A stretch of 64,000 nucleotides of DNA, from assembly GCF_022095675.1 (NCBI RefSeq), contig NZ_JAHYSG010000043.1:1-64000 (forward strand), in the 5' to 3' direction. This DNA is from Dactylosporangium sp. AC04546. GTDB lineage: Bacteria; Actinomycetota; Actinomycetes; Mycobacteriales; Micromonosporaceae. The notes beneath the pieces were generated by a model. It saw only the letters and a list, made by a program, of their open reading frames with translations. It was not told where the DNA came from and did no database searches. Numbering within the stretch: the first letter of the stretch is position 1; each line of letters starts with the position of its first letter. The position numbers and the translations under genes are program-made. Below, piece after piece: positions 1 to 64,000 of this stretch.

Positions 1-146
1 TGGGTGGGCAGGGGTTCTGTTGGGGGCGGTTCGGTGGGGTGTCGCATGCGGGGGTGCCGTTGAACGAGATTTTCGCGGACTGGTTCGAGTTCCGTGATGG
101 TCTGGTGGTGCGGCGGCGGACGTTCTTCTACCGGCCGGCGATCTGA
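1..146 (+). CDS. C-terminal fragment of a SnoaL/NTF2-like protein (5' end outside window)
   Basis: Only the last 47 codons are present, read in the frame that ends at TGA 144-146. The tail reads [19 protein letters not shown], which resembles the last beta strands of the NTF2/SnoaL fold (a strand ending in F-R-x-x-D-G-x-I/V-x-x-x-R-x-x-F). Members of this fold are small isomerases, hydrolases or ligand-binding proteins, and the substrate cannot be read from this piece. The 3' end overlaps the convergent regulator gene by 19 bp. The assignment rests on a short motif and is tentative. Confidence 0.45.
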   Translation, partial: GGQGFCWGRFGGVSHAGVPLNEIFADWFEFRDGLVVRRRTFFYRPAI

Positions 147-646
147 GCTTCGAGAGCTTCCTGGAGGGTTTCCTGCTGCTGTCTGGCGGCGCGGTGGGCT
201 TTCCAGCGGTCGAGCATGGCGGGCATCTCGTCGAGGAGGAACTCGAAGAACTCGGCGGTGGTGTCGGCGCGGCGGCCGGCGGGGGTGGTGGGGTCGAAGG
301 CGTTGGCGGCTTCGCGGAAGGTGGCGGCCCAGCGGTCCAGGAGTGGTTCGCGGTGGAAGATCGCCTCGTACCAGACGTCGTTGTGGACGTGGAAGACGTC
401 GTGGCGGGTGCCGGGTTCGCGTTCGCGGGCGACCATGTGGACCTGGATGAGGTAGCGCACGGCGCCGGAGATGGCGGCGGGGCTGGCTTTGAGGGTGGTG
501 GCGAGTTCGGCGGCGGTGCGCCGGCCGCTGTCGGTGGCGAGGAGCGCGGCGAGGACGCGGGAGGGCATGCGGGGCATGCCGGCGTCGGTGAAGGCCACTG
601 CGAAGCGTTCGATGTATCTGCTGGTCTTGGCCGGGTCGCGTTCCAT
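128..646 (-). CDS. GbsR/MarR-family transcriptional regulator
   Basis: The 172-residue protein starts [19 protein letters not shown] and has a winged helix at about residues 25-90, including [23 protein letters not shown] as the helix-turn-helix. A long helical C-terminal half with [17 protein letters not shown] probably forms the dimer interface. This layout is typical of the GbsR-like branch of MarR regulators. It is divergent from an ABC exporter operon, and a perfect palindrome lies between the two starts, so local control of the exporter is the simplest role. The effector is unknown. Confidence 0.85.
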
Positions 647-671
647 ATGGGAACTTTACCAGCTTCTGAAT

Positions 672-689
672 TTTCACAATTTTGTGAAA
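672..689. promoter_or_regulatory. Palindromic operator between regulator and ABC exporter
   Basis: TTTCACAA (672-679) and TTGTGAAA (682-689) form a perfect 8-bp inverted repeat around TT. It is an AT-rich island in very GC-rich DNA, 18 bp upstream of the exporter ATG and 25 bp from the regulator start. Size and symmetry fit a MarR/GbsR dimer. Binding by the adjacent regulator is inferred. Confidence 0.7.
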
Positions 690-707
690 CGAGCGTATGT
701 TGGCGGC

Positions 708-1634
708 ATGACTTCCGCTATTGAGGTGTCCGGCCTGATCAAGCGGTTCGGCCGGACGACCGCCCTCGACGGGCTCGACCTCAACGTCGCCGAGGGAGAG
801 GTCCACGGCTTCCTCGGCCCCAACGGGGCCGGCAAGTCCACCACGATCCGCGTGCTGCTCGGCCTGCTGCGCCCCGACGGGGGAGCGGCGCGGCTGCTGG
901 GCGGCGACCCCTGGCGCGACGTGGCCACCCTGCACCGCCGCCTGGCCTACGTGCCCGGCGACGTCACCCTCTGGCCGTCGCTGAGCGGGGGAGAGGTGAT
1001 CGACCTGCTCGCCCGGCTGCGCGGCGGCGTCGACCCGAAGCGCCGGGCCACCCTCCTGGAGCGCTTCGACCTGGATCCGCGCAAGAAGGCCCGCACCTAC
1101 TCGAAGGGCAACCGGCAGAAGGTCGCGCTCGTCGCCGCGCTCGCCTCCGACGTGGAGCTGCTCATCCTGGACGAGCCGACGTCGGGCCTGGACCCGCTGA
1201 TGGAGGAGGTGTTCCGCGACTGCATCGCGGAGGAGCGCCGGGGCGGCCGTACCGTGCTGCTGTCCAGCCACATCCTGTCGGAGGTCGAGGCGCTGTGCGA
1301 CCGGGTGTCGATCATCCGCAACGGCCGGACCGTGGAGACCGGCACCCTCGACTCGCTGCGGCACCTGACCCGCACCGCGATCGCCGCCGTCGTCGCGTCC
1401 CCGCCGGTCCTCGACGGTCTCGCCGGCCTGCACGACCTGGTGCTCGACGGTGACCGGGTGACGGCGCAGGTCGACACGGCCGCGCTCGGCCCGGTCATGC
1501 AGGCCCTCTCCGCCGCCGGGATCCGGTCGCTGACGTCGCAGCCGCCGACCCTGGAGGAGCTGTTCCTGCGCCACTACGCGACGGACCCCACCATCGAGCC
1601 CGCCGCGGAGCTGGCCGCGGAGCCCGCGTCATGA
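708..1634 (+). CDS. ABC exporter ATP-binding subunit
   Basis: The 308-residue protein begins [20 protein letters not shown]. It has Walker [10 protein letters not shown] (about residues 43-51), an ABC signature in the form [15 protein letters not shown], Walker [13 protein letters not shown] and the switch histidine in SSHILSEVE. The C-terminal extension is like those of DrrA/polyketide-antibiotic exporters. I chose ATG 708 over the longer upstream reading because the latter would run through the operator. The stop overlaps the permease start (ATGA), so the two are translationally coupled. Substrate unknown. Confidence 0.92.
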
Positions 1635-3196
1635 CCGGGGTGTGGCCGCTGCTGCGGCTGTCGGCGCGCCTCGACCGGGTGCGGCTGCCGATCTGGATCG
1701 TGGTGCTCGTCGCGTCGGTCGCGGGTTCCGCCTCCTCGTTCGCCGAGGTGTACCCCGAGCAGGCCGACCGCGACGCGCTGCTCGCCGCCGCGAACGGCAA
1801 CCCGACGTTCGCCGCGATCTACGGCAACGCGTTCGGCAGCTCCGTCGGCGCGCTCACGTCGTGGCGGCTCATGACGTTCTACGGGGTCCTCACCGGCCTC
1901 ATGACGATCTTCCTGGTGATCCGGCACACCCGCACCGACGAGGAGACGGGCCGGCTCGAGCTGCTGCGGGCGACCGTCGTCGGGCGGGCCGCCCGGCTGG
2001 GGTCGGCGCTGCTGCTCGCGGTACTGGCGAATCTTCTGCTTGCCGCTCTTGTGGCGGCGTCGATGCCCGGCCCCGGCCCGTCGTCGGTCGCGCTGGGGCT
2101 GGCGTTCGCCGGTGCGGGCCTGACGTTCGGTGCGGTCGCCGCCGTCGCGGCGCAGCTGACCGAGTCGTCGCGGGCCGCGACCGGCATCGCCACCGGTGTG
2201 CTCGGCGCGGCGTTCCTGGTCCGGGCGGTCGCCGACTCCGCCGACGTCGGCTGGCTGCGGTGGCTCTCACCGATCGGATGGGGGCAGCTGGTGCGGCCGT
2301 ATGCGGGGGACCGGTGGGCGGTCCTCGCCGTGCCGCTGGCCGTGACGGTCCTGCTGGTCGTGGTCGCGTTGCTGCTCAACGCCCGCCGCGACGTCGGCGC
2401 CGGGCTCCTCGCGGCGCGGCTCGGGCCGGCCGGGGCGTCCCCGGCGCTGCGCGGCCCGGTCGCGCTCGCGTGGCGGCTGCAGCGGGGCACGTTCCTGGCC
2501 TGGGCCGCCGGGTTCCTCGTCGGTGGGCTCGCGGTCGGGTCGGCGGCGTCCGGGGTCGGTGACTTCGTCGAGGGCGGCGCCGCGGACCTGCTGCGCCGTT
2601 TCGGCGGGGAGAAGGGCATCGTCGACGCGTACCTGGCGACCAGCCTCGGCCTCGTCGCCATGCTCGCCGGGCTCTACACCGTCTCGGCGGTGCTGCGGCT
2701 GCGCGGCGAGGAGAGCGACCTGCGTGCCGAACCCGTCCTCGCCACACCGGTGCGGCGGCTGCCGTGGATGGGCTCCCACCTGCTGTTCGCGTTCGCGGGG
2801 ACGGCCGTGCTGCTGCTGATCCTCGGCGCCGCCGCCGGCCTCGTCCACGGCCTCGCCACCCACGACCTGGCGGGGCAGTTCCCCCGCGTGCTCGGCGCGG
2901 CGGTCGTGATGATCCCGGCGGCGTGGGTCGTCGGCGGGGTCGCGGTCGCGCTGTTCGGGCTGCTGCCGCGGGCGGCGGCGGTCGCGTGGGCGTGTGTCGG
3001 CGGGTTCCTGCTCGTCACGTTCCTCGGGCCGGTCCTGCGGGCCCCCGGCTGGGCGCTGGACGTGTCGCCGTACTCGCACGTGCCGCGGCTGCCCGGGGCG
3101 GCGATGACGTGGGCACCGGTGTGGTGGCTCCTCGTGGTGGCGGCCGTCCTGACGGTGGCGGGGGCGGCCGGGTTCCGCCGCCGCGACGTCGGCTAG
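1631..3196 (+). CDS. ABC exporter permease, polyketide-antibiotic (TnrB3-like) type
   Basis: This 521-residue protein has about twelve hydrophobic segments in two halves, each starting with a cytosolic stretch before the first membrane helix ([19 protein letters not shown] near the N-terminus, [19 protein letters not shown] near residue 280). The two-half layout matches the antibiotic-transporter permease family that includes TnrB3 of tetronasin resistance. With the preceding ATPase it would form one exporter in the cytoplasmic membrane. The 3' end meets the convergent ADP-ribosylglycohydrolase gene with a 4-bp overlap. Confidence 0.88.
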
Positions 3197-4089
3197 CTCG
3201 GGGCGTTGTGGGGGAGGGGCTCGCGGTTGGTGATCCACTCGGTGGGTACGCCGCGGGTCCCCGGCCGCTGTCCGGTGCCCGCGTAGGCGGCGACGATGCC
3301 GCCGGTGATCGCGGCGGTGGTGTCGACGTCACCGCCCGCGTCGAAACACGTCCGCAGCGCGGCCGGGTAGTCGGTGAGGTGTTTCGCGGCGGCCCAGATC
3401 GCGAACGGGACGGTGTCGGCGGCGGTGACGCGGCTGCCGTTGCCGAGGATGTGCGCCGCCCTGACCGGGTCGCCGGGGACGCGTCTGGCGCGGATCAGCA
3501 TCCGCGTCGTGCCGGATTTTTCCGGCATGTACGGCAGGATCTGGCCGATCAGGTCCCGCGGCGGGGTCCCGTCCAGGCGCGCTTTCGCGGCGAGGGCGGC
3601 GGCGACCGCCACCGCGACGGCGCCGGCGACACCGTCGGGGTGGGCGTGGGTGAGCTCCGCCTGCGCGGTCGCCTCGCGGGCGGCGGCCGCCGGGTTCCCG
3701 GCGTGGTAGGCGCCGAGCGGTGCGACGCGCATCGCGGCGCCGTTGCCGAGGGAGCCCTGCCCGCCGAACGCGTCGGCCGCGGCGGTCCGCCAGTGGGTGC
3801 CGGCGGCGATCGCCGACAGGACGAGGTACGCGCCGACGCCGTAGCCGCGTGCCGGGTCGCAGGCGGTGGCGAACGCTGCCGCGAGCCGGTCCTGGTCGAC
3901 GCGGCCGTCCGTGTGCCCGAGGTGGGTGGTGAGGACGGCGGCCATCTGGGTGTCGTCGGTCCACGGCCACGGTGTGCCGCGGGCGTCGGGGACGGTCATC
4001 TGCTGGGCGCCGAGCGCGTCACCGACGGAGAGGCCGTCGAGCGCGCTGCGGGCGAGGTCGAGCCGGGCCGCCGCGTACAGCACCACCAT
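3193..4089 (-). CDS. ADP-ribosylglycohydrolase family protein (DraG-like)
   Basis: This 298-residue protein carries the metal-binding signatures of the family in order: GLSVGDALGAQ near the N-terminus, WTDDTQMA, GNGAAMRVAPLG in the middle, and GGDVDTTAAITGGIVAAYAG near the C-terminus. Such enzymes use a binuclear Mg2+ or Mn2+ centre to remove ADP-ribose from proteins, nucleic acids or small molecules. No ADP-ribosyltransferase is nearby, so the target is open. I chose ATG 4089 because TAGGAT lies 8 nt upstream, a typical leaderless -10 box; the reading frame continues further upstream without family similarity. Confidence 0.9.
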   Translation of the reverse strand: MVVLYAAARLDLARSALDGLSVGDALGAQQMTVPDARGTPWPWTDDTQMAAVLTTHLGHTDGRVDQDRLAAAFATACDPARGYGVGAYLVLSAIAAGTHWRTAAADAFGGQGSLGNGAAMRVAPLGAYHAGNPAAAAREATAQAELTHAHPDGVAGAVAVAVAAALAAKARLDGTPPRDLIGQILPYMPEKSGTTRMLIRARRVPGDPVRAAHILGNGSRVTAADTVPFAIWAAAKHLTDYPAALRTCFDAGGDVDTTAAITGGIVAAYAGTGQRPGTRGVPTEWITNREPLPHNAPS

Positions 4090-4112
4090 GGTGCCCGATC
4101 CTACGGCTCTAG

Positions 4113-4131
4113 TTGACATAATGTCCATTAT
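4113..4131. promoter_or_regulatory. Putative ArsR operator/promoter upstream of the SRPBCC-ArsR pair
   Basis: TTGACA (4113-4118) overlaps the palindrome ATAATG-TC-CATTAT (4118-4131). GACAT-A-ATGTC (4115-4125) is a second overlapping symmetry. AT-rich ATAAT..ATTAT symmetry is usual for ArsR-family sites, and the ArsR gene is second in this operon. I could not place a convincing -10 hexamer, so the TTGACA may be coincidental. Confidence 0.5.
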
Positions 4132-4189
4132 CGAACATCCAGCGGGTCGCGGCTTGCAACGGTTGGTTGCGTGTCGGAGAGTGGAATGT

Positions 4190-4648
4190 ATGGAGTCCGG
4201 AGAGTTCGGGACGATCGAGCGGCGCATCCACATCGACGCGGCGCCCGAGGTGGTGTTCGACGTGGTGTCCAGCCCGCAGCACCTGCGGGAATGGTGGCCC
4301 GACGAGGCCGAGTACCCGGTGGTCGCAGGCGGCGCCGGCCGGATCCGGTTCGGTACGTCGTGGGTGCAGTTCACGGTCGTCGACGCGGTGCCGCCGCGGC
4401 GGTTCGCGTTCCGCTGGACCCACCCCGAGGATGCGGCCGCCGCGGCGGACAACTCGTACCTGGTGGTGTTCGACCTCGAGCCCGCCGGCGGCGGGACGCT
4501 GCTGCGGATGACGGAGTCCGGGTTCCGGCAGCGCGGCTGGGACGAGGCGAAGGTCGCCGCCGAGCACGCGGAGCACGTCACCGGCTGGGACCTGTTCCTG
4601 CCCCGGCTGGTCGACTATGCCGCTTCGGTCGCCGGGAGGACGCCGTGA
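4190..4648 (+). CDS. SRPBCC/AHSA1-domain protein
   Basis: The 152-residue protein is a single START/SRPBCC domain of the Aha1 C-terminal-like type. It starts with ERRIHIDAAPEVVFDVVSSP, has the PQHLREWWPDEAEYP motif and ends in a long C-terminal helix (HVTGWDLFLPRLVDYAA). Such proteins form a hydrophobic pocket, and most bacterial members paired with ArsR regulators lack a known ligand. ATG 4190 follows a purine-rich GGAGAGTGGA. The stop overlaps the GTG of the ArsR gene. In most genomes the ArsR gene comes first, so the order here is reversed. Confidence 0.85.
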   Translation: MESGEFGTIERRIHIDAAPEVVFDVVSSPQHLREWWPDEAEYPVVAGGAGRIRFGTSWVQFTVVDAVPPRRFAFRWTHPEDAAAAADNSYLVVFDLEPAGGGTLLRMTESGFRQRGWDEAKVAAEHAEHVTGWDLFLPRLVDYAASVAGRTP

Positions 4649-4998
4649 CGGTCGTGGTGGACGACGAGCTGTGGTCGGCGGTCGGTGACCCGACCCGGCG
4701 GCGGATGCTGGATCTGCTGCTCGCCGATGGCAGCGGTACCGCCACCAGCCTGTCCGAGCGGCTGCCCGTGACCCGGCAGGCGGTCGCGAAACACCTCGCG
4801 GTGCTCGACCGGGTCGGGCTGGTGCATGCGACGGCGGCCGGTCGGGAGAAGCAGTTCCGGGTCGACCAGGTCCGGCTGGCGCGGGCGGTGGCGCAGCTGG
4901 CCGAGGTGGGCGCGGCGTGGGACGCGCGGCTGCAGCGGATCAAACGGATCGCCGAGACGATCTCCCGCACCCAGGAGTCTCGTTCGCCGGATCGGTGA
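4645..4998 (+). CDS. ArsR-family transcriptional regulator
   Basis: The 117-residue protein opens with ELWSAVGDPTRRRMLDLLL, the ArsR signature, followed by the recognition region LPVTRQAVAKHLAVLDRVG and the wing region TAAGREKQFRVD. No cysteine metal-site motif is visible, so it is not an obvious metal sensor. GTG 4645 overlaps the upstream stop (GTGA). It probably represses this operon through the palindrome at 4113-4131. A related ArsR-SRPBCC arrangement, fused into one protein, occurs at 53118. Confidence 0.88.
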   Translation: MTVVVDDELWSAVGDPTRRRMLDLLLADGSGTATSLSERLPVTRQAVAKHLAVLDRVGLVHATAAGREKQFRVDQVRLARAVAQLAEVGAAWDARLQRIKRIAETISRTQESRSPDR

Positions 4999-5126
4999 GG
5001 TGCGGGTCACCGTGCGTCAGGATCTTTCTCCCAGGGAGGTCGTATCGGCGCAGGTGGGCAGGAATCTTGCGGGTTCGGGTGACGCGACGCTAGGTGAGCG
5101 GCGTATGCGGCCGGTACCCTGTGCGT

Positions 5127-5402
5127 ATGCGTGAGGTGCGCAACGATGTGCGCAAGGAGCGGGTCACCGTGACCATGCCGGCCGATGAGGCGGCGGCGGT
5201 GCGGCGGCTCGTGGACGCGGGTGGCGCGGAGTCGGTGTCGGCGTATGTGGCCGAGGCGGTGCGTGGGCGGCTGGCCCGGGACCGGGCGCTGCTGGCGTTG
5301 AACGAGCTGTATGCGCAGCGTGGTGTTCGGCTGGACCCGGAGCACCACGCGTGGGCGCGTGAGGTGCTGGGGGTGGCGCCGGCCGGCGGTCCGGTGTCGT
5401 GA
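5127..5402 (+). CDS. Ribbon-helix-helix antitoxin (VapB-like)
   Basis: The 91-residue protein has a basic N-terminus, the strand KERVTVTMPADEAAAVRRL and the helices of a ribbon-helix-helix DNA-binding domain, with a C-terminal tail that would contact the toxin. I start at ATG 5127 because TACCCT lies 7 nt upstream, giving a leaderless promoter. The gene overlaps the PIN-domain gene by 4 bp (GTGA), the usual antitoxin-first layout. It would neutralise the toxin and repress its own promoter. Confidence 0.8.
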   Translation: MREVRNDVRKERVTVTMPADEAAAVRRLVDAGGAESVSAYVAEAVRGRLARDRALLALNELYAQRGVRLDPEHHAWAREVLGVAPAGGPVS

Positions 5403-5800
5403 CCGCGGTCGGCGGGCGCATCCTGGACAGTTCGGCGATCCTCGGGTTCGTGGCGGGCAAGCCGTACTCGTCGGCGATCGTGTGGCATGCCGTGGATCAG
5501 GGCGTCGTGCTGGCGGTGCCGGCGGCGGCCCTGGCGGAGGCGTGGGCGCAGACGTCACCGAAGGACTATGCGGTACTGCGGGTCCTGCTGTCGCTGCCGG
5601 TCGTGGTCGTCGACGACCTGACGGCGGCGGACGCGGTCGACAGCGGTGCGCTGCTCGGCGGTGACGGTGGTCCGGCGCTGGTGGCGGCGGCGCATGTGGT
5701 GCGGCGGGCGCAGGCCCGGCCGGGCTGGGCGATCGTCACGGACCGGGCCGACACGCTGCGGTCGCTGGATCCGCAGGCCGAGATCGACGAGTTGCCGTGA
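5399..5800 (+). CDS. PIN-domain ribonuclease toxin (VapC-like)
   Basis: The 133-residue protein shows the PIN-domain pattern: Asp10 in RILDSSAILGF, Glu47 in ALAEAW and Asp115 in AIVTDRADTL. PIN toxins cleave RNA in a Mg2+-dependent way. One oddity is that the third acidic residue, usually found as D-x-x-x-A-A, is not clearly present: the segment reads GGDGGPALVAAAHVV, so the acid may be Asp89 or may be lost. Translation is coupled to the antitoxin by GTGA. Confidence 0.78.
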   Translation: MTAVGGRILDSSAILGFVAGKPYSSAIVWHAVDQGVVLAVPAAALAEAWAQTSPKDYAVLRVLLSLPVVVVDDLTAADAVDSGALLGGDGGPALVAAAHVVRRAQARPGWAIVTDRADTLRSLDPQAEIDELP

Positions 5801-5908
5801 CTCCCCCAGGTTTTCTTTGCGGCTGATCAACCCTGGTCAACGTTGTGGTGTGGGCTGTCGTACGGTGTGTCGCGTTCAGAAAATGTCGGTGGTGGCTGGT
5901 ATGAACGT

Positions 5909-5924
5909 TCCGACACATGTTCGA
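5909..5924. promoter_or_regulatory. Candidate LexA (SOS) box
   Basis: TCCGACACATGTTCGA matches the actinobacterial LexA consensus TCGAACRNNYGTTCGA at 14 of 16 positions; the two mismatches lie in the left half-site. It is 20 bp upstream of ATG 5944. A degenerate half-site makes this only a candidate. Confidence 0.35.
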
Positions 5925-5943
5925 ATCTGGGTTGGAGGGTGCG

Positions 5944-6720
5944 ATGGTTGCCGCGCGGACCGCGGCCAAGGGGTTGTCGACGGTGGATCTGGAGCAGATC
6001 CGGGACACCCTCGCGGCCGGCCGGAAACCGAAAGTCGTCTTTACCGAGGCTGCCGGGCAGATCGCCGGGCAGTTGGGTCAGGTCGTGGCATTGACCGACC
6101 CGGAGCTGTCCGACGAGTTCGTCGTCGTGCGGTTCGGCAAGGACGAGTTGCCCTTCTCCCCCGCCGATCTGGCGATCGCCCCGAAGGCGGCGCCGCAGCG
6201 GCGCGCCGCAGTTCCCGCACCTCGTGAGGAGAGCCCAGTGCCAGCCCTGACCACCGCCGACGCCACTGCCGACACGACCGCCGAAGCGCCGGCCGCCCCG
6301 GACTCCCCCACCACCGCCGCGCCCGCCGGGAAGGGCGCGGCCGTGCCGCCGGGCGCGCCGTTGCTGCCGGAGCCCGCCGCCGACAAGTCCGCCGAGGCGA
6401 AGCCGGCGAAAGCCGCCCCGGCGAAGAAGGCCGCCCCGAAGGCGAAGGCCCCGGCCGGGCTGACCGTGACCCTGGCCTACGCCGACGGCGAGTGGACGGT
6501 CGCGGCCAGCCAGGGCGCGAAGGCCCTCGCGAAGCCGTATGTCATCAAGCCGAGCGAGGCCCTGAAGATGGTCGGCATGCTCGACGTTCCCGGCGTCCAC
6601 GACGCCGTCGAGGAGATCGTCCAGGCCGCCCGCGCCGAGGCCGAAGCGGAAGCGGAACGCCTCCGGAGCGAGCTGGCCGAGATCGAGGCCCGCCTGGCCG
6701 AGCTCCGCGAAACCGAATAG
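5944..6720 (+). CDS. Hypothetical protein with Ala/Lys/Pro-rich linker and C-terminal coiled coil
   Basis: I do not recognise this 258-residue protein. It has a folded N-terminal region of about 85 residues (KGLSTVDLEQIRDTLAAGRK; a valine-rich strand FVVVRFGKDELPF). A long disordered Ala/Pro/Thr linker follows, then a basic AKAAPAKKAAPKAKAP stretch like the tails of actinobacterial HU or histone-H1-like proteins. A second small domain (LTVTLAYADGEWTVAAS) and a charged terminal coiled coil (ARAEAEAEAERLRSELAEIE) complete it. RBS GGAGGG lies 5 nt before ATG 5944. The basic tail suggests nucleic-acid binding, but that is inference. Confidence 0.7.
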   Translation: MVAARTAAKGLSTVDLEQIRDTLAAGRKPKVVFTEAAGQIAGQLGQVVALTDPELSDEFVVVRFGKDELPFSPADLAIAPKAAPQRRAAVPAPREESPVPALTTADATADTTAEAPAAPDSPTTAAPAGKGAAVPPGAPLLPEPAADKSAEAKPAKAAPAKKAAPKAKAPAGLTVTLAYADGEWTVAASQGAKALAKPYVIKPSEALKMVGMLDVPGVHDAVEEIVQAARAEAEAEAERLRSELAEIEARLAELRETE

Positions 6721-6742
6721 CCGAGCCCCGCCTGAGCCCCGC

Positions 6743-6786
6743 CCGAGCTCGAGTCAGAGTTCTGCTCGAGCTCTGACTCAGCTCGG
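6743..6786 (+). terminator. Strong intrinsic hairpin
   Basis: CCGAGCT (6743-6749) plus GAGTCAGAG (6751-6759) pair with CTCTGACTC (6771-6779) plus AGCTCGG (6780-6786). This gives a 16-bp stem with a single bulged C at 6750 and an 11-nt loop. It lies 23 bp after the stop of the preceding gene. No long U tract follows, as is common in GC-rich actinomycetes. Confidence 0.75.
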
Positions 6787-7202
6787 CCTTGGCCGGCCCG
6801 GCTACCGGTCCGCCAAGGCTCGGGCTGGCTCCGATCCTCCCGCTCCCCCGGCCCGTGCCCACGGGTCGGGGCCGGGCCGGGGCGCTGGATCGGGGCGCCG
6901 GGCATCACACCCGGGCCGTCGAGGCGGGCGCAGATGTCGGCGACCACGGGCCCGCTCGGCGCCGTCCGGGTGGTGGCCGGCCGGGCCGCCACCAGCGAGC
7001 GCAGGCGCCGGTCGACGTGGTGGCCGAGGCGCTGCGGGGAACGGCACCCCGCACCCCCAGGTCTTCGCGCTGTGGGTCGGGGACATGATTGCGGGCGGGC
7101 GGCCCGGCGTTACCGTTCCATGGTCGGCTCCACCCCCGGAACCGGCGAGACGAGCACCAGGGCCGGCCACGACGCACAGCGGCACGGCCGGAACGGACAG
7201 AT
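6787..7202. other. Stretch without a supported gene
   Basis: Reading both strands gives only low-complexity Arg/Gly/Pro-rich frames without start signals, motifs or plausible folds. No tRNA-like cloverleaf, repeat or palindrome stands out. It may hold the promoter of the acyltransferase gene or decayed coding sequence. Confidence 0.5.
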
Positions 7203-8081
7203 GTGACCGACGGCGAGGCGTCTGCGTTATCCCCGGCTGTATCCCCGGCCCAGCCATCGCGTCCCACAGACCTGGCGGCCCTACCGGCAGCCGGGTCCGC
7301 GCCTGCGGGTGGGGTGTGGCGGGCGCCGCGGACGTGGCGGGTCATGCTGCTGCTGGCGCGGATCGTGGTCGGGGCGGTGGCGCGGCTGCGGGTCAGCGGT
7401 GACGTGCCGGCCGGGGTGCGGGCCGGGGCGGTGATGTTCGCGGCCAACCACATCGGGCCGTTCGACCCGGTCGTCATCACCGCCGCGTGCGGGAAGGCGC
7501 GGCTGGCGCCGCGGCTCATGGCGACCGGTGGGCTGTTCCGGGCGCCGGTCGTCGGTGGGGTCATGCGGGCCGCCGGGCACATCCGGATCAACCGGCGGCA
7601 GGCCGACGTGGCCGCCGCCGTCGACGACGTGGCCGCGGCCCTCGCCGTCGGGTCGCATGTGCTCGGGTACCCGGAGGGGCGGATCACGCTCGACCCCGGC
7701 ATGTGGCCGGAGCGTGGCAAGACCGGCATGGCGCGGGTGGCGCTGCGGACCGGGGTGACGGTGGTGCCGGTCGCGCAGTGGGGTGCGCACGAGGTGGCGG
7801 CGTGGGGCGGGTTCGGGCCGACGGTCCGTGCCGTGTGCCGGTCCCTGCTGCGCCGGCCCGTTGTGCGGGTCCATTTCGGCGCGCCGGTCGACCTGTCCGG
7901 TATCGACCCGGCCGCGCCGGGCGCGGCGCAGCAGGCCACCGACCGCATCATCGACGCCATCACCGCCGAACTGCGCCCGCTGCGGCCGTCCGAGCCGCGC
8001 CTGCCCCGCTACGTCGACCCGGTCCGCCCGCTGAGTACGCAGCGCCGCCACCGCCCGCCAACGGAACGCGCCCGCCCCTGA
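7203..8081 (+). CDS. PlsC-type 1-acylglycerol-3-phosphate acyltransferase
   Basis: The 292-residue protein has the acyltransferase block I NHIGPFDP (His and Asp of the H-x4-D catalytic motif) around residue 86. It also has a phosphate-binding block resembling E-G-x-R in the form GYPEGRITLDPG, and a later hydrophobic-proline block TVVPVAQWGAHE. Such enzymes acylate lysophosphatidate or related lipids at the membrane. GTG 7203 is preceded by a purine-rich GGAACGGACAGAT. The first 45 residues are low-complexity, so the true start could lie somewhat downstream. Confidence 0.85.
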   Translation: MTDGEASALSPAVSPAQPSRPTDLAALPAAGSAPAGGVWRAPRTWRVMLLLARIVVGAVARLRVSGDVPAGVRAGAVMFAANHIGPFDPVVITAACGKARLAPRLMATGGLFRAPVVGGVMRAAGHIRINRRQADVAAAVDDVAAALAVGSHVLGYPEGRITLDPGMWPERGKTGMARVALRTGVTVVPVAQWGAHEVAAWGGFGPTVRAVCRSLLRRPVVRVHFGAPVDLSGIDPAAPGAAQQATDRIIDAITAELRPLRPSEPRLPRYVDPVRPLSTQRRHRPPTERARP

Positions 8082-8097
8082 GCGGCCCGCCTGAGTG

Positions 8098-8119
8098 GCC
8101 CGCCGCCGCGGCGGCGGGC
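8098..8119. terminator. Perfect 22-bp GC palindrome between convergent genes
   Basis: GCCCGCCGCCG (8098-8108) is followed directly by its reverse complement (8109-8119). It sits between the stops of the acyltransferase and the erythromycin-esterase homologue, where a bidirectional terminator is expected. No U tract on either side. Confidence 0.55.
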
Positions 8120-8127
8120 GCCTCACG

Positions 8128-9318
8128 TCAGTTCGGGGCGGGGCAGTCCCTGACGTAGACGATGCCGTCCGTGCCGGTCAGGTGGGCCGGGTCGAGGCCG
8201 GCGTAGCCGAACCATTCCGAGCCGCGGGGTGCCGGCGGGCCGGCGGTGAACGTGGCGGCCAGGGTCCGCGGGTCGACGAGGAAACGGTCCTCGCCGGTGG
8301 CGTACAGGTGGCCCTCGACGGTGTCCGGGGGTGGGGTGCCCACGCCCTGGTGGCGGATCGTGCCCAGGGCGGTGGCCAGGAACGCGTAGCCGGTGCCGAG
8401 GCGGGCGGCGCTCAGCGCGCCCGCGCTCCACCACTGCAGCGGCAGGTCGCCCATGCGCATGCTGCTGCGTTCGCGTTGCAGGTGGCTGTTGTGGGCGAAC
8501 AGCAGCGTCGGGCCGCGTTCGGCGAGGGCCAGGACGTTGTCGGCCATCATCGTGTCGCGGACGCGGACCAGGTGGTTGAGGCGGGCCGGGGACGGGTCCG
8601 CCATCCAGTAGTGGTAGCGCAGCAGGCCGGTCGCGGTGCGGGCGTGCAGGCGGGCGCGGTCCCACGCGTCGCGGCCCGTCGCGGCGATGAGGTGCGGGGT
8701 TTCGGCGTCGACGAGGTTCGCCAGGTCGTCGGCGATGAGGCGCAGCTCGCGGGCGTTGGGGGTGCGGCCGATCGACTCGGCCGGGTCGAACATGGTGGCC
8801 GGGTTCGTCCAGCGTTCGTCGGGGCCGAGCAGCGACGCGAGGGTTTCGGTGGTGCAGGGCAGCAGCTGCGGGTCCAGGTGGGCGGTCAGGTAGGTGTGGA
8901 CGGTGGTGACGGCGGTGCGGGGGCTTTCCGGGCCGCTGATCTCCAGGGGGCCGTCGATGCCGGCGAACCGGACCCGGTCGGCGGGTGGGCGCGTCTGGTT
9001 GGTGTCGCGCATCCACTGCACGAGGGCGCGGTTGGCGGGCGACGCGCCGAAGCTGTGGGAGAAGCCGCGGGTCATGGCGTCGTCGAGGGTGCCGGGGCCG
9101 CCGGTGACGTAGTCGTCGACGGTGAGGGCGAGCAGGCAGTCGCTCTCGATCGCGACGGTGCGGTAGCCGGCCTGGTCGATGAGCTGGCGGAACAGGTCGT
9201 TGCGGACCTCGAGCAGGATGTCCTCGCCGTGGGTGGGTTCGCCGAGGCCGAGGACCCGCGGGTGGGGTGAGGGCAGCAGCGACAGCACGGTCGTGGCGTC
9301 GATCGGGAGCGGTGTCAT
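8128..9318 (-). CDS. Erythromycin esterase family protein
   Basis: The 396-residue protein has the family signatures GLGEPTHGED (His30 and Glu32), TVAIESD (Glu58), RVRDTMMADN and FAHNSHLQRE. Ere enzymes open the macrolactone ring with a conserved histidine acting as general base. Many homologues in antibiotic producers have other, unknown substrates, so macrolide resistance should not be assumed. TACGGT 7 nt before ATG 9318 suggests a leaderless transcript. Confidence 0.85.
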   Translation of the reverse strand: MTPLPIDATTVLSLLPSPHPRVLGLGEPTHGEDILLEVRNDLFRQLIDQAGYRTVAIESDCLLALTVDDYVTGGPGTLDDAMTRGFSHSFGASPANRALVQWMRDTNQTRPPADRVRFAGIDGPLEISGPESPRTAVTTVHTYLTAHLDPQLLPCTTETLASLLGPDERWTNPATMFDPAESIGRTPNARELRLIADDLANLVDAETPHLIAATGRDAWDRARLHARTATGLLRYHYWMADPSPARLNHLVRVRDTMMADNVLALAERGPTLLFAHNSHLQRERSSMRMGDLPLQWWSAGALSAARLGTGYAFLATALGTIRHQGVGTPPPDTVEGHLYATGEDRFLVDPRTLAATFTAGPPAPRGSEWFGYAGLDPAHLTGTDGIVYVRDCPAPN

Positions 9319-9342
9319 TCCTTCGACCGTACCGCTGAACCG

Positions 9343-9399
9343 ACGGTTGAAGATTTTCCCGCAGATGCGCAGGACCAGGCCGGGAAAACTTCAAACCGT
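9343..9399 (-). terminator. Long imperfect hairpin downstream of the two-HTH operon
   Basis: The arm at 9343-9361 pairs with the arm at 9381-9399 over 18 bp with one bulged base on each side; the loop is 19 nt. On the minus strand it follows the stop of the 9404-10027 gene and precedes the esterase promoter, so it probably ends the regulator operon. Confidence 0.6.
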
Positions 9400-9403
9400 G
9401 GGG

Positions 9404-10027
9404 TCAGTTGCCTTCGCGGCGCATCCGGAGGTACGCCAGGACCGCCTCGCGGGTCGTGCGCACGCCGAGGGCCTCGCGGGCCTCGGCGATGCGGCGGTTC
9501 GCGGTGCGCAGCGACAGGAACTCCGCGGCGGCCGCCGCCGCGATCGTCTCGCCGCCGGCGAGGCGCTCCAGCAGGGCGCGCTGCTCGGGGGCGAGCTGCA
9601 GGCCGGTCGCGGCCGGTTCGGCTTCGGTGCCCAGGTCGGCGTCGGGATCGGTGGCGACCGGGCCGATGCGGCCCAGGTCGGCCAGCAGGGCGCGGCCGAT
9701 GTCGCCGGCGGCGTCGCTGATCGCGACGATGCCGGCGCCGCGGGCCGCGGCCAGCAGCGCCAGCTCGGCGGTGTCGGCGTCGGCGACCCGGCCGAACAGG
9801 GCCAGCCGGGCGTCGGACACGTCCCACTGCTGGTCGGTGAGGGCGAAACCTTCCCGGGTCGTCCAGCCGGCCCGGGCGAGCCGGCGCAGGACGGTGGTGG
9901 CGTCGCCGCCGGTCGCGACGACGTAGCGGGGTGCGAGGGCTGGGTCGCCGGCCATCAGGCGTCCGTCCGCGAAACCCGGGTAGGCGTTGACATGCGCCAA
10001 CCATGCGATGAAGTTGCCGCCCGGCAC
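9404..10027 (-). CDS. LuxR-type helix-turn-helix protein with unknown sensor region
   Basis: The 207-residue protein ends in a LuxR/NarL-type DNA-binding domain: LAPEQRALLERLAGGETI, then AAEFLSLRTANRRIAEAREALGVRTTREAVLAYLR. The N-terminal 140 residues (for example ARAGWTTREGFALTDQQWDV, LLAAARGAGIVAISD) match no family I know and lack a receiver-domain Asp pattern. It lies 16 bp downstream of the large ATPase-LuxR gene on the same strand, so the two are probably co-transcribed and may act on the same divergent operon. Confidence 0.7.
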   Translation of the reverse strand: MPGGNFIAWLAHVNAYPGFADGRLMAGDPALAPRYVVATGGDATTVLRRLARAGWTTREGFALTDQQWDVSDARLALFGRVADADTAELALLAAARGAGIVAISDAAGDIGRALLADLGRIGPVATDPDADLGTEAEPAATGLQLAPEQRALLERLAGGETIAAAAAAEFLSLRTANRRIAEAREALGVRTTREAVLAYLRMRREGN

Positions 10028-10043
10028 AAGACCAGACCCTTAC

Positions 10044-12548
10044 TCATCCAAGTTCCTCAATGGCCAGGGCGGCGGCTTCGGTGCGGGTGCGGGCGCCGAG
10101 CTTGCGCATCCCGGAGCGGATGTGGGTCTCGACCGTCTCCCGGGAGATGCCGAGCTGCCCGGCGATGCGGCGGGTCGGCTCGCCGTTGGCGACGAGGCGC
10201 AGCACGTCACGCTCGCGGTCGGTGAGCTCGTCACCGGCGCGGCGGCCGCGGATGTCCCGGCGGATCGAGTGCCGGCGCAGCGCCCGGCGGGCCCGGCCGA
10301 GCAGCACCACCAGGCCGGCCTCCTCGGCGAGGCGCTCCGCCTCCAGCAGCGGCGGTACCGCCCGGTCAGCGGTCTCCTCCAGCAGCCCCCGCGCCAGCAG
10401 GCAGCGGACCTCCTCCCGGCGGGCCAGAGTCCGCCACGCGGCCGCGGCCTCGGCGAAGCGGTCCGGGGACTTCCACGCCTCCAGCGTCGCCACGACCGGC
10501 GGCAGGGCCGCGTCACCGGCCGGGAGCGCGTCACCGGTGACACCGGCGTCGTAGGCGGCCCAGCGGGCGGTGATGCGGCGCAGCCCGTCGACGAGCGGCG
10601 GCGCCGGGTCGGCGGACGGGACGGTCGCCTGGTCGGGCTGCCCGTCGAGCCACGCCGCCTCACGGGCCACCCAGTCAAGCGCCGGGGCCGTGGCCGCGGG
10701 CCGGTTGGTGAGGGCCTCCAGGCGGGCCCGGGCCGGGGCGAGCAGGCCACCGTCGGCCTCGGCGAGGGACGCGGCGGCGACGGCGTAGCCGCGGGCCACC
10801 GCCGGCAGGGTCCGGTCGGTGAGGTCACCGGCGCGGCGGACGACCTCGTCGATCTCCTCACCGCGCAGCGCGTCGCACCACAGCTGCGCCGCGACGAACC
10901 GGGTCTGCCAGCTGTAGGCGAGGTCACCGGCGCACGCGGCGGCGGCCGCCGCCGCGGCCTGGGACGCCTCGGCGAGGCGGGCGTCGGCGGTCAGGGTCTC
11001 CACCAGCAGCCACGCCGACCAGCGGGCGGCGAGCGCGTCGCCGGCCTGCCCGGCCGCGGACGCGGCCGACGCCAGGCCGTACTCCCAGCCGGGCTGGCGG
11101 GTCCCGGCCCGCACCGCGGCGACCGCGGCGCGCAGGCCCGGGTGGGTGGGGGCGTCACCGTGGACCTTCAGCAGTTCCTCGGCGCGGGCGACGGCACCGG
11201 CCGGGTCGGTGGTGAGCATGCTCAGCAGCCGGATCCGGTCGCGGCCGCCGAGCACGTCCGCCGCGGCGTCGTCGGGGACGGCGGCGACGGCGGCCGCGGC
11301 GGCGGGCGCGTTGCCCTGCTGCAGCAGCGCCTCACCGCGCAGCACCGCGGCGACCGGGTCGGTGGTGGCCGGGTCGATGACCCGCAGGCACGAACCGGGC
11401 CGGCCGGCGGCCAGCGCGGCCCGGGCCGCGGCGACCCGCACCTGCGGTTCCGCGTCGACGCCCGGCAGGTCACAGGCGAGCAGCAGCAGCTCGGCGCGGT
11501 CACCGGACGACTCCGCGGCCGCCGCCGCGCGCACGGCGACCTGGTAGGCCTCGGCGGGGGCGCCGGCGGCGGCGAGGTGCCGGGCCGCCTCCCGCGGCGG
11601 GACCAGCGTCGCGAGGCGGCGGTGCAGGGCGGCGCGTTCGGCCGGTTCGAGCAGGCCGGCGGCGACCTCCGCCGTGTACGGGGACACGGGCGCGGCCACG
11701 CCGTCGGTGAGCTCGACCAGGCCGGTCGCGGTCAGCTCGGCGAGGCCCTCACCGAGGACCGACGCGGTGACCGGGCGGCCGAGCAGGCCCAGCGCGGCCA
11801 TCGCGGTACGGGCCGGGCGGGTCAGGTCCGCCAGGGCGCCGGCGACGGCGTAGGCGAGGCCCTTGTCGAGGTCCGGGCCGGAGTCGCGGGGCGTGCCGCC
11901 CTGCGCGACGTGCCGGGCCAGGGTCGTCACCGCCAGGGGCACACCACCGGCCCGGCGGACCAGGTCGGCGACGACCGCGGTCGGCGCGGACGGGGCGATC
12001 TGACGGACCAGGGCCGCGGCCGCGCCGGCCGGCATCGCCGGCATGTTCAGCCACAGGGTCGCGGCGCCGCGCAGCGCCGCCTCCGCGTCGCCGGGCAGCC
12101 GGTGCGGGGTCCGCAGAGTGACGACTATCCGACAGTGTTCGGCGATCGCCGGGAGCGCGGCCACGGTCAGCGGGTCCGCCCACTGCAGGTCGTCGATGAG
12201 CAACAGGCCGTGACGGACGCGGGAGCGGACCGCCTCGGCGAGCAGCGGCGCGTCGTGTGAGGGAAGTCGCACCCGCACCGCCCGCGACAGGGCCAGGGCC
12301 GGCACACCACGCAGCATCGCCAGTGCCCCACCGGCGAACACCGCACCCCGGAACGCCTCACCGAGCCGCTTGAGGACCGTCGAACGGCCCGTGCCCGGCG
12401 CCCCGGCGATGACTACCAGACCCGGGTTACGCAGGGCATCCACCGCGGCGGCGACAAGTTCGGCAGGCGGCCACGCCGCGGCACCAACCGTCGCCCGGCC
12501 GCTGACCGGCGCACTGGCGACGGGTTCGTCGATCGGTGCCTCAGGCAC
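10044..12548 (-). CDS. Large ATPase-LuxR (LAL/IniR-like) transcriptional regulator
   Basis: The 834-residue protein has an AAA-type ATPase module with Walker A GAPGTGRST (residues 49-57) and Walker B GLLLIDDLQWADP. A long alpha-helical repeat region follows, then a C-terminal LuxR domain ELTDRERDVLRLVANGEPTRRIAGQL (recognition helix ISRETVETHIRSGMRKLG). I chose GTG 12548 because GGAGGCGACCC precedes it; the upstream extension is implausible. Size, architecture and its divergent position beside dynamin genes match the mycobacterial regulator IniR next to iniBAC. The ligand is unknown. Confidence 0.88.
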   Translation of the reverse strand: MPEAPIDEPVASAPVSGRATVGAAAWPPAELVAAAVDALRNPGLVVIAGAPGTGRSTVLKRLGEAFRGAVFAGGALAMLRGVPALALSRAVRVRLPSHDAPLLAEAVRSRVRHGLLLIDDLQWADPLTVAALPAIAEHCRIVVTLRTPHRLPGDAEAALRGAATLWLNMPAMPAGAAAALVRQIAPSAPTAVVADLVRRAGGVPLAVTTLARHVAQGGTPRDSGPDLDKGLAYAVAGALADLTRPARTAMAALGLLGRPVTASVLGEGLAELTATGLVELTDGVAAPVSPYTAEVAAGLLEPAERAALHRRLATLVPPREAARHLAAAGAPAEAYQVAVRAAAAAESSGDRAELLLLACDLPGVDAEPQVRVAAARAALAAGRPGSCLRVIDPATTDPVAAVLRGEALLQQGNAPAAAAAVAAVPDDAAADVLGGRDRIRLLSMLTTDPAGAVARAEELLKVHGDAPTHPGLRAAVAAVRAGTRQPGWEYGLASAASAAGQAGDALAARWSAWLLVETLTADARLAEASQAAAAAAAACAGDLAYSWQTRFVAAQLWCDALRGEEIDEVVRRAGDLTDRTLPAVARGYAVAAASLAEADGGLLAPARARLEALTNRPAATAPALDWVAREAAWLDGQPDQATVPSADPAPPLVDGLRRITARWAAYDAGVTGDALPAGDAALPPVVATLEAWKSPDRFAEAAAAWRTLARREEVRCLLARGLLEETADRAVPPLLEAERLAEEAGLVVLLGRARRALRRHSIRRDIRGRRAGDELTDRERDVLRLVANGEPTRRIAGQLGISRETVETHIRSGMRKLGARTRTEAAALAIEELG

Positions 12549-12579
12549 GGGTCGCCTCCATTCGTGGCACGAACATGGG

Positions 12580-12597
12580 ATCCTGCGCGCGCAGGAT
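12580..12597. promoter_or_regulatory. 18-bp perfect palindrome in the regulator/dynamin divergent region
   Basis: ATCCTGCGC (12580-12588) is followed directly by GCGCAGGAT (12589-12597). It lies 32 bp upstream of the regulator start and 63 bp upstream of the 36-residue ORF. It is a natural operator candidate for the LuxR-type regulators encoded beside it. Confidence 0.6.
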
Positions 12598-12660
12598 ATT
12601 CGTAATGTGTGTGCCGTACGTGCGTGACATGACGGTACTGATTGCACCCAGGAGCGAATA

Positions 12661-12771
12661 ATGAGCGAGGTCCACCCCTTGGACACCCGAGGGTACGTCG
12701 GCATTGTGGCTGAACACACCGGCCTCGCGCAGTCGGCGATCAGTCTGTCCGTGCCGCAGAACCGGAGCTGA
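12661..12771 (+). CDS. Small ORF (36 aa) leading the dynamin operon
   Basis: ATG AGC GAG GTC runs 36 codons to TGA 12769-12771, giving MSEVHPLDTRGYVGIVAEHT and a further 16 residues. AGGAG at 12653-12657 sits well for this ATG. The stop is 4 nt before the GTG of the first dynamin gene, so ribosomes finishing here could restart there. No transmembrane segment or known motif. It could be a leader peptide controlling the operon, or a small functional protein. Confidence 0.55.
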   Translation: MSEVHPLDTRGYVGIVAEHTGLAQSAISLSVPQNRS

Positions 12772-12775
12772 AGCC

Positions 12776-14302
12776 GTGGCTCCAGGACCGTTGAGCTCCC
12801 GCGTCGCCGACCTGTGCGCCGAGGTCGGCAACCGCCTCGGCGGCGCCACCCAGGCCCAGGTGATCGACGTGCGGCGGCGCCTCGGCGAACCGCTGCGGGT
12901 CGCGATCGCCGGCCGGCTCAAGTCGGGCAAGTCGACGCTGGTCAACGCGCTCATCGGGCGGCGGGTCGCACCGACCGAGGTCGGCGAGTGCACCCGCATC
13001 GTGACGCAGTTCCGCTACGGCACCTCCGACCGGGTCGACGTGGTCAAACGCAACGGGGCCCGGGTCAGCCTCCCCCTCGACGAGGCCGGCATGATCCCGC
13101 AGCGCCTCGGCGTCGCCCGGCACGAGGTCGCCTACGTCGACGTCACCCTCACCAGCGACCACCTGCGCGACCTGACCGTCGTCGACACCCCCGGCCTGTC
13201 CTCGGCGAACACGGCCGTGTCCGACCAGGCCCGCCGGTTCCTGTTCACCGAGGCCCCGATCGACGACGACCTCGACTCCGACTCCGCCGGGGCGCTGTCC
13301 GGCGCCGAGGCGATCATCTACGTGTTCACGCAGTCGGTCCGTGAGGACGACGTGCAGGCCCTGGAGGCGTTCCGGTCGGTGTCGGCACGGCTGTCGTCGA
13401 ACCCGATCAACTCGCTCGGCCTGTTCAACAAGGTCGACAAGCTCGCCGGTGGCGGGCAGGACCCGTGGCCGATCGTCGCGCCGCTCGCCGGTGACCAGTC
13501 CAAGGTGCTGCGGCGGGTCGTCTCGGATGTGGTACCGGTGGTCGGTCTGCTGGCCGAGACGACCGAGGCGGGCCGGCTCACCGCCGCCGACTGCGAGGCG
13601 CTGCGGCAGCTGGCCGCGATGCCCCAGGGCGAACGCACCGTGCTGCTCGCGTCGGTCGACCTGTTCACGACCCGCGAGTGCGGGATCACCCGCGAGTCGC
13701 GGGAACGGCTGCTGCGGCTGCTCGACCTGTACGGGATCAGCTTCGCCATCGCCCAGCTCGTCGACAAGCCGACCCTCGCCACCGGTGAGCTGGTGCGGAT
13801 GCTGTTCCAGGCGTCCGGGTTCCCGCGGCTGCGGCAGACCCTCGACCACGCGTTCCGGTGGCGCACCGACGCCATCAAGGCCGGCTGGGCGCTGTCGAGC
13901 CTGGAGAAGATCGCCAGCCACGCCGAGCGGCCCCACGACCGGGAACTGCTCCGCGACGCGATCGAACGGGTCCTGCAGCAGCCCGAGTCGCACCGGCTGC
14001 GCCTGCTGGAGGTCGCGCAGCTGGTCACGACCGGCGCCGTGGACCTGCCCGACCAGATGGAGGGCGAGCTGACCCGGCTGGCGCTGTCCAACGACCCCGG
14101 CTGGATCCTCAACCTGCCGCAGGCCGACCGTGACCAGATGGTCCGCGCCGCGCTGGACGCCGCGACCCGCTGGCGGGCCTACGCCGTCGCCGGGGCCAGC
14201 CCGTCCCAGTCGCGGGTCGCGCTCGTCGCGCACCGCGGCTTCTACCTGCTGTCCCAGCGCATCCGTGGCGGCTCCGCGACGGGACAGGCCCATGCCCGGT
14301 AG
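12776..14302 (+). CDS. Dynamin-like GTPase (IniC-like), no membrane segment
   Basis: The 508-residue protein has a dynamin-type GTPase domain: P-loop GRLKSGKST (residues 46-54), G3 DTPG (137-140) and G4 NKVD (218-221). A helical C-terminal half of about 250 residues shows no hydrophobic paddle. Bacterial dynamins of this type work in pairs on membranes; mycobacterial IniC is of similar length and also lacks the membrane segment. GTG 12776 follows CGGAGCTGAAGCC. It opens an operon with the GrpE-like and second dynamin genes. Confidence 0.85.
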   Translation: MAPGPLSSRVADLCAEVGNRLGGATQAQVIDVRRRLGEPLRVAIAGRLKSGKSTLVNALIGRRVAPTEVGECTRIVTQFRYGTSDRVDVVKRNGARVSLPLDEAGMIPQRLGVARHEVAYVDVTLTSDHLRDLTVVDTPGLSSANTAVSDQARRFLFTEAPIDDDLDSDSAGALSGAEAIIYVFTQSVREDDVQALEAFRSVSARLSSNPINSLGLFNKVDKLAGGGQDPWPIVAPLAGDQSKVLRRVVSDVVPVVGLLAETTEAGRLTAADCEALRQLAAMPQGERTVLLASVDLFTTRECGITRESRERLLRLLDLYGISFAIAQLVDKPTLATGELVRMLFQASGFPRLRQTLDHAFRWRTDAIKAGWALSSLEKIASHAERPHDRELLRDAIERVLQQPESHRLRLLEVAQLVTTGAVDLPDQMEGELTRLALSNDPGWILNLPQADRDQMVRAALDAATRWRAYAVAGASPSQSRVALVAHRGFYLLSQRIRGGSATGQAHAR

Positions 14303-14366
14303 CCGCACCGCACAGACCATGCCCACCGTCTCCCCTGTTCGTGGCCCCCACCCCCAGGAGCCGAAG

Positions 14367-15176
14367 ATGTCCTCCAACAGCCTGCGTCTCGTCGCGGTCG
14401 TCGTCGCGCTCATCGTCGCGGTGCTCACCGGCGCGGCGACCGGCCTGCTCAGCGGCGCCCCCGACTGCCCGGCGGTCACCGTGACCCCCGGCGCCCAGAA
14501 CGGCGGGCAGAACTCCGCACCCGCCGGTGGCGGCGGCGCCGCCAAGGACGTCGGTGATGCCCTGAACGGCGGCAGCACCCCGAAGCAGCAGCCGGAGCAG
14601 CAGAGCACCACCCCCGCCGGGCAGCCGCAGGCACAGACCGTGCCGGCCTGCACCAGCCAGGAGACGTTCGGGTTCCAGCCGGCACTCGTCGCGTTCGCCG
14701 GGGCCCTGTTCCTCGGCGCGGCCCTGCTGCTGCTGTTGCTGCTCGCCTCCCGCAAGGCCCCGGCCCAGTCCCAGACCGGGCAGGCCGGGCGGGGCGGCCC
14801 CGCCGCCGGTGGGGCCGCCGACGCGGACCGGCGGGCGCTCGTGCAGGCCAGCATCTACGTGCGGGACCGGGTCACCAGCAAGGCCCTCGGCGACCGGCTC
14901 GGCGCCGCGCTCGCCGAGGCCGGGGTCACCGTCCTCGAACCCGTCGGGGTGCGGTTCGACCCGGCCCACCACGAGGCCGGCGGCACCACCCCCGCCACCG
15001 ACCCCAGCCAGGTCGGGCAGATCTCCGCCGTCGAGGTCCCCGGCTACATCGACCGGGACGGGCGGGTCCTGCGGGCGCCGATCGTCACCGTCTACCAGGC
15101 CCCCCGCAGCGCGGGCGGGCCCACCGGCGCGCACCAGACCGTGACTCAGCAACCACGTAAAGGGCAGCAGCGATGA
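14367..15176 (+). CDS. Membrane-anchored GrpE-like nucleotide exchange factor
   Basis: The 269-residue protein has two membrane helices (about 8-29 and 105-128) enclosing an exported Gly/Pro/Gln-rich loop with two cysteines (Cys34, Cys95) that could form a disulfide. The cytosolic tail (about 155-245) reads like the GrpE head: VLEPVGVRFDPAHHEAGG, then VEVPGYIDRDGRVLRAPIV. Cytosolic GrpE proteins have a long coiled coil here replaced by the membrane module. GrpE releases ADP from Hsp70, so the tail-anchored Hsp70 at 17861-19399 is the obvious partner. I chose ATG 14367 for AGGAG six nt upstream; ATG 14292 is an alternative. Confidence 0.75.
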   Translation: MSSNSLRLVAVVVALIVAVLTGAATGLLSGAPDCPAVTVTPGAQNGGQNSAPAGGGGAAKDVGDALNGGSTPKQQPEQQSTTPAGQPQAQTVPACTSQETFGFQPALVAFAGALFLGAALLLLLLLASRKAPAQSQTGQAGRGGPAAGGAADADRRALVQASIYVRDRVTSKALGDRLGAALAEAGVTVLEPVGVRFDPAHHEAGGTTPATDPSQVGQISAVEVPGYIDRDGRVLRAPIVTVYQAPRSAGGPTGAHQTVTQQPRKGQQR

Positions 15177-17089
15177 CGCAGACCTCCAATCCGGCACCGG
15201 CCGGCGCCGGGAAGAAGCCGGCCGACGCGACCCAGGCGCTCGGGAAGCTGCTGAAGGCCGGCGTCGACGGCAGCCTCGCCTTCCTGCGCAAGATCGACCC
15301 CGACGCGGCCGCCGACGTCGACACCGAACGGCGCCGTGACGTGCAGCGGCCGCGGATCGTCGTCGTCGGTGAGACGAAACGCGGCAAGAGCTCCCTGACG
15401 AACATGCTCATGGGCGTGCCGAACCTGTCACCGGTCGACGCGGCCGTGGCGACCGCGTCGTACCTGGAGTTCACGCACAACCCGCAGCACGGCGCCCGCG
15501 CCTACATCCCCGGCCGGGAGGACCCGGTCCCGCTCGGCCTCGGCGACCTGCGCGACTGGGGCACCGTGCTGGGCCGGCTGCCCGACGGGATGCGCCCGCC
15601 GCGGCGGATCGAGGTGCACCACTCGGCGCCGCTGCTGCAGTACCTGACGCTCATCGACACGCCCGGCACCGGCGGTCTGGACTCGATGCACGCCGAAGTC
15701 GCGATGGACGCCGTGGAGAAGGCGACCGCGCTGCTGTTCGTCGTCGACTCGTCCTCACCGTTCTCCAAGCCGGAGATGAACTTCCTCATCGAGGCGAGCA
15801 AGCGGGTCAACTTCGTGCTGTTCGCCCTCACGAAGGTCGACGCCTACCCGGGCTGGCGGACCATCCTCGCCGACAACAAGGGCCAGCTGCAGACCCACGC
15901 CCCCCGGTTCGGGTCCGCGCCCTGGTTCCCGGTGTCGGCGCGGCTGGCCGAACTGGCGATGCAGATGCCCAAGGACGCCGCCGGTGACCTGATCCGCGAG
16001 TCACGCATCGCCGAGCTCCAGCACGCCCTCATCGACCTGGCCAGCAAGGGCCACCTGCTGCAGCAGGCCAACGTGCTGCGCTCCGTGCGGTCGGAGTACA
16101 TCCGCATCGACCAGGAGATCGGTGACCGGATGAAGGCCACCGACCCCGACCCGGCCGACGCCGAACGGGCCAAGGAGGAACGGGCCCGGGTCGCGACCCG
16201 CAAGCGGACCGAACAGCGGCAGTGGTCCCTGGCCCTGTCGACCGAGACCCAGCGGGCGCGGGTCGAGGCCACCACCCGGCTGCGCAACTACATCACGCAG
16301 CTGCAGGAACAGTTCATGGAGAAGATCGACAAGGGCGGGCGCGGCGACATCCAGAACCTGCCCCAGGAGGTCGACAAGGCGCTGTACGCGCTGTCCGTGC
16401 GGCTGTCCCACGACCTGGAGTTCCGGTTCCGCAAGGTCGGCGAGCGGGTCCTCGCGCAGGTGTTCCACCCCAACGAGCTGCAGCACGTGCTGCGGCAGCT
16501 CAACGCGAAGCTGCGCCACGCCCTCGGGACCAAACCCCGCCGCGACGGCGGCAACGGCGACGGGGCCATGGTCGTCATGTCCTCGGCCGGTATGGCGATG
16601 ATGGCCGGCCGCGGCGCGATGGCCGGCGCCGGCGCGATGGGCCTCGCCGGGATCGCCGGCGCCGGTCTCGTCATCCCCGTCATCGGCATCGGTCTCGGCC
16701 TCGCCGCCGGCGCGTACATGATCTTCAAGCGGAAGAGCATGACGGACAAGGTGCAGACCCGCACCTGGCTGCGGGAGGTCCTCGGCGAGGCCCGCGCCGC
16801 CCTGTCCGACGAGATCATGCACCGGTTCACCGACCTGCAGTACGCGCTGACCCTCGCCCTCGACGAGGCCATCGAACGGCGCCTCAAGCAGCTCGACGCC
16901 CACATCGCCGCGATCGACAAGTCCCTGGCCGAGGACAAGGCCGAACGGGCCAAGCGCAAGGCCGCGCTCAACACCGAACGGGAGGGGCTGCGCTCCCGGA
17001 TCAAGCAGGTCGACGAGGTCCTCGTGCGGATCCGGGCGCTCACGCCGAACGCGCCGACCGACACGGCCTCCGACCCGGCCGAAGCGTAG
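15173..17089 (+). CDS. Dynamin-like GTPase (IniA-like) with hydrophobic membrane segment
   Basis: The 638-residue protein has P-loop GETKRGKSS (66-74), G3 DTPG (162-165) and G4 TKVD (220-223). Long amphipathic helices follow, rich in Arg/Glu (about 320-380). A Gly/Ala/Met-rich hydrophobic region at about 465-518 ends with GLAAGAYMIFKRK and is a likely membrane-inserting paddle. A C-terminal charged coiled coil completes it. Mycobacterial IniA has nearly the same length and layout. ATG 15173 overlaps the GrpE-like stop (ATGA), so the two products are made together. Confidence 0.87.
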   Translation: MTQTSNPAPAGAGKKPADATQALGKLLKAGVDGSLAFLRKIDPDAAADVDTERRRDVQRPRIVVVGETKRGKSSLTNMLMGVPNLSPVDAAVATASYLEFTHNPQHGARAYIPGREDPVPLGLGDLRDWGTVLGRLPDGMRPPRRIEVHHSAPLLQYLTLIDTPGTGGLDSMHAEVAMDAVEKATALLFVVDSSSPFSKPEMNFLIEASKRVNFVLFALTKVDAYPGWRTILADNKGQLQTHAPRFGSAPWFPVSARLAELAMQMPKDAAGDLIRESRIAELQHALIDLASKGHLLQQANVLRSVRSEYIRIDQEIGDRMKATDPDPADAERAKEERARVATRKRTEQRQWSLALSTETQRARVEATTRLRNYITQLQEQFMEKIDKGGRGDIQNLPQEVDKALYALSVRLSHDLEFRFRKVGERVLAQVFHPNELQHVLRQLNAKLRHALGTKPRRDGGNGDGAMVVMSSAGMAMMAGRGAMAGAGAMGLAGIAGAGLVIPVIGIGLGLAAGAYMIFKRKSMTDKVQTRTWLREVLGEARAALSDEIMHRFTDLQYALTLALDEAIERRLKQLDAHIAAIDKSLAEDKAERAKRKAALNTEREGLRSRIKQVDEVLVRIRALTPNAPTDTASDPAEA

Positions 17090-17103
17090 GGGGTTGACTC
17101 GAC

Positions 17104-17799
17104 ATGGACGGGCACTGGGAATGGTCCGAAGGCGACGACGCCGCCGACACCGCCGACCTGGGCGGTGACGGCGGCGGACCCGCCGACTTCGGCGGCGACT
17201 ACGGCTTCGAACACACCGACCTCGGGCACGACCTGGGCGGCGACCTCGGCGGCGAGCACCACGACCTGGGGCACGACCTCGGGCACGACGCCGGGCACGG
17301 CGGGGACGACCTGGAGGAGCCGCTCGGCACCGAGCACGCCACCGCGGACTACGACCACGCCGTCGAGACCGGCTACGGCGCCGACGACGTCCCGGAGCCC
17401 GCGGTCCCAGACACCGTCGATGACACGGCCGGCGACACCGTCGGCGACACCGTCGAGGAGCCGGTGACGTTCGGGGTCGACCCCGACGTCGACACCGGCG
17501 CCGACGACCCCGCGTGGCACGACGTGCCGTTCCCGGCCGAACTGCACCTGGAGGACCCGCCCGAGCCCGTCGACGGGTTCCCGTGGACCGACGTCGACGT
17601 CATCGGCGGCGGCCACGAAACCCAGGAAGCGCAGTTCGACCCGGCCGTCGCCGACCCGGCGCAGGCCGCGGACCCGGCCGGGCTGGCCGACTACGACGGT
17701 GCCGGCGTGCCCGACGGCGCCGACCCGTGGAGCCTGCTGCTCGGCTCCGACGACCCGGCCACCAGCAGCCTCGCCACGTTCTGGGCCCCCCAGGCCTGA
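17104..17799 (+). CDS. Acidic Asp/Gly/His-rich repeat protein
   Basis: The 231-residue protein is strongly acidic. It contains a run of short imperfect repeats built on D-L-G-G/H-D/E (residues about 35-65, for example HDLGGDLGGEHHDLGHDLGH) and few hydrophobic residues until the last 25. It has no signal peptide or membrane helix and is probably disordered. Repeated Asp and His suggest divalent-metal binding, but this is inference. It ends the dynamin operon, 14 bp after the second dynamin. IniB of mycobacteria is also a low-complexity protein in such an operon, though no sequence match is claimed. Confidence 0.65.
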   Translation: MDGHWEWSEGDDAADTADLGGDGGGPADFGGDYGFEHTDLGHDLGGDLGGEHHDLGHDLGHDAGHGGDDLEEPLGTEHATADYDHAVETGYGADDVPEPAVPDTVDDTAGDTVGDTVEEPVTFGVDPDVDTGADDPAWHDVPFPAELHLEDPPEPVDGFPWTDVDVIGGGHETQEAQFDPAVADPAQAADPAGLADYDGAGVPDGADPWSLLLGSDDPATSSLATFWAPQA

Positions 17800-17803
17800 C
17801 CGC

Positions 17804-17853
17804 GCTCATACGAGAAAGGCCGCCTCCCGTGGGAGGCGGCCTTTCGTATGAGC
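17804..17853. terminator. Bidirectional intrinsic terminator
   Basis: GCTCATACGA plus AAGGCCGCCTCCC on the left pairs with the reverse complement on the right (17831-17853), leaving two bulged bases at about 17814-17815 and a tight loop at 17829-17830. A stem of more than 20 bp between the convergent acidic-protein and Hsp70 genes, with CCTTTCG on the plus strand, is a clear two-way terminator. Confidence 0.9.
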
Positions 17854-17860
17854 AGGCGGT

Positions 17861-19399
17861 CTAGAAGGCCGTCAGGAGCAGGACCACGAACAGGATCGCG
17901 ACCAGGACCAGCACGACCACGATCACCGCGATCCAGTTGCGCTCCGCCGCGTCCTCCGACTGGACGACCGGCGCCTGCCGGGCCGCCTGCGGCGGGAACG
18001 GCCCCGGACGCTGCTGGACAACCGGCTGCGGCACCGGCGCGGGCTGCGGGCGGTACACCGGCTGCGGCGGCACCACCGGGCGCTGCACCTGCGGCGGGGC
18101 CTGGACCGGCTGGACGGGCGGGCGGGCCACCGGCGGCGGCATGACCGGGCGCTGGACGGGCGGCGGGGCCTGGACCGGCTGGACGGGCGGGCGCTGCACG
18201 GCCGGCGACACCGGCATGCCCGACATCGGCACCGCCGACACCGGCGGCTGCACCGGCGGGCGCTGCGGCGCGACCTGCTGCATGACCTGGGGCCGCGGCG
18301 CGACCTGCTGCGGCGTGCCCGACGTACGGACCGGGGCGCCCGCGACACCGATGCACAGGGCACCCTCGACGACGACCGTCTCCGGCTGCTCCAGCGTCGT
18401 GGGCGCCACCCCCAGCTCGGTGTGGATCAGGTGCGCGGCGAGGGGGATGCGGGACGAGCCGCCGACCAGGAAGATCCCGACGAGGTCCTTCGGCGACAGC
18501 CGCGCCGACTCGATCGCCCGGGACAGGCACTGCACGGTGCGCTCCAGGTGGGGCCGGACGAGGGTCTCCAGCTCCTCCCGGGTCAGGTGCGCGTCGATCT
18601 CCATCGACGGCAGGTGGATGTCGGTCGACGCGGTCCGCGACAGCATCTCCTTGGCACCGCGGACGTCCTCGTAGAGCATGCGGCGCAGCCGCCGGTCGGA
18701 GGCGTCGGTCGGGTTCGACAGCGCCGCCCACTTCTCCTGGTGGCTCGTCGAGTACGTCTTGCCGAGGTGCTCCACGATCGCGTGGTCGAAGTCCAGACCG
18801 CCGACGTCGGGCAGGCCGTCCTCGGCGAGGACCTCGAACCCCGACTGGGTCCGGCGGACCACGGTCGCGTCGAACGTGCCGCCGCCCAGGTCGTAGATGG
18901 CCAGGCTGCGGCCCACCGGAACGGCGGAGCCCAGCACGGCCGTGAAGTACGACGCGGCGCCGACCGGCTCCGCGATCAGCCGGGGCGTGCCCAGGCCGGA
19001 GATGCGCGACGCCTCGCTGAGCAGCGACCGGCGCCGCTCACCCCAGCGGGCCGGGTGGGTGATGCGCACCTCCTGCGGCGCCCCGCCGAGCTGCCGCCGG
19101 GCCTCGGTGTTCACCTGCGACAACACGTGCGCGAACAGGCGCGGCACGGGCATCGAAAGCTCACCGATGAACACTTCGCCGTCGTCGATGCGCCGTTTCG
19201 GGTTCGGCTCGAAGCGGGCCGGGTCGAGCCGAGCGTTGCGCTCGGCGTCCCGGCCGACGAGGACCTTCCCGTCGGCGTTGAAATACAAGGAAGAGGGCAG
19301 CAAAGGAGAACCGTCGAACAACAACGGCCGCATCCGCGCGTCCTGGCGGATCATCGCGACCGTGTTCGACGTGCCGAAGTCGATGCCGAGCACGCGCAT
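17861..19399 (-). CDS. Tail-anchored Hsp70-like ATPase lacking a substrate-binding domain
   Basis: The 512-residue protein has an Hsp70 nucleotide-binding domain: VLGIDFGTSNT (phosphate 1, residues 3-13), IYDLGGGTFDATVV (phosphate 2, 168-181) and GIFLVGGSSRIPL (adenosine, 308-320). After about residue 355 there is no beta-sandwich or lid. Instead a Pro/Val/Gln-rich linker (about 360-475) leads to one C-terminal membrane helix (about 489-510), so the ATPase domain should face the cytosol. TAGGGT lies 7 nt before ATG 19399. With the membrane GrpE-like protein it would make a membrane-surface ATPase cycle; no DnaJ gene is present. Confidence 0.88.
   Translation of the reverse strand: MRVLGIDFGTSNTVAMIRQDARMRPLLFDGSPLLPSSLYFNADGKVLVGRDAERNARLDPARFEPNPKRRIDDGEVFIGELSMPVPRLFAHVLSQVNTEARRQLGGAPQEVRITHPARWGERRRSLLSEASRISGLGTPRLIAEPVGAASYFTAVLGSAVPVGRSLAIYDLGGGTFDATVVRRTQSGFEVLAEDGLPDVGGLDFDHAIVEHLGKTYSTSHQEKWAALSNPTDASDRRLRRMLYEDVRGAKEMLSRTASTDIHLPSMEIDAHLTREELETLVRPHLERTVQCLSRAIESARLSPKDLVGIFLVGGSSRIPLAAHLIHTELGVAPTTLEQPETVVVEGALCIGVAGAPVRTSGTPQQVAPRPQVMQQVAPQRPPVQPPVSAVPMSGMPVSPAVQRPPVQPVQAPPPVQRPVMPPPVARPPVQPVQAPPQVQRPVVPPQPVYRPQPAPVPQPVVQQRPGPFPPQAARQAPVVQSEDAAERNWIAVIVVVLVLVAILFVVLLLTAF
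18076..18213 (-). repeat. 69-bp in-frame tandem repeat in the Hsp70 linker
   Basis: Two adjacent copies (18076-18144 and 18145-18213) share most bases. The stretch around GGGGCCTGGACCGGCTGG is repeated exactly 69 bp later. It encodes 23-residue units containing RPPVQPVQAPP. Linker length could vary between strains by slippage. Confidence 0.75.
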
Positions 19400-19504
19400 G
19401 TGCGTCACCCTACCTTTGCCGTTCCACGCTTTGCGTCGGCCGTCAAGCCTGCCGTAACCCGCTGTTGCCCCAACTTGCCGGAAGATCACTGCATACTGGC
19501 CGAC

Positions 19505-20269
19505 GTGAGGCACGATGTCCCCTACCTCGACCAGGCAGGACCGCTGGGCTTCGCCCACCGTGGCGGTGCGGCGGCCGGTGACGAGAACACGACAGCGGCG
19601 TTCGCCCGTGCGGTCGAACTCGGCTACCGATACATCGAGACAGACACGCACGCCACCGCCGACGGGGTCGCGGTCGTGTTCCACGATGACACGCTCGAGC
19701 GGCTCCTGGGGCGTCCGGGTCGGATGATCGACTTACGGTGGGCGGACCTGGCGAGCGAACGGGTCGGCGGGGCCGCCGTGGTACCGCGGCTGGAGGAGGT
19801 CCTGGAGGCCTGGCCGCAGGTCCGGTTCAACATCGACGCCAAGACCGACGCCGCCGCCGAGCCCACCATCGAGGTGGTGCGCCGCGCCGGCGCCGAGGAC
19901 CGGGTGCTGCTCGCGTCGTTCTCCTCCGCCCGGCTGGCCCGGATGCGGCGGGCCGCCGGTCCGCGGGTGGCGACGTCGCTGGGGATGAGCGAGGTCGCGA
20001 AGCTCTGGCTGGCGGCGAAGGCCGGGCGGGCGCTGCGGCTGCCGGACAGTGTCGCGGCGATCCAGATCCCGCCGCGGTACGGCAGGCTCGCGCTGGCCAC
20101 CCCGAAGTTCGTCGGCTACGCCCATCGGCTCGGGCTGCACGTGCACCTGTGGACGATCGACGACGCCGCACAGATGGAGCACTTCCTCGACCTCGGTGTT
20201 GATGGCATCATGACCGATCACATCGAGGTGTTGCGCGACGTGTACGTGCGGCGCGGCATCTGGAACTGA
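19505..20269 (+). CDS. Glycerophosphodiester phosphodiesterase
   Basis: The 254-residue protein has the GDPD signature: FAHRGGAAAGDENT (His18, Arg19, Glu27, Asn28), YIETDTHATADGVAVVFHDD (Glu45, Asp47 and the second catalytic His), FNIDAKTD and the C-terminal LHVHLWTIDD. It hydrolyses glycerophosphodiesters to glycerol-3-phosphate and an alcohol with a bound divalent metal. There is no signal peptide, so it should act in the cytosol. GTG 19505 is the first in-frame start before the catalytic block. It is divergent from the Hsp70 gene and 26 bp before the transporter gene. Confidence 0.92.
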   Translation: MRHDVPYLDQAGPLGFAHRGGAAAGDENTTAAFARAVELGYRYIETDTHATADGVAVVFHDDTLERLLGRPGRMIDLRWADLASERVGGAAVVPRLEEVLEAWPQVRFNIDAKTDAAAEPTIEVVRRAGAEDRVLLASFSSARLARMRRAAGPRVATSLGMSEVAKLWLAAKAGRALRLPDSVAAIQIPPRYGRLALATPKFVGYAHRLGLHVHLWTIDDAAQMEHFLDLGVDGIMTDHIEVLRDVYVRRGIWN

Positions 20270-20295
20270 CCCCGCCGTTCCTGGAAGAGGCCGCC

Positions 20296-21666
20296 GTGTC
20301 CACTGTGGAGGAAACGCAGCTCAGCACCCGTCGGGAGAGGGTCGGCTGGTACTTCTACGACTGGGCGAACTCGGCGTTCTCGACCACGGTCGTGACCGTG
20401 TTCCTCGGCCCGTACCTGACGTCGATCGCCGAGAAGGCCGCCGGCTGCGAGGGTGACGCCTGCGACGACGCCGTCATCCGGCCGCTCGGCATCGCGATCG
20501 CCCCCGGCGCCCTGTTCCCGTACGTGGTGTCGCTGTCGGTGTTTCTCACCGTGTTCGTGCTGCCCGTCGTCGGGGCGATCGCCGACCGCTCACCCCGCAA
20601 GAAGGAGCTGCTGGCGCTGTTCGCCTACATCGGGGCGGGCGCGACGGCGGCGATGCTGTTCCTGACCGGCGACCGGTACCTGCTCGGCGCCGGGCTGTTC
20701 CTGGTGGCCAACATCGCGTTCGGCGCGTCCGTCGTGGTGTACAACTCGTTCCTGCCGCAGCTGGCCGACGAGGAGGACCGCGACCGGGTGTCCAGCTTCG
20801 GGTGGGCGTTCGGGTACCTCGGCGGCGGCCTGCTGCTGCTCGTCAACGTCGTCGCCGTGCTCATGAAGGACTCGCTGGGGCTGACGACCGGCGACGTCGC
20901 GCGGTACAGCATCGTCTCGGCCGGCCTGTGGTGGGCCGGGTTCACGACCATCCCGCTGCTGCGGCTGCGCAACCGGCCGGTCGTCGTCGACCCCACGATC
21001 GGCGCCGGCACCGGGTCGGTGCTCACCGACGGGTTCCGGCAGCTGTGGCACACCCTGAAGAGCCTCAAGGCGTTCCCGCTGACGCTGTTCTTCCTCGTCG
21101 CGTACCTCGTCTACAACGACGGCATCCAGACCGTGATCGCCCTGGCCAGCCAGTACGGCACCAAGGAGCTCGGGCTGTCCGACGACGTGCTGGTCCCGAC
21201 GATCCTCATGGTGCAGTTCCTGGCGTTCGCGGGGGCGCTGCTGCTGGGCTGGATGGCCAAGCGGATCGGCGCGTGGAAGACGCTGCTGACCAGCCTCGTG
21301 CTGTGGACCGTGATCATCCTCATCGCGTACTTCCTGCCCGTCGGGCAGGCGGTGCCGTTCGTCGCGCTCGGCGGCGGCATCGGCCTGGTCCTCGGCGGCA
21401 GCCAGGCCCTGTCCCGGTCGCTGTTCTCACAGCTCATCCCGAAGGGCAAGGAGGGCGAGTACTTCGGGCTGTACGAGATCTCCGACAAGGGCACCAGCTG
21501 GCTCGGGCCGCTGCTGTTCGGGCTGGCCTACGACACCACCCGCAGCTACCGGGTCGCGATCATCTCGCTGCTGGTGTTCTTCGTCGTCGGGTTCGTCCTG
21601 CTGCTGGCGGTGCCGATCCGCAAGGCGATCGAGCAGGCCGGCAACACCCCACCCGTCAAGCTGTAG
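20296..21666 (+). CDS. MFS transporter, UMF1 (Atg22-like) family
   Basis: The 456-residue protein has about twelve membrane helices. It opens with REVGWYFYDWANSAF-type sequence (here RRERVGWYFYDWANSAFST), the hallmark of the UMF1/Vacuole-effluxer family, and carries the A-motif-like GAIADRSPRKKELL after helix 2. Yeast Atg22 exports amino acids from the vacuole; bacterial substrates are unknown. GTG 20296 follows GGAAGAGG. It may be co-transcribed with the GDPD gene. The 3' end overlaps the convergent EEP gene by 11 bp. Confidence 0.87.
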   Translation: MSTVEETQLSTRRERVGWYFYDWANSAFSTTVVTVFLGPYLTSIAEKAAGCEGDACDDAVIRPLGIAIAPGALFPYVVSLSVFLTVFVLPVVGAIADRSPRKKELLALFAYIGAGATAAMLFLTGDRYLLGAGLFLVANIAFGASVVVYNSFLPQLADEEDRDRVSSFGWAFGYLGGGLLLLVNVVAVLMKDSLGLTTGDVARYSIVSAGLWWAGFTTIPLLRLRNRPVVVDPTIGAGTGSVLTDGFRQLWHTLKSLKAFPLTLFFLVAYLVYNDGIQTVIALASQYGTKELGLSDDVLVPTILMVQFLAFAGALLLGWMAKRIGAWKTLLTSLVLWTVIILIAYFLPVGQAVPFVALGGGIGLVLGGSQALSRSLFSQLIPKGKEGEYFGLYEISDKGTSWLGPLLFGLAYDTTRSYRVAIISLLVFFVVGFVLLLAVPIRKAIEQAGNTPPVKL

Positions 21667-22606
21667 GGATCCGCAGCTCGGCGACGACGGCGCGGTGGTC
21701 GCTGCCCGGCACGGGCCGCACGGCGACCTCCCGCACCCCGATGCGCCGGTCGACGAGGACGTGGTCGAGCGTGACCGCGAACAGCCGCAGCGGGCCCGGC
21801 GCGACCGCGTACGGCCAGGTCGGGACCAGGCCCCGGCCGCGTTCGGCGGCGGCGTCGCGGTAGCCGCCGCGGCGCAGCAGCCGCCGCAGCGGCGCGTGGT
21901 CGAGGGTGGCGTTGAAGTCGCCGAGCAGCACCCGCGGCGGGCCGTCACCCACGAGTGGCTGTTCGGCGAGGTCGCGGGCCCAGCAGGAGGTCTTCCCGCC
22001 GGGGTGCGGGGCGCACGGGTGGGCCGACTCGACGACGAGGGGGCCGGCGCCCGGCACCAGGACCGTCGCGCGGACCTGCTGGATGCCGCTCGGGCAGACC
22101 CGCACCACCGGCTCGCCGTCGAGCGGGTGGCGGCTGAACACCGCGGTCCCGCGGCCGCGGGGTGCCGGGTGCAGGGCCCGGAACGGCAGCAGCCCGTCGG
22201 CGCCGGCCCGGTCGAACGTCTCCAGGTCGGAGGTGTTCGCCTCCTGCAGGGCGAGGACGTCGACGTCGTCGGTCTTGGCCAGCTGGAGCAGGGCGGTCAT
22301 GTCGCCGCGCTCCCACAGCACGTTCGCGGTCATCACCCGCAGCCGCTGCCCGCCCCGGGCTCCGGGCCGCTTCGGTATCGCCCGGGGGATCACCACCGCG
22401 GCCAGCGCCAGCCCGGCCGCGGCCGTCACGAGCGCCGCCGTGATGCTGGTGAACGCGGCCGCCGCGGCGGCGACCAGGGCGCCACCGGCCACGTAGGGGG
22501 TGAACGCCATCAGCTGGACCAGCGGCGTGCCCCGCTCGAGCCCGAACAACCGGACGAGCGTGAACGCCGCGACCAGGACCGCCACCACCCACCACACGAC
22601 CGTCAT
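21656..22606 (-). CDS. Membrane-anchored endonuclease/exonuclease/phosphatase-family protein
   Basis: The 316-residue protein starts with three hydrophobic segments (about 1-20, 32-52, 55-80). An EEP catalytic domain follows: VMTANVLWERGD, DVLALQEANTSD (catalytic Glu), RVLLGDFNATLDHAPL (Asp/Asn) and VPGSDHRAVVAEL (Asp-His). The topology, multi-helix anchor then an outward EEP domain, is common in actinobacteria and the substrate is unknown. TACCTT 7 nt before ATG 22606 suggests a leaderless transcript. It is divergent from the LacI gene. Confidence 0.87.
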   Translation of the reverse strand: MTVVWWVVAVLVAAFTLVRLFGLERGTPLVQLMAFTPYVAGGALVAAAAAAFTSITAALVTAAAGLALAAVVIPRAIPKRPGARGGQRLRVMTANVLWERGDMTALLQLAKTDDVDVLALQEANTSDLETFDRAGADGLLPFRALHPAPRGRGTAVFSRHPLDGEPVVRVCPSGIQQVRATVLVPGAGPLVVESAHPCAPHPGGKTSCWARDLAEQPLVGDGPPRVLLGDFNATLDHAPLRRLLRRGGYRDAAAERGRGLVPTWPYAVAPGPLRLFAVTLDHVLVDRRIGVREVAVRPVPGSDHRAVVAELRIPTA

Positions 22607-22632
22607 GGTCGAAAAGGTACCCGCCGCTTCTC

Positions 22633-22648
22633 GTGAGAGCGCTCTCGC
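22633..22648. promoter_or_regulatory. LacI-type operator
   Basis: GAGAGC-GCTCTC (22635-22646) is a perfect 12-bp palindrome with central CG, the hallmark of LacI/CebR-like sites. Outer G/C at 22633 and 22648 extend it with one mismatch. It lies between the EEP and LacI starts and overlaps the region before TATCGT, the likely -10 of the LacI gene. Confidence 0.75.
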
Positions 22649-22665
22649 GCGTATCGTTCCCGAGC

Positions 22666-23646
22666 GTGAACAGGTCAAAGCCGACCATCGAGGACGTCGC
22701 CCGGGTCGCCGGCGTGTCCCGCGCGACCGTGTCCCGGGTGATCAACAACGTGCCGGGCGCTTCCGAGCCGCTGCGGGCCCGGGTGCACGAGGCCGTCTCG
22801 GCGCTGGGCTACCTGCCCAACCAGACAGCCCGGGCCCTCGCCTCCGGCCGGCCCCGCGCCATCGACCTCGTCGCCGTCAAGGTCACCGCCGAGAGCGGCT
22901 GGCTCGGCACCGACCCCTACTACAGCCGCGTCCTCGCCGGCGTCCTGGCGGTGCTGGAGGGCCAGGACGTGCACCTGCGGATGCACGCCGTCGGGTCGGG
23001 TGAGGCGATCGACGCGATCGCCGCCGACGCCACCGTCGGCGCGGTGCTCACCAACCTCCCGCCCGACCACGCCGCCCGGTTCCACCGCCGCTGCCGGCGG
23101 GCCGTGTCGCTGGTCGCGACCGCCGCCGCGGTCCCGGCGGTCGAGGCCGACAACGTCGGCGGCGCCCAGGCCGCCGTCGAGCACCTGCACCGCCTGGGCC
23201 GCCGCCGCATCGCCGCGATCCACGGCCCGGCGACCACCACCTGCGCCGCCGACCGCCGGGCCGGCTACGAGCGGGCCGTCCGCGCGCTCGGCCTTCCCGA
23301 CCTCGGCGTCCCCGGCGGCGAGTTCCTCCGCGAGGACGGTCACGACGCCGCCGGCCGCCTCCTCGACCGGTATCCCGACGTCGACGCGGTGTTCGTGGCC
23401 TGCGACGTGATGGCCGCCGGCGCCGTCCAGGCGCTCACCGCCGCCGGGCGGCGCGTCCCCGAGGACGTCAGGGTCGTCGGGTTCGACGACAGCCTCGCCG
23501 CCGCCTGCTCGAACCCGCCGCTGACCACGATGCGGGTACCGGTGGAGGAGATGGCGGCCACGGCGACCCGGCTCCTGCTGGACGGCACCCTCCCGGTCGG
23601 CTACCGCGAACGGTTCCCGGTCTCCCTCGTGCAGCGCAGCTCGTGA
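22666..23646 (+). CDS. LacI-family transcriptional regulator
   Basis: The 326-residue protein opens with the LacI headpiece PTIEDVARVAGVSRATVSRV and the hinge-region start VRARVHEAVSALGYLPNQTARAL. A periplasmic-binding-protein-like sensor domain follows, ending FDDSLAAACSNPPLTTMRVP. The fold senses sugars in most relatives, but no sugar catabolic gene is adjacent. GTG 22666 lies 9 nt after TATCGT. It overlaps the next small ORF by GTGA. Confidence 0.9.
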   Translation: MNRSKPTIEDVARVAGVSRATVSRVINNVPGASEPLRARVHEAVSALGYLPNQTARALASGRPRAIDLVAVKVTAESGWLGTDPYYSRVLAGVLAVLEGQDVHLRMHAVGSGEAIDAIAADATVGAVLTNLPPDHAARFHRRCRRAVSLVATAAAVPAVEADNVGGAQAAVEHLHRLGRRRIAAIHGPATTTCAADRRAGYERAVRALGLPDLGVPGGEFLREDGHDAAGRLLDRYPDVDAVFVACDVMAAGAVQALTAAGRRVPEDVRVVGFDDSLAAACSNPPLTTMRVPVEEMAATATRLLLDGTLPVGYRERFPVSLVQRSS

Positions 23647-23810
23647 CGGCCGCAGCCGTCCGGGCGACCTACGTGGTGTTCGCCGCCTGCGGGTTCCTGC
23701 GGGCCCTGCTGGTCGTCGCCGCGCTGCAGGCCGTCGCGGTCCTCATCGCCGGCGCCACCCGCCCGCTCGCCGCGCCCGAGCCCGCCGAAGCGCCGGTGGA
23801 GGCCCGCTGA
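23643..23810 (+). CDS. Short hydrophobic protein (55 aa), possible transporter remnant
   Basis: GTG 23643 overlaps the LacI stop (GTGA) and the frame runs 55 codons to TGA 23810. The product has one or two hydrophobic stretches (ATYVVFAACGFLRALLVV, LQAVAVLIAGA) and a Pro/Glu/Ala tail. It resembles the last helices of an MFS protein, which often follows LacI genes, so it may be the remnant of a deleted transporter. A genuine small membrane protein is the alternative. Confidence 0.45.
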   Translation: MTAAAVRATYVVFAACGFLRALLVVAALQAVAVLIAGATRPLAAPEPAEAPVEAR

Positions 23811-23826
23811 AGTAGGCTTCGCCGTC

Positions 23827-24543
23827 GTGACCCCAACCGACCCCGACCCCGACTCCTGCGTGGCTGCCGGCGACAGCCGGCTGCGGCGCGGTGGCTCGCT
23901 CAAGTTCTTCTACGGGCCCATGGACTGCGGCAAGTCGACCCTTGCGCTGCAGATGGACTACAACCACGCCCGGCAGGGCCGGCACGGGATGGTGCTGACC
24001 ACGATCGACCGGGCCGGGCCCGGGCGGCTCAGCACCCGCATCGGGCTGGGCAAGGAGGCGGTCGAGGTCGACGCCGGGCTGGACCTGCGGCGGCTCGTGC
24101 GGGACCGGTGGGCACGCGGGATCCGGGTCGACTACCTCATCTGCGACGAGGCCAGCTTCTACACCGTCGCGCAGATCGAGCAGCTCGCCGACCTCGTCGA
24201 CACCTCCGACGTCGACGTGTACGCGTTCGGGCTGGCCACCGACTTCCGCACCAGCCTGTTCCCGGCCGCGCAGCGGCTGTTCGAGCTCGCCGACGAGGTC
24301 ACCCGGGTGCAGGTCGAGGTGCTGTGCTGGTGCGGGCGGCCCGGCCTGCTCAACGCCCGGGTCGTCGACGGGTCCATCGCCCGGGAGGGTGATCAGGTGG
24401 TGATCGGCGACACGGCGGAGGGTGCCGGCGAGAACGACGAGGCCCCGGCCGACGTGCACTACCAGGTCCTGTGCCGGCGTCACCACCGCGGCGGGGACCT
24501 CGGGCCACTCGCCCGCACCGGCGGGCAGCTGCGGCTGGTGTGA
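23827..24543 (+). CDS. tdk: Thymidine kinase (type II)
   Basis: The 238-residue protein has P-loop FFYGPMDCGKSTLAL (residues 28-42), the DYLICDEASFY Walker B/lasso-domain acid, and a four-ligand zinc site made by VLCWCGRP and the C-terminal VLCRRHHRGGD. It phosphorylates thymidine with ATP for salvage. GTG 23827 is preceded by TAGGCT at 23813-23818, a leaderless arrangement. Slightly long at the N-terminus and C-terminus for the family, otherwise normal. Confidence 0.92.
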   Translation: MTPTDPDPDSCVAAGDSRLRRGGSLKFFYGPMDCGKSTLALQMDYNHARQGRHGMVLTTIDRAGPGRLSTRIGLGKEAVEVDAGLDLRRLVRDRWARGIRVDYLICDEASFYTVAQIEQLADLVDTSDVDVYAFGLATDFRTSLFPAAQRLFELADEVTRVQVEVLCWCGRPGLLNARVVDGSIAREGDQVVIGDTAEGAGENDEAPADVHYQVLCRRHHRGGDLGPLARTGGQLRLV

Positions 24544-24573
24544 CCCGGATTACCGGGCGGTAACCTACGGGGT

Positions 24574-26240
<1,667 letters not shown>

Positions 26241-26259
<19 letters not shown>

Positions 26260-27203
26260 CCGCGGCGGGCCCGGGCCGCGGCCAGCACGTACGCCGGGTC
26301 GCGGTCCAGGTTGTGCCGGTCCCGGTCGTAGCGGCGGGTCGTGCGCGGGTCGGCGTGCCCCATGGCGTCCTGGACGTCCTCGAGGGGCACGCCCTCGTCG
26401 CGGGCGGAGGTCGCGAACGCGTGCCGCAGCGAGTGCGGCGACAACCGCTCCCACGCCGGCACCCCGGCGTCGCGGGCCAGCCGCCGCACCAGCCGGAACA
26501 CGGCGTGCCGGTCGACCCGCCCGCCGGTCGCGGTGACGAACAGCGGCCCGGGCGTGTCGCCGCGGCGGGCCACGAACGTGTCGATCGCGTGCGCCGCCGC
26601 CGGGGACAGCGCCCGCCGCCGCGACAGGCCGCCCTTGCCGGTGAACCGGACCGTGCGGTGCCCCCGCTCCACGCCGACGTCGGCGACGTCGAGAGCGACC
26701 ACCTCACCGACCCGCAGCCCCAGGTCGGCCAGCAGCGCCAGGACGGCCCGGTCCCGGTCCGCGGTCGGGCCGGTCAGCCGGGCCGCGGCGGCGAGCATCG
26801 CGTCGACCTCCGCCGCGGACAGCCCGACCGTCGAGGACACGTCCCGCGCCACGCGGGGCCGGTCCGCGCCCCCGACCGGGTTGCTCGACACGATCTCCAG
26901 CCGCAGCAGGAACTGGTACCAGCTCGACAGCGCCGAGAGCTTCCGGGCCACGCTCGCCGGGGCGAGGGGCTTGCCGGTCCGGCCGTCCACCGTGGACTCC
27001 AGATCCCGGCCGTAGGCGTTGACGTGCAGGAACGACGCGCGGACCGGGTCGATGCCGCGCTCGGCGCACCAGGCGAGGAACTGGTGGACGTCGCGGCGGT
27101 ACGCGGCGCGGGTGTGCGCGGACAGCCGCCGGTTGGCGAGCCAGCCCTCGGTGAAGTCGGCCAGCCCACCGGAGGGCGGCGGCAGCGGCGAGAGGGTGGA
27201 CAT
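26241..27203 (-). CDS. XerC/XerD-type tyrosine recombinase
   Basis: The 320-residue protein has an N-terminal SAM-like core-binding domain (residues 12-105) and a catalytic domain with the full set of residues: Arg164, Lys190, His257, Arg260, His283 and nucleophile Tyr292 (motifs LGLRVGEVVALDV, SPHSLRHAF, MGHADPRTTRRY). Length matches Xer proteins. No attachment sites or mobile genes flank it, so a chromosomal role is more likely than an integrase role. TAAGAT 8 nt before ATG 27203 supports this start. Confidence 0.88.
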
Positions 27204-27214
27204 CCCCGCAGATC

Positions 27215-27862
27215 TTAGGGATTCACCCGCCAGACCGTGGTGCGCTTGATCGGCGTGTCTTCCAACGTCTGCGGGACCGGCACGTCGTAGGCGGCCACCA
27301 GCGTCAACTGCTCCCGCGGCAGGTAGGCCCGGCCGGGGTCGCCGGCCAGCACCGTCGCGCCGGTCGCCGCCGCCGCGCGCAGGAAGCCCAGCATCCGGGC
27401 CGTCATGTCGCGGCTGTAGAAGACGTCCCCCGCCAGTACCACATCCGCGTCCACCCGCTGGTCGAGCACGTCGGCCAGCAGCGGGGTGACCCGCACCGCG
27501 TTCGCGGCCGCGTTGACCTCGATCGCCGCCACCGCCAGGGGGTCGATCTCGACCGCGGTCACCTCGGCCGCGCCGGCCAGCATCGCCGCGATCGCCACCA
27601 GCCCCGAACCGGCGGCCAGGTCGAGGACCCGCCGCCCGGCGACCAGCCCCGGCTCGTCCAGCACGTGCCGGGCCAGGGCCTGCCCGCCGGCCCACGCGAA
27701 CGCCCAGAACGGCGGCGGCAGCTGCGCCCCGCCGTGGTCGGCCTCGGTGCGCTGCCACAGCTCGATCGCCTCGTCGGCCTGGTGCAGCAGCACCTCCGGG
27801 ACGAGCGGGACCTTCGCGAGGCGGGTGTTCGCGGTGACGAAAACAGCGGAATCGTTGGACAT
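27215..27862 (-). CDS. Class I SAM methyltransferase (ETFBKMT/PrmA-like)
   Basis: The 215-residue protein has motif I VLDLAAGSGLVAIAAMLAGA, an acidic motif II end VTAVEIDPLAVAAI and the motif IV region DVVLAGDVFYSRDM, which resembles the D-x-F-Y motif of protein-lysine methyltransferases such as the electron-transfer-flavoprotein beta enzyme. It probably methylates a protein, but the target is unproven. TAGCGT lies 8 nt before ATG 27862. It ends 11 bp upstream of the recombinase start and may be co-transcribed with it. Confidence 0.85.
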   Translation of the reverse strand: MSNDSAVFVTANTRLAKVPLVPEVLLHQADEAIELWQRTEADHGGAQLPPPFWAFAWAGGQALARHVLDEPGLVAGRRVLDLAAGSGLVAIAAMLAGAAEVTAVEIDPLAVAAIEVNAAANAVRVTPLLADVLDQRVDADVVLAGDVFYSRDMTARMLGFLRAAAATGATVLAGDPGRAYLPREQLTLVAAYDVPVPQTLEDTPIKRTTVWRVNP

Positions 27863-27932
27863 CGCCGTCGACGCTACCAAGTCACTCCTGCGTGCGACGC
27901 CGCGCGTGGACCGTCCTCGGTACCGTCGATAC

Positions 27933-28040
27933 ATGGGGGGCAATGCCGTATTCGTCTGGATCATCCTCGGCCTCGCGGTGGCCGTGCTGATCCTGATCGC
28001 CCTGTACGTGGACTCGTGGCGGCGCAAGGACGACGCCTAG
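27933..28040 (+). CDS. Small single-helix membrane protein (35 aa)
   Basis: MGGNAVFVWIILGLAVAVLI continues as LIALYVDSWRRKDDA: one transmembrane helix followed by a positively charged, cytosolic end. TACCGT sits 6 nt before ATG 27933, a leaderless promoter pattern seen at many genes here. It is divergent from the methyltransferase gene. Function unknown. Confidence 0.7.
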   Translation: MGGNAVFVWIILGLAVAVLILIALYVDSWRRKDDA

Positions 28041-28101
28041 TTATCCACAGGCGGCGATCCGGTCTTCCGGCCGCTCCCGGGGGCCGCCGAGGATGGTGGG
28101 C

Positions 28102-28395
28102 ATGCCACCACCGACGCCGGAGACCATCACCGCCGCGGTCGCGGCGCTGCGCGACGACGCCGCCGCGTGGCTGACCGCTGCCATCGACCTGTCCCTCGTC
28201 CGGTTGCCGCCGCTCACGGTCGCTGAGTTGTCGGCCGTCGCGGGGCATTGCTCCGTATTCATGGACGGTGCCACCGCGCTGCTCGCCTCCGGCTCGCTCG
28301 CCTGCGCCGCGACCGCGAACGCCCTGCAGACGGCCGCGGCGGGGTATGAGCGGGACGAGGCGGCGGCCGTGCACCGCTTGCGACAGACGTGGTGA
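28102..28395 (+). CDS. ESX/type VII secretion target-like protein, first of pair
   Basis: The 97-residue all-helical protein (AAVAALRDDAAAWLTAAIDL, FMDGATALLASGSLACAATANALQTAAAGYERDE) resembles EspC/DUF2580-type helical hairpins found beside WXG100 proteins. It lacks a clear W-x-G but has the Y-x-x-x-E/D-like YERDE near the end. I prefer ATG 28102 to ATG 28093 for spacing from GGTGGG. It overlaps the next gene. No ESX ATPase or membrane genes are in this window. Confidence 0.6.
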   Translation: MPPPTPETITAAVAALRDDAAAWLTAAIDLSLVRLPPLTVAELSAVAGHCSVFMDGATALLASGSLACAATANALQTAAAGYERDEAAAVHRLRQTW

Positions 28396-29048
28396 GCCCC
28401 CTCGGGGTCGAGGAGGTCCTGCGGCTGGCCCAGCGGCTCGCCGACCTGTGCGACGACCGGGAACTGCGCAGGCTCGTCCACGACGTGCGGGAACGGCTCG
28501 CGGTGATGGTGCACGAGCCGGGCGACCCGGTGGCACTCTGGCATGCCGCCGACCGGTGGTCTTCCGTCGCGGCCACGGTGGGGCGGCGGGGCGATCTGCT
28601 CGGGGCGGACACGCTGCGGGCCGACAATCGGTGGAGCGGGCCGGCCGCCGACGCCTACCTCCAGGGGCTGCCCACCCAGCGGGCCGCGTTCGCCGACGCG
28701 GCCGGGGCCGCTTCGGCGGTCGCGACGGCGCTGCGGGACCTCGCCGTCGCCCTGGGCACCTTCTGGGCGGCGCTCGGCGTGGCGGTGTCGGCGCTCGCGG
28801 CGCGGCTGGCCGCGGCGGTCGCCGGCTGCGCCGTCCCCCTCGCGGTCCCCGCCGCGGCCGCTGCCGGGACCGCCGCGCTCGCCGAGTTCCTCGCCGTGGC
28901 CGGGCTGCTGCTCGGCAACCTCCACGAGACCGCCGGAAGGCTGCTGCGGGACCCGCCCGACCCGCGATGGCCCGCCCTCGCCGGCCCCGCGCTGGCGGAC
29001 GGCAGCATGACCGACGGCAACGGCAGCGGCTGGCGGCTGCGCTACTAG
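28389..29048 (+). CDS. WXG100-like protein with hydrophobic C-terminal half
   Basis: The 219-residue protein starts at GTG 28389 (GTG 28392 is equally possible), overlapping the previous stop. RWSGPAADAYLQGL at about residue 83 is a W-S-G turn like that of WXG100 substrates, flanked by long helices. Residues 115-180 are strongly hydrophobic and Ala-rich. The pair could be secreted by an ESX system or could be a toxin/partner remnant with no toxin domain. Function is inferred from fold only. Confidence 0.55.
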   Translation: MVSPLGVEEVLRLAQRLADLCDDRELRRLVHDVRERLAVMVHEPGDPVALWHAADRWSSVAATVGRRGDLLGADTLRADNRWSGPAADAYLQGLPTQRAAFADAAGAASAVATALRDLAVALGTFWAALGVAVSALAARLAAAVAGCAVPLAVPAAAAAGTAALAEFLAVAGLLLGNLHETAGRLLRDPPDPRWPALAGPALADGSMTDGNGSGWRLRY

Positions 29049-29079
29049 GCCCAGGACCGGCACCCTATGTCTGTTGCGT

Positions 29080-29119
29080 GATATTCCTGTTGGGAATATT
29101 TATTCGGGGCAGGAATATC
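29080..29119. repeat. AT-rich GGAATAT inverted repeats
   Basis: GATATTCCTG (29080-29089) and CAGGAATATC (29110-29119) are perfect inverted arms. A third half-site GGAATAT lies at 29093-29099 and pairs with the left arm as ATATTCC-N5-GGAATAT. The island is 78 bp upstream of the HTH_42 gene. It may be an operator; no regulator is identified. Confidence 0.55.
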
Positions 29120-29196
29120 GCTCAGTGCACACCATGCTCCCGGGAGACGGCCGCGGGGAGATCGGGCGGCGCGGCGGGTGCGGTACTAATGAGGCC

Positions 29197-30363
29197 GTGA
29201 AACCGCACATCGACACCGCCCAGCGGCAGGCCCGGCTCGCCTGGCGGCACGGGCTGGCCGGGCCCGTCACCGCCGGGCACGGGCCGCCCGACGTCGCCGC
29301 CGGGCTGGTCGCGCTGCACGCCACCGACGCCGCCACCGTCCACCTGTCCATCGCCGCCCGCCTGCACACCCCGCTGGTCGAGGGCGTAGAGCAGGCGCTG
29401 TACCGCGACCGCACGCTCGTGCGGATGCTCGGCATGCGGCGCACGATGTTCGTCGTGCCGGTCGGGTTCGCGCCGGTCGTGCAGGCCGCCGCGACCCGCG
29501 CGATCGCCGCCGCCCAGCGGCAGCTGCTGGTCAAGCACCTGCGGGAGTGCGGGGTCGGCGACGCCGGCTGGCTGGCCGACGTGGAGGCGTCGACATATGC
29601 GGCGCTGCTCGCCCGGGGCAGCGCGACCGCCGCGCAGCTGGCCGCCGACGAGCCGCGGCTGCGGACCGAGCTGACGTTCCCGCAGGGCAGCCAGTACGCC
29701 ACCAGCCGGGTGCTGTTCCTGCTGTCCGCCGACGGCCGCATCGTGCGGGGCCGGCCGGTCGGGTCGTGGCTGAGCAGCCAGTACGCGTGGTCGCCGACCG
29801 CCGCATGGCTCGGCGCCGACCTGCCGGAGCTCGACCCCGTGCAGGCGCGGGCCGAGCTGGTGCGGGCCTGGCTGGCGCGGTACGGGCCGGGCACCCTGGC
29901 CGACCTGAAGTGGTGGACCGGCTGGACCGTGACCCAGACCCGGGCGGCCCTGAAGGCGCTGGAGGCGGTCGAGGTGACGCTCGACGGCGGCGACACCGGC
30001 TGGGTCCTGCCCGACGACGTCGACCCGGTCGAACCGCCGCCGCCGTGGGTGGCGCTGCTGCCCGGCCTCGACCCGACCATGATGGGCTGGGTGTCGCGGG
30101 AGTGGTACCTCGGCCCGCACGCGCCGCAGCTGTTCGACCGCACCGGAAACGCCGGCCCGACGGTGTGGGCCGACGGGCGCGTGATCGGCGGCTGGGGCTG
30201 CCCGCCGTCCGGCGGCTCGGCCGTCGAGCTGCTGCAGGACGTGCCGGCGTCGGTCCGCGCGGCGGTGGCGACGGCCGCCGGGGAGCTGTCGGGCTGGCTG
30301 GACGGTGTGCGGGTGACACCCCGGTTCCGCACGCCGCTGGAGAAGCGCCTCGCCGGCACCTGA
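29197..30363 (+). CDS. HTH_42 (AlkZ/YcaQ-related) winged-helix protein
   Basis: The 388-residue protein belongs to the family of tandem winged-helix proteins that includes the DNA glycosylases AlkZ and YcaQ (QARLAWRHGLAG at the N-terminus, LYRDRTLVRMLGMRRTMFVVP, LADLKWWTGWT). The glutamine-based Q-x-Q or Q-x-D catalytic motif of AlkZ/YcaQ is not visible: the corresponding region reads HATDAATVHLSIAARL. It may therefore be a non-glycosylase branch. I start at GTG 29197, the first start before the family region. Function inferred. Confidence 0.75.
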   Translation: MKPHIDTAQRQARLAWRHGLAGPVTAGHGPPDVAAGLVALHATDAATVHLSIAARLHTPLVEGVEQALYRDRTLVRMLGMRRTMFVVPVGFAPVVQAAATRAIAAAQRQLLVKHLRECGVGDAGWLADVEASTYAALLARGSATAAQLAADEPRLRTELTFPQGSQYATSRVLFLLSADGRIVRGRPVGSWLSSQYAWSPTAAWLGADLPELDPVQARAELVRAWLARYGPGTLADLKWWTGWTVTQTRAALKALEAVEVTLDGGDTGWVLPDDVDPVEPPPPWVALLPGLDPTMMGWVSREWYLGPHAPQLFDRTGNAGPTVWADGRVIGGWGCPPSGGSAVELLQDVPASVRAAVATAAGELSGWLDGVRVTPRFRTPLEKRLAGT

Positions 30364-30452
30364 CAGGGCCCGACATGACATGGCCGGCCGTCGGGCGCAT
30401 CTGACCGACCGCACGGCTGACTCCACGGCGCGTCATCGGCGATGATGACGAC

Positions 30453-32717
30453 GTGTCCGCGGGGCCCGGTGAGCTCCCTGCCGTACGGCGGTCGCGCCGC
30501 AGCCCGGCGGTGGTGGCGATCGTCATCGTCGTGCTGGGCGTCGTCGGCGTCGCCGTCCGGCTGGACGCCGCCGACGACGGCACGATCCTGCCGCTGGGCT
30601 GGTCGGCGCTGCGCCCCGATGCCGTCGTCGTCGTGGTCCCCGACCCCGGCGGGACCACCCTGCGCACCGGTGATCTGGTCACCTCGATCGGCGGGCACCG
30701 CCTCGCCGACGGCCTCGGCACACTGCAGCGGCCCGAGCCCGGTGCCGCGATCCCCTACGACGTCACCCGGGACGGGTCGGCGCCGGCGCCGGTCGTCCGG
30801 GTCGAACGACCCGCGATCCGGCCGCTGGCCGACCAGGCGTGGGGCAACCTCGCCTTCGTGCTCGCGCTGGCCGTCCTCGCCGCCGCGCTCTACGTCCGCC
30901 GCCCCGAGGAACCGTCGACCGGACCGCTGCTGGTACTCGGGGCCGGCCTGCTCGGCAGCACCGCCGTCGTGGTCGCCGGGCTCCCCGCGCTCGCCCTGGC
31001 CACCGGCGGGCCGGTGTTCTGGCTGTTCCAGCTCAACACCATCGGGGTCTACTCGGTCGCCTGGGGCGGCCTGCTCGCGTTCTCGCTGACGTTCATCGGC
31101 GGGCATCCCTGGGGCGGTCGCCGGGCCGTGCGGATCGCGTACGCCGGGCCGCTGGCCGTCATGCTGGCGTGGACGGCGATCGCCGGGCTCCTCGCGCCGA
31201 ACCAGCTGCGCTGGCTGGCCCTGGTGCACAGCGGGCAGACCGCGGTCGCCGCCGCGGCGCTGCTGGTCAGCGTGGTGTCCGGCGTCGTCGCCTACCGGGC
31301 GGTGACGGATCCGCTGATGCGCAGCCGGTTGCGCTGGCTCGGCGGTGGCGGCGCTGCCGCCGCCCTGGTCAGCATCCTCGGCTGGCACCTGCCGCAGCTG
31401 GTGACCGGGGACCAGCTGCTGCCGTGGGGCGACCTGGGCCTGGCCGGGTTGCCGTTCGTCGCCGCGATCGGGGTGGCGCTGCGCCGGCAGTACCTGTTCG
31501 ACATCGAACGGCTGGCGAACCGGTCCCTTGCGTACGCCGCGACGGTCGCCGTCCTGGTGGCCGGGTACGCGATCGTGGTGGCGCTGCTGGTCAGCGGCCT
31601 GCACCTGTCGGACACGGTCGCGGCCGCCCTGGCCGCCGCGGCGGCGGCGGTCACGCTGGCCCCGCTGCGCACGGCCGCGCAGCGGGCCGTCGACCGGCTG
31701 ATGTACGGCGACCGCCACGACCCGGCCGGAGCGCTGGACCGGCTCGGGGCCCGCCTCGGCTCGGCGATGCTGCCGGCCGACGTGCTGCCCGCGGTGGTGC
31801 AGACCGTGGCCAGCTCGCTGCGCGTGCCGTACGCGGCGATCGACCTCGCGGACGGCGCGGGCGGTTTCCAGCTCGCCGCCGAGTACGGCGCGCCGACCGA
31901 GCCGGTGCACGTGGAGCCGCTGCACTATCAGCGGCAGTCGGTCGGCCGGCTGCGGGTGTCGGCGCGCGGGCGCGACGATCCGCTCGACGCGGCGGACGTG
32001 GCGCTGCTCGGCTCGCTCGCGCGGCAGGCCGGGCTGGCGGTGCAGGCCGTGCGGCTGCACGACGACCTGGTGCGGTCCCGGGCCGACGTGGTCGCCTCAC
32101 GGGAGGACGAGCGGCGGCGGCTGCGCCGGGACCTGCACGACGGGCTCGGCCCGACGCTGGCCGCGATCGGGCTGAAGGCCGAGCTGGCCGCCCGTGACGT
32201 GCCCGCCGGGTCGGCGGCGCACGCGCTGCTCGCCGAGATCTCGGCCGAGGCGACCGCCTCGGTGACCGACGTGCGGCGCCTGGTGGAGGCGCTGCGGCCG
32301 CCCGCCCTCGACGAGCTCGGCCTGGTCGGGGCGGTGCGGTCCCGGGCGGCCGCGCTCGCCGGCGCGGTCGCCATCGAGGTCCGCGGCGAGGACGACGGTT
32401 CCGCGTCGGCGTCGCTACCGGCGGCGGTGGAGACGGCGGCCTACCGCATCGCCGTGGAGGCGATGACCAACGTGGTACGGCACAGCGGCGCGACCTCCTG
32501 CACGGTGCTCATCGCGCGGCGTCCGGACTCGGTCGAGGTGACCGTGGCCGACGACGGCCGCGGGCTGGATCCCGCGCGGCCGGACGGGGTCGGCCTGCGG
32601 TCGATCCGTGAGCGCGCCGCCGAGGTCGGCGGCGAATGGTCGATAGGCTCCACGGCCGGGGGCGGCACCCTCGTGCACGCGCATCTGCCGCTGCCCCCGG
32701 GCGGGAGGACAAGATGA
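30453..32717 (+). CDS. NarL-type sensor histidine kinase with PDZ-like and GAF-like domains
   Basis: The 754-residue protein has an N-terminal helix, then a PDZ-like region (TLRTGDLVTSIGGHRLADGL). About eight membrane helices, a GAF-like domain and a HisKA_3 domain REDERRRLRRDLHDGLGP (His562) follow, with an HATPase domain (NVVRHSGAT, VADDGRGLD, GVGLRSIRERA). It autophosphorylates and passes phosphate to the adjacent response regulator, whose start overlaps this stop by ATGA. The signal is unknown; the downstream copper-oxidase operon hints at envelope or redox stress. Confidence 0.9.
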   Translation: MSAGPGELPAVRRSRRSPAVVAIVIVVLGVVGVAVRLDAADDGTILPLGWSALRPDAVVVVVPDPGGTTLRTGDLVTSIGGHRLADGLGTLQRPEPGAAIPYDVTRDGSAPAPVVRVERPAIRPLADQAWGNLAFVLALAVLAAALYVRRPEEPSTGPLLVLGAGLLGSTAVVVAGLPALALATGGPVFWLFQLNTIGVYSVAWGGLLAFSLTFIGGHPWGGRRAVRIAYAGPLAVMLAWTAIAGLLAPNQLRWLALVHSGQTAVAAAALLVSVVSGVVAYRAVTDPLMRSRLRWLGGGGAAAALVSILGWHLPQLVTGDQLLPWGDLGLAGLPFVAAIGVALRRQYLFDIERLANRSLAYAATVAVLVAGYAIVVALLVSGLHLSDTVAAALAAAAAAVTLAPLRTAAQRAVDRLMYGDRHDPAGALDRLGARLGSAMLPADVLPAVVQTVASSLRVPYAAIDLADGAGGFQLAAEYGAPTEPVHVEPLHYQRQSVGRLRVSARGRDDPLDAADVALLGSLARQAGLAVQAVRLHDDLVRSRADVVASREDERRRLRRDLHDGLGPTLAAIGLKAELAARDVPAGSAAHALLAEISAEATASVTDVRRLVEALRPPALDELGLVGAVRSRAAALAGAVAIEVRGEDDGSASASLPAAVETAAYRIAVEAMTNVVRHSGATSCTVLIARRPDSVEVTVADDGRGLDPARPDGVGLRSIRERAAEVGGEWSIGSTAGGGTLVHAHLPLPPGGRTR

Positions 32718-33367
32718 TCCGGCTGCTGATCGCCGACGACCACCCGATGTTCGTGTCCGGGCTGACGGCGCTGCTCGACGCCGAGGAGGACATGAGCGTC
32801 GTCGCGGTCGCCGCGACCGGCGCGGATGCGCTGCGCGCCGCGACCGAGCAGGCACCGGACGTCGCGGTGCTGGACGTGAACATGCCCGGCGGCGACGGGC
32901 TGACGGTCGCGGCGGGGCTGCGGGCGGCCGGGCTGCCAACCCGGGCGCTGATCCTCACGATGTTCGACGACGACGAGAACGTGCTCGCCGCGTTGCGCGC
33001 CGGTGCCTACGGGTACGCGCTCAAGGGCTCCGGCCCGCAGGAGATCCTGGCGGCGGTGCGCGCGGTCGCCCGCGGCGAGGCCGTCTTCGGCGCCGGGGTC
33101 GCCGCGAAGCTGCTCGGCCACTTCGCCCGCGCGGCGTCGGCGTCGCCGTTTCCCCAGCTGACCGAGCGGGAGCACGAGGTGCTCGGGCTGCTCGCGCGCG
33201 GCATGGACAACACGGCCATCGCCCGGCGGCTCGGCATCAGCGGCAAGACGGTGCGCAACCACGTCTCGAACGTGATCATGAAGCTGCACGTGGCCGACCG
33301 GTCCGGCGCCATCCTGCGCGCCCGCGAGGCCGGGCTGGGCGGGATGGGCGGGTCCGAGCCGCGCTGA
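32714..33367 (+). CDS. NarL/LuxR-type response regulator
   Basis: The 217-residue protein has a receiver domain with the acidic pair DD (residues 8-9), phospho-acceptor Asp54 in VAVLDVNMPG, Thr in ILTMFDDDE and Lys in YALKGSGPQE. A C-terminal LuxR HTH follows (LTEREHEVLGLLARGMDNTAI, RRLGISGKTVRNHVSNVIMKL). It pairs with the upstream kinase. The CGGGAC/GTCCCG half-sites just downstream (33383-33409) are plausible targets. Confidence 0.92.
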   Translation: MIRLLIADDHPMFVSGLTALLDAEEDMSVVAVAATGADALRAATEQAPDVAVLDVNMPGGDGLTVAAGLRAAGLPTRALILTMFDDDENVLAALRAGAYGYALKGSGPQEILAAVRAVARGEAVFGAGVAAKLLGHFARAASASPFPQLTEREHEVLGLLARGMDNTAIARRLGISGKTVRNHVSNVIMKLHVADRSGAILRAREAGLGGMGGSEPR

Positions 33368-33381
33368 ACCGCCCGGCCGGG

Positions 33382-33409
33382 ACGGGACATCGTCCCGTGA
33401 CACCGGGAC
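33382..33409. promoter_or_regulatory. CGGGAC/GTCCCG half-site cluster
   Basis: ACGGGAC-ATC-GTCCCGT (33382-33398) is a perfect palindrome, and GTCCCG-TGACAC-CGGGAC (33392-33409) is an overlapping second one sharing the middle half-site. It lies between the response regulator stop and the membrane-protein ATG 33465. It could be a response-regulator site or a hairpin terminator for the kinase operon. Confidence 0.5.
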
Positions 33410-33464
33410 ACCCCTCCCCGGACGCTGACGGCACCACACAGCCGAGGCGAGGGGAAGAACGGTC

Positions 33465-33935
33465 ATGAGAACGGTCTACAAGGTCCTGGCGTACGCCGTC
33501 GCGGCCGAGGTCGTCGTCCAGGCGATGATGATCGCGTGGGCGGTGGCCGGCCTCGGCGTCTGGGTCGACGGCGGCGGCGTCTTCGACAAGTCGGTGATGG
33601 AGAGCGAGCAGGTGCCGTTCACCGAGGTCGCCGGGATCATCGTCCACGGGATCAACGGCGGGCTGCTCATCCCGATCCTCGCCCTGCTGCTGCTCATCTC
33701 GTCGTTCTTCGCGAAGGTGCCCGGCGGGATCAAGTTCGGCGCGCTCGTCCTGGTGCTGGTGGCCGTCCAGACGACGCTCGGCTACGCCGGCCACGGCCTG
33801 CCGGTCGCGGGCCTGCTGCACGGCGGCAACGCGCTGCTGCTGTTCGCCACCGCCCTCTACACCGCGCGCCGGGTCGGCCGGGCGTCCGCGAAGGCGACCG
33901 AGCCGGCCGGCGAGCAGGTCGCGAGCGGGGTCTGA
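33465..33935 (+). CDS. Four-helix membrane protein (DUF6220-like)
   Basis: The 156-residue protein has four membrane helices. Conserved-looking histidines sit in GIIVHGINGGLLIPI and GYAGHGLPVAGLLHGGNALL, an arrangement that could bind haem or copper. RBS GAGGGGAAG lies before ATG 33465. It is the first gene of an operon with the multicopper oxidase (6-bp gap), so a role in electron delivery or metal handling is possible but not shown. Confidence 0.7.
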   Translation: MRTVYKVLAYAVAAEVVVQAMMIAWAVAGLGVWVDGGGVFDKSVMESEQVPFTEVAGIIVHGINGGLLIPILALLLLISSFFAKVPGGIKFGALVLVLVAVQTTLGYAGHGLPVAGLLHGGNALLLFATALYTARRVGRASAKATEPAGEQVASGV

Positions 33936-33941
33936 CCGGCG

Positions 33942-35405
33942 ATGCCGCGCACCCGCCGGATCCGCCTCGCCATCGCCGTCGCCGCGACGCTGGTCATCGT
34001 CGGCCCGCTCGCCTGGCTGTGGCAGGACAGCCGGCTACCTCGGCAGTACTCGATCATGTCGATGGGGCACGCGGACCACGGCGGCGGCGCGCAGGGCCAG
34101 CACGCCGGCCACGACGGGCACGGCGGACGGGACATCACCACGCTCGTCGCGGACCGCGGGCGGCCCGCGGACGTCGCGGTGACGCTGACCGCGCGGCAGG
34201 AGCGGTTCAAGCTCGCGTCGGGCCGCACGGTGGACGGCTACACGCTCAACGGCGCCTCGCCCGGCCCGACGATCACCGCCCGGGCCGGGCAGCTGGTGCA
34301 GGTACGGCTGGTCAACGACAACGTCCCCGCCGGCATCACGCTGCACTGGCACGGCGTCGACGTGCCCAATGCCGAGGACGGCGTGGCCGGGGTGACCCAG
34401 GACGCCGTGCGCCCGGGGGCCGAGCACGTCTACCGGTTCGTCGCGCCGGCGCCGGGAACCTTCTGGTACCACTCCCACCAGGTCTCGCACGAGCAGGTGG
34501 CCCGCGGCCTGTTCGGGGCCCTGGTGGTGCTCCCGGCGGACCCGCCCACGGTCGACGTCGTCGCGCTCACCCACGTCTACGACGGGGTGCGCACGATCAA
34601 CGGCGACAGCCGCGACCTACGCGTGGCCGCCGGGCCGGGGACGGTCGCCAGGGTGCGCCTGATCAACAGCGACAACGGCCCGATGTCGGCCTGGGTGGCG
34701 GGCACGCCGTACCGGGTGGTCGCCGTCGACGGTACCGACGTGCACGGGCCCACCCCGGTCTCCGACACGTCGTTGCTCGTCACGGCGGGCGGCCGGGCCG
34801 ACCTGGAGATCACCATGCCGGACAATGGCTCGCCGGTGCGCGTGCAGGTCGGCGGCGGACTGTCGGTGATCCTGGGCTCCGGCGAACCGCCCCGCGTCGC
34901 GCAGCCGGCCAAGGCGCTGGACCTGCTCGGCTACGGCGCCCCGGCACCGCTGGGGTTCGACCCGGGCGCGGCCGGGCGCACCTTCCGGTACGAGATCGGC
35001 CGTCGGCCGGGCTTCGTCGCCGGCCGCCCCGGCATGTTCTGGACGATCAACGGCCACCTGTACCCGGACGTTCCGATGTACACGGTCGCCGAGGGCGACG
35101 TGGTGCGCATGACGATCGTCAACTCCAGCGGCGAGGTGCACCCGATGCACCTGCACGGCCACCACGCGGTGGTGCTCAGCCGCGACGGCGTACGCGCGAC
35201 CGGCAGCCCGTGGTGGTTCGACTCGCTCAACGTCGGCGACGGGGAGCGCTACGAGATCGCGTTCGTGGCGGACAACCCGGGGATCTGGGCGGATCACTGC
35301 CACAACCTCAAGCACGCGGCCGACGGGCTGGTCGCGCACCTGATGTACGCGGGATACACGACGCCGTTCCTCCTCGGCGCGGCGACCGGCAACAGCCCGG
35401 AGTGA
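33942..35405 (+). CDS. Multicopper oxidase (laccase-like), membrane-anchored or exported
   Basis: The 487-residue protein starts with a hydrophobic helix (residues 7-28) that anchors it or acts as a signal, then a His/Gly-rich stretch (MGHADHGGGAQGQHAGHDGH) that could bind copper. Cupredoxin copper motifs are HWHG, HSHQ, HPMHLHGH and HCHNLKHA, so type 1 and trinuclear sites are complete apart from a His in place of some Met ligands. It would oxidise Cu(I) or phenolics outside the membrane with O2 as acceptor. Neighbours are two membrane proteins and a two-component system. Confidence 0.92.
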   Translation: MPRTRRIRLAIAVAATLVIVGPLAWLWQDSRLPRQYSIMSMGHADHGGGAQGQHAGHDGHGGRDITTLVADRGRPADVAVTLTARQERFKLASGRTVDGYTLNGASPGPTITARAGQLVQVRLVNDNVPAGITLHWHGVDVPNAEDGVAGVTQDAVRPGAEHVYRFVAPAPGTFWYHSHQVSHEQVARGLFGALVVLPADPPTVDVVALTHVYDGVRTINGDSRDLRVAAGPGTVARVRLINSDNGPMSAWVAGTPYRVVAVDGTDVHGPTPVSDTSLLVTAGGRADLEITMPDNGSPVRVQVGGGLSVILGSGEPPRVAQPAKALDLLGYGAPAPLGFDPGAAGRTFRYEIGRRPGFVAGRPGMFWTINGHLYPDVPMYTVAEGDVVRMTIVNSSGEVHPMHLHGHHAVVLSRDGVRATGSPWWFDSLNVGDGERYEIAFVADNPGIWADHCHNLKHAADGLVAHLMYAGYTTPFLLGAATGNSPE

Positions 35406-35417
35406 GAGGTGAGCCCG

Positions 35418-36017
35418 ATGCGATGGTGGGCCCTCGCCAGCGGTGTGATCGGCCTGGCCGCCGACCTGCTCCTGGTGGCGTTCTACGCGGTGGCGCAGCC
35501 CTGGACGGACGCACCGCACGAGACGTCGCTCGGCACTGCCAACGACTACCTGGTGATCTTCCAGTTCGCCGCGTTGCTGCCGGTCGCCGTCGGCCTGGGC
35601 CGGCTGCTGCCGCCGGCCCGCCGGGTCCGGGTGTGGACCGCGATCGGGGCGGGCGCCTGCGTGGCCGTGGTGGTGCTCCAGGTACTGCTGGTCACCGGCG
35701 TGCTCCCGTTCGACGTCCAGGTCGGCCTGGTCTCGGCCGGGAGCGTGGCGTCGATGCTGTGGGCCGGGGCGATCAGCGACAGCCCGGCGAACTCCGCGCC
35801 GGTGCGGCGCCTGGGCCGGATCCTGCTGGCCGGCGTGCCGGTGGCGATGCTGGCGTTCCTCGCCGGCACGGTCGTCACGGTCGCGGCGGGCGTCGACTGG
35901 GCCTGGGTGGCGGGCGGGGCCGTGGGCACGATCCTGTGGTTCCTCTTCCCGCTCTGGGCTGTGCTGCTCGGCCTCACGTCACCGGTCCGGACGCCGCTGC
36001 CGGCCGCGGAGCGGTGA
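35418..36017 (+). CDS. Integral membrane protein of unknown function
   Basis: The 199-residue protein has six predicted helices, beginning with MRWWALASGVIGLAADLLLV. There are no catalytic motifs, and the cytoplasmic ends are Arg-rich. I chose ATG 35418 because AGAGG lies about 9 nt upstream; GTG 35409 is an alternative. It is 12 bp after the copper oxidase stop and likely shares its operon. It could be a partner of the oxidase. Confidence 0.65.
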   Translation: MRWWALASGVIGLAADLLLVAFYAVAQPWTDAPHETSLGTANDYLVIFQFAALLPVAVGLGRLLPPARRVRVWTAIGAGACVAVVVLQVLLVTGVLPFDVQVGLVSAGSVASMLWAGAISDSPANSAPVRRLGRILLAGVPVAMLAFLAGTVVTVAAGVDWAWVAGGAVGTILWFLFPLWAVLLGLTSPVRTPLPAAER

Positions 36018-36042
36018 TGACGAAGCAGGCTAAGGTCGATGC

Positions 36043-36966
36043 ATGGTCCGGATCGAGCAGGGGGTGCCGGCCGGACTGTCCGGCGAGGGGCGGCGGTGGC
36101 TCGACGGGCAGGCGCGGCGGCTGGCCGCGCTGCGGGCCGCCCTGCCGGCCGGGCTCAGCCTCGACCTCACGCCGGAGTCGCTCGTGCTCCTCGAGCCGCT
36201 CGTCGTGCGCAAGCTCGGCGGCGGTCGTGAGCGGGAGTTCCGCGACGGCGTGATCGGATACGCCGGGGAGGTCCTGCTGCGCGTCGGGGGCGGGTGGTGG
36301 GGGTACGACATGCGGCCCGTCGTCGAGTTCGACCCGGCGCTGCGGCTCGACCCCGTCGCGCCCGGCGACCTCGTCGAACTGGCCGTGCGGCGCCGGGACG
36401 GGGCCGTCTTCGAAGAGACCATCAGCGAGATCGCCGCCGTGGTCGAGCGGCTCCGGGCCTTCAACCGCGGCTGGGAGCCGACCCGCCTGGCCACCCCCGC
36501 GGACGAGATCGGCGCAGCGGACGCCGCCGGGGACCTCGCGGAGGACATCGCCGACGACCTCGCGTGGTGGCTGCGGCGGCAGGAGGTGGCGTTCCAGGAG
36601 TGGGTGGCCGGGCTGGGTGGCGGGGCGCGGGTGTGGGACCGTTCGCCGCGGTCCGTCGAGACGCTGGAGCGGATCCTGCTGGGCCAGCTGCCGGCCGGCA
36701 GCGTGCGGGCCGCCGACGACGGCAACCCGGTGGTGCAGGCCGCCGCGTGGTACGTCGGGGAGGCCATGATCCGCAACGGCGGCGGGCGGTGGGCGTTCAC
36801 GCCCGGGGTGCCGCGGGCGGACGACCTCGTCACCGGGCGGCCGTACGTGGCGCCGGCGGCGGCGGGCAAGAGCGTCGCCGTCCCGGGAGTCATCGTCGCG
36901 AATCTGCTCATCCGGCAGGAGGCGGGTTATCTCGTCGCGCGGTTCCGGCGGTACCTGGACCAGTGA
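36043..36966 (+). CDS. Hypothetical protein with internal duplication
   Basis: I do not recognise this 307-residue protein. Two halves share a pattern: GYAGEVLLRVGGGWWGYD (72-89) and WYVGEAMIRNGGGRWAF (236-252), each preceded by a short helix ending in Leu-rich sequence. This Y-x-G-E-x-x-x-R-x-G-G-x-W signature looks like a fold repeated in tandem. TAAGGT 6 nt before ATG 36043 points to a separate, leaderless promoter. No signal peptide. Confidence 0.65.
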   Translation: MVRIEQGVPAGLSGEGRRWLDGQARRLAALRAALPAGLSLDLTPESLVLLEPLVVRKLGGGREREFRDGVIGYAGEVLLRVGGGWWGYDMRPVVEFDPALRLDPVAPGDLVELAVRRRDGAVFEETISEIAAVVERLRAFNRGWEPTRLATPADEIGAADAAGDLAEDIADDLAWWLRRQEVAFQEWVAGLGGGARVWDRSPRSVETLERILLGQLPAGSVRAADDGNPVVQAAAWYVGEAMIRNGGGRWAFTPGVPRADDLVTGRPYVAPAAAGKSVAVPGVIVANLLIRQEAGYLVARFRRYLDQ

Positions 36967-37018
36967 CCCCCGCGGCACGGGCGCCGGGAGGGGTGTTCTA
37001 GGCTCAGGTCGGTTCGGT

Positions 37019-37048
37019 GAGCGTGCTGGAGTCCGACCCATCACGCTC
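37019..37048. terminator. Weak hairpin between convergent genes
   Basis: GAGCGTG (37019-37025) pairs with CACGCTC (37042-37048) across a 16-nt loop. It lies between the duplicated hypothetical protein and the ArsR gene. The stem is short, so a terminator role is uncertain. Confidence 0.35.
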
Positions 37049-37054
37049 CCACCA

Positions 37055-37372
37055 TCAACTCCCTGTCCCGTCCTCCAGGTCTTCGAGGACGGTCTCGAGC
37101 CGGTCCAGGTGGCGTGCCCACAGGCGGCGGTATGGGGCGAGCCACGCGTCGATCTCCGCGAGCGGCTCCGGGCGCAGTTCGTAGTAGCGGCGCTGCGCGT
37201 CCTGCCGCACGGCGACCAGCCCGGCCTCCCGCAGCACCCGCAGGTGCTTCGAGGTGCCGGGCTGGGTCAGGCCGAGCCGCTCGGTGAGCGTGCCGACGGG
37301 CTGCGGCCCGTCCAGCAGCGCGTCGAGGATGCGGCGGCGGGTGGGCTCGGCGAGCACGTCGAACGGAGGCAC
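37055..37372 (-). CDS. ArsR-family regulator (SdpR-like)
   Basis: The 105-residue protein starts VPPFDVLAEPTRRRILDALLDGPQ. It has the recognition helix LTQPGTSKHLRVLREAGL and an Arg-rich wing (VRQDAQRRYYELRP). A C-terminal helix typical of autorepressors of the SdpR type ends it. No metal ligands. I use GTG 37372, just after the helicase stop at 37383; ATG 37402 would overlap the helicase by 20 bp. It lies downstream of the helicase gene on the same strand. Confidence 0.82.
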   Translation of the reverse strand: MPPFDVLAEPTRRRILDALLDGPQPVGTLTERLGLTQPGTSKHLRVLREAGLVAVRQDAQRRYYELRPEPLAEIDAWLAPYRRLWARHLDRLETVLEDLEDGTGS

Positions 37373-37382
37373 GCCACCAACG

Positions 37383-39731
37383 CTATATGCCCACCACGGC
37401 ATACAGCGAGTCGGGCAGGGTGCCCGGGTGCAGGATGCCGAGCCGCTGGGTGGCCCGGGTGAGCGCGACGTAGAGGTCGTTCGCGCCGCGCGGTGACTCG
37501 TCGACGAGCCGCTGCGGGTCCACGACGATCACGCCGTCGAACTCCAGGCCCTTGGCCTGCTTGACGGTGAGCACCACGACCCGCGACGACAGCTCCGGCT
37601 CGTCGCCGACGGCCGCGTCCGGCACCGCCTTCAGCACGGCCGGCGCCAGCTCGGAGAACAGCCCGGTGGGCAGGATCACGCCCAGCCGGCCCTCCCCGGC
37701 CGCCTCCGCCTCGACCTCGACGGCCTCGGTCAGTGCCTCGGCCAGCCGGGCCGGCGGCACGCCGCGCACCCACGGGTCGATGCCGGACTCGCGCACCGAC
37801 CGGGGCGGCTCCAGCGCCGGGTCGATGCCGGCGAGCACTCCCGCGGCGACCGCCATGATCTCGGCCGGGGTGCGGTAGTTGACGGTGAGCTCCCGCAGCC
37901 GCCAGCGGTCGCCGACGTACGGCTTCAGGGCGTCGTCCCACGACGCGGCCCCGCCGAGGTCGCCCGTCTGGGCGACGTCGCCGACGACGGTCATCGAGCG
38001 GCTCGGGCAGCGGCGCATGAGCAGCCGCCACGCCATCGCCGACAGCTCCTGCGCCTCGTCGACGATCACGTGGCCGAACGCCCACTTGCGGTCGGCGGCG
38101 GCCCGCTCGGCCGGCGTGAGCTTCTCCTCCTCGTCGTGCCGCTCGGCGAGCCGGTCGGCCTCCAGCAGGTCGGTGACGGACAGCAGCTCCGGGTCGTCCT
38201 CGTCCTCGACGTCGATGGACCGGGACCCGAACGCGATCTCCAGGGCGCCCTCGGCGTAGGCGATCTGCTGCTTGCGGCGGCGCTCGGCGAGGATCTCGCG
38301 GACCGTCTCGTCCTCGCCGAGCAGCTCGGCGGCCTCGTCCAGCAGCGGCACGTCGGCCGGGGTCCAGCCCTCCTTGGTCTCTCTCGCGCTGCGCTTGAGC
38401 AGCGGCGAGGCGCCCGCCGCGGCCAGGCGCTGGTCGGAGGCGAACAGGCCGGCGACGAGCTGCTGCGGGGTGAGGATCGGCCACAGCCAGTCGAGGGCGC
38501 CGAGGACCTCGGCCTCGCCGCGCAGCTCCCGGCGGATCTCGGCCAGGTCGGCCTCGTCGAGCAGCTGCGGGTCGCCGGGCGCGTCGTCGCCGCCGAGCGG
38601 GTCGTCGGCGTACGGGTCGATGCCGATGGAGTCGGCGACGACCAGCGACAACGCGTGGATGATCTCGGTGTCGAAGGTCGGGCGGGCCAGATTGTGCAGC
38701 TTGCCGGAGCGGCGGGCCCGCTCGCCGGCGTCCTCGATCACCGCCGGCTCGAGCAGCACCGCGGCGCCGTCGAGCATGTCCAGGTGCAGGGTGAGCGGCT
38801 CGTCGGGGACCCGCTGCCGGTCGCGGACGGCGGCGGCGAGCACCTCGACCATCTCGGCCCGGCCCTTGATCGCGGCGATCTCGGCCGGCTCGTCGCGGTG
38901 GGCGACAACGCCGGGGAAGAGGTCACCCATGGTGCCCAGCAGCACGCCGGTCTCCGCGAGGGAGGGCAGGACCTGGGAGATGTACCGCAGGAACGTCGTG
39001 TTGGGCCCGACGATCAGCACGACCCGCGAGGAGAGCATCTGGCGGTGGGTGTACAGCAGGTACGCCGCACGGTGCAGCGCCACCGCGGTCTTGCCGGTGC
39101 CCGGGCCGCCCTGCACGACGAGGGCCCCGCCCAGGTCGGCGCGGATGACGTGATCCTGCTCGGCCTGAATGGTCTCGACGATGTCCCGCATCCGGCCGGT
39201 ACGGCTGGCGTTGAGCGCGGACAGCAGCGCTGCCTCGCCGGTGACGCCGTCGTGGACGCCGCGGCCGGTGCCGTGCGCCTCGCTGAGGTCGAGAACCTCG
39301 TCGTCGAGGCCGGTGACGGCGCGGCCTTCGGTGCGGATGTGGCGGCGCCGCCGCACCCCGTCGGGTGCGGCGGCGGTCGCAAGGTAGAACGGCCGGCTGG
39401 CGGGCGCCCGCCAGTCGATGAGCAGCGGCTCGTAGTCGTTGTCCTCGTCGAAGATGCCGATGCGGCCGATGTAGCGCCGCTCGCCCTCGCCGAAGTCGAG
39501 CCGGCCGAAGCACAGCCCGTTCTCCACCGCGCCGTACTGGGCGATGCGGTCGCTGTACAGGGCGGTCGCGGAGTCGCGGTGGGACCGGTCGGCCGGGGTG
39601 CCTCCGGTCTGCAGCAGCGCCTTCTGCAGCTGCGCGGAGGCCTCCTCCCGGAGCGCGTCGAGGTGCGTGTAGAGCGTCGTGAGATGCCCCTGCTCCTCGG
39701 CGATGTCGGCTGTGTCGGATGAGTTTGACAA
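37383..39731 (-). CDS. HelD/HelR-type RNA polymerase-recycling helicase
   Basis: The 782-residue protein is a superfamily 1 ATPase of the HelD class. It has an N-terminal coiled-coil arm (residues 8-45), Walker A GGPGTGKT (208-215), a large insertion, the DEAQ motif (VIVDEAQELSAMAW), the motif III region VVGDVAQTGD, LTVNYRTPAEI and a C-terminal VKQAKGLEFDGVI. HelD proteins release stalled RNA polymerase; the actinobacterial HelR branch also confers rifamycin tolerance. It starts at TTG 39731, preceded by GGAGACGGA. No obvious rifamycin-associated element lies upstream. Confidence 0.85.
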   Translation of the reverse strand: MSNSSDTADIAEEQGHLTTLYTHLDALREEASAQLQKALLQTGGTPADRSHRDSATALYSDRIAQYGAVENGLCFGRLDFGEGERRYIGRIGIFDEDNDYEPLLIDWRAPASRPFYLATAAAPDGVRRRRHIRTEGRAVTGLDDEVLDLSEAHGTGRGVHDGVTGEAALLSALNASRTGRMRDIVETIQAEQDHVIRADLGGALVVQGGPGTGKTAVALHRAAYLLYTHRQMLSSRVVLIVGPNTTFLRYISQVLPSLAETGVLLGTMGDLFPGVVAHRDEPAEIAAIKGRAEMVEVLAAAVRDRQRVPDEPLTLHLDMLDGAAVLLEPAVIEDAGERARRSGKLHNLARPTFDTEIIHALSLVVADSIGIDPYADDPLGGDDAPGDPQLLDEADLAEIRRELRGEAEVLGALDWLWPILTPQQLVAGLFASDQRLAAAGASPLLKRSARETKEGWTPADVPLLDEAAELLGEDETVREILAERRRKQQIAYAEGALEIAFGSRSIDVEDEDDPELLSVTDLLEADRLAERHDEEEKLTPAERAAADRKWAFGHVIVDEAQELSAMAWRLLMRRCPSRSMTVVGDVAQTGDLGGAASWDDALKPYVGDRWRLRELTVNYRTPAEIMAVAAGVLAGIDPALEPPRSVRESGIDPWVRGVPPARLAEALTEAVEVEAEAAGEGRLGVILPTGLFSELAPAVLKAVPDAAVGDEPELSSRVVVLTVKQAKGLEFDGVIVVDPQRLVDESPRGANDLYVALTRATQRLGILHPGTLPDSLYAVVGI

Positions 39732-39764
39732 TCCGTCTCCAGTCGGCTAACATCTTCAACATTC

Positions 39765-39787
39765 AGGCGCCGTTGACGGCGCCTTTT
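39765..39787 (+). terminator. Hairpin with T-tract upstream of the helicase
   Basis: AGGCGCCG (39765-39772) and CGGCGCCT (39777-39784) form a perfect 8-bp stem with loop TTGA, followed by TTTT on the plus strand. No plus-strand gene precedes it. On the minus strand it would be a structured leader 33 nt upstream of the helicase TTG, so an attenuator or promoter-insulating role is possible. Confidence 0.55.
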
Positions 39788-39814
39788 CGTTTGTTCAGAA
39801 CGCTCTACGCTACC

Positions 39815-40569
39815 TCATCGTGACAGCCTCCGGTACTGCCGGATCGACAGCGGGAAGAACACCGCCACGAGGACGAGGGGCCACGCGACAGCCTTCCAGA
39901 TCTGCCCCTCCCCCGGGTTGCCGAACAGCGCCCGGGTGGCGTCGGCCGTCGCCGAGAGCGGGTTCCAGGCGCTGAGCGCCCCCAGCCACGACGGCATGTC
40001 GGCGGGTGAGGCGAGCGCGCTGGAGAGGAACGCGATCGGCCACACCAGGATCTGCACCGCCATGAGCAGGTTGGGGTTGCGGCTGAGCAGCCCGAGGTAC
40101 ACCCCGATCCACAGCACCGCGAAGCGCAGCAGGAGCAGCAGGCCGACCGCGGCCAGGGCGCCGGCCAGGCCGTTGTGCCAGCGCCAGCCGACGGCGAGCC
40201 CGCAGCCGACCATCACCAGCAGACCGAGTGCCGAGGTGATCAGGTCGGCGAGGTTGCGGCCGAGGACCTGCCCGGCCGGGGACATCGGCAGCGACCGGAA
40301 CCGGTCGGTCACCCCGCGGTTGAGGTCGGTGGCGATGGCCTGGAACGTCGACTCGACGCCGAACATCATGGTCATCGCGAACATGCCGGGCAGCAGGTAC
40401 TCCCGGTAGTCACCGCCGCCCTCCACGGTCATGCCGCCGCCGAGGACGAACGCGAACATCACCACCAGCAGGACCGGGAACAGCAGGGTGATGATGAGCG
40501 CGGCGGGCTGCCGGGCGAGATGGGCGAGCTCCCGGTGCGTCATGACCCAGCCGTCGTGCAGTGCCCATT

Positions 40570-40573
<4 letters not shown>
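39815..40573 (-). CDS. ABC-2 type permease (DrrB-like)
   Basis: The 252-residue protein has six helices with the ABC-2 signature near the first extracellular loop (YLLPGMFAMTMMFGVEST) and the cytosolic helix TDRFRSLPMSPAGQVLGR. DrrB-type proteins are the membrane half of daunorubicin-like exporters. It overlaps the ATPase gene by 4 bp (ATGA), so they are co-produced. Substrate unknown. Confidence 0.9.
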
Positions 40574-41478
<905 letters not shown>

Positions 41479-41481
41479 GCT

Positions 41482-41492
41482 ATACAGTGTAT
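41482..41492. promoter_or_regulatory. Short palindrome at the DrrAB promoter
   Basis: ATAC (41482-41485) and GTAT (41489-41492) flank AGT immediately upstream of the ATPase start. An AT-rich island in a GC-rich region, it may be a regulator half-site pair or the -10 region itself. Confidence 0.35.
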
Positions 41493-41536
41493 GGAGTTTT
41501 TGCCGATTCGCCGAACGCCGAGGTCAGCGCGTTGCC

Positions 41537-41549
41537 GCAGACGGTCTGC
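41537..41549. promoter_or_regulatory. MarR-site copy 1
   Basis: GCAGAC-G-GTCTGC is a perfect 13-bp palindrome 24 bp upstream of the MarR ATG 41574. It differs at one base from the site upstream of the DHA2 efflux gene (42061-42073). Confidence 0.72.
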
Positions 41550-41573
41550 CAGCGGATTATCTATGCTGGGACG

Positions 41574-42038
41574 ATGGCCGCCACGCTCACGCCCGACCTC
41601 TCGTACCTCCTGGACCACACCAGCCATGTGCTGCGCACCCGCATGGCCGCCGCGCTCGCCGAGATCGGGCTGACCGCGCGCATGCACTGTGTGCTCGTCC
41701 ACGCGCTCGGCGAGGAGCGCACCCAGATCCAGCTCGCCGAGATCGGCGGCATGGACAAGACCACGATGGTGGTCACCGTCGACGCCCTGGAGAAGGCGGG
41801 GCTGGCCGAGCGCCGCCCGTCGAGCACCGACCGGCGGGCCCGGATCATCGCCGTCACCCCGGCGGGCGCCGAGATGGCCGCCCGTAGCCAGCAGATCGCC
41901 GACTCGGTGCACGCCGCGGTCCTCGACGCGCTGCCCGACGACGAGCGGTCGGTGCTGATCAGCGCGCTGACCCGGCTGACGCAGGGGCACCTGGCCACGC
42001 CGGTCGAGGCGCAGGGCGTGCGCAGGGCCCGCCAGTAG
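41574..42038 (+). CDS. MarR-family regulator of the DHA2 efflux gene
   Basis: The 154-residue protein has the MarR fold: LSYLLDHTSHVLRTRMAAAL, the recognition region EIGGMDKTTMVVTVDALEKAG, wing ERRPSSTDRRARIIAVTPAG and a C-terminal dimer helix. I begin at ATG 41574, the first residue of the family region; an upstream ATG at 41487 adds an unrelated stretch. A copy of the 13-bp operator lies before this gene and before the MFS gene 49 bp downstream, so it probably represses both. Confidence 0.87.
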   Translation: MAATLTPDLSYLLDHTSHVLRTRMAAALAEIGLTARMHCVLVHALGEERTQIQLAEIGGMDKTTMVVTVDALEKAGLAERRPSSTDRRARIIAVTPAGAEMAARSQQIADSVHAAVLDALPDDERSVLISALTRLTQGHLATPVEAQGVRRARQ

Positions 42039-42055
42039 TCCTCTACAAGATTGTT

Positions 42056-42078
42056 CCGTAGCAGACGATCTGCTACGG
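42056..42078. promoter_or_regulatory. MarR-site copy 2 in the efflux promoter
   Basis: CCGTAGCAGA (42056-42065) and TCTGCTACGG (42069-42078) are perfect 10-bp arms around CGA. The core GCAGACGATCTGC (42061-42073) matches copy 1 except for one central base. It overlaps TACGGT (42074-42079), the probable -10, so a bound repressor would block RNA polymerase. Confidence 0.8.
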
Positions 42079-42086
42079 TCGGACCC

Positions 42087-43556
42087 ATGCAGAAGAACAA
42101 GTGGCTCGCGCTCGCCGTGATCGCCGCCGGGACGCTCATGGTGATCCTGGACGGCAGCATCGTCACCGTCGCGATGCCCGTCATGCAGGGCGACCTCGGC
42201 TTCACGCCCGAGGGCCTGACCTGGGTCGTCAACGCCTACCTCATCGCGTTCGGCAGCCTGCTGCTGCTCGCCGGCCGCCTCGGCGACCTGCTCGGCCGCA
42301 AGCGGGTCCTGATCGCCGGCACGCTCGTGTTCGTCGCCGCGTCGGTGCTCGCCGGCCTGTCGGTCAACGCCGGGATGCTGGTCGCCGCGCGGTTCCTGCA
42401 GGGCGTCGGCGGCGCCATGTTCAGCGCGGTCAGCCTCGGCATCCTCATCACCCTGTTCCCCGCGCCGCGCGAACGGGCGACCGCGATCGGCGTCTTCTCG
42501 TTCACCGGCGCGGCCGGCGCGTCGATCGGCCAGGTGCTCGGCGGCGTGCTCACCGACCTGCTGAGCTGGCACTGGATCTTCCTCATCAACGTGCCGATCG
42601 GGCTGGCCACGCTCGCGCTCGCGGTGCCGTACCTGCCCTCGGACCGCGGGCTGGGCCTGCGCGCCGGCGCCGACGTGCTCGGCGGGCTGCTCGTCACCGC
42701 CGGCCTGATGGCCGCCATCTACGCCGTCGTCGAGCCTTCGTACCGCCCGCTCACCGCCGGCGCGGCGGCCGTGCTGCTGGGCGGGTTCGTCGCGCGGCAG
42801 GCCACCGCCCGCACGCCGCTCGTGCCGCTGCGGATCTTCCGGTCGCGGCAGGTCTCCGCGGCGAACGGGCTGCAGGTCCTGCTGATCGGCGCGATGTTCT
42901 CGTTCCAGATCCTGATCGCGCTGTACATGCAGCGGGTACTCGGCTACACCGCGCTCCAGACGGGCCTGGCGATGCTGCCGGCGGCGCTCGCGATCGCCGT
43001 CGTGTCGCTCGGCGTGTCGGCCCGGCTCATCGCCCGCCTCGGCGAGAAGGCCGTCCTCATCGCCGGGCTGACCATGCTCGCCGCGGCGCTGGCGTGGCTG
43101 ACCCGGTTGCCCGCCGACGCGCGGTACACCAGCGACCTCCTGCCCGTCATGGTGCTCATCGCGGGTGGCGGCCTGGTCCTGCCGGCGATCACCGGCCTGG
43201 GCATGTCCGGCGCGCGCCCGGACGACGCCGGGCTCGCGTCGGGGCTGTTCAACACGACGCAGCAGCTGGGCATGGCGATCGGCGTCGCGGCCCTGTCGAC
43301 GCTCGCCGCGCACCGCACGGGCACGCTGCTCGCGGCCGGCACGGCGGAGCCGTCGGCATTGACTGCCGGCTATCGCCTGGCATTCACGGTCGGCGCGGTC
43401 CTGCTGGTCGTGTCGATCGCCGGCGCGGCCCTGCTGCTGCGCTCACCGCGACGCGCGGGCGGCACTGATGACGGCGATTCCCAGCAGTACCACGGAGACA
43501 CCACCGACCGTCTCACCGACCGCGTCGACGATCGGCTTGCCCATCACACGCCATGA
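42087..43556 (+). CDS. DHA2-family (EmrB/QacA) drug efflux transporter
   Basis: The 489-residue protein has about fourteen membrane helices with motif D1 LDGSIVTVAMPVMQ in helix 1, motif A GRLGDLLGRKRVL and motif C-like sequence GAAGASIGQVLGG. It exports toxic compounds using the proton gradient. ATG 42087 lies 7 nt after the -10 box. The last 40 codons follow the final helix and overlap the small gene on the other strand. Confidence 0.9.
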   Translation: MQKNKWLALAVIAAGTLMVILDGSIVTVAMPVMQGDLGFTPEGLTWVVNAYLIAFGSLLLLAGRLGDLLGRKRVLIAGTLVFVAASVLAGLSVNAGMLVAARFLQGVGGAMFSAVSLGILITLFPAPRERATAIGVFSFTGAAGASIGQVLGGVLTDLLSWHWIFLINVPIGLATLALAVPYLPSDRGLGLRAGADVLGGLLVTAGLMAAIYAVVEPSYRPLTAGAAAVLLGGFVARQATARTPLVPLRIFRSRQVSAANGLQVLLIGAMFSFQILIALYMQRVLGYTALQTGLAMLPAALAIAVVSLGVSARLIARLGEKAVLIAGLTMLAAALAWLTRLPADARYTSDLLPVMVLIAGGGLVLPAITGLGMSGARPDDAGLASGLFNTTQQLGMAIGVAALSTLAAHRTGTLLAAGTAEPSALTAGYRLAFTVGAVLLVVSIAGAALLLRSPRRAGGTDDGDSQQYHGDTTDRLTDRVDDRLAHHTP

Positions 43557-43616
43557 CACCGTGAACCAGCCTCCGGTGAGCGCGGCGATCCCCACCAGCC
43601 CGAGCCGCTCCCGCAT
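43443..43616 (-). CDS. Two-helix small membrane protein (57 aa)
   Basis: The minus-strand ORF begins MRERLGLVGIAALTGGWFTV at ATG 43616, with an almost perfect Shine-Dalgarno GGGGGGAGGG ahead of it, and ends at TGA 43443-43445. The two hydrophobic stretches (LGLVGIAALTGGWFTV, VGGVSVVLLGIAVISAA) are typical of a small helical hairpin. It overlaps the efflux gene tail by 114 bp in antisense. Function unknown. Confidence 0.7.
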   Translation of the reverse strand: MRERLGLVGIAALTGGWFTVSWRVMGKPIVDAVGETVGGVSVVLLGIAVISAARASR

Positions 43617-43673
43617 GACGCCCTCCCCCCAGGTCGTTGTCCCGAATGTAACTCCGGGGGTGGAAGGGGCGCA

Positions 43674-44525
43674 TCAGGGCATTCGCCGGATGACGTCGTC
43701 CCAGAGCTCCTCGGGCAGGCTGTGCCCCATGCCGGGGTACTCGACGTACTGCGCGCCCGGGATCGCGGCCGCCAGGTCGCGCCCGGCGCGCGGGCGGATC
43801 AGCGGGTCGTCGGCACCATGCACAACCAGCGTCGGGACAGTGATGTCCGACAATGGCGGGAGCTTCAGGGCCCGCCCTGCGGCGAGGTGGCGCTGGGTCG
43901 TCTTCGGGTCGCGGGGGCTGCGGGCGTGGCTGAGCTCGGCGGTCTCGCGCGCCCACCGCTCCGGGAACGGGTACCCCGGCGAGGCGATCGCCCGGTAGAC
44001 GGCGAGGAGGCCGGCCGCGTCCGGCTCCTTCGGCAGCTTGCGGAAGTCCTTGAAGATGCCGAATCGCAGGTACCGCAGGGTGCGCAGCACTCCGGCGTCG
44101 GCCGGCGCGCCCATGCAGCAGACGAGGCTGCGCACCCGGGCCGGATGCAGCAGGGCCATACCCTGGGCGAGCGCGGCGCCCATCGATCCCCCCATGACGT
44201 GGGCGCTGTCCCAGCCATTGGCGTCCATGACGGCCAGGCCATCGGCGATCATGTCTCTGGCGGAATAGACGGGTTTGGTACCGCCGAGCAGGGCGCGCCA
44301 GGGGCTGTCGTCGGTCGGCGAGGTGTAGTGCGTCGAGAGCCCGGTGTCACGGTTGTCGAACCGGGCGACGTGGTAGCCGGCCTCGGCGAGCCGTTCGCAG
44401 AAGCCGTCAGGCCACCAGATCATCTGGAAGTCGAGGCCCATGATGAGCAGCAGCGGCTTCCCCGCGTCACCGAACGTCTCGTAGGCGATGCTGGCGTCGC
44501 CGTTGGCGGCGTACCTGACGGTCAT
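43674..44525 (-). CDS. Alpha/beta-hydrolase
   Basis: The 283-residue protein has the fold with oxyanion segment LLIMGLDFQMIWW, nucleophile elbow VMGGSMGAALA, an acid in VHGADDPLIRP and His in YPGMGHSLPE. Substrate cannot be assigned; the family includes esterases, lactonases and haloperoxidases. RBS GGGAGGC lies 4 nt before ATG 44525. It is divergent from a TetR gene with two matched operators between them. Confidence 0.88.
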   Translation of the reverse strand: MTVRYAANGDASIAYETFGDAGKPLLLIMGLDFQMIWWPDGFCERLAEAGYHVARFDNRDTGLSTHYTSPTDDSPWRALLGGTKPVYSARDMIADGLAVMDANGWDSAHVMGGSMGAALAQGMALLHPARVRSLVCCMGAPADAGVLRTLRYLRFGIFKDFRKLPKEPDAAGLLAVYRAIASPGYPFPERWARETAELSHARSPRDPKTTQRHLAAGRALKLPPLSDITVPTLVVHGADDPLIRPRAGRDLAAAIPGAQYVEYPGMGHSLPEELWDDVIRRMP

Positions 44526-44545
44526 GGCTGCCTCCCTTTTTTGCA

Positions 44546-44596
44546 ATGCGCTCGCATGGTAAACAGTGTTCGCGGTTTTTGGCAATGCGAGCGCAT
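44546..44596. promoter_or_regulatory. Twin TetR operators, ATGCG-NN-CGCAT
   Basis: ATGCG-CT-CGCAT (44546-44557) and ATGCG-AG-CGCAT (44585-44596), each within GCAATGCGNNCGCATGG, lie 39 bp apart between the hydrolase and TetR starts. Both are perfect in symmetry. The second partly precedes TACCGT (44601-44606), the probable -10 of the TetR gene. Confidence 0.85.
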
Positions 44597-44613
44597 GGCG
44601 TACCGTCGGGTTC

Positions 44614-45207
44614 GTGCCGAAGCAGGTCGACCACGCCGAACGCCGCCGCCTCCTGGCCGAGGCCGTCTTCACGGTCATCGGCACCCGCGGCTACGAGGCG
44701 GTGAGCCTGCGCGACGTGGCCGAGCAGGCGGGCGTGTCGATGGGGGCGGTGCAGCACTACTTCCCGGCGAAGCACGACATGCTGCTGTTCGCCCTGGACC
44801 ACATGCGCCAGCGGGTGGTCGCCCGCCTCCAGTCGGCGCTGGCGGCGCTGCCGGCCCCGACCCGCCGCGACCTGATCCGCGCCGCGACGGCGGCGATGCT
44901 CCCGGTCGACGCCCCGGGCCGCGAGGAGGCGTGCGTGAACATCGCGTTCTTCTCGGCCGCGACGGTGACGCCGGAGTTCGCGGACAAGCTACGGTCGGGG
45001 TACGAGCGGATCCTGACGGTCTCGGTGGCCAACTTCCGCGAGGCCGCCCAGCTCGGCGAGCTGCGCGAGGGCATCGACCCGGACCGCGAGGCCCCGGCGC
45101 TGTACTTCCTGACCCAGGGCCTGGTCGGCCCGATCCTGATCGGCCTGTACACCCCGGACGAGGCGTTGGCCCTCGTCGAGGCCCAACTGGACCGCGTCTT
45201 CCGCTAG
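44614..45207 (+). CDS. TetR-family regulator of the hydrolase divergon
   Basis: The 197-residue protein has the HTH ERRRLLAEAVFTVIGTRGYE, then VAEQAGVSMGAVQHYFPAKHDM and a helical ligand domain. GTG 44614 lies 7 nt after TACCGT. It most likely binds the two ATGCGNNCGCAT sites and regulates itself and the hydrolase. The hydrolase substrate or product may be the inducer. Confidence 0.87.
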   Translation: MPKQVDHAERRRLLAEAVFTVIGTRGYEAVSLRDVAEQAGVSMGAVQHYFPAKHDMLLFALDHMRQRVVARLQSALAALPAPTRRDLIRAATAAMLPVDAPGREEACVNIAFFSAATVTPEFADKLRSGYERILTVSVANFREAAQLGELREGIDPDREAPALYFLTQGLVGPILIGLYTPDEALALVEAQLDRVFR

Positions 45208-45262
45208 GCCCCGCGACGGGCGGGCCGGGCGCAAGGTCGGGGCGAACTGCGGCGTCGTGCGT

Positions 45263-45790
45263 TCAGGCGGCCATGCCGGCCAGGAGGAGGTCCGTCAGGC
45301 GGGTGACGGTGGCCGGGCCGCGGGTGCGGACGGCCGCGATCGCCATCAGGGCCGTCCGGACGTCGCTCGCGGACAGGTCGGCGCGGACCGCCCCCGCCGT
45401 TCGGGCGCGGGCCACCAGCGCGTCCAGCGCCGCGGCGTGGGTGCGGCGCTCCTCGTCGAAGCCGGTCAGGGCCTCGTTCAGGCGCTGGTCGGACACCTGG
45501 CGGGCGGCGAAGTGCCGGACCGTGCCGGACAGGGCCGACCACGGGTCCGGATCCGCCAGCGCCGCGCGCAGGTCGGCCGCGCAGCGGTGCACGCGGTCGG
45601 TCACGACGGCCGTCACGAGGTCGGCGCGGGACGGAAAGTGGCGGTACACCGTGGCCACGCCCAGGCCGGCGCGGTGCGCGATCTCACGGGTCGGTGCGTC
45701 GAGGCCGTTGCGGGCGAACACCGCGGCCGCCGCCGAGACGATGTGGTGGCGGTTCGCGTCGGCGTCCCTCCGAGTCGATTGTGCTCGCAC
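45263..45790 (-). CDS. TetR-family regulator
   Basis: The 175-residue protein has HTH ANRHHIVSAAAAVFARNGLD, EIAHRAGLGVATVYRHFPSRADL and a short ligand domain. The GTG start at 45790 follows GAAAGTGAGAGCC; GTG 45799 is nearly as good. It is divergent from the quinone oxidoreductase gene, so it probably regulates that gene. I found no clear palindrome in the 49-bp gap. Confidence 0.85.
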   Translation of the reverse strand: MRAQSTRRDADANRHHIVSAAAAVFARNGLDAPTREIAHRAGLGVATVYRHFPSRADLVTAVVTDRVHRCAADLRAALADPDPWSALSGTVRHFAARQVSDQRLNEALTGFDEERRTHAAALDALVARARTAGAVRADLSASDVRTALMAIAAVRTRGPATVTRLTDLLLAGMAA

Positions 45791-45839
45791 GGCTCTCACT
45801 TTCGACGTCCCGGGCACCGGCGTCCCTACCGTAGCCCGC

Positions 45840-46817
45840 ATGTTTGCACTGTTCTTCGAACGGTTCGGGCCGCCGGATGTGCTGCGGATCGGGGAGTTGC
45901 CCGCGCCGCACGCCGGGGCCGGGGAGATCCGGATCAGGGTGATGGCGGCCGGAGTCGCGCCCGTCGACCTGGCGTTGCGTTCGGGGCGGTCGCGGTCGAC
46001 CGTCGCGCTGCCGCACGTTCCCGGGGTGGACGCGGCCGGGATCGTCGACGAGGTCGGGGCCGGGGTCGGTGGGGTGGCTGTCGGTGACGAGGTGTTCGGC
46101 GCGGTGGACGTCGCGAAGCTCGGTGGGGCCACGGCCGAGCACGCCGTGCTGCGGTTCTGGGCGCACCGGCCGGCGGGGTTGCCGTGGGCCGCGGCCGGGG
46201 CGGCGGCCACCAGCGTCGAGACGGCCACCCGGGCCCTTGACCGGCTCGGGGTCGGGCCCGGAGCGGTCCTCGTCGTCGACGGGGCGGCCGGTGGGGTCGG
46301 GAGCGTCGCGGTCCAGCTCGCTGTCGCGCGTGGCGCAACCGTGATCGGGACCGCGCGGCCGGAGAGCTTCGCGTTCGTGGCGGGGCTGGGGGCGACTCCT
46401 GTGGCGTACGGGCCGGGATTGGCTGACCGGATCCGAAACACCGGCCCCTGGCTCGTCGCGCTCGACGTGGCCGGGAAAGGGTCGTTGCCGGAGCTGATCG
46501 CGCTCACCGGGGCGGCGGAGCGGGTACTCACCCTCGCCGACTTCGGTGGGCCCGCGCTCGGTGTGATGATTTCCACCGGAGAGCTCGGCGGGGAGCCGGA
46601 CGGGCGGCACGGGCTCGCCGCCGCGGCCGCGCTCGCCGTGCAGGGGCGGTTCCGGGTGCCGGTGCAGGCGGAGTACCCGCTGGAACGGGCCGCCGAGGCA
46701 CACGCGGCGGCCGAGCGCGGGCCCCGCCGGGGGAAGGTCGCGATCCTTTTGGCAGCCCGCCAACGGTCGCTACCCAACCACGGGACAACTGGTTACTCTT
46801 CGGTAGGTGAGCACTGA
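45840..46817 (+). CDS. Zinc-type alcohol dehydrogenase/quinone oxidoreductase (MDR superfamily)
   Basis: The 325-residue protein has an N-terminal GroES-like domain ([19 protein letters not shown]) and a Rossmann domain with [17 protein letters not shown], the NADPH-binding A-x-x-G-x-G motif. No zinc ligands are visible, which fits quinone oxidoreductases. TACCGT precedes ATG 45840 by 7 nt. Its end overlaps the thiolase start. The divergent TetR is the likely regulator. Confidence 0.88.
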
Positions 46818-48018
46818 GGCTTTCGTATTCGACGCCATCCGCACACCCCGCGGGCGGGGCAAGCAGAACGGCTCCCTCCACGGGGTGAAACCCGTGTCGC
46901 TCGTCGTCGGCCTGATCGACGAGCTGCGCCGCCGCCACCCGGGGCTGGACCCCGCCGCGATCGACGACGTCGTGCTCGGCGTGGTGTCGCCGCTGGGTGA
47001 CCAAGGAGGTGACATCGCCAAGACCGCCGCCGTCGCGGCCGGGCTGCCGGAGACCGTCGCCGGCGTGCAGCTGAACCGCTTCTGCGCCTCCGGCCTCGAA
47101 GCCGTGAACATCGCGGCGCAGAAGGTCCGGGCCGGCTGGGAGGACCTCGTGCTCGCCGGCGGGGTCGAGTCGATGTCGCGGGTGCCGATGGGCTCCGACG
47201 GCGGCGCGTGGGCGATGGACCCGGAGACGAGCTACGCCACCCAGTTCGTCCCGCAGGGCATCGGCGCGGACCTGATCGCGACCATGGAGGGCTTCAGCCG
47301 CGAGGACGTCGACGCCTACGCCCTGGAGTCGCAGACCCGCGCCGCCAAAGCCTGGGCCGGCGGCCACTTCACCCGCTCGATCGTGCCTGTCCGCGACCGC
47401 AACGGCCTCGTCGTCCTCGACCGCGACGAGCACGTCCGCGCCTCGACGATGGAGGGCCTCGGCGCCCTGCCGGCATCGTTCGGCATGATCGGCGAGCTGG
47501 GCGGCTTCGATGCTGTGGCGCTGCAGAAGTACCACTGGATCGAAAGCATCGACCACGTGCACACCGCCGGCAACTCGTCCGGCATCGTCGACGGCGCGTC
47601 GCTCGTGCTCGTCGGCAGTGAGCAGGCGGGCACGGCCGCCGGGCTGACCCCGCGGGCCCGCATCGTCGCCGCCGCCGTCAGCGGCGCCGACCCGACGATC
47701 ATGCTGACCGGACCCGCGCCCGCCAGCCGCAAGGCCCTCGCCAAGGCCGGCCTCACCGCGGACGACATCGACCTGGTGGAGATGAACGAGGCGTTCGCGG
47801 CGGTGGTGCTGCGCTACGCCAAGGACATGGGTTTCGGTCTGGACAAGGTGAACGTCAACGGTGGGGCGATCGCGATGGGGCATCCGCTCGGGGCGACCGG
47901 CGGGATGCTCCTCGGCACCGTCGTCGACGAGCTTGAGCGGCGGCAGTTGCGCTACGGCCTTGTCACCCTGTGCATCGGCGGTGGCATGGGCATCGCCACG
48001 ATCGTGGAGCGGATCTGA
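46807..48018 (+). CDS. fadA: Acetyl-CoA acyltransferase (thiolase)
   Basis: The 403-residue protein has all three thiolase signatures: [13 protein letters not shown] (Cys93 nucleophile), [25 protein letters not shown] (His359) and CIGGGMG (Cys389). It cleaves 3-ketoacyl-CoA to acetyl-CoA in beta-oxidation. GTG 46807 lies 7 nt after TACTCT. It starts a two-gene unit with the FadB-like gene, 2 bp apart, and its start overlaps the preceding stop, so read-through is possible. Confidence 0.95.
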
Positions 48019-48020
48019 TC

Positions 48021-50117
48021 ATGACTGACACCATTCGCTACGACCGCGGCGAAGACAGCATCGTCGTGCTGACCCTCGACGATCCCAGCCGCGGCGCCAA
48101 CACCATGAACCCGGCGTTCGTCGCCTCCATGGACACGGTGCTCGACCGCCTCGAAGCCGAGAAGGCCGACATCACCGGCGTCGTCATCACCTCGGCGAAG
48201 AAGACCTGGTTCGCCGGCGGCGACCTCGACACGCTCGGCAGCATCGGCCCCGACGACGCGGCTCAGACGTACGCCGCCGTCAAGCGGGTCAAGGACCAGC
48301 TGCGCCGCCTGGAGACCCTCGGCCGGCCGGTCGTCGCCGCCATCAACGGCTCGGCGCTCGGCGGCGGCCTCGAGCTGGCCCTCGCCTGTCACCACCGGAT
48401 CGTCGCCGACGACCGCAGGATCGAGATCGGCTTCCCCGAGGTCACCCTCGGGCTGCTGCCGGGCGGCGGTGGCGTGGTGCGGACCGTGCGGCTGCTCGGC
48501 ATCACCGAGGCGCTGCTCCAGGTGCTGCTGAAGGGCCAGCGGCACAAGCCCGCCAAGGCGCTGGAGGTCGGCCTGGTGCACGAGGTGCTGCCGGCCGAGC
48601 AGTTGCTCGACAGCGCGCGGGCCTGGATCGCCGCGAACCCGAGCGCGGTCCAGCCGTGGGACGTGAAGGGGTACAAGATCCCCGGCGGGACCCCGAGCAA
48701 CCCGAAGTTCGCGGCGAACCTGCCGGCGTTCCCGGCGACGCTGCGCAAGGAGCTGAAGGGCGCCCCGTACCCGGCGCCGCGCAACATTCTCGCCGCCGCC
48801 GTCGAGGGTGCGCAGGTGGACCTGGCGACCGCGTTCGACATCGAAGGGCGCTACTTCACCGAGCTCGCCACGGGGCAGATCGCGAAGAACATGATCCAGG
48901 CGTTCTTCTTCGACCTGCAGGCGGCCAACGCCCGTGGCTCGCAGGCGGCGCCGTTCACCAAGGTCGCTGTGCTCGGCGCCGGGATGATGGGCGCGGCGAT
49001 CGCGTACGTGTGCGCGCGGGCCGGGATGCAGGTGCTGCTCAAGGACGTCACCGTCGAGGCCGCGCAGCAGGGCAAGGCCTACTCCGAGCGGCTCGTGCAG
49101 AAGGGCCGTGGTGGGCCGGACCTCCTGGAGCGGATCACGCCGACCGCTGACCCGGCGGACCTCGCCGGCGCCGACCTCGTGATCGAGGCGGTGTTCGAGG
49201 ACCCGGCCCTCAAGCACAAGGTGTTCGCCGAGATCGAGAATGTTGTATCTCCCGGGGCGCTGCTGTGCTCGAACACGTCCACGTTGCCGATCTCGATGCT
49301 CGCCGACGGCGTGCAGCGGCGCGAGGACTTCGTCGGCCTGCACTTCTTCTCACCCGTCGACAAGATGCCGCTCGTCGAGGTCATCCGGGGCAAGGCGACC
49401 TCGGACGCGTCGGTGGAGCGGGCGCTCGGCGTCGTGCGGCAGCTGCGCAAGACACCGATCGTCGTCAACGACAGCCGCGGGTTCTTCACCAGCCGGGTCA
49501 TCGGCACGTTCACCGGCGAAGGTCTGCTCATGCTCGCCGAGGGCGTGGCCGCGCCGTCGATCGAGCAGGCCAGCCTCCAGGCCGGCTACCCGGCGCCGGT
49601 CCTGCAGCTGATGGACGAGCTGACCCTCACCCTGCCGCGCAAGATCCGGCAGCAGTACGGCGACAGCTGGACGCAGACGCCCGCCGACGCCGTCATCGAC
49701 CGGATGATCGACGAGTTCGGGCGGCCCGGCCGGTCCGGCGGGGCCGGGTTCTACCACTACACCGACGGCAAGCGTGGCCTGCTGTGGCCGGGGCTGCGCG
49801 AGCACTTCGCCAAGGACGGCGTCAAGGTGCCGTTCGCCGACATGCAGGAGCGGATGCTCTTCGCCGAGGCGCTCGAGTCGGTCAAATGCCTCGACGAGGG
49901 CGTGCTCACGTCCGTCGCCGACGCCAACGTCGGGTCGATCCTCGGCATCGGGTTCCCCGGCTGGACCGGCGGCGTCCTGCAGTACATCAACCAATATGAG
50001 GGCGGCCTGAACGGCTTCGTCGCCCGGGCCCGCGAGCTCGCCGCCCGCTACGGGACCCGCTTCGAACCGCCGCAGCTGCTGCTCGACAAGGCCGCCCGCG
50101 GCGAGCAGTTCCGGTAG
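48021..50117 (+). CDS. fadB: 3-hydroxyacyl-CoA dehydrogenase/enoyl-CoA hydratase (FadB-like)
   Basis: The 698-residue protein joins a crotonase domain (residues 1-190; FAGGDLDTLGSIGPDD, SALGGGLELALACH, IGFPEVTLGLLPGGGG) and a hydroxyacyl-CoA dehydrogenase (NAD-binding GAGMMGAAIA at about 318-327, then NTSTLPIS, GLHFFSPVDKMPLVE). It performs hydration and oxidation of acyl-CoA, feeding the thiolase before it. The dehydrogenase C-terminal domain ends the protein as usual. Confidence 0.95.
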   Translation: MTDTIRYDRGEDSIVVLTLDDPSRGANTMNPAFVASMDTVLDRLEAEKADITGVVITSAKKTWFAGGDLDTLGSIGPDDAAQTYAAVKRVKDQLRRLETLGRPVVAAINGSALGGGLELALACHHRIVADDRRIEIGFPEVTLGLLPGGGGVVRTVRLLGITEALLQVLLKGQRHKPAKALEVGLVHEVLPAEQLLDSARAWIAANPSAVQPWDVKGYKIPGGTPSNPKFAANLPAFPATLRKELKGAPYPAPRNILAAAVEGAQVDLATAFDIEGRYFTELATGQIAKNMIQAFFFDLQAANARGSQAAPFTKVAVLGAGMMGAAIAYVCARAGMQVLLKDVTVEAAQQGKAYSERLVQKGRGGPDLLERITPTADPADLAGADLVIEAVFEDPALKHKVFAEIENVVSPGALLCSNTSTLPISMLADGVQRREDFVGLHFFSPVDKMPLVEVIRGKATSDASVERALGVVRQLRKTPIVVNDSRGFFTSRVIGTFTGEGLLMLAEGVAAPSIEQASLQAGYPAPVLQLMDELTLTLPRKIRQQYGDSWTQTPADAVIDRMIDEFGRPGRSGGAGFYHYTDGKRGLLWPGLREHFAKDGVKVPFADMQERMLFAEALESVKCLDEGVLTSVADANVGSILGIGFPGWTGGVLQYINQYEGGLNGFVARARELAARYGTRFEPPQLLLDKAARGEQFR

Positions 50118-50119
50118 GC

Positions 50120-50995
50120 ATGCGCCTCGTCTCGCTCCTGCCGTCCGCGACGGAGATCGTGTACGCCCTCGGGCTCGGTGACGAGCTCGTGGGCGTCACG
50201 TTCGAGTGCGACGAGCCGCCGGCCGCCCGCCACGACAAGACCGTCGTCGTCGGCGGGCGGGACACCCGCGGGATGACGCCCCGCGAGATCGACGAGTACG
50301 TCAAGTCGTCGCTCGCCGCGGGCGGCGACCTGTACACGCTGCACGCCGACGCGCTGGCCGGCCTCGCCCCGGACCTGATCCTCACCCAGGACCTGTGCCG
50401 GGTCTGCGCGCTGCCGTCCGGGCACGTCGAGGACGCCCTCGGGTACCTCGGCTGCCGCGCCGACGTGCTGTCGCTCGACCCGTACACGCTCGACGAGGTG
50501 CTCGGCACGATCGAGCAGGTCGGCGCGGCCGCGGGCGTCCCGGACCGGGCGGCGGCCCTGGTCGCCGCGCTGCGGGACCGGCTCGACGCGGTCGCGGCGG
50601 CCGTCGCCGGCCGGCCTCGGCCGCGGGTCGCGGTGGTCGAGTGGGTGGAGCCGCCGTTCACCGCCGGGCACTGGGTGCCCGACCTGGTGACGGCGGCCGG
50701 AGGCGAGCCGGTCGCGGCCCGGCCGGGCGCCCGCTCGGTACAGACGACCTGGGACGAGTTCACGGCCGCGGCGCCCGACGTCGTGCTGGTCGCGCCGTGC
50801 GGGTTCCACCTGGACGGCGCCGCGGAGCAGGCGCGGGCGGTGCGGGAGCGGTTCCCCGCGGCGCAGGTGTGGGCGATCGACGCGGACGGGATCGTGGTGC
50901 GGCCCGGGCCGCGGCTCGTCGACGGTGTCGAGACGATCGCCGCGATCCTGCACCCGGGCGCCGTCGCGCCGTCAGGCGCCGCGCGCCTGTGCTGA
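50120..50995 (+). CDS. BtuF-like cobalamin-binding protein without a signal peptide
   Basis: The 291-residue protein begins MRLVSLLPSATEIVYALGLG, the first strand of a BtuF/FhuD-type substrate-binding fold. It includes LAPDLILTQDLCRVCALPSG and EWVEPPFTAGHWVPDLVTAAG. It has no signal peptide and no lipobox, so it should be cytosolic, unlike true transport-binding proteins. Relatives of this type are often found without a permease. Its ATG is 2 bp after the FadB stop, so it is co-transcribed with beta-oxidation genes. Role unknown. Confidence 0.8.
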   Translation: MRLVSLLPSATEIVYALGLGDELVGVTFECDEPPAARHDKTVVVGGRDTRGMTPREIDEYVKSSLAAGGDLYTLHADALAGLAPDLILTQDLCRVCALPSGHVEDALGYLGCRADVLSLDPYTLDEVLGTIEQVGAAAGVPDRAAALVAALRDRLDAVAAAVAGRPRPRVAVVEWVEPPFTAGHWVPDLVTAAGGEPVAARPGARSVQTTWDEFTAAAPDVVLVAPCGFHLDGAAEQARAVRERFPAAQVWAIDADGIVVRPGPRLVDGVETIAAILHPGAVAPSGAARLC

Positions 50996-51523
50996 GATCG
51001 CCGTCTCCAGGGCCTCGGGGTCGATCGGGTCGCCGGTCACGATCGCCTGGAGCATCGCGCCGTCGAGCAGGGCGATGATCGCGGTCGCCGCGGCCGGGCC
51101 GGTGTGCGGGGCGACGATCGCGTGCAGGCCGTCGAGCCACTGCCGCGCCAGGGGGCGCAGGGACGGGGTGCGGGCGGCGGCGAGGTACAACTCGTACTCC
51201 AGCAGCGCCTTCGGCCCGTCCGTCACGTAGTCGGCGGCCATCCGGCTGAGCGCGACAGGAACGTCGTCCTTCTGGCGGATCTGCGGGGCGAGCGCCGCCA
51301 TCTCCGCCTCGACCTGCTGGGCGGCCAGCTCCAGGCCGGCCGCGATGAGGTCGCCGAGGGTCGGGTAGTAGTAGGTCGTGGCGCCGAGCGGTACCTCGGC
51401 CCGGGCCGCGACCATGCGGTGGGTGACGCGGCCGACCCCGACCTCGGCGACCAGCTCGATGACAGCCTCGGCGAGCGCGCGCCGGCGGCCCTCCGGGTCG
51501 CGCCGCCGGCCTTCCGGGGTCAG
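50972..51523 (-). CDS. TetR-family regulator, probable CTG start
   Basis: The 183-residue protein has the HTH region RRALAEAVIELVAEVGVGRVTHRMVAARAEVPLGATTYYYPTL and a helical ligand domain. The only start that keeps the whole HTH and sits at the neighbour's stop is CTG 51523, which overlaps the SMR stop as CTGA. No ATG or GTG lies in frame before the recognition helix. It is co-transcribed with the SMR efflux gene and probably represses it through the 28-bp palindrome upstream. The 3' end overlaps the BtuF-like gene by 24 bp. Confidence 0.8.
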   Translation of the reverse strand: MTPEGRRRDPEGRRRALAEAVIELVAEVGVGRVTHRMVAARAEVPLGATTYYYPTLGDLIAAGLELAAQQVEAEMAALAPQIRQKDDVPVALSRMAADYVTDGPKALLEYELYLAAARTPSLRPLARQWLDGLHAIVAPHTGPAAATAIIALLDGAMLQAIVTGDPIDPEALETAISAQARGA

Positions 51524-51840
51524 TGCGCACCGCCCAGGTTGAGCAGCACGACGCCGCCGATGACCAGGGCGACGCCGATGACCTTGGTCAGGCTCAGCGG
51601 CTCGCCGAGGAAGACGGCGCCGATCGCGACGATCGCCGCCGTACCGAGGCCGGACCACACCGCATAGGCGACACCGACCGGGACCTCCTTCACCGCCTGG
51701 GCGAGGAAGACGAACGACAGGATGTAGCCGACCAGCGTGGCGACCGTCGGCCACAGCTTGGTGAAGCCCTCGGTCGACTTGATCAGGCTGGTCGCGGCCA
51801 CCTCGACGCCGATTGCGAACGCCAGGAAGACGTAGGCCAT
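51520..51840 (-). CDS. Small multidrug resistance (SMR/EmrE-type) transporter
   Basis: The 106-residue protein has four helices and the family landmarks: Glu13 in AIGVEVAATS (the proton/substrate site), Tyr39 in GYILSF, Trp62 in YAVWSGLG and C-terminal GVALVIGGVVLLNL. It exports quaternary cations or guanidinium-type compounds. RBS GGAGTGGAG precedes ATG 51840. Confidence 0.93.
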   Translation of the reverse strand: MAYVFLAFAIGVEVAATSLIKSTEGFTKLWPTVATLVGYILSFVFLAQAVKEVPVGVAYAVWSGLGTAAIVAIGAVFLGEPLSLTKVIGVALVIGGVVLLNLGGAH

Positions 51841-51853
51841 GTTCTCCACTCCT

Positions 51854-51881
51854 TGTACAACCGTACTAGTACGATCGTACA
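51854..51881. promoter_or_regulatory. 28-bp TetR operator upstream of the SMR-TetR operon
   Basis: The sequence is a nearly perfect palindrome centred on CTAG: TGTAC at 51854-51858, core CGTACTAGTACG at 51862-51873, and GTACA at 51877-51881. Mismatches are limited to two symmetric pairs. It lies 14 bp before the SMR ATG and is typical for a TetR dimer-of-dimers. Confidence 0.87.
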
Positions 51882-51890
51882 GGAGTCTCG

Positions 51891-53021
51891 TCACTGGCTG
51901 AGCTGCGCTCTTCTCGCCGCCCGCGAGCGGCGCACGCCCAGCACGCCGACCACGATCAGCAGTACGCCGAACACCCCGAGGCCGCTCACGATCCAGGTGA
52001 CGTCCCGCAGCGAGAGGCTGTCCAGGAACGACTGGTCGCTCGCCGGCGCCGGTGCGGCCGCGGGTGCGGCGGACGGCGTCGGCTTCGGCGGCACGAACGG
52101 GGTGTATTGCAGGATGGGGACGGCCTTCGGCTGGTCCGACGTCGTGAGGAAGTTGCGGCCGTCGGGCGTATAGGCGATCGCCTCGCCCTGCGGCTCGTTC
52201 GGCAGCGGCGTGATCCGCGGCGTGCCGGTCGTGATCGCCGCCACGACATCACCGTCGGCGACGTCGAACTCGTAGGCGTCGGACATCGTGCGCACCACGG
52301 CCCGCTTGCCGTCGGGGCTCACCGCCGCGCCGGTCACCACGCCCTGGCCGAGGATGCCGAGCGGGTTGGCGGTCCCGGTCGTCTGCGTCGTGAACTTGCC
52401 GACCTGCTTGAGCTTGAACCCGGTCGCGTTGTTCGCCGGCAGTGGCCCGTCCGGCACGAACACCTCGCCCGGCGGGTCCTTGGTGACGATGATCGGCGTG
52501 CCGTCGCCGGAGATCAGCAGGGCCTCGGCGTCGCGGGGCTTGCCGTCGGGGTACACGAGCCGGTGGATAACCGGCGCCGTGGCCTGCGGTGCGAGGCTCC
52601 ACAGGGCGATCGTCGAGCGCCGGTTGCCGGACCCGCCGGTCGCGGTCGTGTTGTCGCCGACGTCCGCGACCCACACCGTGCCGTCCTTGGCCACCGCGAG
52701 GTCCTCCGGGTCGAGTGCGCTCGTCGGATACGCCACGGACCGCACGAGCTTGCAGCTCGAATCCAGGAACATGATCCTGGTCTTGGACCGGTCCACATTG
52801 CTGTCATTGATGACGATGTACCCGCTCGCCGTCGCGGCCAGCCCGGAAATCTCGGTCACCTGCGGATCGCTGATCGTGCACACCGGAGTCCCGGCCACGG
52901 ACGGGCCGGTCGAAGGCTCAGCCGACGGCCCTTCGGACGGCGCGTACGCCGCCGCGGGCCCAGCCGCGACACCAACCATCATCGCCACGGCCGCGAGGCC
53001 GCCCCCGATCCGCTGCAACAT
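51891..53021 (-). CDS. Exported beta-propeller-like protein with C-terminal membrane anchor
   Basis: The 376-residue protein has a signal peptide (MLQRIGGGLAAVAMMVGVAA, cleavage near AAA-YAP). An approximately 270-residue domain has repeats such as GYIVINDSNVDRSKTRIMFL, DPEDLAVAKDGTVWVADVGD and GAAVSPDGKRAVVRTM, and then a Pro/Ala linker leads to a helix (WIVSGLGVFGVLLIVVGVLG) and an Arg-rich end. The repeats resemble a beta-propeller such as SdiA-regulated or esterase-like phytase families. It is on the outer face of the membrane. Function unknown. Confidence 0.75.
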   Translation of the reverse strand: MLQRIGGGLAAVAMMVGVAAGPAAAYAPSEGPSAEPSTGPSVAGTPVCTISDPQVTEISGLAATASGYIVINDSNVDRSKTRIMFLDSSCKLVRSVAYPTSALDPEDLAVAKDGTVWVADVGDNTTATGGSGNRRSTIALWSLAPQATAPVIHRLVYPDGKPRDAEALLISGDGTPIIVTKDPPGEVFVPDGPLPANNATGFKLKQVGKFTTQTTGTANPLGILGQGVVTGAAVSPDGKRAVVRTMSDAYEFDVADGDVVAAITTGTPRITPLPNEPQGEAIAYTPDGRNFLTTSDQPKAVPILQYTPFVPPKPTPSAAPAAAPAPASDQSFLDSLSLRDVTWIVSGLGVFGVLLIVVGVLGVRRSRAARRAQLSQ

Positions 53022-53080
53022 GCGCGCCAGTCTGGCAGACGGGCCCCATGGTCACCGATCACGGGGGCGGCCCCGAGCAT

Positions 53081-53110
53081 TTGACATGCAGCCGCGCGGC
53101 TGCATATCTT
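53081..53110 (+). promoter_or_regulatory. Promoter with embedded palindromic operator
   Basis: TTGACA (53081-53086) and TATCTT (53105-53110) are 18 bp apart. Between and overlapping them is a perfect 20-bp palindrome, ATGCAGCCGC (53086-53095) and its reverse complement (53096-53105). The ArsR-SRPBCC GTG follows 7 nt after the -10, so the mRNA should be leaderless and RNA polymerase would be excluded by a bound ArsR. Confidence 0.85.
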
Positions 53111-53117
53111 GGCTCCA

Positions 53118-53915
53118 GTGGACGACGTGTTCAAGGCGCTGGCCGATCCCAGCCGGCGGGAGTTGCTCGACCGGTTGAATGCCCGTGGCGGGCAGACGCT
53201 CACCGAGCTCTGCGCGGGGCTCGGCATGGCGCGGCAGTCGGTCTCCAAGCACCTCGCCGTGCTGGAGGCCGCCGAGCTCGTCACCACCTCCTGGCGCGGC
53301 CGGGAGAAGCTGCACTATCTCAACGCCGCGCCGATCTGGGCGATCACCGAGCGCTGGATCGACCAGTATCACCGCGGGCGGGCGGGCGTGCTCGCCGATC
53401 TCAAGCGCGCATTGGAGGAGCCGATGGACGGGCCAGTCTTCACCTACACCACCTACATCGCGACCAGCGCCGAGCGGCTGTGGGCGGCGTTGACGCAGCC
53501 CGAGTTCACCCGGCAGTACTGGGGCGGGGTCTCGCTGCACTCCGACTGGCGGGCCGGGTCGGCGATCCGGTGGCAGGACTCCCCCGACGGGCCGCTGCAC
53601 GACCGCGGCGACCGGGTGTTGCGGGCGGAGCCGCCGCGGCTGCTGCAGTACACCTGGCATCAGTTCCAGCCGGAGCACGCCGAGGTCTTCGGGTGGTCCC
53701 CCGAGGAACTGGCCCGGCACGCCTCGGAGCCCCGGTCGAAGGTGACGTTCACGATCGAGGACGCGGGGCCGGGGCGGGTCCGGCTGACGCTCGTGCACGA
53801 CGACTTCGGGCCGGGCAGTGTCATGCACGAGGCGATCAGCGGGCGACTCGGCGGGAGCGGCGGATGGCCGGAGCTGCTGTCCGACCTCAAGACGTTACTG
53901 GAGCGCCGACCTTGA
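53118..53915 (+). CDS. ArsR-SRPBCC fusion protein
   Basis: The 265-residue protein joins an ArsR domain (VDDVFKALADPSRRELLDRL, LGMARQSVSKHLAVLEAA, WRGREKLHYLN; residues 1-100) and an SRPBCC/AHSA1 domain (GPVFTYTTYIATSAERLWAAL, QPEFTRQYWGG; 110-265). The same two domains are separate genes at 4190-4998. The fused lipid-like pocket could sense the inducer directly. GTG 53118 is chosen because it lies 7 nt after the -10 box; TTG 53109 would be inside it. Confidence 0.9.
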   Translation: MDDVFKALADPSRRELLDRLNARGGQTLTELCAGLGMARQSVSKHLAVLEAAELVTTSWRGREKLHYLNAAPIWAITERWIDQYHRGRAGVLADLKRALEEPMDGPVFTYTTYIATSAERLWAALTQPEFTRQYWGGVSLHSDWRAGSAIRWQDSPDGPLHDRGDRVLRAEPPRLLQYTWHQFQPEHAEVFGWSPEELARHASEPRSKVTFTIEDAGPGRVRLTLVHDDFGPGSVMHEAISGRLGGSGGWPELLSDLKTLLERRP

Positions 53916-54651
53916 GCACGAAGACGCCCCAGCCGAGGTAGCGCCGCTGGAACCGCAGGTGCGTGTGCCGGGCTACGCGGAGGTATTCGCGCATCGCCGG
54001 GGCGTCGGGTGAGCCGGGGTTGGCGCGCAGCCATTCGTCGACGGTCCACCACTGCTCCGCGACGTAGCGGTCCCAGCTGTCGCCGTCGGCGAGCACCATC
54101 TCGACGAGGTCGACGCCGGCCGCCTCGAGCCGCTCCAGGGTGCCGTGCAGGGAGACGAAGTCGTCCGGGCCGACACCGAGCGCCGCGTAGGCGTCGGCGG
54201 GTGGCGGCTCGGTCCAGTAGGGCTCGCCCACGAGCAGCAGCCCGCCGTCGCGCAGCGCCGGCCGCATGAGCGCGAGCGTGCCGGCCAGGCCGTTGCCGAT
54301 CCAGGTCGCGCCGATGCAGGAGACGACGTCGAAGCCGGCGCCCGCGTGCCCGGCGGCGGCTTCGGCGGCGTCGCCGAGCTCGAAGGCGACCCTATCGGCG
54401 ACGCCCAGCTCGGCGGCGCGCGCATGGGCGGCGGCCAGGAAGACCTCGCTGATGTCGACACCGTGACCCTCGATGCCGAAGGCGTCCGCCCAGCGGCTCA
54501 GTATCTCGCCCTTGCCGCAGGCCAGGTCGAGCTGCCGCTGGCCGGGTCGCAGCCGGCACAGCGACCCGAGCAGCATGAGCTTGTCGTCGGTGAAGGGGTT
54601 GAGGATCCGGTGCCCGGCCTCGGCGATCTCGTGCTGCCGCAGGAAGTCCAT
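53887..54651 (-). CDS. SAM-dependent class I methyltransferase
   Basis: The 254-residue protein has motif I LDLACGKGEILSRWAD, motif II GVDISEVFLAAA and a later strand-loop with FDVVSCIGATWIGNG. It resembles small-molecule methyltransferases of UbiE/arsenic-resistance type (WTEPPPADAY). It overlaps the ArsR-SRPBCC gene end by 29 bp. It lies 13 bp downstream of the small ORF and TetR gene, probably as one operon. Confidence 0.87.
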   Translation of the reverse strand: MDFLRQHEIAEAGHRILNPFTDDKLMLLGSLCRLRPGQRQLDLACGKGEILSRWADAFGIEGHGVDISEVFLAAAHARAAELGVADRVAFELGDAAEAAAGHAGAGFDVVSCIGATWIGNGLAGTLALMRPALRDGGLLLVGEPYWTEPPPADAYAALGVGPDDFVSLHGTLERLEAAGVDLVEMVLADGDSWDRYVAEQWWTVDEWLRANPGSPDAPAMREYLRVARHTHLRFQRRYLGWGVFVLKVGAPVTS

Positions 54652-54664
54652 GCCGATGACCGTT

Positions 54665-54799
54665 TCAGCGGGCGGGGGCCGTGTCCACCGGTTTCGCCGC
54701 CTGGGTCGCGGCGAGCCCGACCGAGCCGCCGAGCTGTTTGGTGAGGATCGAGCCGTCGAGCAGCCCGAGGAACGCGCAGGTGAGCAGCGCCACCTTCAC
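54665..54799 (-). CDS. Small protein (44 aa) between TetR and methyltransferase
   Basis: GTG 54799 overlaps the TetR stop as GTGA, and the frame runs to TGA 54665-54667: VKVALLTCAFLGLLDGSILT, then 24 more residues ending KPVDTAPAR. A hydrophobic N-terminal half is followed by a polar tail, perhaps a secreted or one-helix membrane protein. The overlap and position in an operon make translation likely. Function unknown. Confidence 0.55.
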   Translation of the reverse strand: MKVALLTCAFLGLLDGSILTKQLGGSVGLAATQAAKPVDTAPAR

Positions 54800-55350
54800 G
54801 GCCGCACCGCTCCGTGCAGGAACAGGTCGACGAGCTCCTCCGGGGGCATGCCGCGCGCGGCGGCGACGAGGTGCTGGAAGGCGTGGGCGAGCTGTTCGGG
54901 GCTCTTGCGGAGCCGGTCACGGTCGGGTTCGAACAGCCCCTGGAGGGCCTCGGCGGTGCGCTGCATGGCCTCCTCGCGGCCGCCGAGGCGCGGTTCGCCG
55001 CGGGCGGTGCGCTGGGTCTGCATCAGTGCGCCGGCGACGGCGCCCATGCGGGTGAGGTACCCCTGGAGGATCTCGATCGCCTCGAGGAGCCGCGCGGCGA
55101 GGGGTTCGTCGCGCGGGATGGCCTCGATGTGGGCGAGTGTGTCGTCCAGGCGCAGCGCCTCCGCCATGCAGGCGGCGAGGAGGGCGTCCTTGTCCTCGAA
55201 GGCGCGGAAGACGGTGCCCTCGCCGATGCCGGCGGCGCGGGCGATCTGGGCGGTCGTGACGGCGGCGCCGTGCTCGACCACGAGCGGGAGCGCGGCGGCG
55301 ACGATCATCGCGCGGCGCTGTTCGGGACTCATCGCGGGTGCTCTTGCCAT
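54796..55350 (-). CDS. TetR-family regulator
   Basis: The 184-residue protein has the HTH RRAMIVAAALPLVVEHGAAV, then QIARAAGIGEGTVFRAFEDKDALL and a C-terminal ligand domain (LFLHGAVRP end). A perfect 22-bp palindrome lies 13 bp before its ATG 55350, so it should regulate its own operon and possibly the divergent Na+/H+ antiporter. Confidence 0.9.
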   Translation of the reverse strand: MARAPAMSPEQRRAMIVAAALPLVVEHGAAVTTAQIARAAGIGEGTVFRAFEDKDALLAACMAEALRLDDTLAHIEAIPRDEPLAARLLEAIEILQGYLTRMGAVAGALMQTQRTARGEPRLGGREEAMQRTAEALQGLFEPDRDRLRKSPEQLAHAFQHLVAAARGMPPEELVDLFLHGAVRP

Positions 55351-55362
55351 GCCGCCGACATT

Positions 55363-55384
55363 ACGGAGTGAGTACTCACTCCGT
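55363..55384. promoter_or_regulatory. 22-bp perfect TetR operator
   Basis: ACGGAGTGAGT (55363-55373) is followed by its reverse complement to 55384, with TGAGTACTCA at the centre, a common TetR core. It sits between the divergent TetR and antiporter genes and is the strongest palindrome in the window. Confidence 0.9.
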
Positions 55385-55435
55385 CAACCGGGGTTTCTGC
55401 GATTTCTGTCGGGGGTGTTGTTTAGGGTGATCGTC

Positions 55436-56995
55436 GTGAACGGGGTACAGCTGTTGCTCATCGTCGTCGGCGGGATCGCCATCACGGCGGTCGTGCACCG
55501 CCGTGGCGGCCAGCCCGGGCTCGTCGTCGTGGTGCTGGCCGCGGCGGCGTCGTTCATCCCGGGCGTGCCGCGCCTGGAGCTCGACAGCGAGCTGATCCTG
55601 GCCGTGGTGATCCCGCCGCTGCTGTATTCGGCGACCCGCGGCGCGTCGGCGTCGGGCTTCTCGGCCAACCTGCGGCCGATCCTGACCCTGGGCGTGACCC
55701 TCGTGGTGCTGACCACCGGCGTGGCCGGGCTGGTCTCGTCGTGGCTGATGCCGGCGATCGGCCTGCCGGCGGCGCTGCTGCTCGGGGCGGTGCTCGCCCC
55801 GCCCGACACGATCACGACGGTGTCCCACGGCGACGAGCTGGGCCTGCCTCGCCGGGTGACCGCGATCCTGACCGGGGAGAGCCTGGTCAACGACGCGACC
55901 GCGCTGACGCTGTTCGCCCTGGCGGCGGCCGCGGCCGGGGCGGGGCACACGCTGTTCGACAACCCGTTCGCCCTGTTCGGGTACAACGCCATGGTCGGCA
56001 TCCTGATCGGCGCCGTGTTCGCGGTGATCGCGCTGCTGCTGCGCCCCCGCCTGCACAACCCGGTGCTGGAGACGGCGCTGTCGCTACTCTTGCCGTTCAC
56101 CGCGTTCCTGACCGCCGAGCAGGTGCACGCGTCGGGGATCCTCGCGGTGGTCGTCGCGGCGTTCTTCCTGACCCTCAACGTGGCGCTGGACCCCAACCAT
56201 CAGTATCCCGGCGCGTACCGCACCCGCCTCCAGGAGGACGCGGTGTGGCCGGTCATGGACTTCCTGCTGGAGACGTTCGTCTTCGCGTACATCGGGCTCC
56301 AGCTGCGCTTCGTCGTGGAGAGCCTGGCCGACGCGCACGACCCGGGCCTGGCCACCACGCTGCTCAGCGCCGGCGTCCTGCTGGTGACGGTGATCGTCGT
56401 GCGGCTCGCCTGGGTGTGCGGGGTGTTCGGCTGGTGGGGCATGAAGCGGCGCCGCATGGAGCACCTCATCGAGACCAACCCGGTCGTCCGCGAGCGCGCC
56501 GAGCGCCGCCGGCTCCTGCACCTGCGCCGCCGCGGCCCGAAGCGCCCGATGCCGCTGGGCGAGCCCACGCCCCGGGAGAGCCTGATCGTCGGCTGGACGG
56601 GCATGCGCGGCATCCTGACCCTGGCCGCCGCCGCGGCGGTGCCCGAGCACCTGCACGACGGCACACCGTTCCCGGGCCGCGACGCGATCCAGGCGATCGC
56701 GCTGTTCGTCACGCTCGGCACCCTGCTGCTGCAGGGCATGACGATCCCGTTCCTGGTCCGCCGGCTCGACTTCGACGTGACCGCCGAGCGTGCCGAGTCC
56801 GCCGCACTGCTGACGAAGGGCGCCGCGATCGCTCGGGCCTCGGTCACCCACACGGGCCCGCCGACCGACGCCGACTTCGACGCGCAGCGGGACGCGCTGC
56901 ATCAAGCGGTCAGAAACCGCGACCTGGACGACGACACGGCGCGGAAGCTGATCCACGAGCTCGACTTACGCCAGGCCGCCAGCCACACCCACTGA
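55436..56995 (+). CDS. CPA1-family Na+/H+ antiporter (NhaP-like)
   Basis: The 519-residue protein has about twelve membrane helices and the CPA1 transport motif GESLVNDATALTLF with the Asn-Asp pair, plus APPDTITTVSHGDELGLPRR and a long C-terminal soluble tail (FDAQRDALHQAVRNRDLDDD). It exchanges Na+ or K+ for H+. Possible starts are GTG 55427 and 55436; I use 55436 because AGGG lies eight nt before it. The divergent TetR operator lies 52 bp upstream. Confidence 0.9.
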   Translation: MNGVQLLLIVVGGIAITAVVHRRGGQPGLVVVVLAAAASFIPGVPRLELDSELILAVVIPPLLYSATRGASASGFSANLRPILTLGVTLVVLTTGVAGLVSSWLMPAIGLPAALLLGAVLAPPDTITTVSHGDELGLPRRVTAILTGESLVNDATALTLFALAAAAAGAGHTLFDNPFALFGYNAMVGILIGAVFAVIALLLRPRLHNPVLETALSLLLPFTAFLTAEQVHASGILAVVVAAFFLTLNVALDPNHQYPGAYRTRLQEDAVWPVMDFLLETFVFAYIGLQLRFVVESLADAHDPGLATTLLSAGVLLVTVIVVRLAWVCGVFGWWGMKRRRMEHLIETNPVVRERAERRRLLHLRRRGPKRPMPLGEPTPRESLIVGWTGMRGILTLAAAAAVPEHLHDGTPFPGRDAIQAIALFVTLGTLLLQGMTIPFLVRRLDFDVTAERAESAALLTKGAAIARASVTHTGPPTDADFDAQRDALHQAVRNRDLDDDTARKLIHELDLRQAASHTH

Positions 56996-57357
56996 CCGAG
57001 TCCCGTCGGTCCCGGCCGACCCATCCCCGCTCTGTGCTGGCTCCGTCCGGCGTGGGCCCGGGCCCGCTCTCGCCTGGCCCCGCTTCGCTCGGGCTTCGTC
57101 CCGCTCGGGCCTCAGCCCGCTCTCGCGCCGGCCCGCTCCGGCGGGTTTCGTTGAGACCATCGGGCTGGTCAGGAAGCGGTGGCTGGGGGCGGGGATCCCT
57201 GCTCCGGCCTCCGGCCGATTCCCTTGGCCCTTGTCGCGCCCATCGGGCCGGGTCGGGAAGCGGTGGCTGGTGTGGCGATCGCCGCTCCGGCCCGGCCGGC
57301 TGCGTCGGCCCTCGTCGCGCGGTCAGGACGCTGTGCTCGATGTGGCGACGGCCGGGT
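56996..57357. other. Gene-free stretch with Pro/Arg-coding-like low-complexity DNA and repeats
   Basis: Between the antiporter stop and the MFS stop there is no supported gene. The sequence is rich in GCTCG/CCGGCC-type short motifs, and its right half contains the imperfect direct repeats described at 57158-57390. A terminator for the convergent genes is expected here but I do not see a clean hairpin. Confidence 0.5.
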
Positions 57358-57390
57358 TCATGAAGCGGTGGCCGGTGTGGTGGCGGCTGT
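57158..57390. repeat. Three imperfect direct repeats near the MFS 3' end
   Basis: CATCGGGC-GGTC-GGAAGCGGTGGCTGG occurs at 57158 and 57241 (83 bp apart). A further variant, GGGTTCATGAAGCGGTGGCCGGTGTGG, is at about 57353, overlapping the end of the MFS gene. The copies share about 20-25 bp each with decay in between. They look like a former tandem duplication rather than an active element. Confidence 0.5.
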
Positions 57391-58581
57391 GGTTCTCGGC
57401 AGGCGGAGGGTGGCGGCGGCCGCGGTCAGGGCGGTGGTCGTAGCGGCCAGGACGGCAGCCCATGTCGGGGACATGGCGTGGGCCGCGGCCGGGCCGGCGA
57501 GGGCGCCGAGGAGGGTGGCGGCGGCCTCGCCCGTGAGGAGCAGGGCGGTGGTTCGGCCGAGGACGGCGTTCGGGGTGGCGCGCTGCAGGGTGGTCTGGGT
57601 GGCGCTGAGCACCGTCGAGCCGGCGGTGCCGATGACGACCGCGGCGGGCAGGGCGGTGGCCATGGTCGTGGCGGAGAACAGGAGGAGGTAGCCGGCGGCG
57701 GTGGTCGCGAGCGCGGCGCCGAGGAGGTACGCGGGTGGTGCCCGGTCGACGAGCACCCTGGTGAGGGGCGCGCCGAGCAGGAAGCCTATGCCGAGGGCGG
57801 ACATCACGAGGCCGATCTGGGCGGGGCCGCCGAGGACTGTGATGCCGTACGGGACGAGGAGCGCGCTCAGGCTGGCATTCGCGCCGAGGAAGACCGTGTT
57901 GACGAGCAGGAGGGTACGGGCGGTCGGTGCCTGCCGCAGTGCCGCGCGCAGGTGGCGCACTCCCCCGGCCCCAGCTGCCTCGACCGCTGTCTGCGGGTGG
58001 CCGGGCTGCCGGGTGAGTGGTGTCGTCAGGAGGAGGGCGGCGGCGGAGACGGCGTACGTGGCCGCATTGAGGGAGACGAGCGGGGTGAAGCCGATCCAGG
58101 CGTAGAGAGCGCCGCCCAGCGGGGCGGCCACCAGGCGCACGATGCCGTCGGTGGTTGCGTTCAGGGCGTTGGCGCTGCTCAGCGCCGGGCCGGTGCCGAC
58201 GACCGCCGGGGTGTTGGACTGGGCCGCGGGGCGGAACATCGTGGTGCCGGTGGCCTCGGCGGTCAGGGCCGCGTAGACGAGCCAGACGTCGTCCGGGTCG
58301 CGGACCAGCAGGAGCAGCAGCACCGCGCCGACGCGGGCCACGTCGGCGCCGATCATGAGTTTGCGGCGGTCCACCCGGTCGGCCAGGACGCCGGCCAACG
58401 GAGCCAGCAGGAGTGGCGGGAGGAACTCGGCGGCCAAGGTGAGGCCGGTCGCGGCCACCGAGCCCGTCAAGGTGAACACGTGCGCCGGCACGGCCACGAC
58501 CAGCAGCCACGAGCCGAGCAGGCTCACCGAGCGGGCGAACCACAGCAGGCGGAAGTCGGCGATCCGCAGCGCCTCGAACAC
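57358..58581 (-). CDS. MFS transporter
   Basis: The 407-residue protein has about twelve helices and the A motif LADRVDRRKLMIG after helix 2. It begins VFEALRIADFRLLWFARSVSLLG, typical of enterobactin-exporter-like MFS proteins (EntS type). GTG 58581 is preceded by GGGAGG; GTG 58590 lies within that sequence. The 3' end lies in a repeat region. It is divergent from an XRE-type regulator. Substrate unknown. Confidence 0.85.
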   Translation of the reverse strand: MFEALRIADFRLLWFARSVSLLGSWLLVVAVPAHVFTLTGSVAATGLTLAAEFLPPLLLAPLAGVLADRVDRRKLMIGADVARVGAVLLLLLVRDPDDVWLVYAALTAEATGTTMFRPAAQSNTPAVVGTGPALSSANALNATTDGIVRLVAAPLGGALYAWIGFTPLVSLNAATYAVSAAALLLTTPLTRQPGHPQTAVEAAGAGGVRHLRAALRQAPTARTLLLVNTVFLGANASLSALLVPYGITVLGGPAQIGLVMSALGIGFLLGAPLTRVLVDRAPPAYLLGAALATTAAGYLLLFSATTMATALPAAVVIGTAGSTVLSATQTTLQRATPNAVLGRTTALLLTGEAAATLLGALAGPAAAHAMSPTWAAVLAATTTALTAAAATLRLPRTTAATTPATAS

Positions 58582-58611
58582 CGCCCGCACCTCCCCCGGC
58601 CCGCTTTCTGC

Positions 58612-58642
58612 AAGATAGCTCCGTCCGATAGTGTTCTGTCAA
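58612..58642 (-). promoter_or_regulatory. Promoter candidate for the MFS gene
   Basis: On the minus strand TTGACA (58637-58642) is followed 19 bp later by TATCTT (58612-58617), about 31 bp upstream of the GTG. The spacing is slightly long. GTGTTCT..AAGACAC around 58631-58647 is an imperfect inverted repeat over the -35 that the XRE protein could bind. Confidence 0.45.
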
Positions 58643-58660
58643 GACACATCGGAGGTGGCG

Positions 58661-59116
58661 GTGGACCGGCATCGGCTCGGGCAGCGGCTGCGCGCGTTAC
58701 GGGCGGCGCAGGGGCGGACGGTCGCGGCGGTCGCGGCCGATGCCGGGCTGTCGGTGCCGTACGTGGCGAATCTCGAGCACGGGCGCGGCAACCCGACGCT
58801 GGACGCGGTGAGCCGGATCGCCGGGGCGCTCGGTACTCGCGCGACGATCCGGTTCGACGCTGATGACGATTCCGGCGACGATGGCCGCGCGGTCCTGCCG
58901 GGTTCCCTGGTGCGGCTCGGGCGGAGCGAGCGGTTCCGGCGCAGCGTGCGCGCCATGGCGGTACAACTCGATGAGGATCCGGTGGCGCTGTCCGGGCGGG
59001 TGCTCGACGCGCTGGCCGGGCTGGCCGGACTCACCGGGCGTGAGCTCGGCGAGGGTGACTGGTTGCGGTTGCTGGACGCGGTACTGCTGGTCGCCGTGCA
59101 CCCCGACGGCGGGTGA
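58661..59116 (+). CDS. XRE-family helix-turn-helix regulator
   Basis: The 151-residue protein has an N-terminal HTH_XRE domain LGQRLRALRAAQGRTVAAVAADAGLSVPYVANLEHGRGNP and a C-terminal helical region (SLVRLGRSERFRRSVRAM). GTG 58661 follows GGAGGTGGC, one of the best Shine-Dalgarno sites here. It is divergent from the MFS gene and probably represses it. It ends 4 bp before the convergent dehydrogenase gene. Confidence 0.88.
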   Translation: MDRHRLGQRLRALRAAQGRTVAAVAADAGLSVPYVANLEHGRGNPTLDAVSRIAGALGTRATIRFDADDDSGDDGRAVLPGSLVRLGRSERFRRSVRAMAVQLDEDPVALSGRVLDALAGLAGLTGRELGEGDWLRLLDAVLLVAVHPDGG

Positions 59117-59120
59117 GCGG

Positions 59121-60110
59121 TCAGGGGACGGTGACGACGACCTTCGCCGGGACGCGGCCGGTCTCCTGGTAGGTGACCGCCGCCGGGAGGTCGTCGAACG
59201 TGTAGCGGCGGTGGATGGCGGGACGCAGCCGGCCGGCCTCGACGTACCCGTTGAGGTCGAGCAGGGCGGCGCGCTTGTCCTTGTAGTTGACGGCGTCGGC
59301 GAGGGCCGCGCTCTGGGACGCGAACCGGGTGCGGAGCTGGGCCTTGACGACGCGGTCGGCGGGGCTGAGCCAGCGGCCGGGCGGGCCGCCGACGGCGACG
59401 AAGATGCCGTTGGGGGTCATGGCGCGCAGGTGGGCGGAGACCGAGCGGGCGCCGGCGTTGTCGAGGACGACGTCGTAGCGGCGTACGCGGCCGGGGTACT
59501 CGTCGCGGCGGTAGTCGATGATCTCGTCGGCGCCGAGGGACTTCACGAGGTCGACGTTGTGCGTGCCGCAGACGGCGACGACGTGTGCGCCCACCGCCTT
59601 GGCCAGCTGCACGGCGAACGTGCCGACGCCGCCGGTGGCGCCGTTGACGAGGACCGTCTGGCCGGGCTGGAGCCGGCCGGCGTTGCGCAGGCCGTCGAGT
59701 GCGGTCACGCCGGCCATCGGGATGGCGGCGGCCTCCTCGTGGGACAGGCCTTCGGGCAGCGGGGCGAGCCGGTCGACCGGGACCGCGACGCGTTCGCCGA
59801 AGCCACCGCCGACCAGCAGGCCGTACACGTTGTCGCCCACCGCGAAGTCGGTGACGCCGGGGCCGAGCTCCTCGACCTCGCCGGCCATGTCGCAGCCGAG
59901 GATGTCGACCGCCGGGCGGCGCAGGCCGAGGCCGCCGGGCATGAGCCGGGCGACTCGGGGCTCGCCGCGCATGAGGTGCCAGTCGTACGGGTTGACCGAG
60001 GTGGCGCGGACGCGGACCAGGACCTCGCCGGGGCCGGGCACGGGGTCGGCGACGTCGCGGAGCTCCAGGACGTCGGGCGGGCCGTACGAGCGCAGGACGA
60101 ACGCCTTCAT
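59121..60110 (-). CDS. NAD(P)-dependent alcohol dehydrogenase/quinone reductase (MDR)
   Basis: The 329-residue protein has the GroES-like domain (DILGCDMAGEVEELGPGV) and a NADPH-binding motif NGATGGVGTFAVQLAKAVGA. It lacks the zinc ligands of classic alcohol dehydrogenases, so quinone or enone reduction is more likely. It starts at ATG 60110, 13 bp after the first of three phased operators. The upstream promoter has -35 TTGACG and -10 TACCTT on the minus strand. Confidence 0.9.
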   Translation of the reverse strand: MKAFVLRSYGPPDVLELRDVADPVPGPGEVLVRVRATSVNPYDWHLMRGEPRVARLMPGGLGLRRPAVDILGCDMAGEVEELGPGVTDFAVGDNVYGLLVGGGFGERVAVPVDRLAPLPEGLSHEEAAAIPMAGVTALDGLRNAGRLQPGQTVLVNGATGGVGTFAVQLAKAVGAHVVAVCGTHNVDLVKSLGADEIIDYRRDEYPGRVRRYDVVLDNAGARSVSAHLRAMTPNGIFVAVGGPPGRWLSPADRVVKAQLRTRFASQSAALADAVNYKDKRAALLDLNGYVEAGRLRPAIHRRYTFDDLPAAVTYQETGRVPAKVVVTVP

Positions 60111-60123
60111 GGGAGCACTCCCT

Positions 60124-60172
60124 CTTACGACGTAAGGTTCTCTTACGTCGTAAGGTAGCCTTACGACGTAAG
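60124..60172. promoter_or_regulatory. Three phased palindromic operators, CTTACGWCGTAAG
   Basis: CTTACGACGTAAG occurs at 60124-60136 and 60160-60172 and CTTACGTCGTAAG at 60142-60154. Each is a perfect 13-bp palindrome and the repeats are exactly 18 bp apart. They cover the whole promoter of the dehydrogenase gene: one in the leader, one over the -10, one in the spacer. This layout should allow cooperative repression. Confidence 0.92.
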
Positions 60173-60181
60173 AGGCGTCAA
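60152..60181 (-). promoter_or_regulatory. Promoter of the dehydrogenase gene
   Basis: On the minus strand TTGACG (60176-60181) and TACCTT (60152-60157) are 18 bp apart, about 35 bp before ATG 60110. The -10 overlaps operator 2 and the spacer contains operator 3. Confidence 0.65.
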
Positions 60182-60243
60182 GGGTTGCTGGTTGGCGGCT
60201 CGCTGACGCGGCTCACGGGAGCCTGGCGCTGGAAGCGCATCAG

Positions 60244-60273
60244 TTTTGATGCATCAAGGTTGATACATCAAAA
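60244..60273. promoter_or_regulatory. Orphan double palindrome TTGATNNATCAA
   Basis: TTGATGCATCAA (60246-60257) is perfect, and TTGATACATCAA (60260-60271) has the same TTGAT/ATCAA arms, 14 bp apart, with TTT/AAA flanks. No gene starts beside it in either direction; it lies between the dehydrogenase and the TetR gene, 130 bp past the latter's stop. It could be the remnant of a promoter whose gene was lost. Confidence 0.7.
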
Positions 60274-60402
60274 GCGATGCGGCGGCGCGGGCCGGGTCGG
60301 TCGAACGCGAGCCGGAAGCCGGGCGGGGACGGTTCCCAGGACGGCCGTAAGGCGGAAGCGCGCTGCGGAGCGGAACGGCGGCGGGCCGCCGCCGCGGCCC
60401 GG

Positions 60403-61080
60403 TCAGGGGCGGAGGCGGTCCAGGCCGTCCAGCAGGAGGTCCAGGCCGAACTCGAACTCGGACTGGTCGTCGCACCAGCCCACCGTCGAGTCGGGGTCGT
60501 CGTGGGCCACCTCCAGCAGCATGCCGGCGAGGTGGGGCAGCGTGCCGGCCATCGCCCGGATGCCGTCCAGCGCCTCCGGGGTGACCGGGCCCGGGCCAGG
60601 CGTGAACAGTTCCTGCACGAAGCCCATCGCCCGGCTGCCCAGGGCGTGCATCGCGTGGTGGCACTGGTCGTTGGTGAAGCCGCCCGCGCGGAGGATGCGG
60701 ATGATGCCGTCGTTGTAGCGCAGGACGGCGAAGTTGGCGTCCGTGCGGGACTCGAAGACCTTCGGGAGCCAGGGGTGGCGCAGGAACACCTCGCGGGCGG
60801 TCAGGATGCGGGCCCGCATGGCGGCCTTCCAGGCGGGGCCCTCGACCGGCAGGTCGATCTTGTCCACCAGGTCGTTGATCTCGGTCGCGACGACCTCGAC
60901 GATGCCGTCGAAGACCTCGTCCTTGTTGGCGACGTGGTAGTACAGCGACATCGCCTCGGCGCCGAGGACCTCGGCCAGCCGGCGCATCGTCAGCGCGGCC
61001 AGGCCGCCCTCGTCGGCGACCTGGATCGCCGCGTGCAGCACCCGCTCACGGGTCAGGGGCAGGCGAGGTTCGGTCTTCAC
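60403..61080 (-). CDS. TetR-family regulator (TetR_C tetracycline-repressor type)
   Basis: The 225-residue protein has the HTH LTRERVLHAAIQVADEGGLAALTMRRLAEVLGAEAMSLYYHVANKDEV, with the Tet repressor type MSLYYHV recognition end, and a C-terminal domain of the TetR_C_1 kind. GTG 61080 overlaps the flavin reductase stop by GTGA. It ends an operon with the EamA and flavin-reductase genes; it might control the dehydrogenase promoter downstream. Confidence 0.88.
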   Translation of the reverse strand: MKTEPRLPLTRERVLHAAIQVADEGGLAALTMRRLAEVLGAEAMSLYYHVANKDEVFDGIVEVVATEINDLVDKIDLPVEGPAWKAAMRARILTAREVFLRHPWLPKVFESRTDANFAVLRYNDGIIRILRAGGFTNDQCHHAMHALGSRAMGFVQELFTPGPGPVTPEALDGIRAMAGTLPHLAGMLLEVAHDDPDSTVGWCDDQSEFEFGLDLLLDGLDRLRP

Positions 61081-61694
61081 GCCACATATTCTTGCGCACT
61101 CACGGCGGCGGTCTCCGAACGGAAGCTGTGGCCGAGTTCGGGGCCGAGGCCGTAGTAGTGCCGGAAGTTGTACACCAGGGGCTGCCACCGGGCCGGGTCG
61201 ACGTGCTGCGTGCCGGGCACCACCAGGGCCGGATCGGCGTGGACGCGCACCACGTGGGCCTCGACGATACGGAAGTCGCCCGTCTCGTCCGGCCGGACCG
61301 CCACCGCGCGGGCCTCCAGCTGCAGCGGGCACTCGGCGACCCGCGGCACGTCGACGATCTCCGACGGGACCGGGTGCAGGCCGGCGGCGGCGAACTTCGC
61401 CGGCTCGAACCGGAACCGGTCCGCCTTCGCCGGTGGCACCGGGTCCCGGCCGGTCAGCGGGGCGAGCCGCTCGACCGCCTCCCACAGCCACGGCGGCGGC
61501 AGGTTGATCACGAGCGAGGGGCGTTCGGCCAGGTTGCGGGCGGTCTGCCCGTCGGCGCCGACGCCGAGCACGACGGTGCGGCCGAGCGCCCACGCCGACG
61601 ACATCGGGGCCAGGTTGGCGGTGCCGTCCGCGTTGCGGGTGGTGAGCAGGACGACGGGCGTGCCGAAGTACAGGATGCGGGGCTCGATCACCAT
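61077..61694 (-). CDS. Flavin reductase-family (FMN-binding split barrel) protein
   Basis: The 205-residue protein has the split-barrel start PRILYFGTPVVLLTTRNADGTANLAPMSSAWALGRTVVLG, a core conserved in flavin reductases and in FMN-dependent oxidoreductases of unknown substrate. It binds FMN and NAD(P)H. It follows the EamA gene by 10 bp and overlaps the TetR gene by 4 bp, so the three are co-transcribed. Confidence 0.87.
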   Translation of the reverse strand: MVIEPRILYFGTPVVLLTTRNADGTANLAPMSSAWALGRTVVLGVGADGQTARNLAERPSLVINLPPPWLWEAVERLAPLTGRDPVPPAKADRFRFEPAKFAAAGLHPVPSEIVDVPRVAECPLQLEARAVAVRPDETGDFRIVEAHVVRVHADPALVVPGTQHVDPARWQPLVYNFRHYYGLGPELGHSFRSETAAVSAQEYVA

Positions 61695-61704
61695 GCGGCC
61701 AACG

Positions 61705-62565
61705 CTAGGCCGGGGACGGTTCGGGCAGCGCCGAAGCGTGCCGGGCCCCGGTGCGTTCGGCGCCGACGCCGGCGGCGACGACGAACGCGACCCCGGCGAT
61801 CCCGGCGGCGCCGGGCGTCTGGTGCAGGAAGATCCAGCCGACGAGCAGGCCGGCGGCCGGTTCGAGGGCCATGAGCGTGCCGAACGCGGCGGTGGTGAGC
61901 CGGCGCAGGGCGAGGAACTCGAGCGTGTACGGCACCACGGGCAGCAGCACCGCGAGCAGGAACCCGACCCCGACGATCGGCCACGTGAGATTGCCGAACA
62001 CCGATGTCGGGAGCACGACCGCCGTCGACACCAGGGCAGCGACGGGCATCGACACCGCCAGGCCGCGCAGACCGCCGACCTCGTCGCCGACGCGCTGGGT
62101 GAGCAGGATGTACCCGGCCCAGCAGCCGGCCGCCGCCAGCGCGCAGCCGATCCCGACGAGGTCGGTGCCGCCGTGCCACGGCTCGGTGAGCAGCACCACC
62201 CCGAGGGCGGCGAGGACCGGCCACAGCCGTGCGCGGCCCCGGGCCACGGCGACGCCGAGCGGTCCGAGGAACTCGATGGCCACGGCGGTACCGAGGGGAA
62301 GCCTGGCCACGGCCGTCATGAACGTGAGGGTCATGCCGGCCGACACCACGCCGAGGGCCACGCACGCGAGCAGCGCGCGGCGGGTGAACGCCGACGGGCG
62401 GGGCCGCGCGACCGCGAGCAGGATGACCCCGGCCCAGGCCAGCCGCAGCCACGCGGCGCCCGACGGGCCGAGCTCGTCGAACAGCCCGGTCGAGGCGGCC
62501 AGGCCGAGCTGGACGCAGACGATGGCGGCGAGCGCGAGGGCGGCTCCGGTGCGGGTGGGGCTCAT
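61705..62565 (-). CDS. EamA/RhtA-family membrane transporter
   Basis: The 286-residue protein has ten helices in two EamA repeats (LGPSGAAWLRLAWAGVILLA, PLGTAVAIEFLGPLGVAV; VSMPVAALVSTAVVLPTS, AAFGTLMALEPAAGLLVGW). Relatives such as RhtA export threonine or homoserine. ATG 62565 is chosen because the family begins here. It is divergent from the LysR gene, which may be its regulator. Confidence 0.88.
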   Translation of the reverse strand: MSPTRTGAALALAAIVCVQLGLAASTGLFDELGPSGAAWLRLAWAGVILLAVARPRPSAFTRRALLACVALGVVSAGMTLTFMTAVARLPLGTAVAIEFLGPLGVAVARGRARLWPVLAALGVVLLTEPWHGGTDLVGIGCALAAAGCWAGYILLTQRVGDEVGGLRGLAVSMPVAALVSTAVVLPTSVFGNLTWPIVGVGFLLAVLLPVVPYTLEFLALRRLTTAAFGTLMALEPAAGLLVGWIFLHQTPGAAGIAGVAFVVAAGVGAERTGARHASALPEPSPA

Positions 62566-62587
62566 GCCGTCAGTAGGACACACCGGG

Positions 62588-62642
62588 ATTGTTCATGTCC
62601 ACGTCGGTTTTGTGGAAGTACCATATAGAAATCCTGAACAAT
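62588..62642. promoter_or_regulatory. LysR-type inverted half-sites
   Basis: ATTGTTCA (62588-62595) and TGAACAAT (62635-62642) are perfect inverted arms 39 bp apart between the EamA and LysR starts. The spacing is wide for one dimer but suits a LysR tetramer bending DNA. CATATAGA between them is a possible -10. Confidence 0.5.
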
Positions 62643-62648
62643 GGTGGG

Positions 62649-63494
62649 GTGGACACCCGCCGCCTGCGCTATCTCGTCGAGCTGTCGAACCGGGGCTCGA
62701 TGCGCCTCGTCGCCGAGGCGTTGCACGTCACCACGTCGACCGTGTCGCAGCAGCTCGCCCTGCTCGCGAAGGAGGCCGGCGCCCCGCTCGTGGAGCCCGA
62801 GGGCCGCCGGGTGCGGCTCACCCCGGCCGGCCGGCGCCTGGCCGAGCACGCGGTCACGATCCTCGCCGCGGTCGACGCGGCGCGCCTCGACCTGGCCCCC
62901 GGCGCCGAACCGGCCGGTACCGTGCGGGTCGCCGGGTTCGCGACCGCGATCCGCCGGGCGCTGCTGCCGATGCTCGCGGAGCTGTCCGGCCGCCACCCGC
63001 GGGTGCGGCTGCTCATCAACGAGCACGAGCCGGCCGAGTCGTACGCGCTGCTCGCCGCCGACGACGTCGACCTGGCCCTCACCTACGCCTACAATCTGGC
63101 GCCCGTCACGTTCGACGCGTCCGTCGACGTGGTGCCGCTGTGGACGACGGCGTGGGGCGTCGGCGTGCCCGACGACTTCCGCGGGCTCGGCGCGCACGAC
63201 TGGATCGTGAACTCCCGCAACACCGCCGACGAGACCGTGGTGCGGGCCCTCGCCGCGCTCGGCGGGTTCGAGACGCGCGTCGCGCACCGGGCCGACAGCC
63301 TCGAGCTGGTGCAGGACCTGATCGTCGCCGGGCTCGGCGTCGGGCTGCTGCCGGCACTGCTGCCGCTGCAGCCCGGGGTACACCTGATGCCACTGGAATC
63401 GCCGCAGGTGACGATGCAGGTCTATGCGGTGACGCGCCGGGGCCGCTCCGGGTGGCCGCCCCTCGCCGCCGTGCTCAGGCTGCTGGGGCCATGA
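62649..63494 (+). CDS. LysR-family transcriptional regulator
   Basis: The 281-residue protein has the HTH VDTRRLRYLVELSNRGSMRLVAEALHVTTSTVSQQLALLAKEAGAPLVEPEGRRVRLT and a substrate-binding domain (AGTVRVAGFATAIRRALLPML, VPLWTTAWGVGVPD). GTG 62649 begins the family region. It overlaps the last gene at the 3' end by 20 bp and is divergent from the EamA transporter, its probable target. Confidence 0.9.
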   Translation: MDTRRLRYLVELSNRGSMRLVAEALHVTTSTVSQQLALLAKEAGAPLVEPEGRRVRLTPAGRRLAEHAVTILAAVDAARLDLAPGAEPAGTVRVAGFATAIRRALLPMLAELSGRHPRVRLLINEHEPAESYALLAADDVDLALTYAYNLAPVTFDASVDVVPLWTTAWGVGVPDDFRGLGAHDWIVNSRNTADETVVRALAALGGFETRVAHRADSLELVQDLIVAGLGVGLLPALLPLQPGVHLMPLESPQVTMQVYAVTRRGRSGWPPLAAVLRLLGP

Positions 63495-64000
63495 ACTCGT
63501 GCGCGCCGCGCAGCCTGGTGCGCAGCAGCGCCGTCGCCCGGTCGGTGGTGAGCCGCACGTCGGTCGGCCGGCCCGGTCCGGCCTCGGCGGCCAGGATCGT
63601 GGCCTCGTCGAGGCCGTCCCTGCGGGCGACGAGGATTCCCAGGTGGTACCGGCTGATCGCGTCGTGGCCGGCCAGGTTGAGCACGCCCGCGTAGCCGGTG
63701 CCGGCCAGCTCGACGAGGGCGCCGGCGAGGTCGTCGACGTGGACCGGCTTGCGGATCTCGTTGGTGAACAGCGTGCCGCCGGCGTGGGTGAGCCGTTCGT
63801 GGCCGCCCTCGCCGTGACCGATGATCAGCGATGTCCGCACGATCGCGGCCTGCGGGGCGATGGCCCGCACGGCGGTCTCGGCGGCGGCCTTCGACGCCCC
63901 GTACCGGTGGATCGGGTCCGGCAGGGCGTCCTCGTCGTACTCGCCGTCGCGGCCGCTGAACAGGGCGTCGCTGGAGATGTGGATGAGGCGGCGGCCCTGG
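63475..64000 (-). CDS. RmlD-like dTDP-sugar/NAD-dependent reductase (5' end outside window)
   Basis: The C-terminal 174 residues are present, starting QGRRLIHISSDALFSGRDGEY. The SDR motif YGASKAAAETAVRA has the catalytic Tyr-x-x-x-Lys, and IVRTSLIIGHGEGGHERLTHAGG and RPTDVRLTTDRATALL follow the pattern of dTDP-4-dehydrorhamnose reductases. The Rossmann N-terminus lies beyond base 64000. Whether it works on rhamnose or another sugar or a lactone cannot be judged. Confidence 0.8.
   Translation of the reverse strand, partial: QGRRLIHISSDALFSGRDGEYDEDALPDPIHRYGASKAAAETAVRAIAPQAAIVRTSLIIGHGEGGHERLTHAGGTLFTNEIRKPVHVDDLAGALVELAGTGYAGVLNLAGHDAISRYHLGILVARRDGLDEATILAAEAGPGRPTDVRLTTDRATALLRTRLRGAHEFMAPAA

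Follow-up and report, generated by a model that had tools for sequence, protein, structure and literature searches.

Organization of the locus

The window analyzed here, a stretch of 64,000 nucleotides from the soil bacterium Dactylosporangium sp. AC04546, carries two dynamin-like GTPases together with a GrpE-type protein, an Hsp70-type protein, a regulator and two further small proteins (Table 1). The genes R, D1, G, D2, B, and H lie where the original prediction had placed them, and its bounds needed correction in three respects: the start of R, the overlap of G and D2, and the inclusion of X. The likely start of R is a GTG at 12548 that follows a GGAGG ribosome-binding site and is overrun by the open frame, and the reading frames of G and D2 share 4 bases. 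Since X is kept in 29 of the 34 other loci with a strong R homologue, the conserved unit begins at about 9404. Open reading frames run from the first start codon that follows a stop, thus their lengths are upper bounds; the start of X is uncertain, many orthologous frames being 170–190 aa long. Membrane segments are Kyte-Doolittle peaks.

Table 1. Genes and predicted element of the dynamin-Hsp70-GrpE locus (positions in the window)
Feature	Positions	Strand	Description
X	9404..10027	-	Small protein, LuxR-like C-terminal helix-turn-helix (by eye), 16 bases behind R
R	10044..12548	-	MalT-like ATPase layout and C-terminal LuxR DNA-binding domain; reads away from D1
Promoter/operator-like element (predicted)	12561..12613	+	Between R and D1; perfect palindrome 12580-12597
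D1	12776..14302	+	Dynamin-like GTPase, IniC type, without membrane segment
G	14367..15176	+	Two membrane segments, inter-segment loop with two Cys, GrpE head
D2	15173..17089	+	Dynamin-like GTPase, IniA type, hydrophobic paddle
B	17104..17799	+	Acidic Asp/Gly/His-rich protein, 14 bases behind D2
H	17861..19399	-	Hsp70 nucleotide-binding domain, Pro/Gln-rich linker, C-terminal membrane anchor

An Rfam scan of 5000–25000 gave a sole match, sub-threshold and outside this locus. A sigma-70 scan of 9900–19700 found no promoter-like site, and its one terminator-like site equals the chance expectation.

The dynamin pair and its regulator

Both GTPases match Dynamin_N (PF00350), D1 with 57.6 bits and D2 with 54.4 bits, and a hydrophobic paddle region is found in D2 alone, just as had been predicted. 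D1 shares 31% identity (E 2e-38) with the D1-type dynamin of locus L116, which belongs to family f8, probably the iniBAC-bearing mycobacteria. D2 matches the solved M. smegmatis IniA (6j72) at E 1e-19, and IniA is reported to sever membrane tubes in vitro (PMC6715688). In one family, f7, D2 is interrupted by a stop codon.

R scores 63.7 bits against the LuxR-type HTH (PF00196) and 23.4 bits against AAA_16, which is below the cut-off of that family. Strong homologues occur in 34 other loci, and X is found by phmmer in those counted above as well as in two loci without a strong R (L107 and L071); X itself has no Pfam match at E 0.001. The description of R as IniR-like stands for the overall layout only, as BLAST similarity to the f8 regulator is confined to the LuxR HTH. 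The element between R and D1 is present in 28 of the 34 other strong-R loci, and its 23-base site, with up to 3 mismatches allowed, has a single occurrence in the 13-Mb genome (control 0). No copy is found near H, so co-regulation of H through this element is unsupported. Protein B contains 60 Asp/Glu and not a single Lys or Arg in 231 residues; it is of low complexity and has no match in Pfam, NCBIfam, or PADLOC. Its profile matches lie behind D2 in Micromonosporaceae loci and are weak elsewhere, where they may reflect composition bias.

A truncated Hsp70 and a GrpE head

H matches HSP70 (PF00012) with 146 bits over the nucleotide-binding domain only. The match stops with this domain, and instead of the interdomain linker and substrate-binding domain of DnaK/Hsp70 there follow a Pro-rich linker and a membrane segment. 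The ATPase motifs common to H and DnaK are kept (DFGTSN, the Lys of PKRR, the Glu of EPVAAA, and DLGGGTFD), and the domain is ATPase-competent as far as its sequence tells; the tail-anchored Hsp70 of the original prediction is confirmed. H also keeps a Lys/Ser motif, which by alignment may be equated with the nucleotide contacts displaced by GrpEL1. An Arg of the IB lobe contacts GrpEL1 in mortalin, where it is R107; we take residue 54 of H, aligned with it, to be its counterpart. This Arg is found in all 32 H proteins of G-bearing loci, which are mostly orthologues, and in 18 of the 34 Hsp70s that this genome encodes away from dynamin loci. It is dispensable for GrpE binding in general, being Asn in three mycobacterial-type canonical DnaK rows; the canonical DnaK group of this comparison wrongly includes two L117 rows. 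The genome contains 50 Hsp70 matches in about 45 proteins. H was rejected as the housekeeping DnaK: the genome's own DnaK is found at C145 and C26, and H and DnaK form separate branches in the tree.

G is a GrpE-type protein by sequence and fold. It scores 31.2 bits against GrpE (PF01025, cut-off 25.8) over profile positions 101–164 of 165 only, and the head has the beta-wing fold. Unlike GrpE and GrpEL1, it has no long N-terminal dimerization helix or coiled-coil stalk; among the matches listed in the search of the order, dynamin-linked GrpE matches begin at profile position 92–99. Most rows of the head keep FDP and HEA, the residues that meet the Hsp70 nucleotide-binding domain in GrpEL1. 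In place of the stalk, two membrane segments are present in Micromonosporaceae (f1), f5, f11, and f13. Of the predicted membrane-anchored GrpE-like protein, the GrpE identity is confirmed, and the anchoring holds in the window and in only one half of the tree. H carries instead an outside domain with 2–4 Cys in Nakamurella (f4), f7, f12, and one locus of f15, a family that is probably Pseudonocardiaceae. In Nakamurella this domain gave no match of its own among the best 50 matches, all of which fall on the nucleotide-binding domain. Anchored G and H with an outside domain amount to one change each on the D2 tree, that is, one independent pair and a weak comparison, on a tree without five f3 rows missed by the motif filter.

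G was likewise rejected as the housekeeping GrpE, for a canonical-scoring GrpE (E ≤ 2e-23) is present in 119 of 120 genomes; the exception, G050, has one weak match only. G is absent from Phytohabitans, Asanoa, one Micromonospora sp., and two other loci, where the dynamins and mostly also H remain. None of eight loci in Phytohabitans, Asanoa, and Micromonospora sp. CPCC 205371 has a G, and GrpE scores in these genomes are canonical-like only (49–86 bits, as against 169–217 for true G). The Phytohabitans loci without G keep an intact H. Genome G046 has a lone G with no dynamins within the 20 kb read.

Linkage across the order

The main sample comprised 120 genomes drawn from the order, with D2 orthologues defined by E ≤ 1e-80; this gave 38 D2-orthologue loci, not counting the window's own and seven duplicates (L130–L134, L136, L142). 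D1 lies within 5 kb of D2 in all 38 and G is present in 36. H is within 10 kb of D2 in 19 of the 38, where the Hsp70 candidates of these genomes would lead one to expect 1.08, thus a chance neighborhood is rejected. Eight families (f1, f3, f4, f5, f11, f12, f13, and f15) contain the linkage of dynamins, GrpE-type protein, and Hsp70 that had been proposed as a check of the prediction, and dynamin operons consistently without the chaperone genes, named there as a refuting outcome, did not occur. With 12 candidates scored per genome, H (E ≤ 1e-100) is found in 33 of 39 genomes with a D2 orthologue versus 1 of 81 without; the Fisher p of this co-presence is not a probability, because the genomes are related. 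Outside the order, a D2 profile gave no match at E ≤ 1e-60 in 245 other genomes of the phylum, among the best five candidates per genome.

When H is not at the locus, it may be found elsewhere. Seven Micromonosporaceae genomes without H near D2 (G010, G011, G013, G017, G032, G135, and G145) encode a 66–72% identical H at another place, while in genus g4, Micromonosporaceae that do not have this D2, the best Hsp70s are 43–48% identical to H. Of the 16 f15 loci, one has a linked H and the other 15 have none within 10 kb, and more distant bitopic-type Hsp70s are found elsewhere in all 16 genomes. The Dactylosporangium genome itself has two paralogue loci that repeat dynamins, Hsp70, and GrpE head (32.5 bits in L019; 24.9 bits, just below the cut-off, in L020), and in L019 both Hsp70s are without the IB-lobe Arg.

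One alternative takes these as envelope-stress genes sharing a neighborhood without direct contact, the dynamins mending the membrane while H and G serve membrane protein quality control. H is indeed convergent in the window, outside the D1 operon and devoid of an element copy, and it is not within 10 kb in half of the loci (19/38). We nevertheless regard this as distinctly unlikely: linkage and H-D2 co-presence are above chance, H lies upstream of D1-G-D2 on the same strand in f3 and f4, and classical quality control is improbable because H has no substrate-binding domain.

A somewhat better, still unlikely, alternative is that G works mainly as an adaptor for the dynamins. Its GrpE fold would have been put to a new use, linking D1 to D2 at the membrane, and H would be either a separate partner or a bystander. 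The order D1-G-D2 on a single strand is found in 52 of the 52 loci that have all three genes, including those of f15 with their rarely linked H. Yet the head mostly keeps the residues that meet the nucleotide-binding domain, H, its ATPase residues intact, ranks next in linkage, and f8, whose Hsp70s are degenerate, lacks a G of this kind.

Comparison with related systems

The nearest known system is iniBAC-IniR of mycobacteria (M. smegmatis; PMC5760070), which likewise combines an IniA-type and an IniC-type dynamin with a nearby ATPase-LuxR regulator and a low-complexity protein. The order there is B-A-C, whereas here it is D1(C)-G-D2(A)-B and iniB-iniA-iniC is not encountered; the GrpE head between the dynamins is a further difference. 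The regulators are alike in the HTH alone, and family search detected no relation of B to IniB. In five f8 loci (L116, L117, L118, L125, and L128) an Hsp70-like gene nearly abuts an 830–850 aa LuxR-type regulator, and these Hsp70s (six rows) are degenerate at the ATP site, in contrast to H. GrpE scores in the f8 genomes are of canonical type only (8/8). The ORFs of L116 that we take to be IniB-like were recognized by eye.

Actinobacterial DO-GTPase systems with HSP70 and GrpE have been proposed as conflict systems (Kaur et al., 2020; PMC7159879), and their GAP1-N2 variety is reported to share with our locus a GTPase, an HSP70, sometimes without the peptide-binding domain, and a GrpE. By analogy, the locus might serve in conflict or phage defense, and D2 resembles the PADLOC LeoBC and LeoA profiles (88 and 85 bits); several variant paralogue loci in the same genome point the same way. 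This is the least probable of the alternatives, and we consider it very unlikely. The GTPases are dynamins, with Dynamin_N as best score and D2 matching as IniA, and so fall outside the described DO-GTPases of the TRAFAC family; the GrpE is cut to its head and sits between two dynamins; the general family scan recognized no effector domain, GAP1, or DnaJ-FNIII among the locus proteins scanned; and orthologues are largely syntenic across families, often with a dedicated regulator. The word "dynamin" is absent from the main text of PMC7159879. A search of openly accessible journal articles listed no paper on the combination of dynamin with Hsp70/GrpE.

A possible Hsp70/GrpE switch on a dynamin pair

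Building on the observed gene linkage, folds, conserved ATPase residues, and unique conserved element, we think it somewhat probable that the locus is a conserved membrane-remodeling module of the order, made of a dynamin pair, a membrane-tethered Hsp70 ATPase, and a dedicated exchange factor. In our preferred model, D1 and D2 would be an IniC/IniA-type pair acting to deform or sever the cytoplasmic membrane, and H a tethered Hsp70 ATPase; since H is stripped of its substrate domain, its nucleotide state would itself be the output. G, a GrpE head freed of the long dimer stalk, would be the dedicated exchange factor for H, membrane-held in Dactylosporangium and soluble in Nakamurella, where H would have taken over the outside part. 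Damage to the envelope, sensed on its outer side, would alter G or H; H would then toggle at the membrane between its ADP- and ATP-bound states, and dynamin assembly would be allowed or reversed. In Micromonosporaceae, R and X would turn on D1-G-D2-B through the one dedicated promoter element. We infer here that G acts on H, that H acts on the dynamins, that R binds the element, and that envelope stress is the signal.

For such a switch speak the linkage, the H-D2 co-presence, the kept ATPase residues of H, the IB-lobe Arg, the contrast with f8, and the paralogue loci. Against it, G stays with the dynamins more often than H (36 vs. 19 of 38); there are also the G-less loci, the single linked H among 16 in f15, the lone G of G046, and the missing Arg of L019, and further the missing G stalk, the position of H outside the D1 operon, the f7 stop codon in D2, and the lack of any J protein among the locus proteins scanned. 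The full version of the model is more tentative, possible rather than probable: a dedicated Hsp70/GrpE switch, embedded in the membrane and devoid of a peptide-binding domain, would relay an extracytoplasmic signal to the dynamin pair, its sensor carried by the exchange factor in one branch and by the Hsp70 in the other, and would be related to iniBAC, where the Hsp70 may have decayed and GrpE is absent.

If true, chaperone-driven control of coat or dynamin assembly would have its counterpart in bacteria. Such a switch bears on how bacterial dynamins are switched and on the role of IniA and IniC in drug-stressed mycobacteria, and it suggests a use for the many actinobacterial Hsp70s without a substrate domain. 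With a dedicated ATPase and exchange factor beside an IniA/IniC-type pair, control of dynamins by an Hsp70 switch becomes directly testable.

Gene layout and protein families

Pfam matches and gene order in the window bear out the original prediction of a gene set combining dynamins, GrpE, Hsp70 and a regulator, encoded here in a 13.0-Mb Dactylosporangium genome of 348 contigs. D1 matches bacterial dynamins, D2 the solved M. smegmatis IniA (E 1e-19), H matches DnaK and the head of G matches human GrpEL1 (E 2e-4); the nearest named relatives of G are Dactylosporangium proteins. X has a LuxR-like C-terminus by eye and no Pfam match. It is kept together with R and is present also in L107 (family f7) and L071 (a lone-G locus), both without a strong R.

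Features of the locus and its neighbours in the window
Feature	Position	Strand	Description
PF01553 acyltransferase	7089-8081		adjoins locus
PF05139 erythromycin-esterase family protein	8128-9318		adjoins locus
X	10027-9404	-	small gene behind R
R	12548-10044	-	ATPase-LuxR regulator; LuxR HTH, weak AAA_16 match
R-D1 intergenic region			227 bp
D1	12776-14302	+	IniC-type dynamin; Dynamin_N match
G	14367-15176	+	GrpE-head protein; GrpE match above cut-off, from profile position 101 onward only
D2	15173-17089	+	IniA-type dynamin; Dynamin_N match
B	17104-17799	+	acidic Asp/Gly/His-rich protein
H	19399-17861	-	convergent, membrane-anchored; HSP70 match, nucleotide-binding domain only

Conservation within the order

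Among 61 genomes (own and relatives), G was matched in 28, in 24 of them at E <= 2e-16; 23 of these 24 have a dynamin gene (D1 or D2) within the flanking 1.5 kb. The sole exception is G046, whose locus L071 holds G and X with no dynamin in the 20 kb read. The remaining four genomes have weak G matches with no dynamin beside them, and Hsp70 in the flanks of three. D2 was matched in 57 of 120 genomes drawn independently from the order, and the 38 loci at E <= 1e-80 besides the window's were annotated with profiles made from the window genes. D1 lies within 5 kb of D2 in all 38, G is present in 36 and a strong R in nine. Every fetched locus having all three genes (52/52, duplicates excluded) shows the order D1-G-D2 on a single strand. 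At one Nakamurella-type locus (L075, 10597-12181) a PF03405 fatty acid desaturase and an ORF resembling Lsr2 by eye separate G from D2.

The co-occurrence extends to H, found within 10 kb of D2 in 19/38 loci against 1.08 expected from Hsp70 candidates per genome size, but it breaks down in f15 (probable Pseudonocardiaceae; 1/16) and in some lineages that have H and lack G. Linkage of H by family is 7/7 in f4 (Nakamurella), 4/4 in f13, 4/5 in f3 (the fifth contig ends at D1), 1/1 each in f5, f7 and f11, and 0/3 in genus g12 of f1 (Micromonosporaceae). In f1, an H of 66-72% identity lies elsewhere in seven genomes that have none close to D2; six of the seven show a C-terminal membrane segment, and the sequence read of the last does not. 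At E <= 1e-100, H occurs in 33/39 genomes with a D2 orthologue versus 1/81 without. The gene set is real and conserved within the order.

Regulation

A promoter/operator-like element between R and D1 was detected in 28/34 other strong-R loci, and a genome-wide scan for its 23-base core, allowing <=3 mismatches, gave a single site (reversed control pattern, 0). By analogy, one dedicated candidate site would fit the exclusive action on iniBAC described for IniR (Boot 2017). Unlike D1-G-D2, the regulator can be exchanged: f15 has instead a short LuxR-type gene upstream on the opposite strand (16/16 loci), and the only one of these to be scanned proved to be a response regulator of NarL type. Over 206-231 bases, the R-D1 intergenic DNA (window 12555-12730) is 93-99% identical in seven Dactylosporangium genomes, by eye more conserved than the adjoining coding DNA.

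Related loci

At L116, a locus of f8 (presumed iniBAC-bearing mycobacteria), the dynamins run D2 then D1, in contrast to D1-G-D2 in the window, with two IniB-like ORFs (by eye) upstream; Hsp70, regulator and Hsp70 lie beside the pair, the first Hsp70 almost abutting the regulator. Boot 2017 notes briefly that M. smegmatis has a dnaK-like gene downstream of iniR. GrpE scores in all eight f8 genomes searched are canonical-type only (45-59 bits).

The Dactylosporangium genome itself has further dynamin loci with Hsp70 within about 10 kb (L017, L018-L019, L020, L021, L022). The genes of L019 form a mirror-like array (Hsp70-dynamin-dynamin-GrpE head-dynamin-dynamin-Hsp70), and its Hsp70s have PQQ beta-propeller matches at the C-terminus; the L017 Hsp70 contains a Clp_N domain, and L020 encodes a protein that combines a GrpE head and two hydrophobic segments. 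The 50 Hsp70 matches in this genome represent about 45 proteins, many with the nucleotide-binding domain alone recognised and long C-terminal extensions.

Possible mechanism

M. smegmatis IniA is reported to sever membrane tubes with GTP (PMC6715688), and GrpEL1 to use its beta wing and its short helices to open the Hsp70 nucleotide-binding domain (PMC11685456); G retains these parts. Lacking a substrate domain, membrane-bound H may signal through its nucleotide state; an outside cue would act on G or H, and H in turn on the dynamins. Several observations fit this proposal poorly, namely the lineages with H but no G, the rarity of H near G in f15, the lone G in G046, and the L019 Hsp70s, which lack the IB-lobe Arg that meets GrpEL1 in mortalin despite the GrpE head there. 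The gene set is built from known families, and the papers found by literature search hold no description of dynamins combined with Hsp70/GrpE; there is a fair chance that it embodies a new mechanism.
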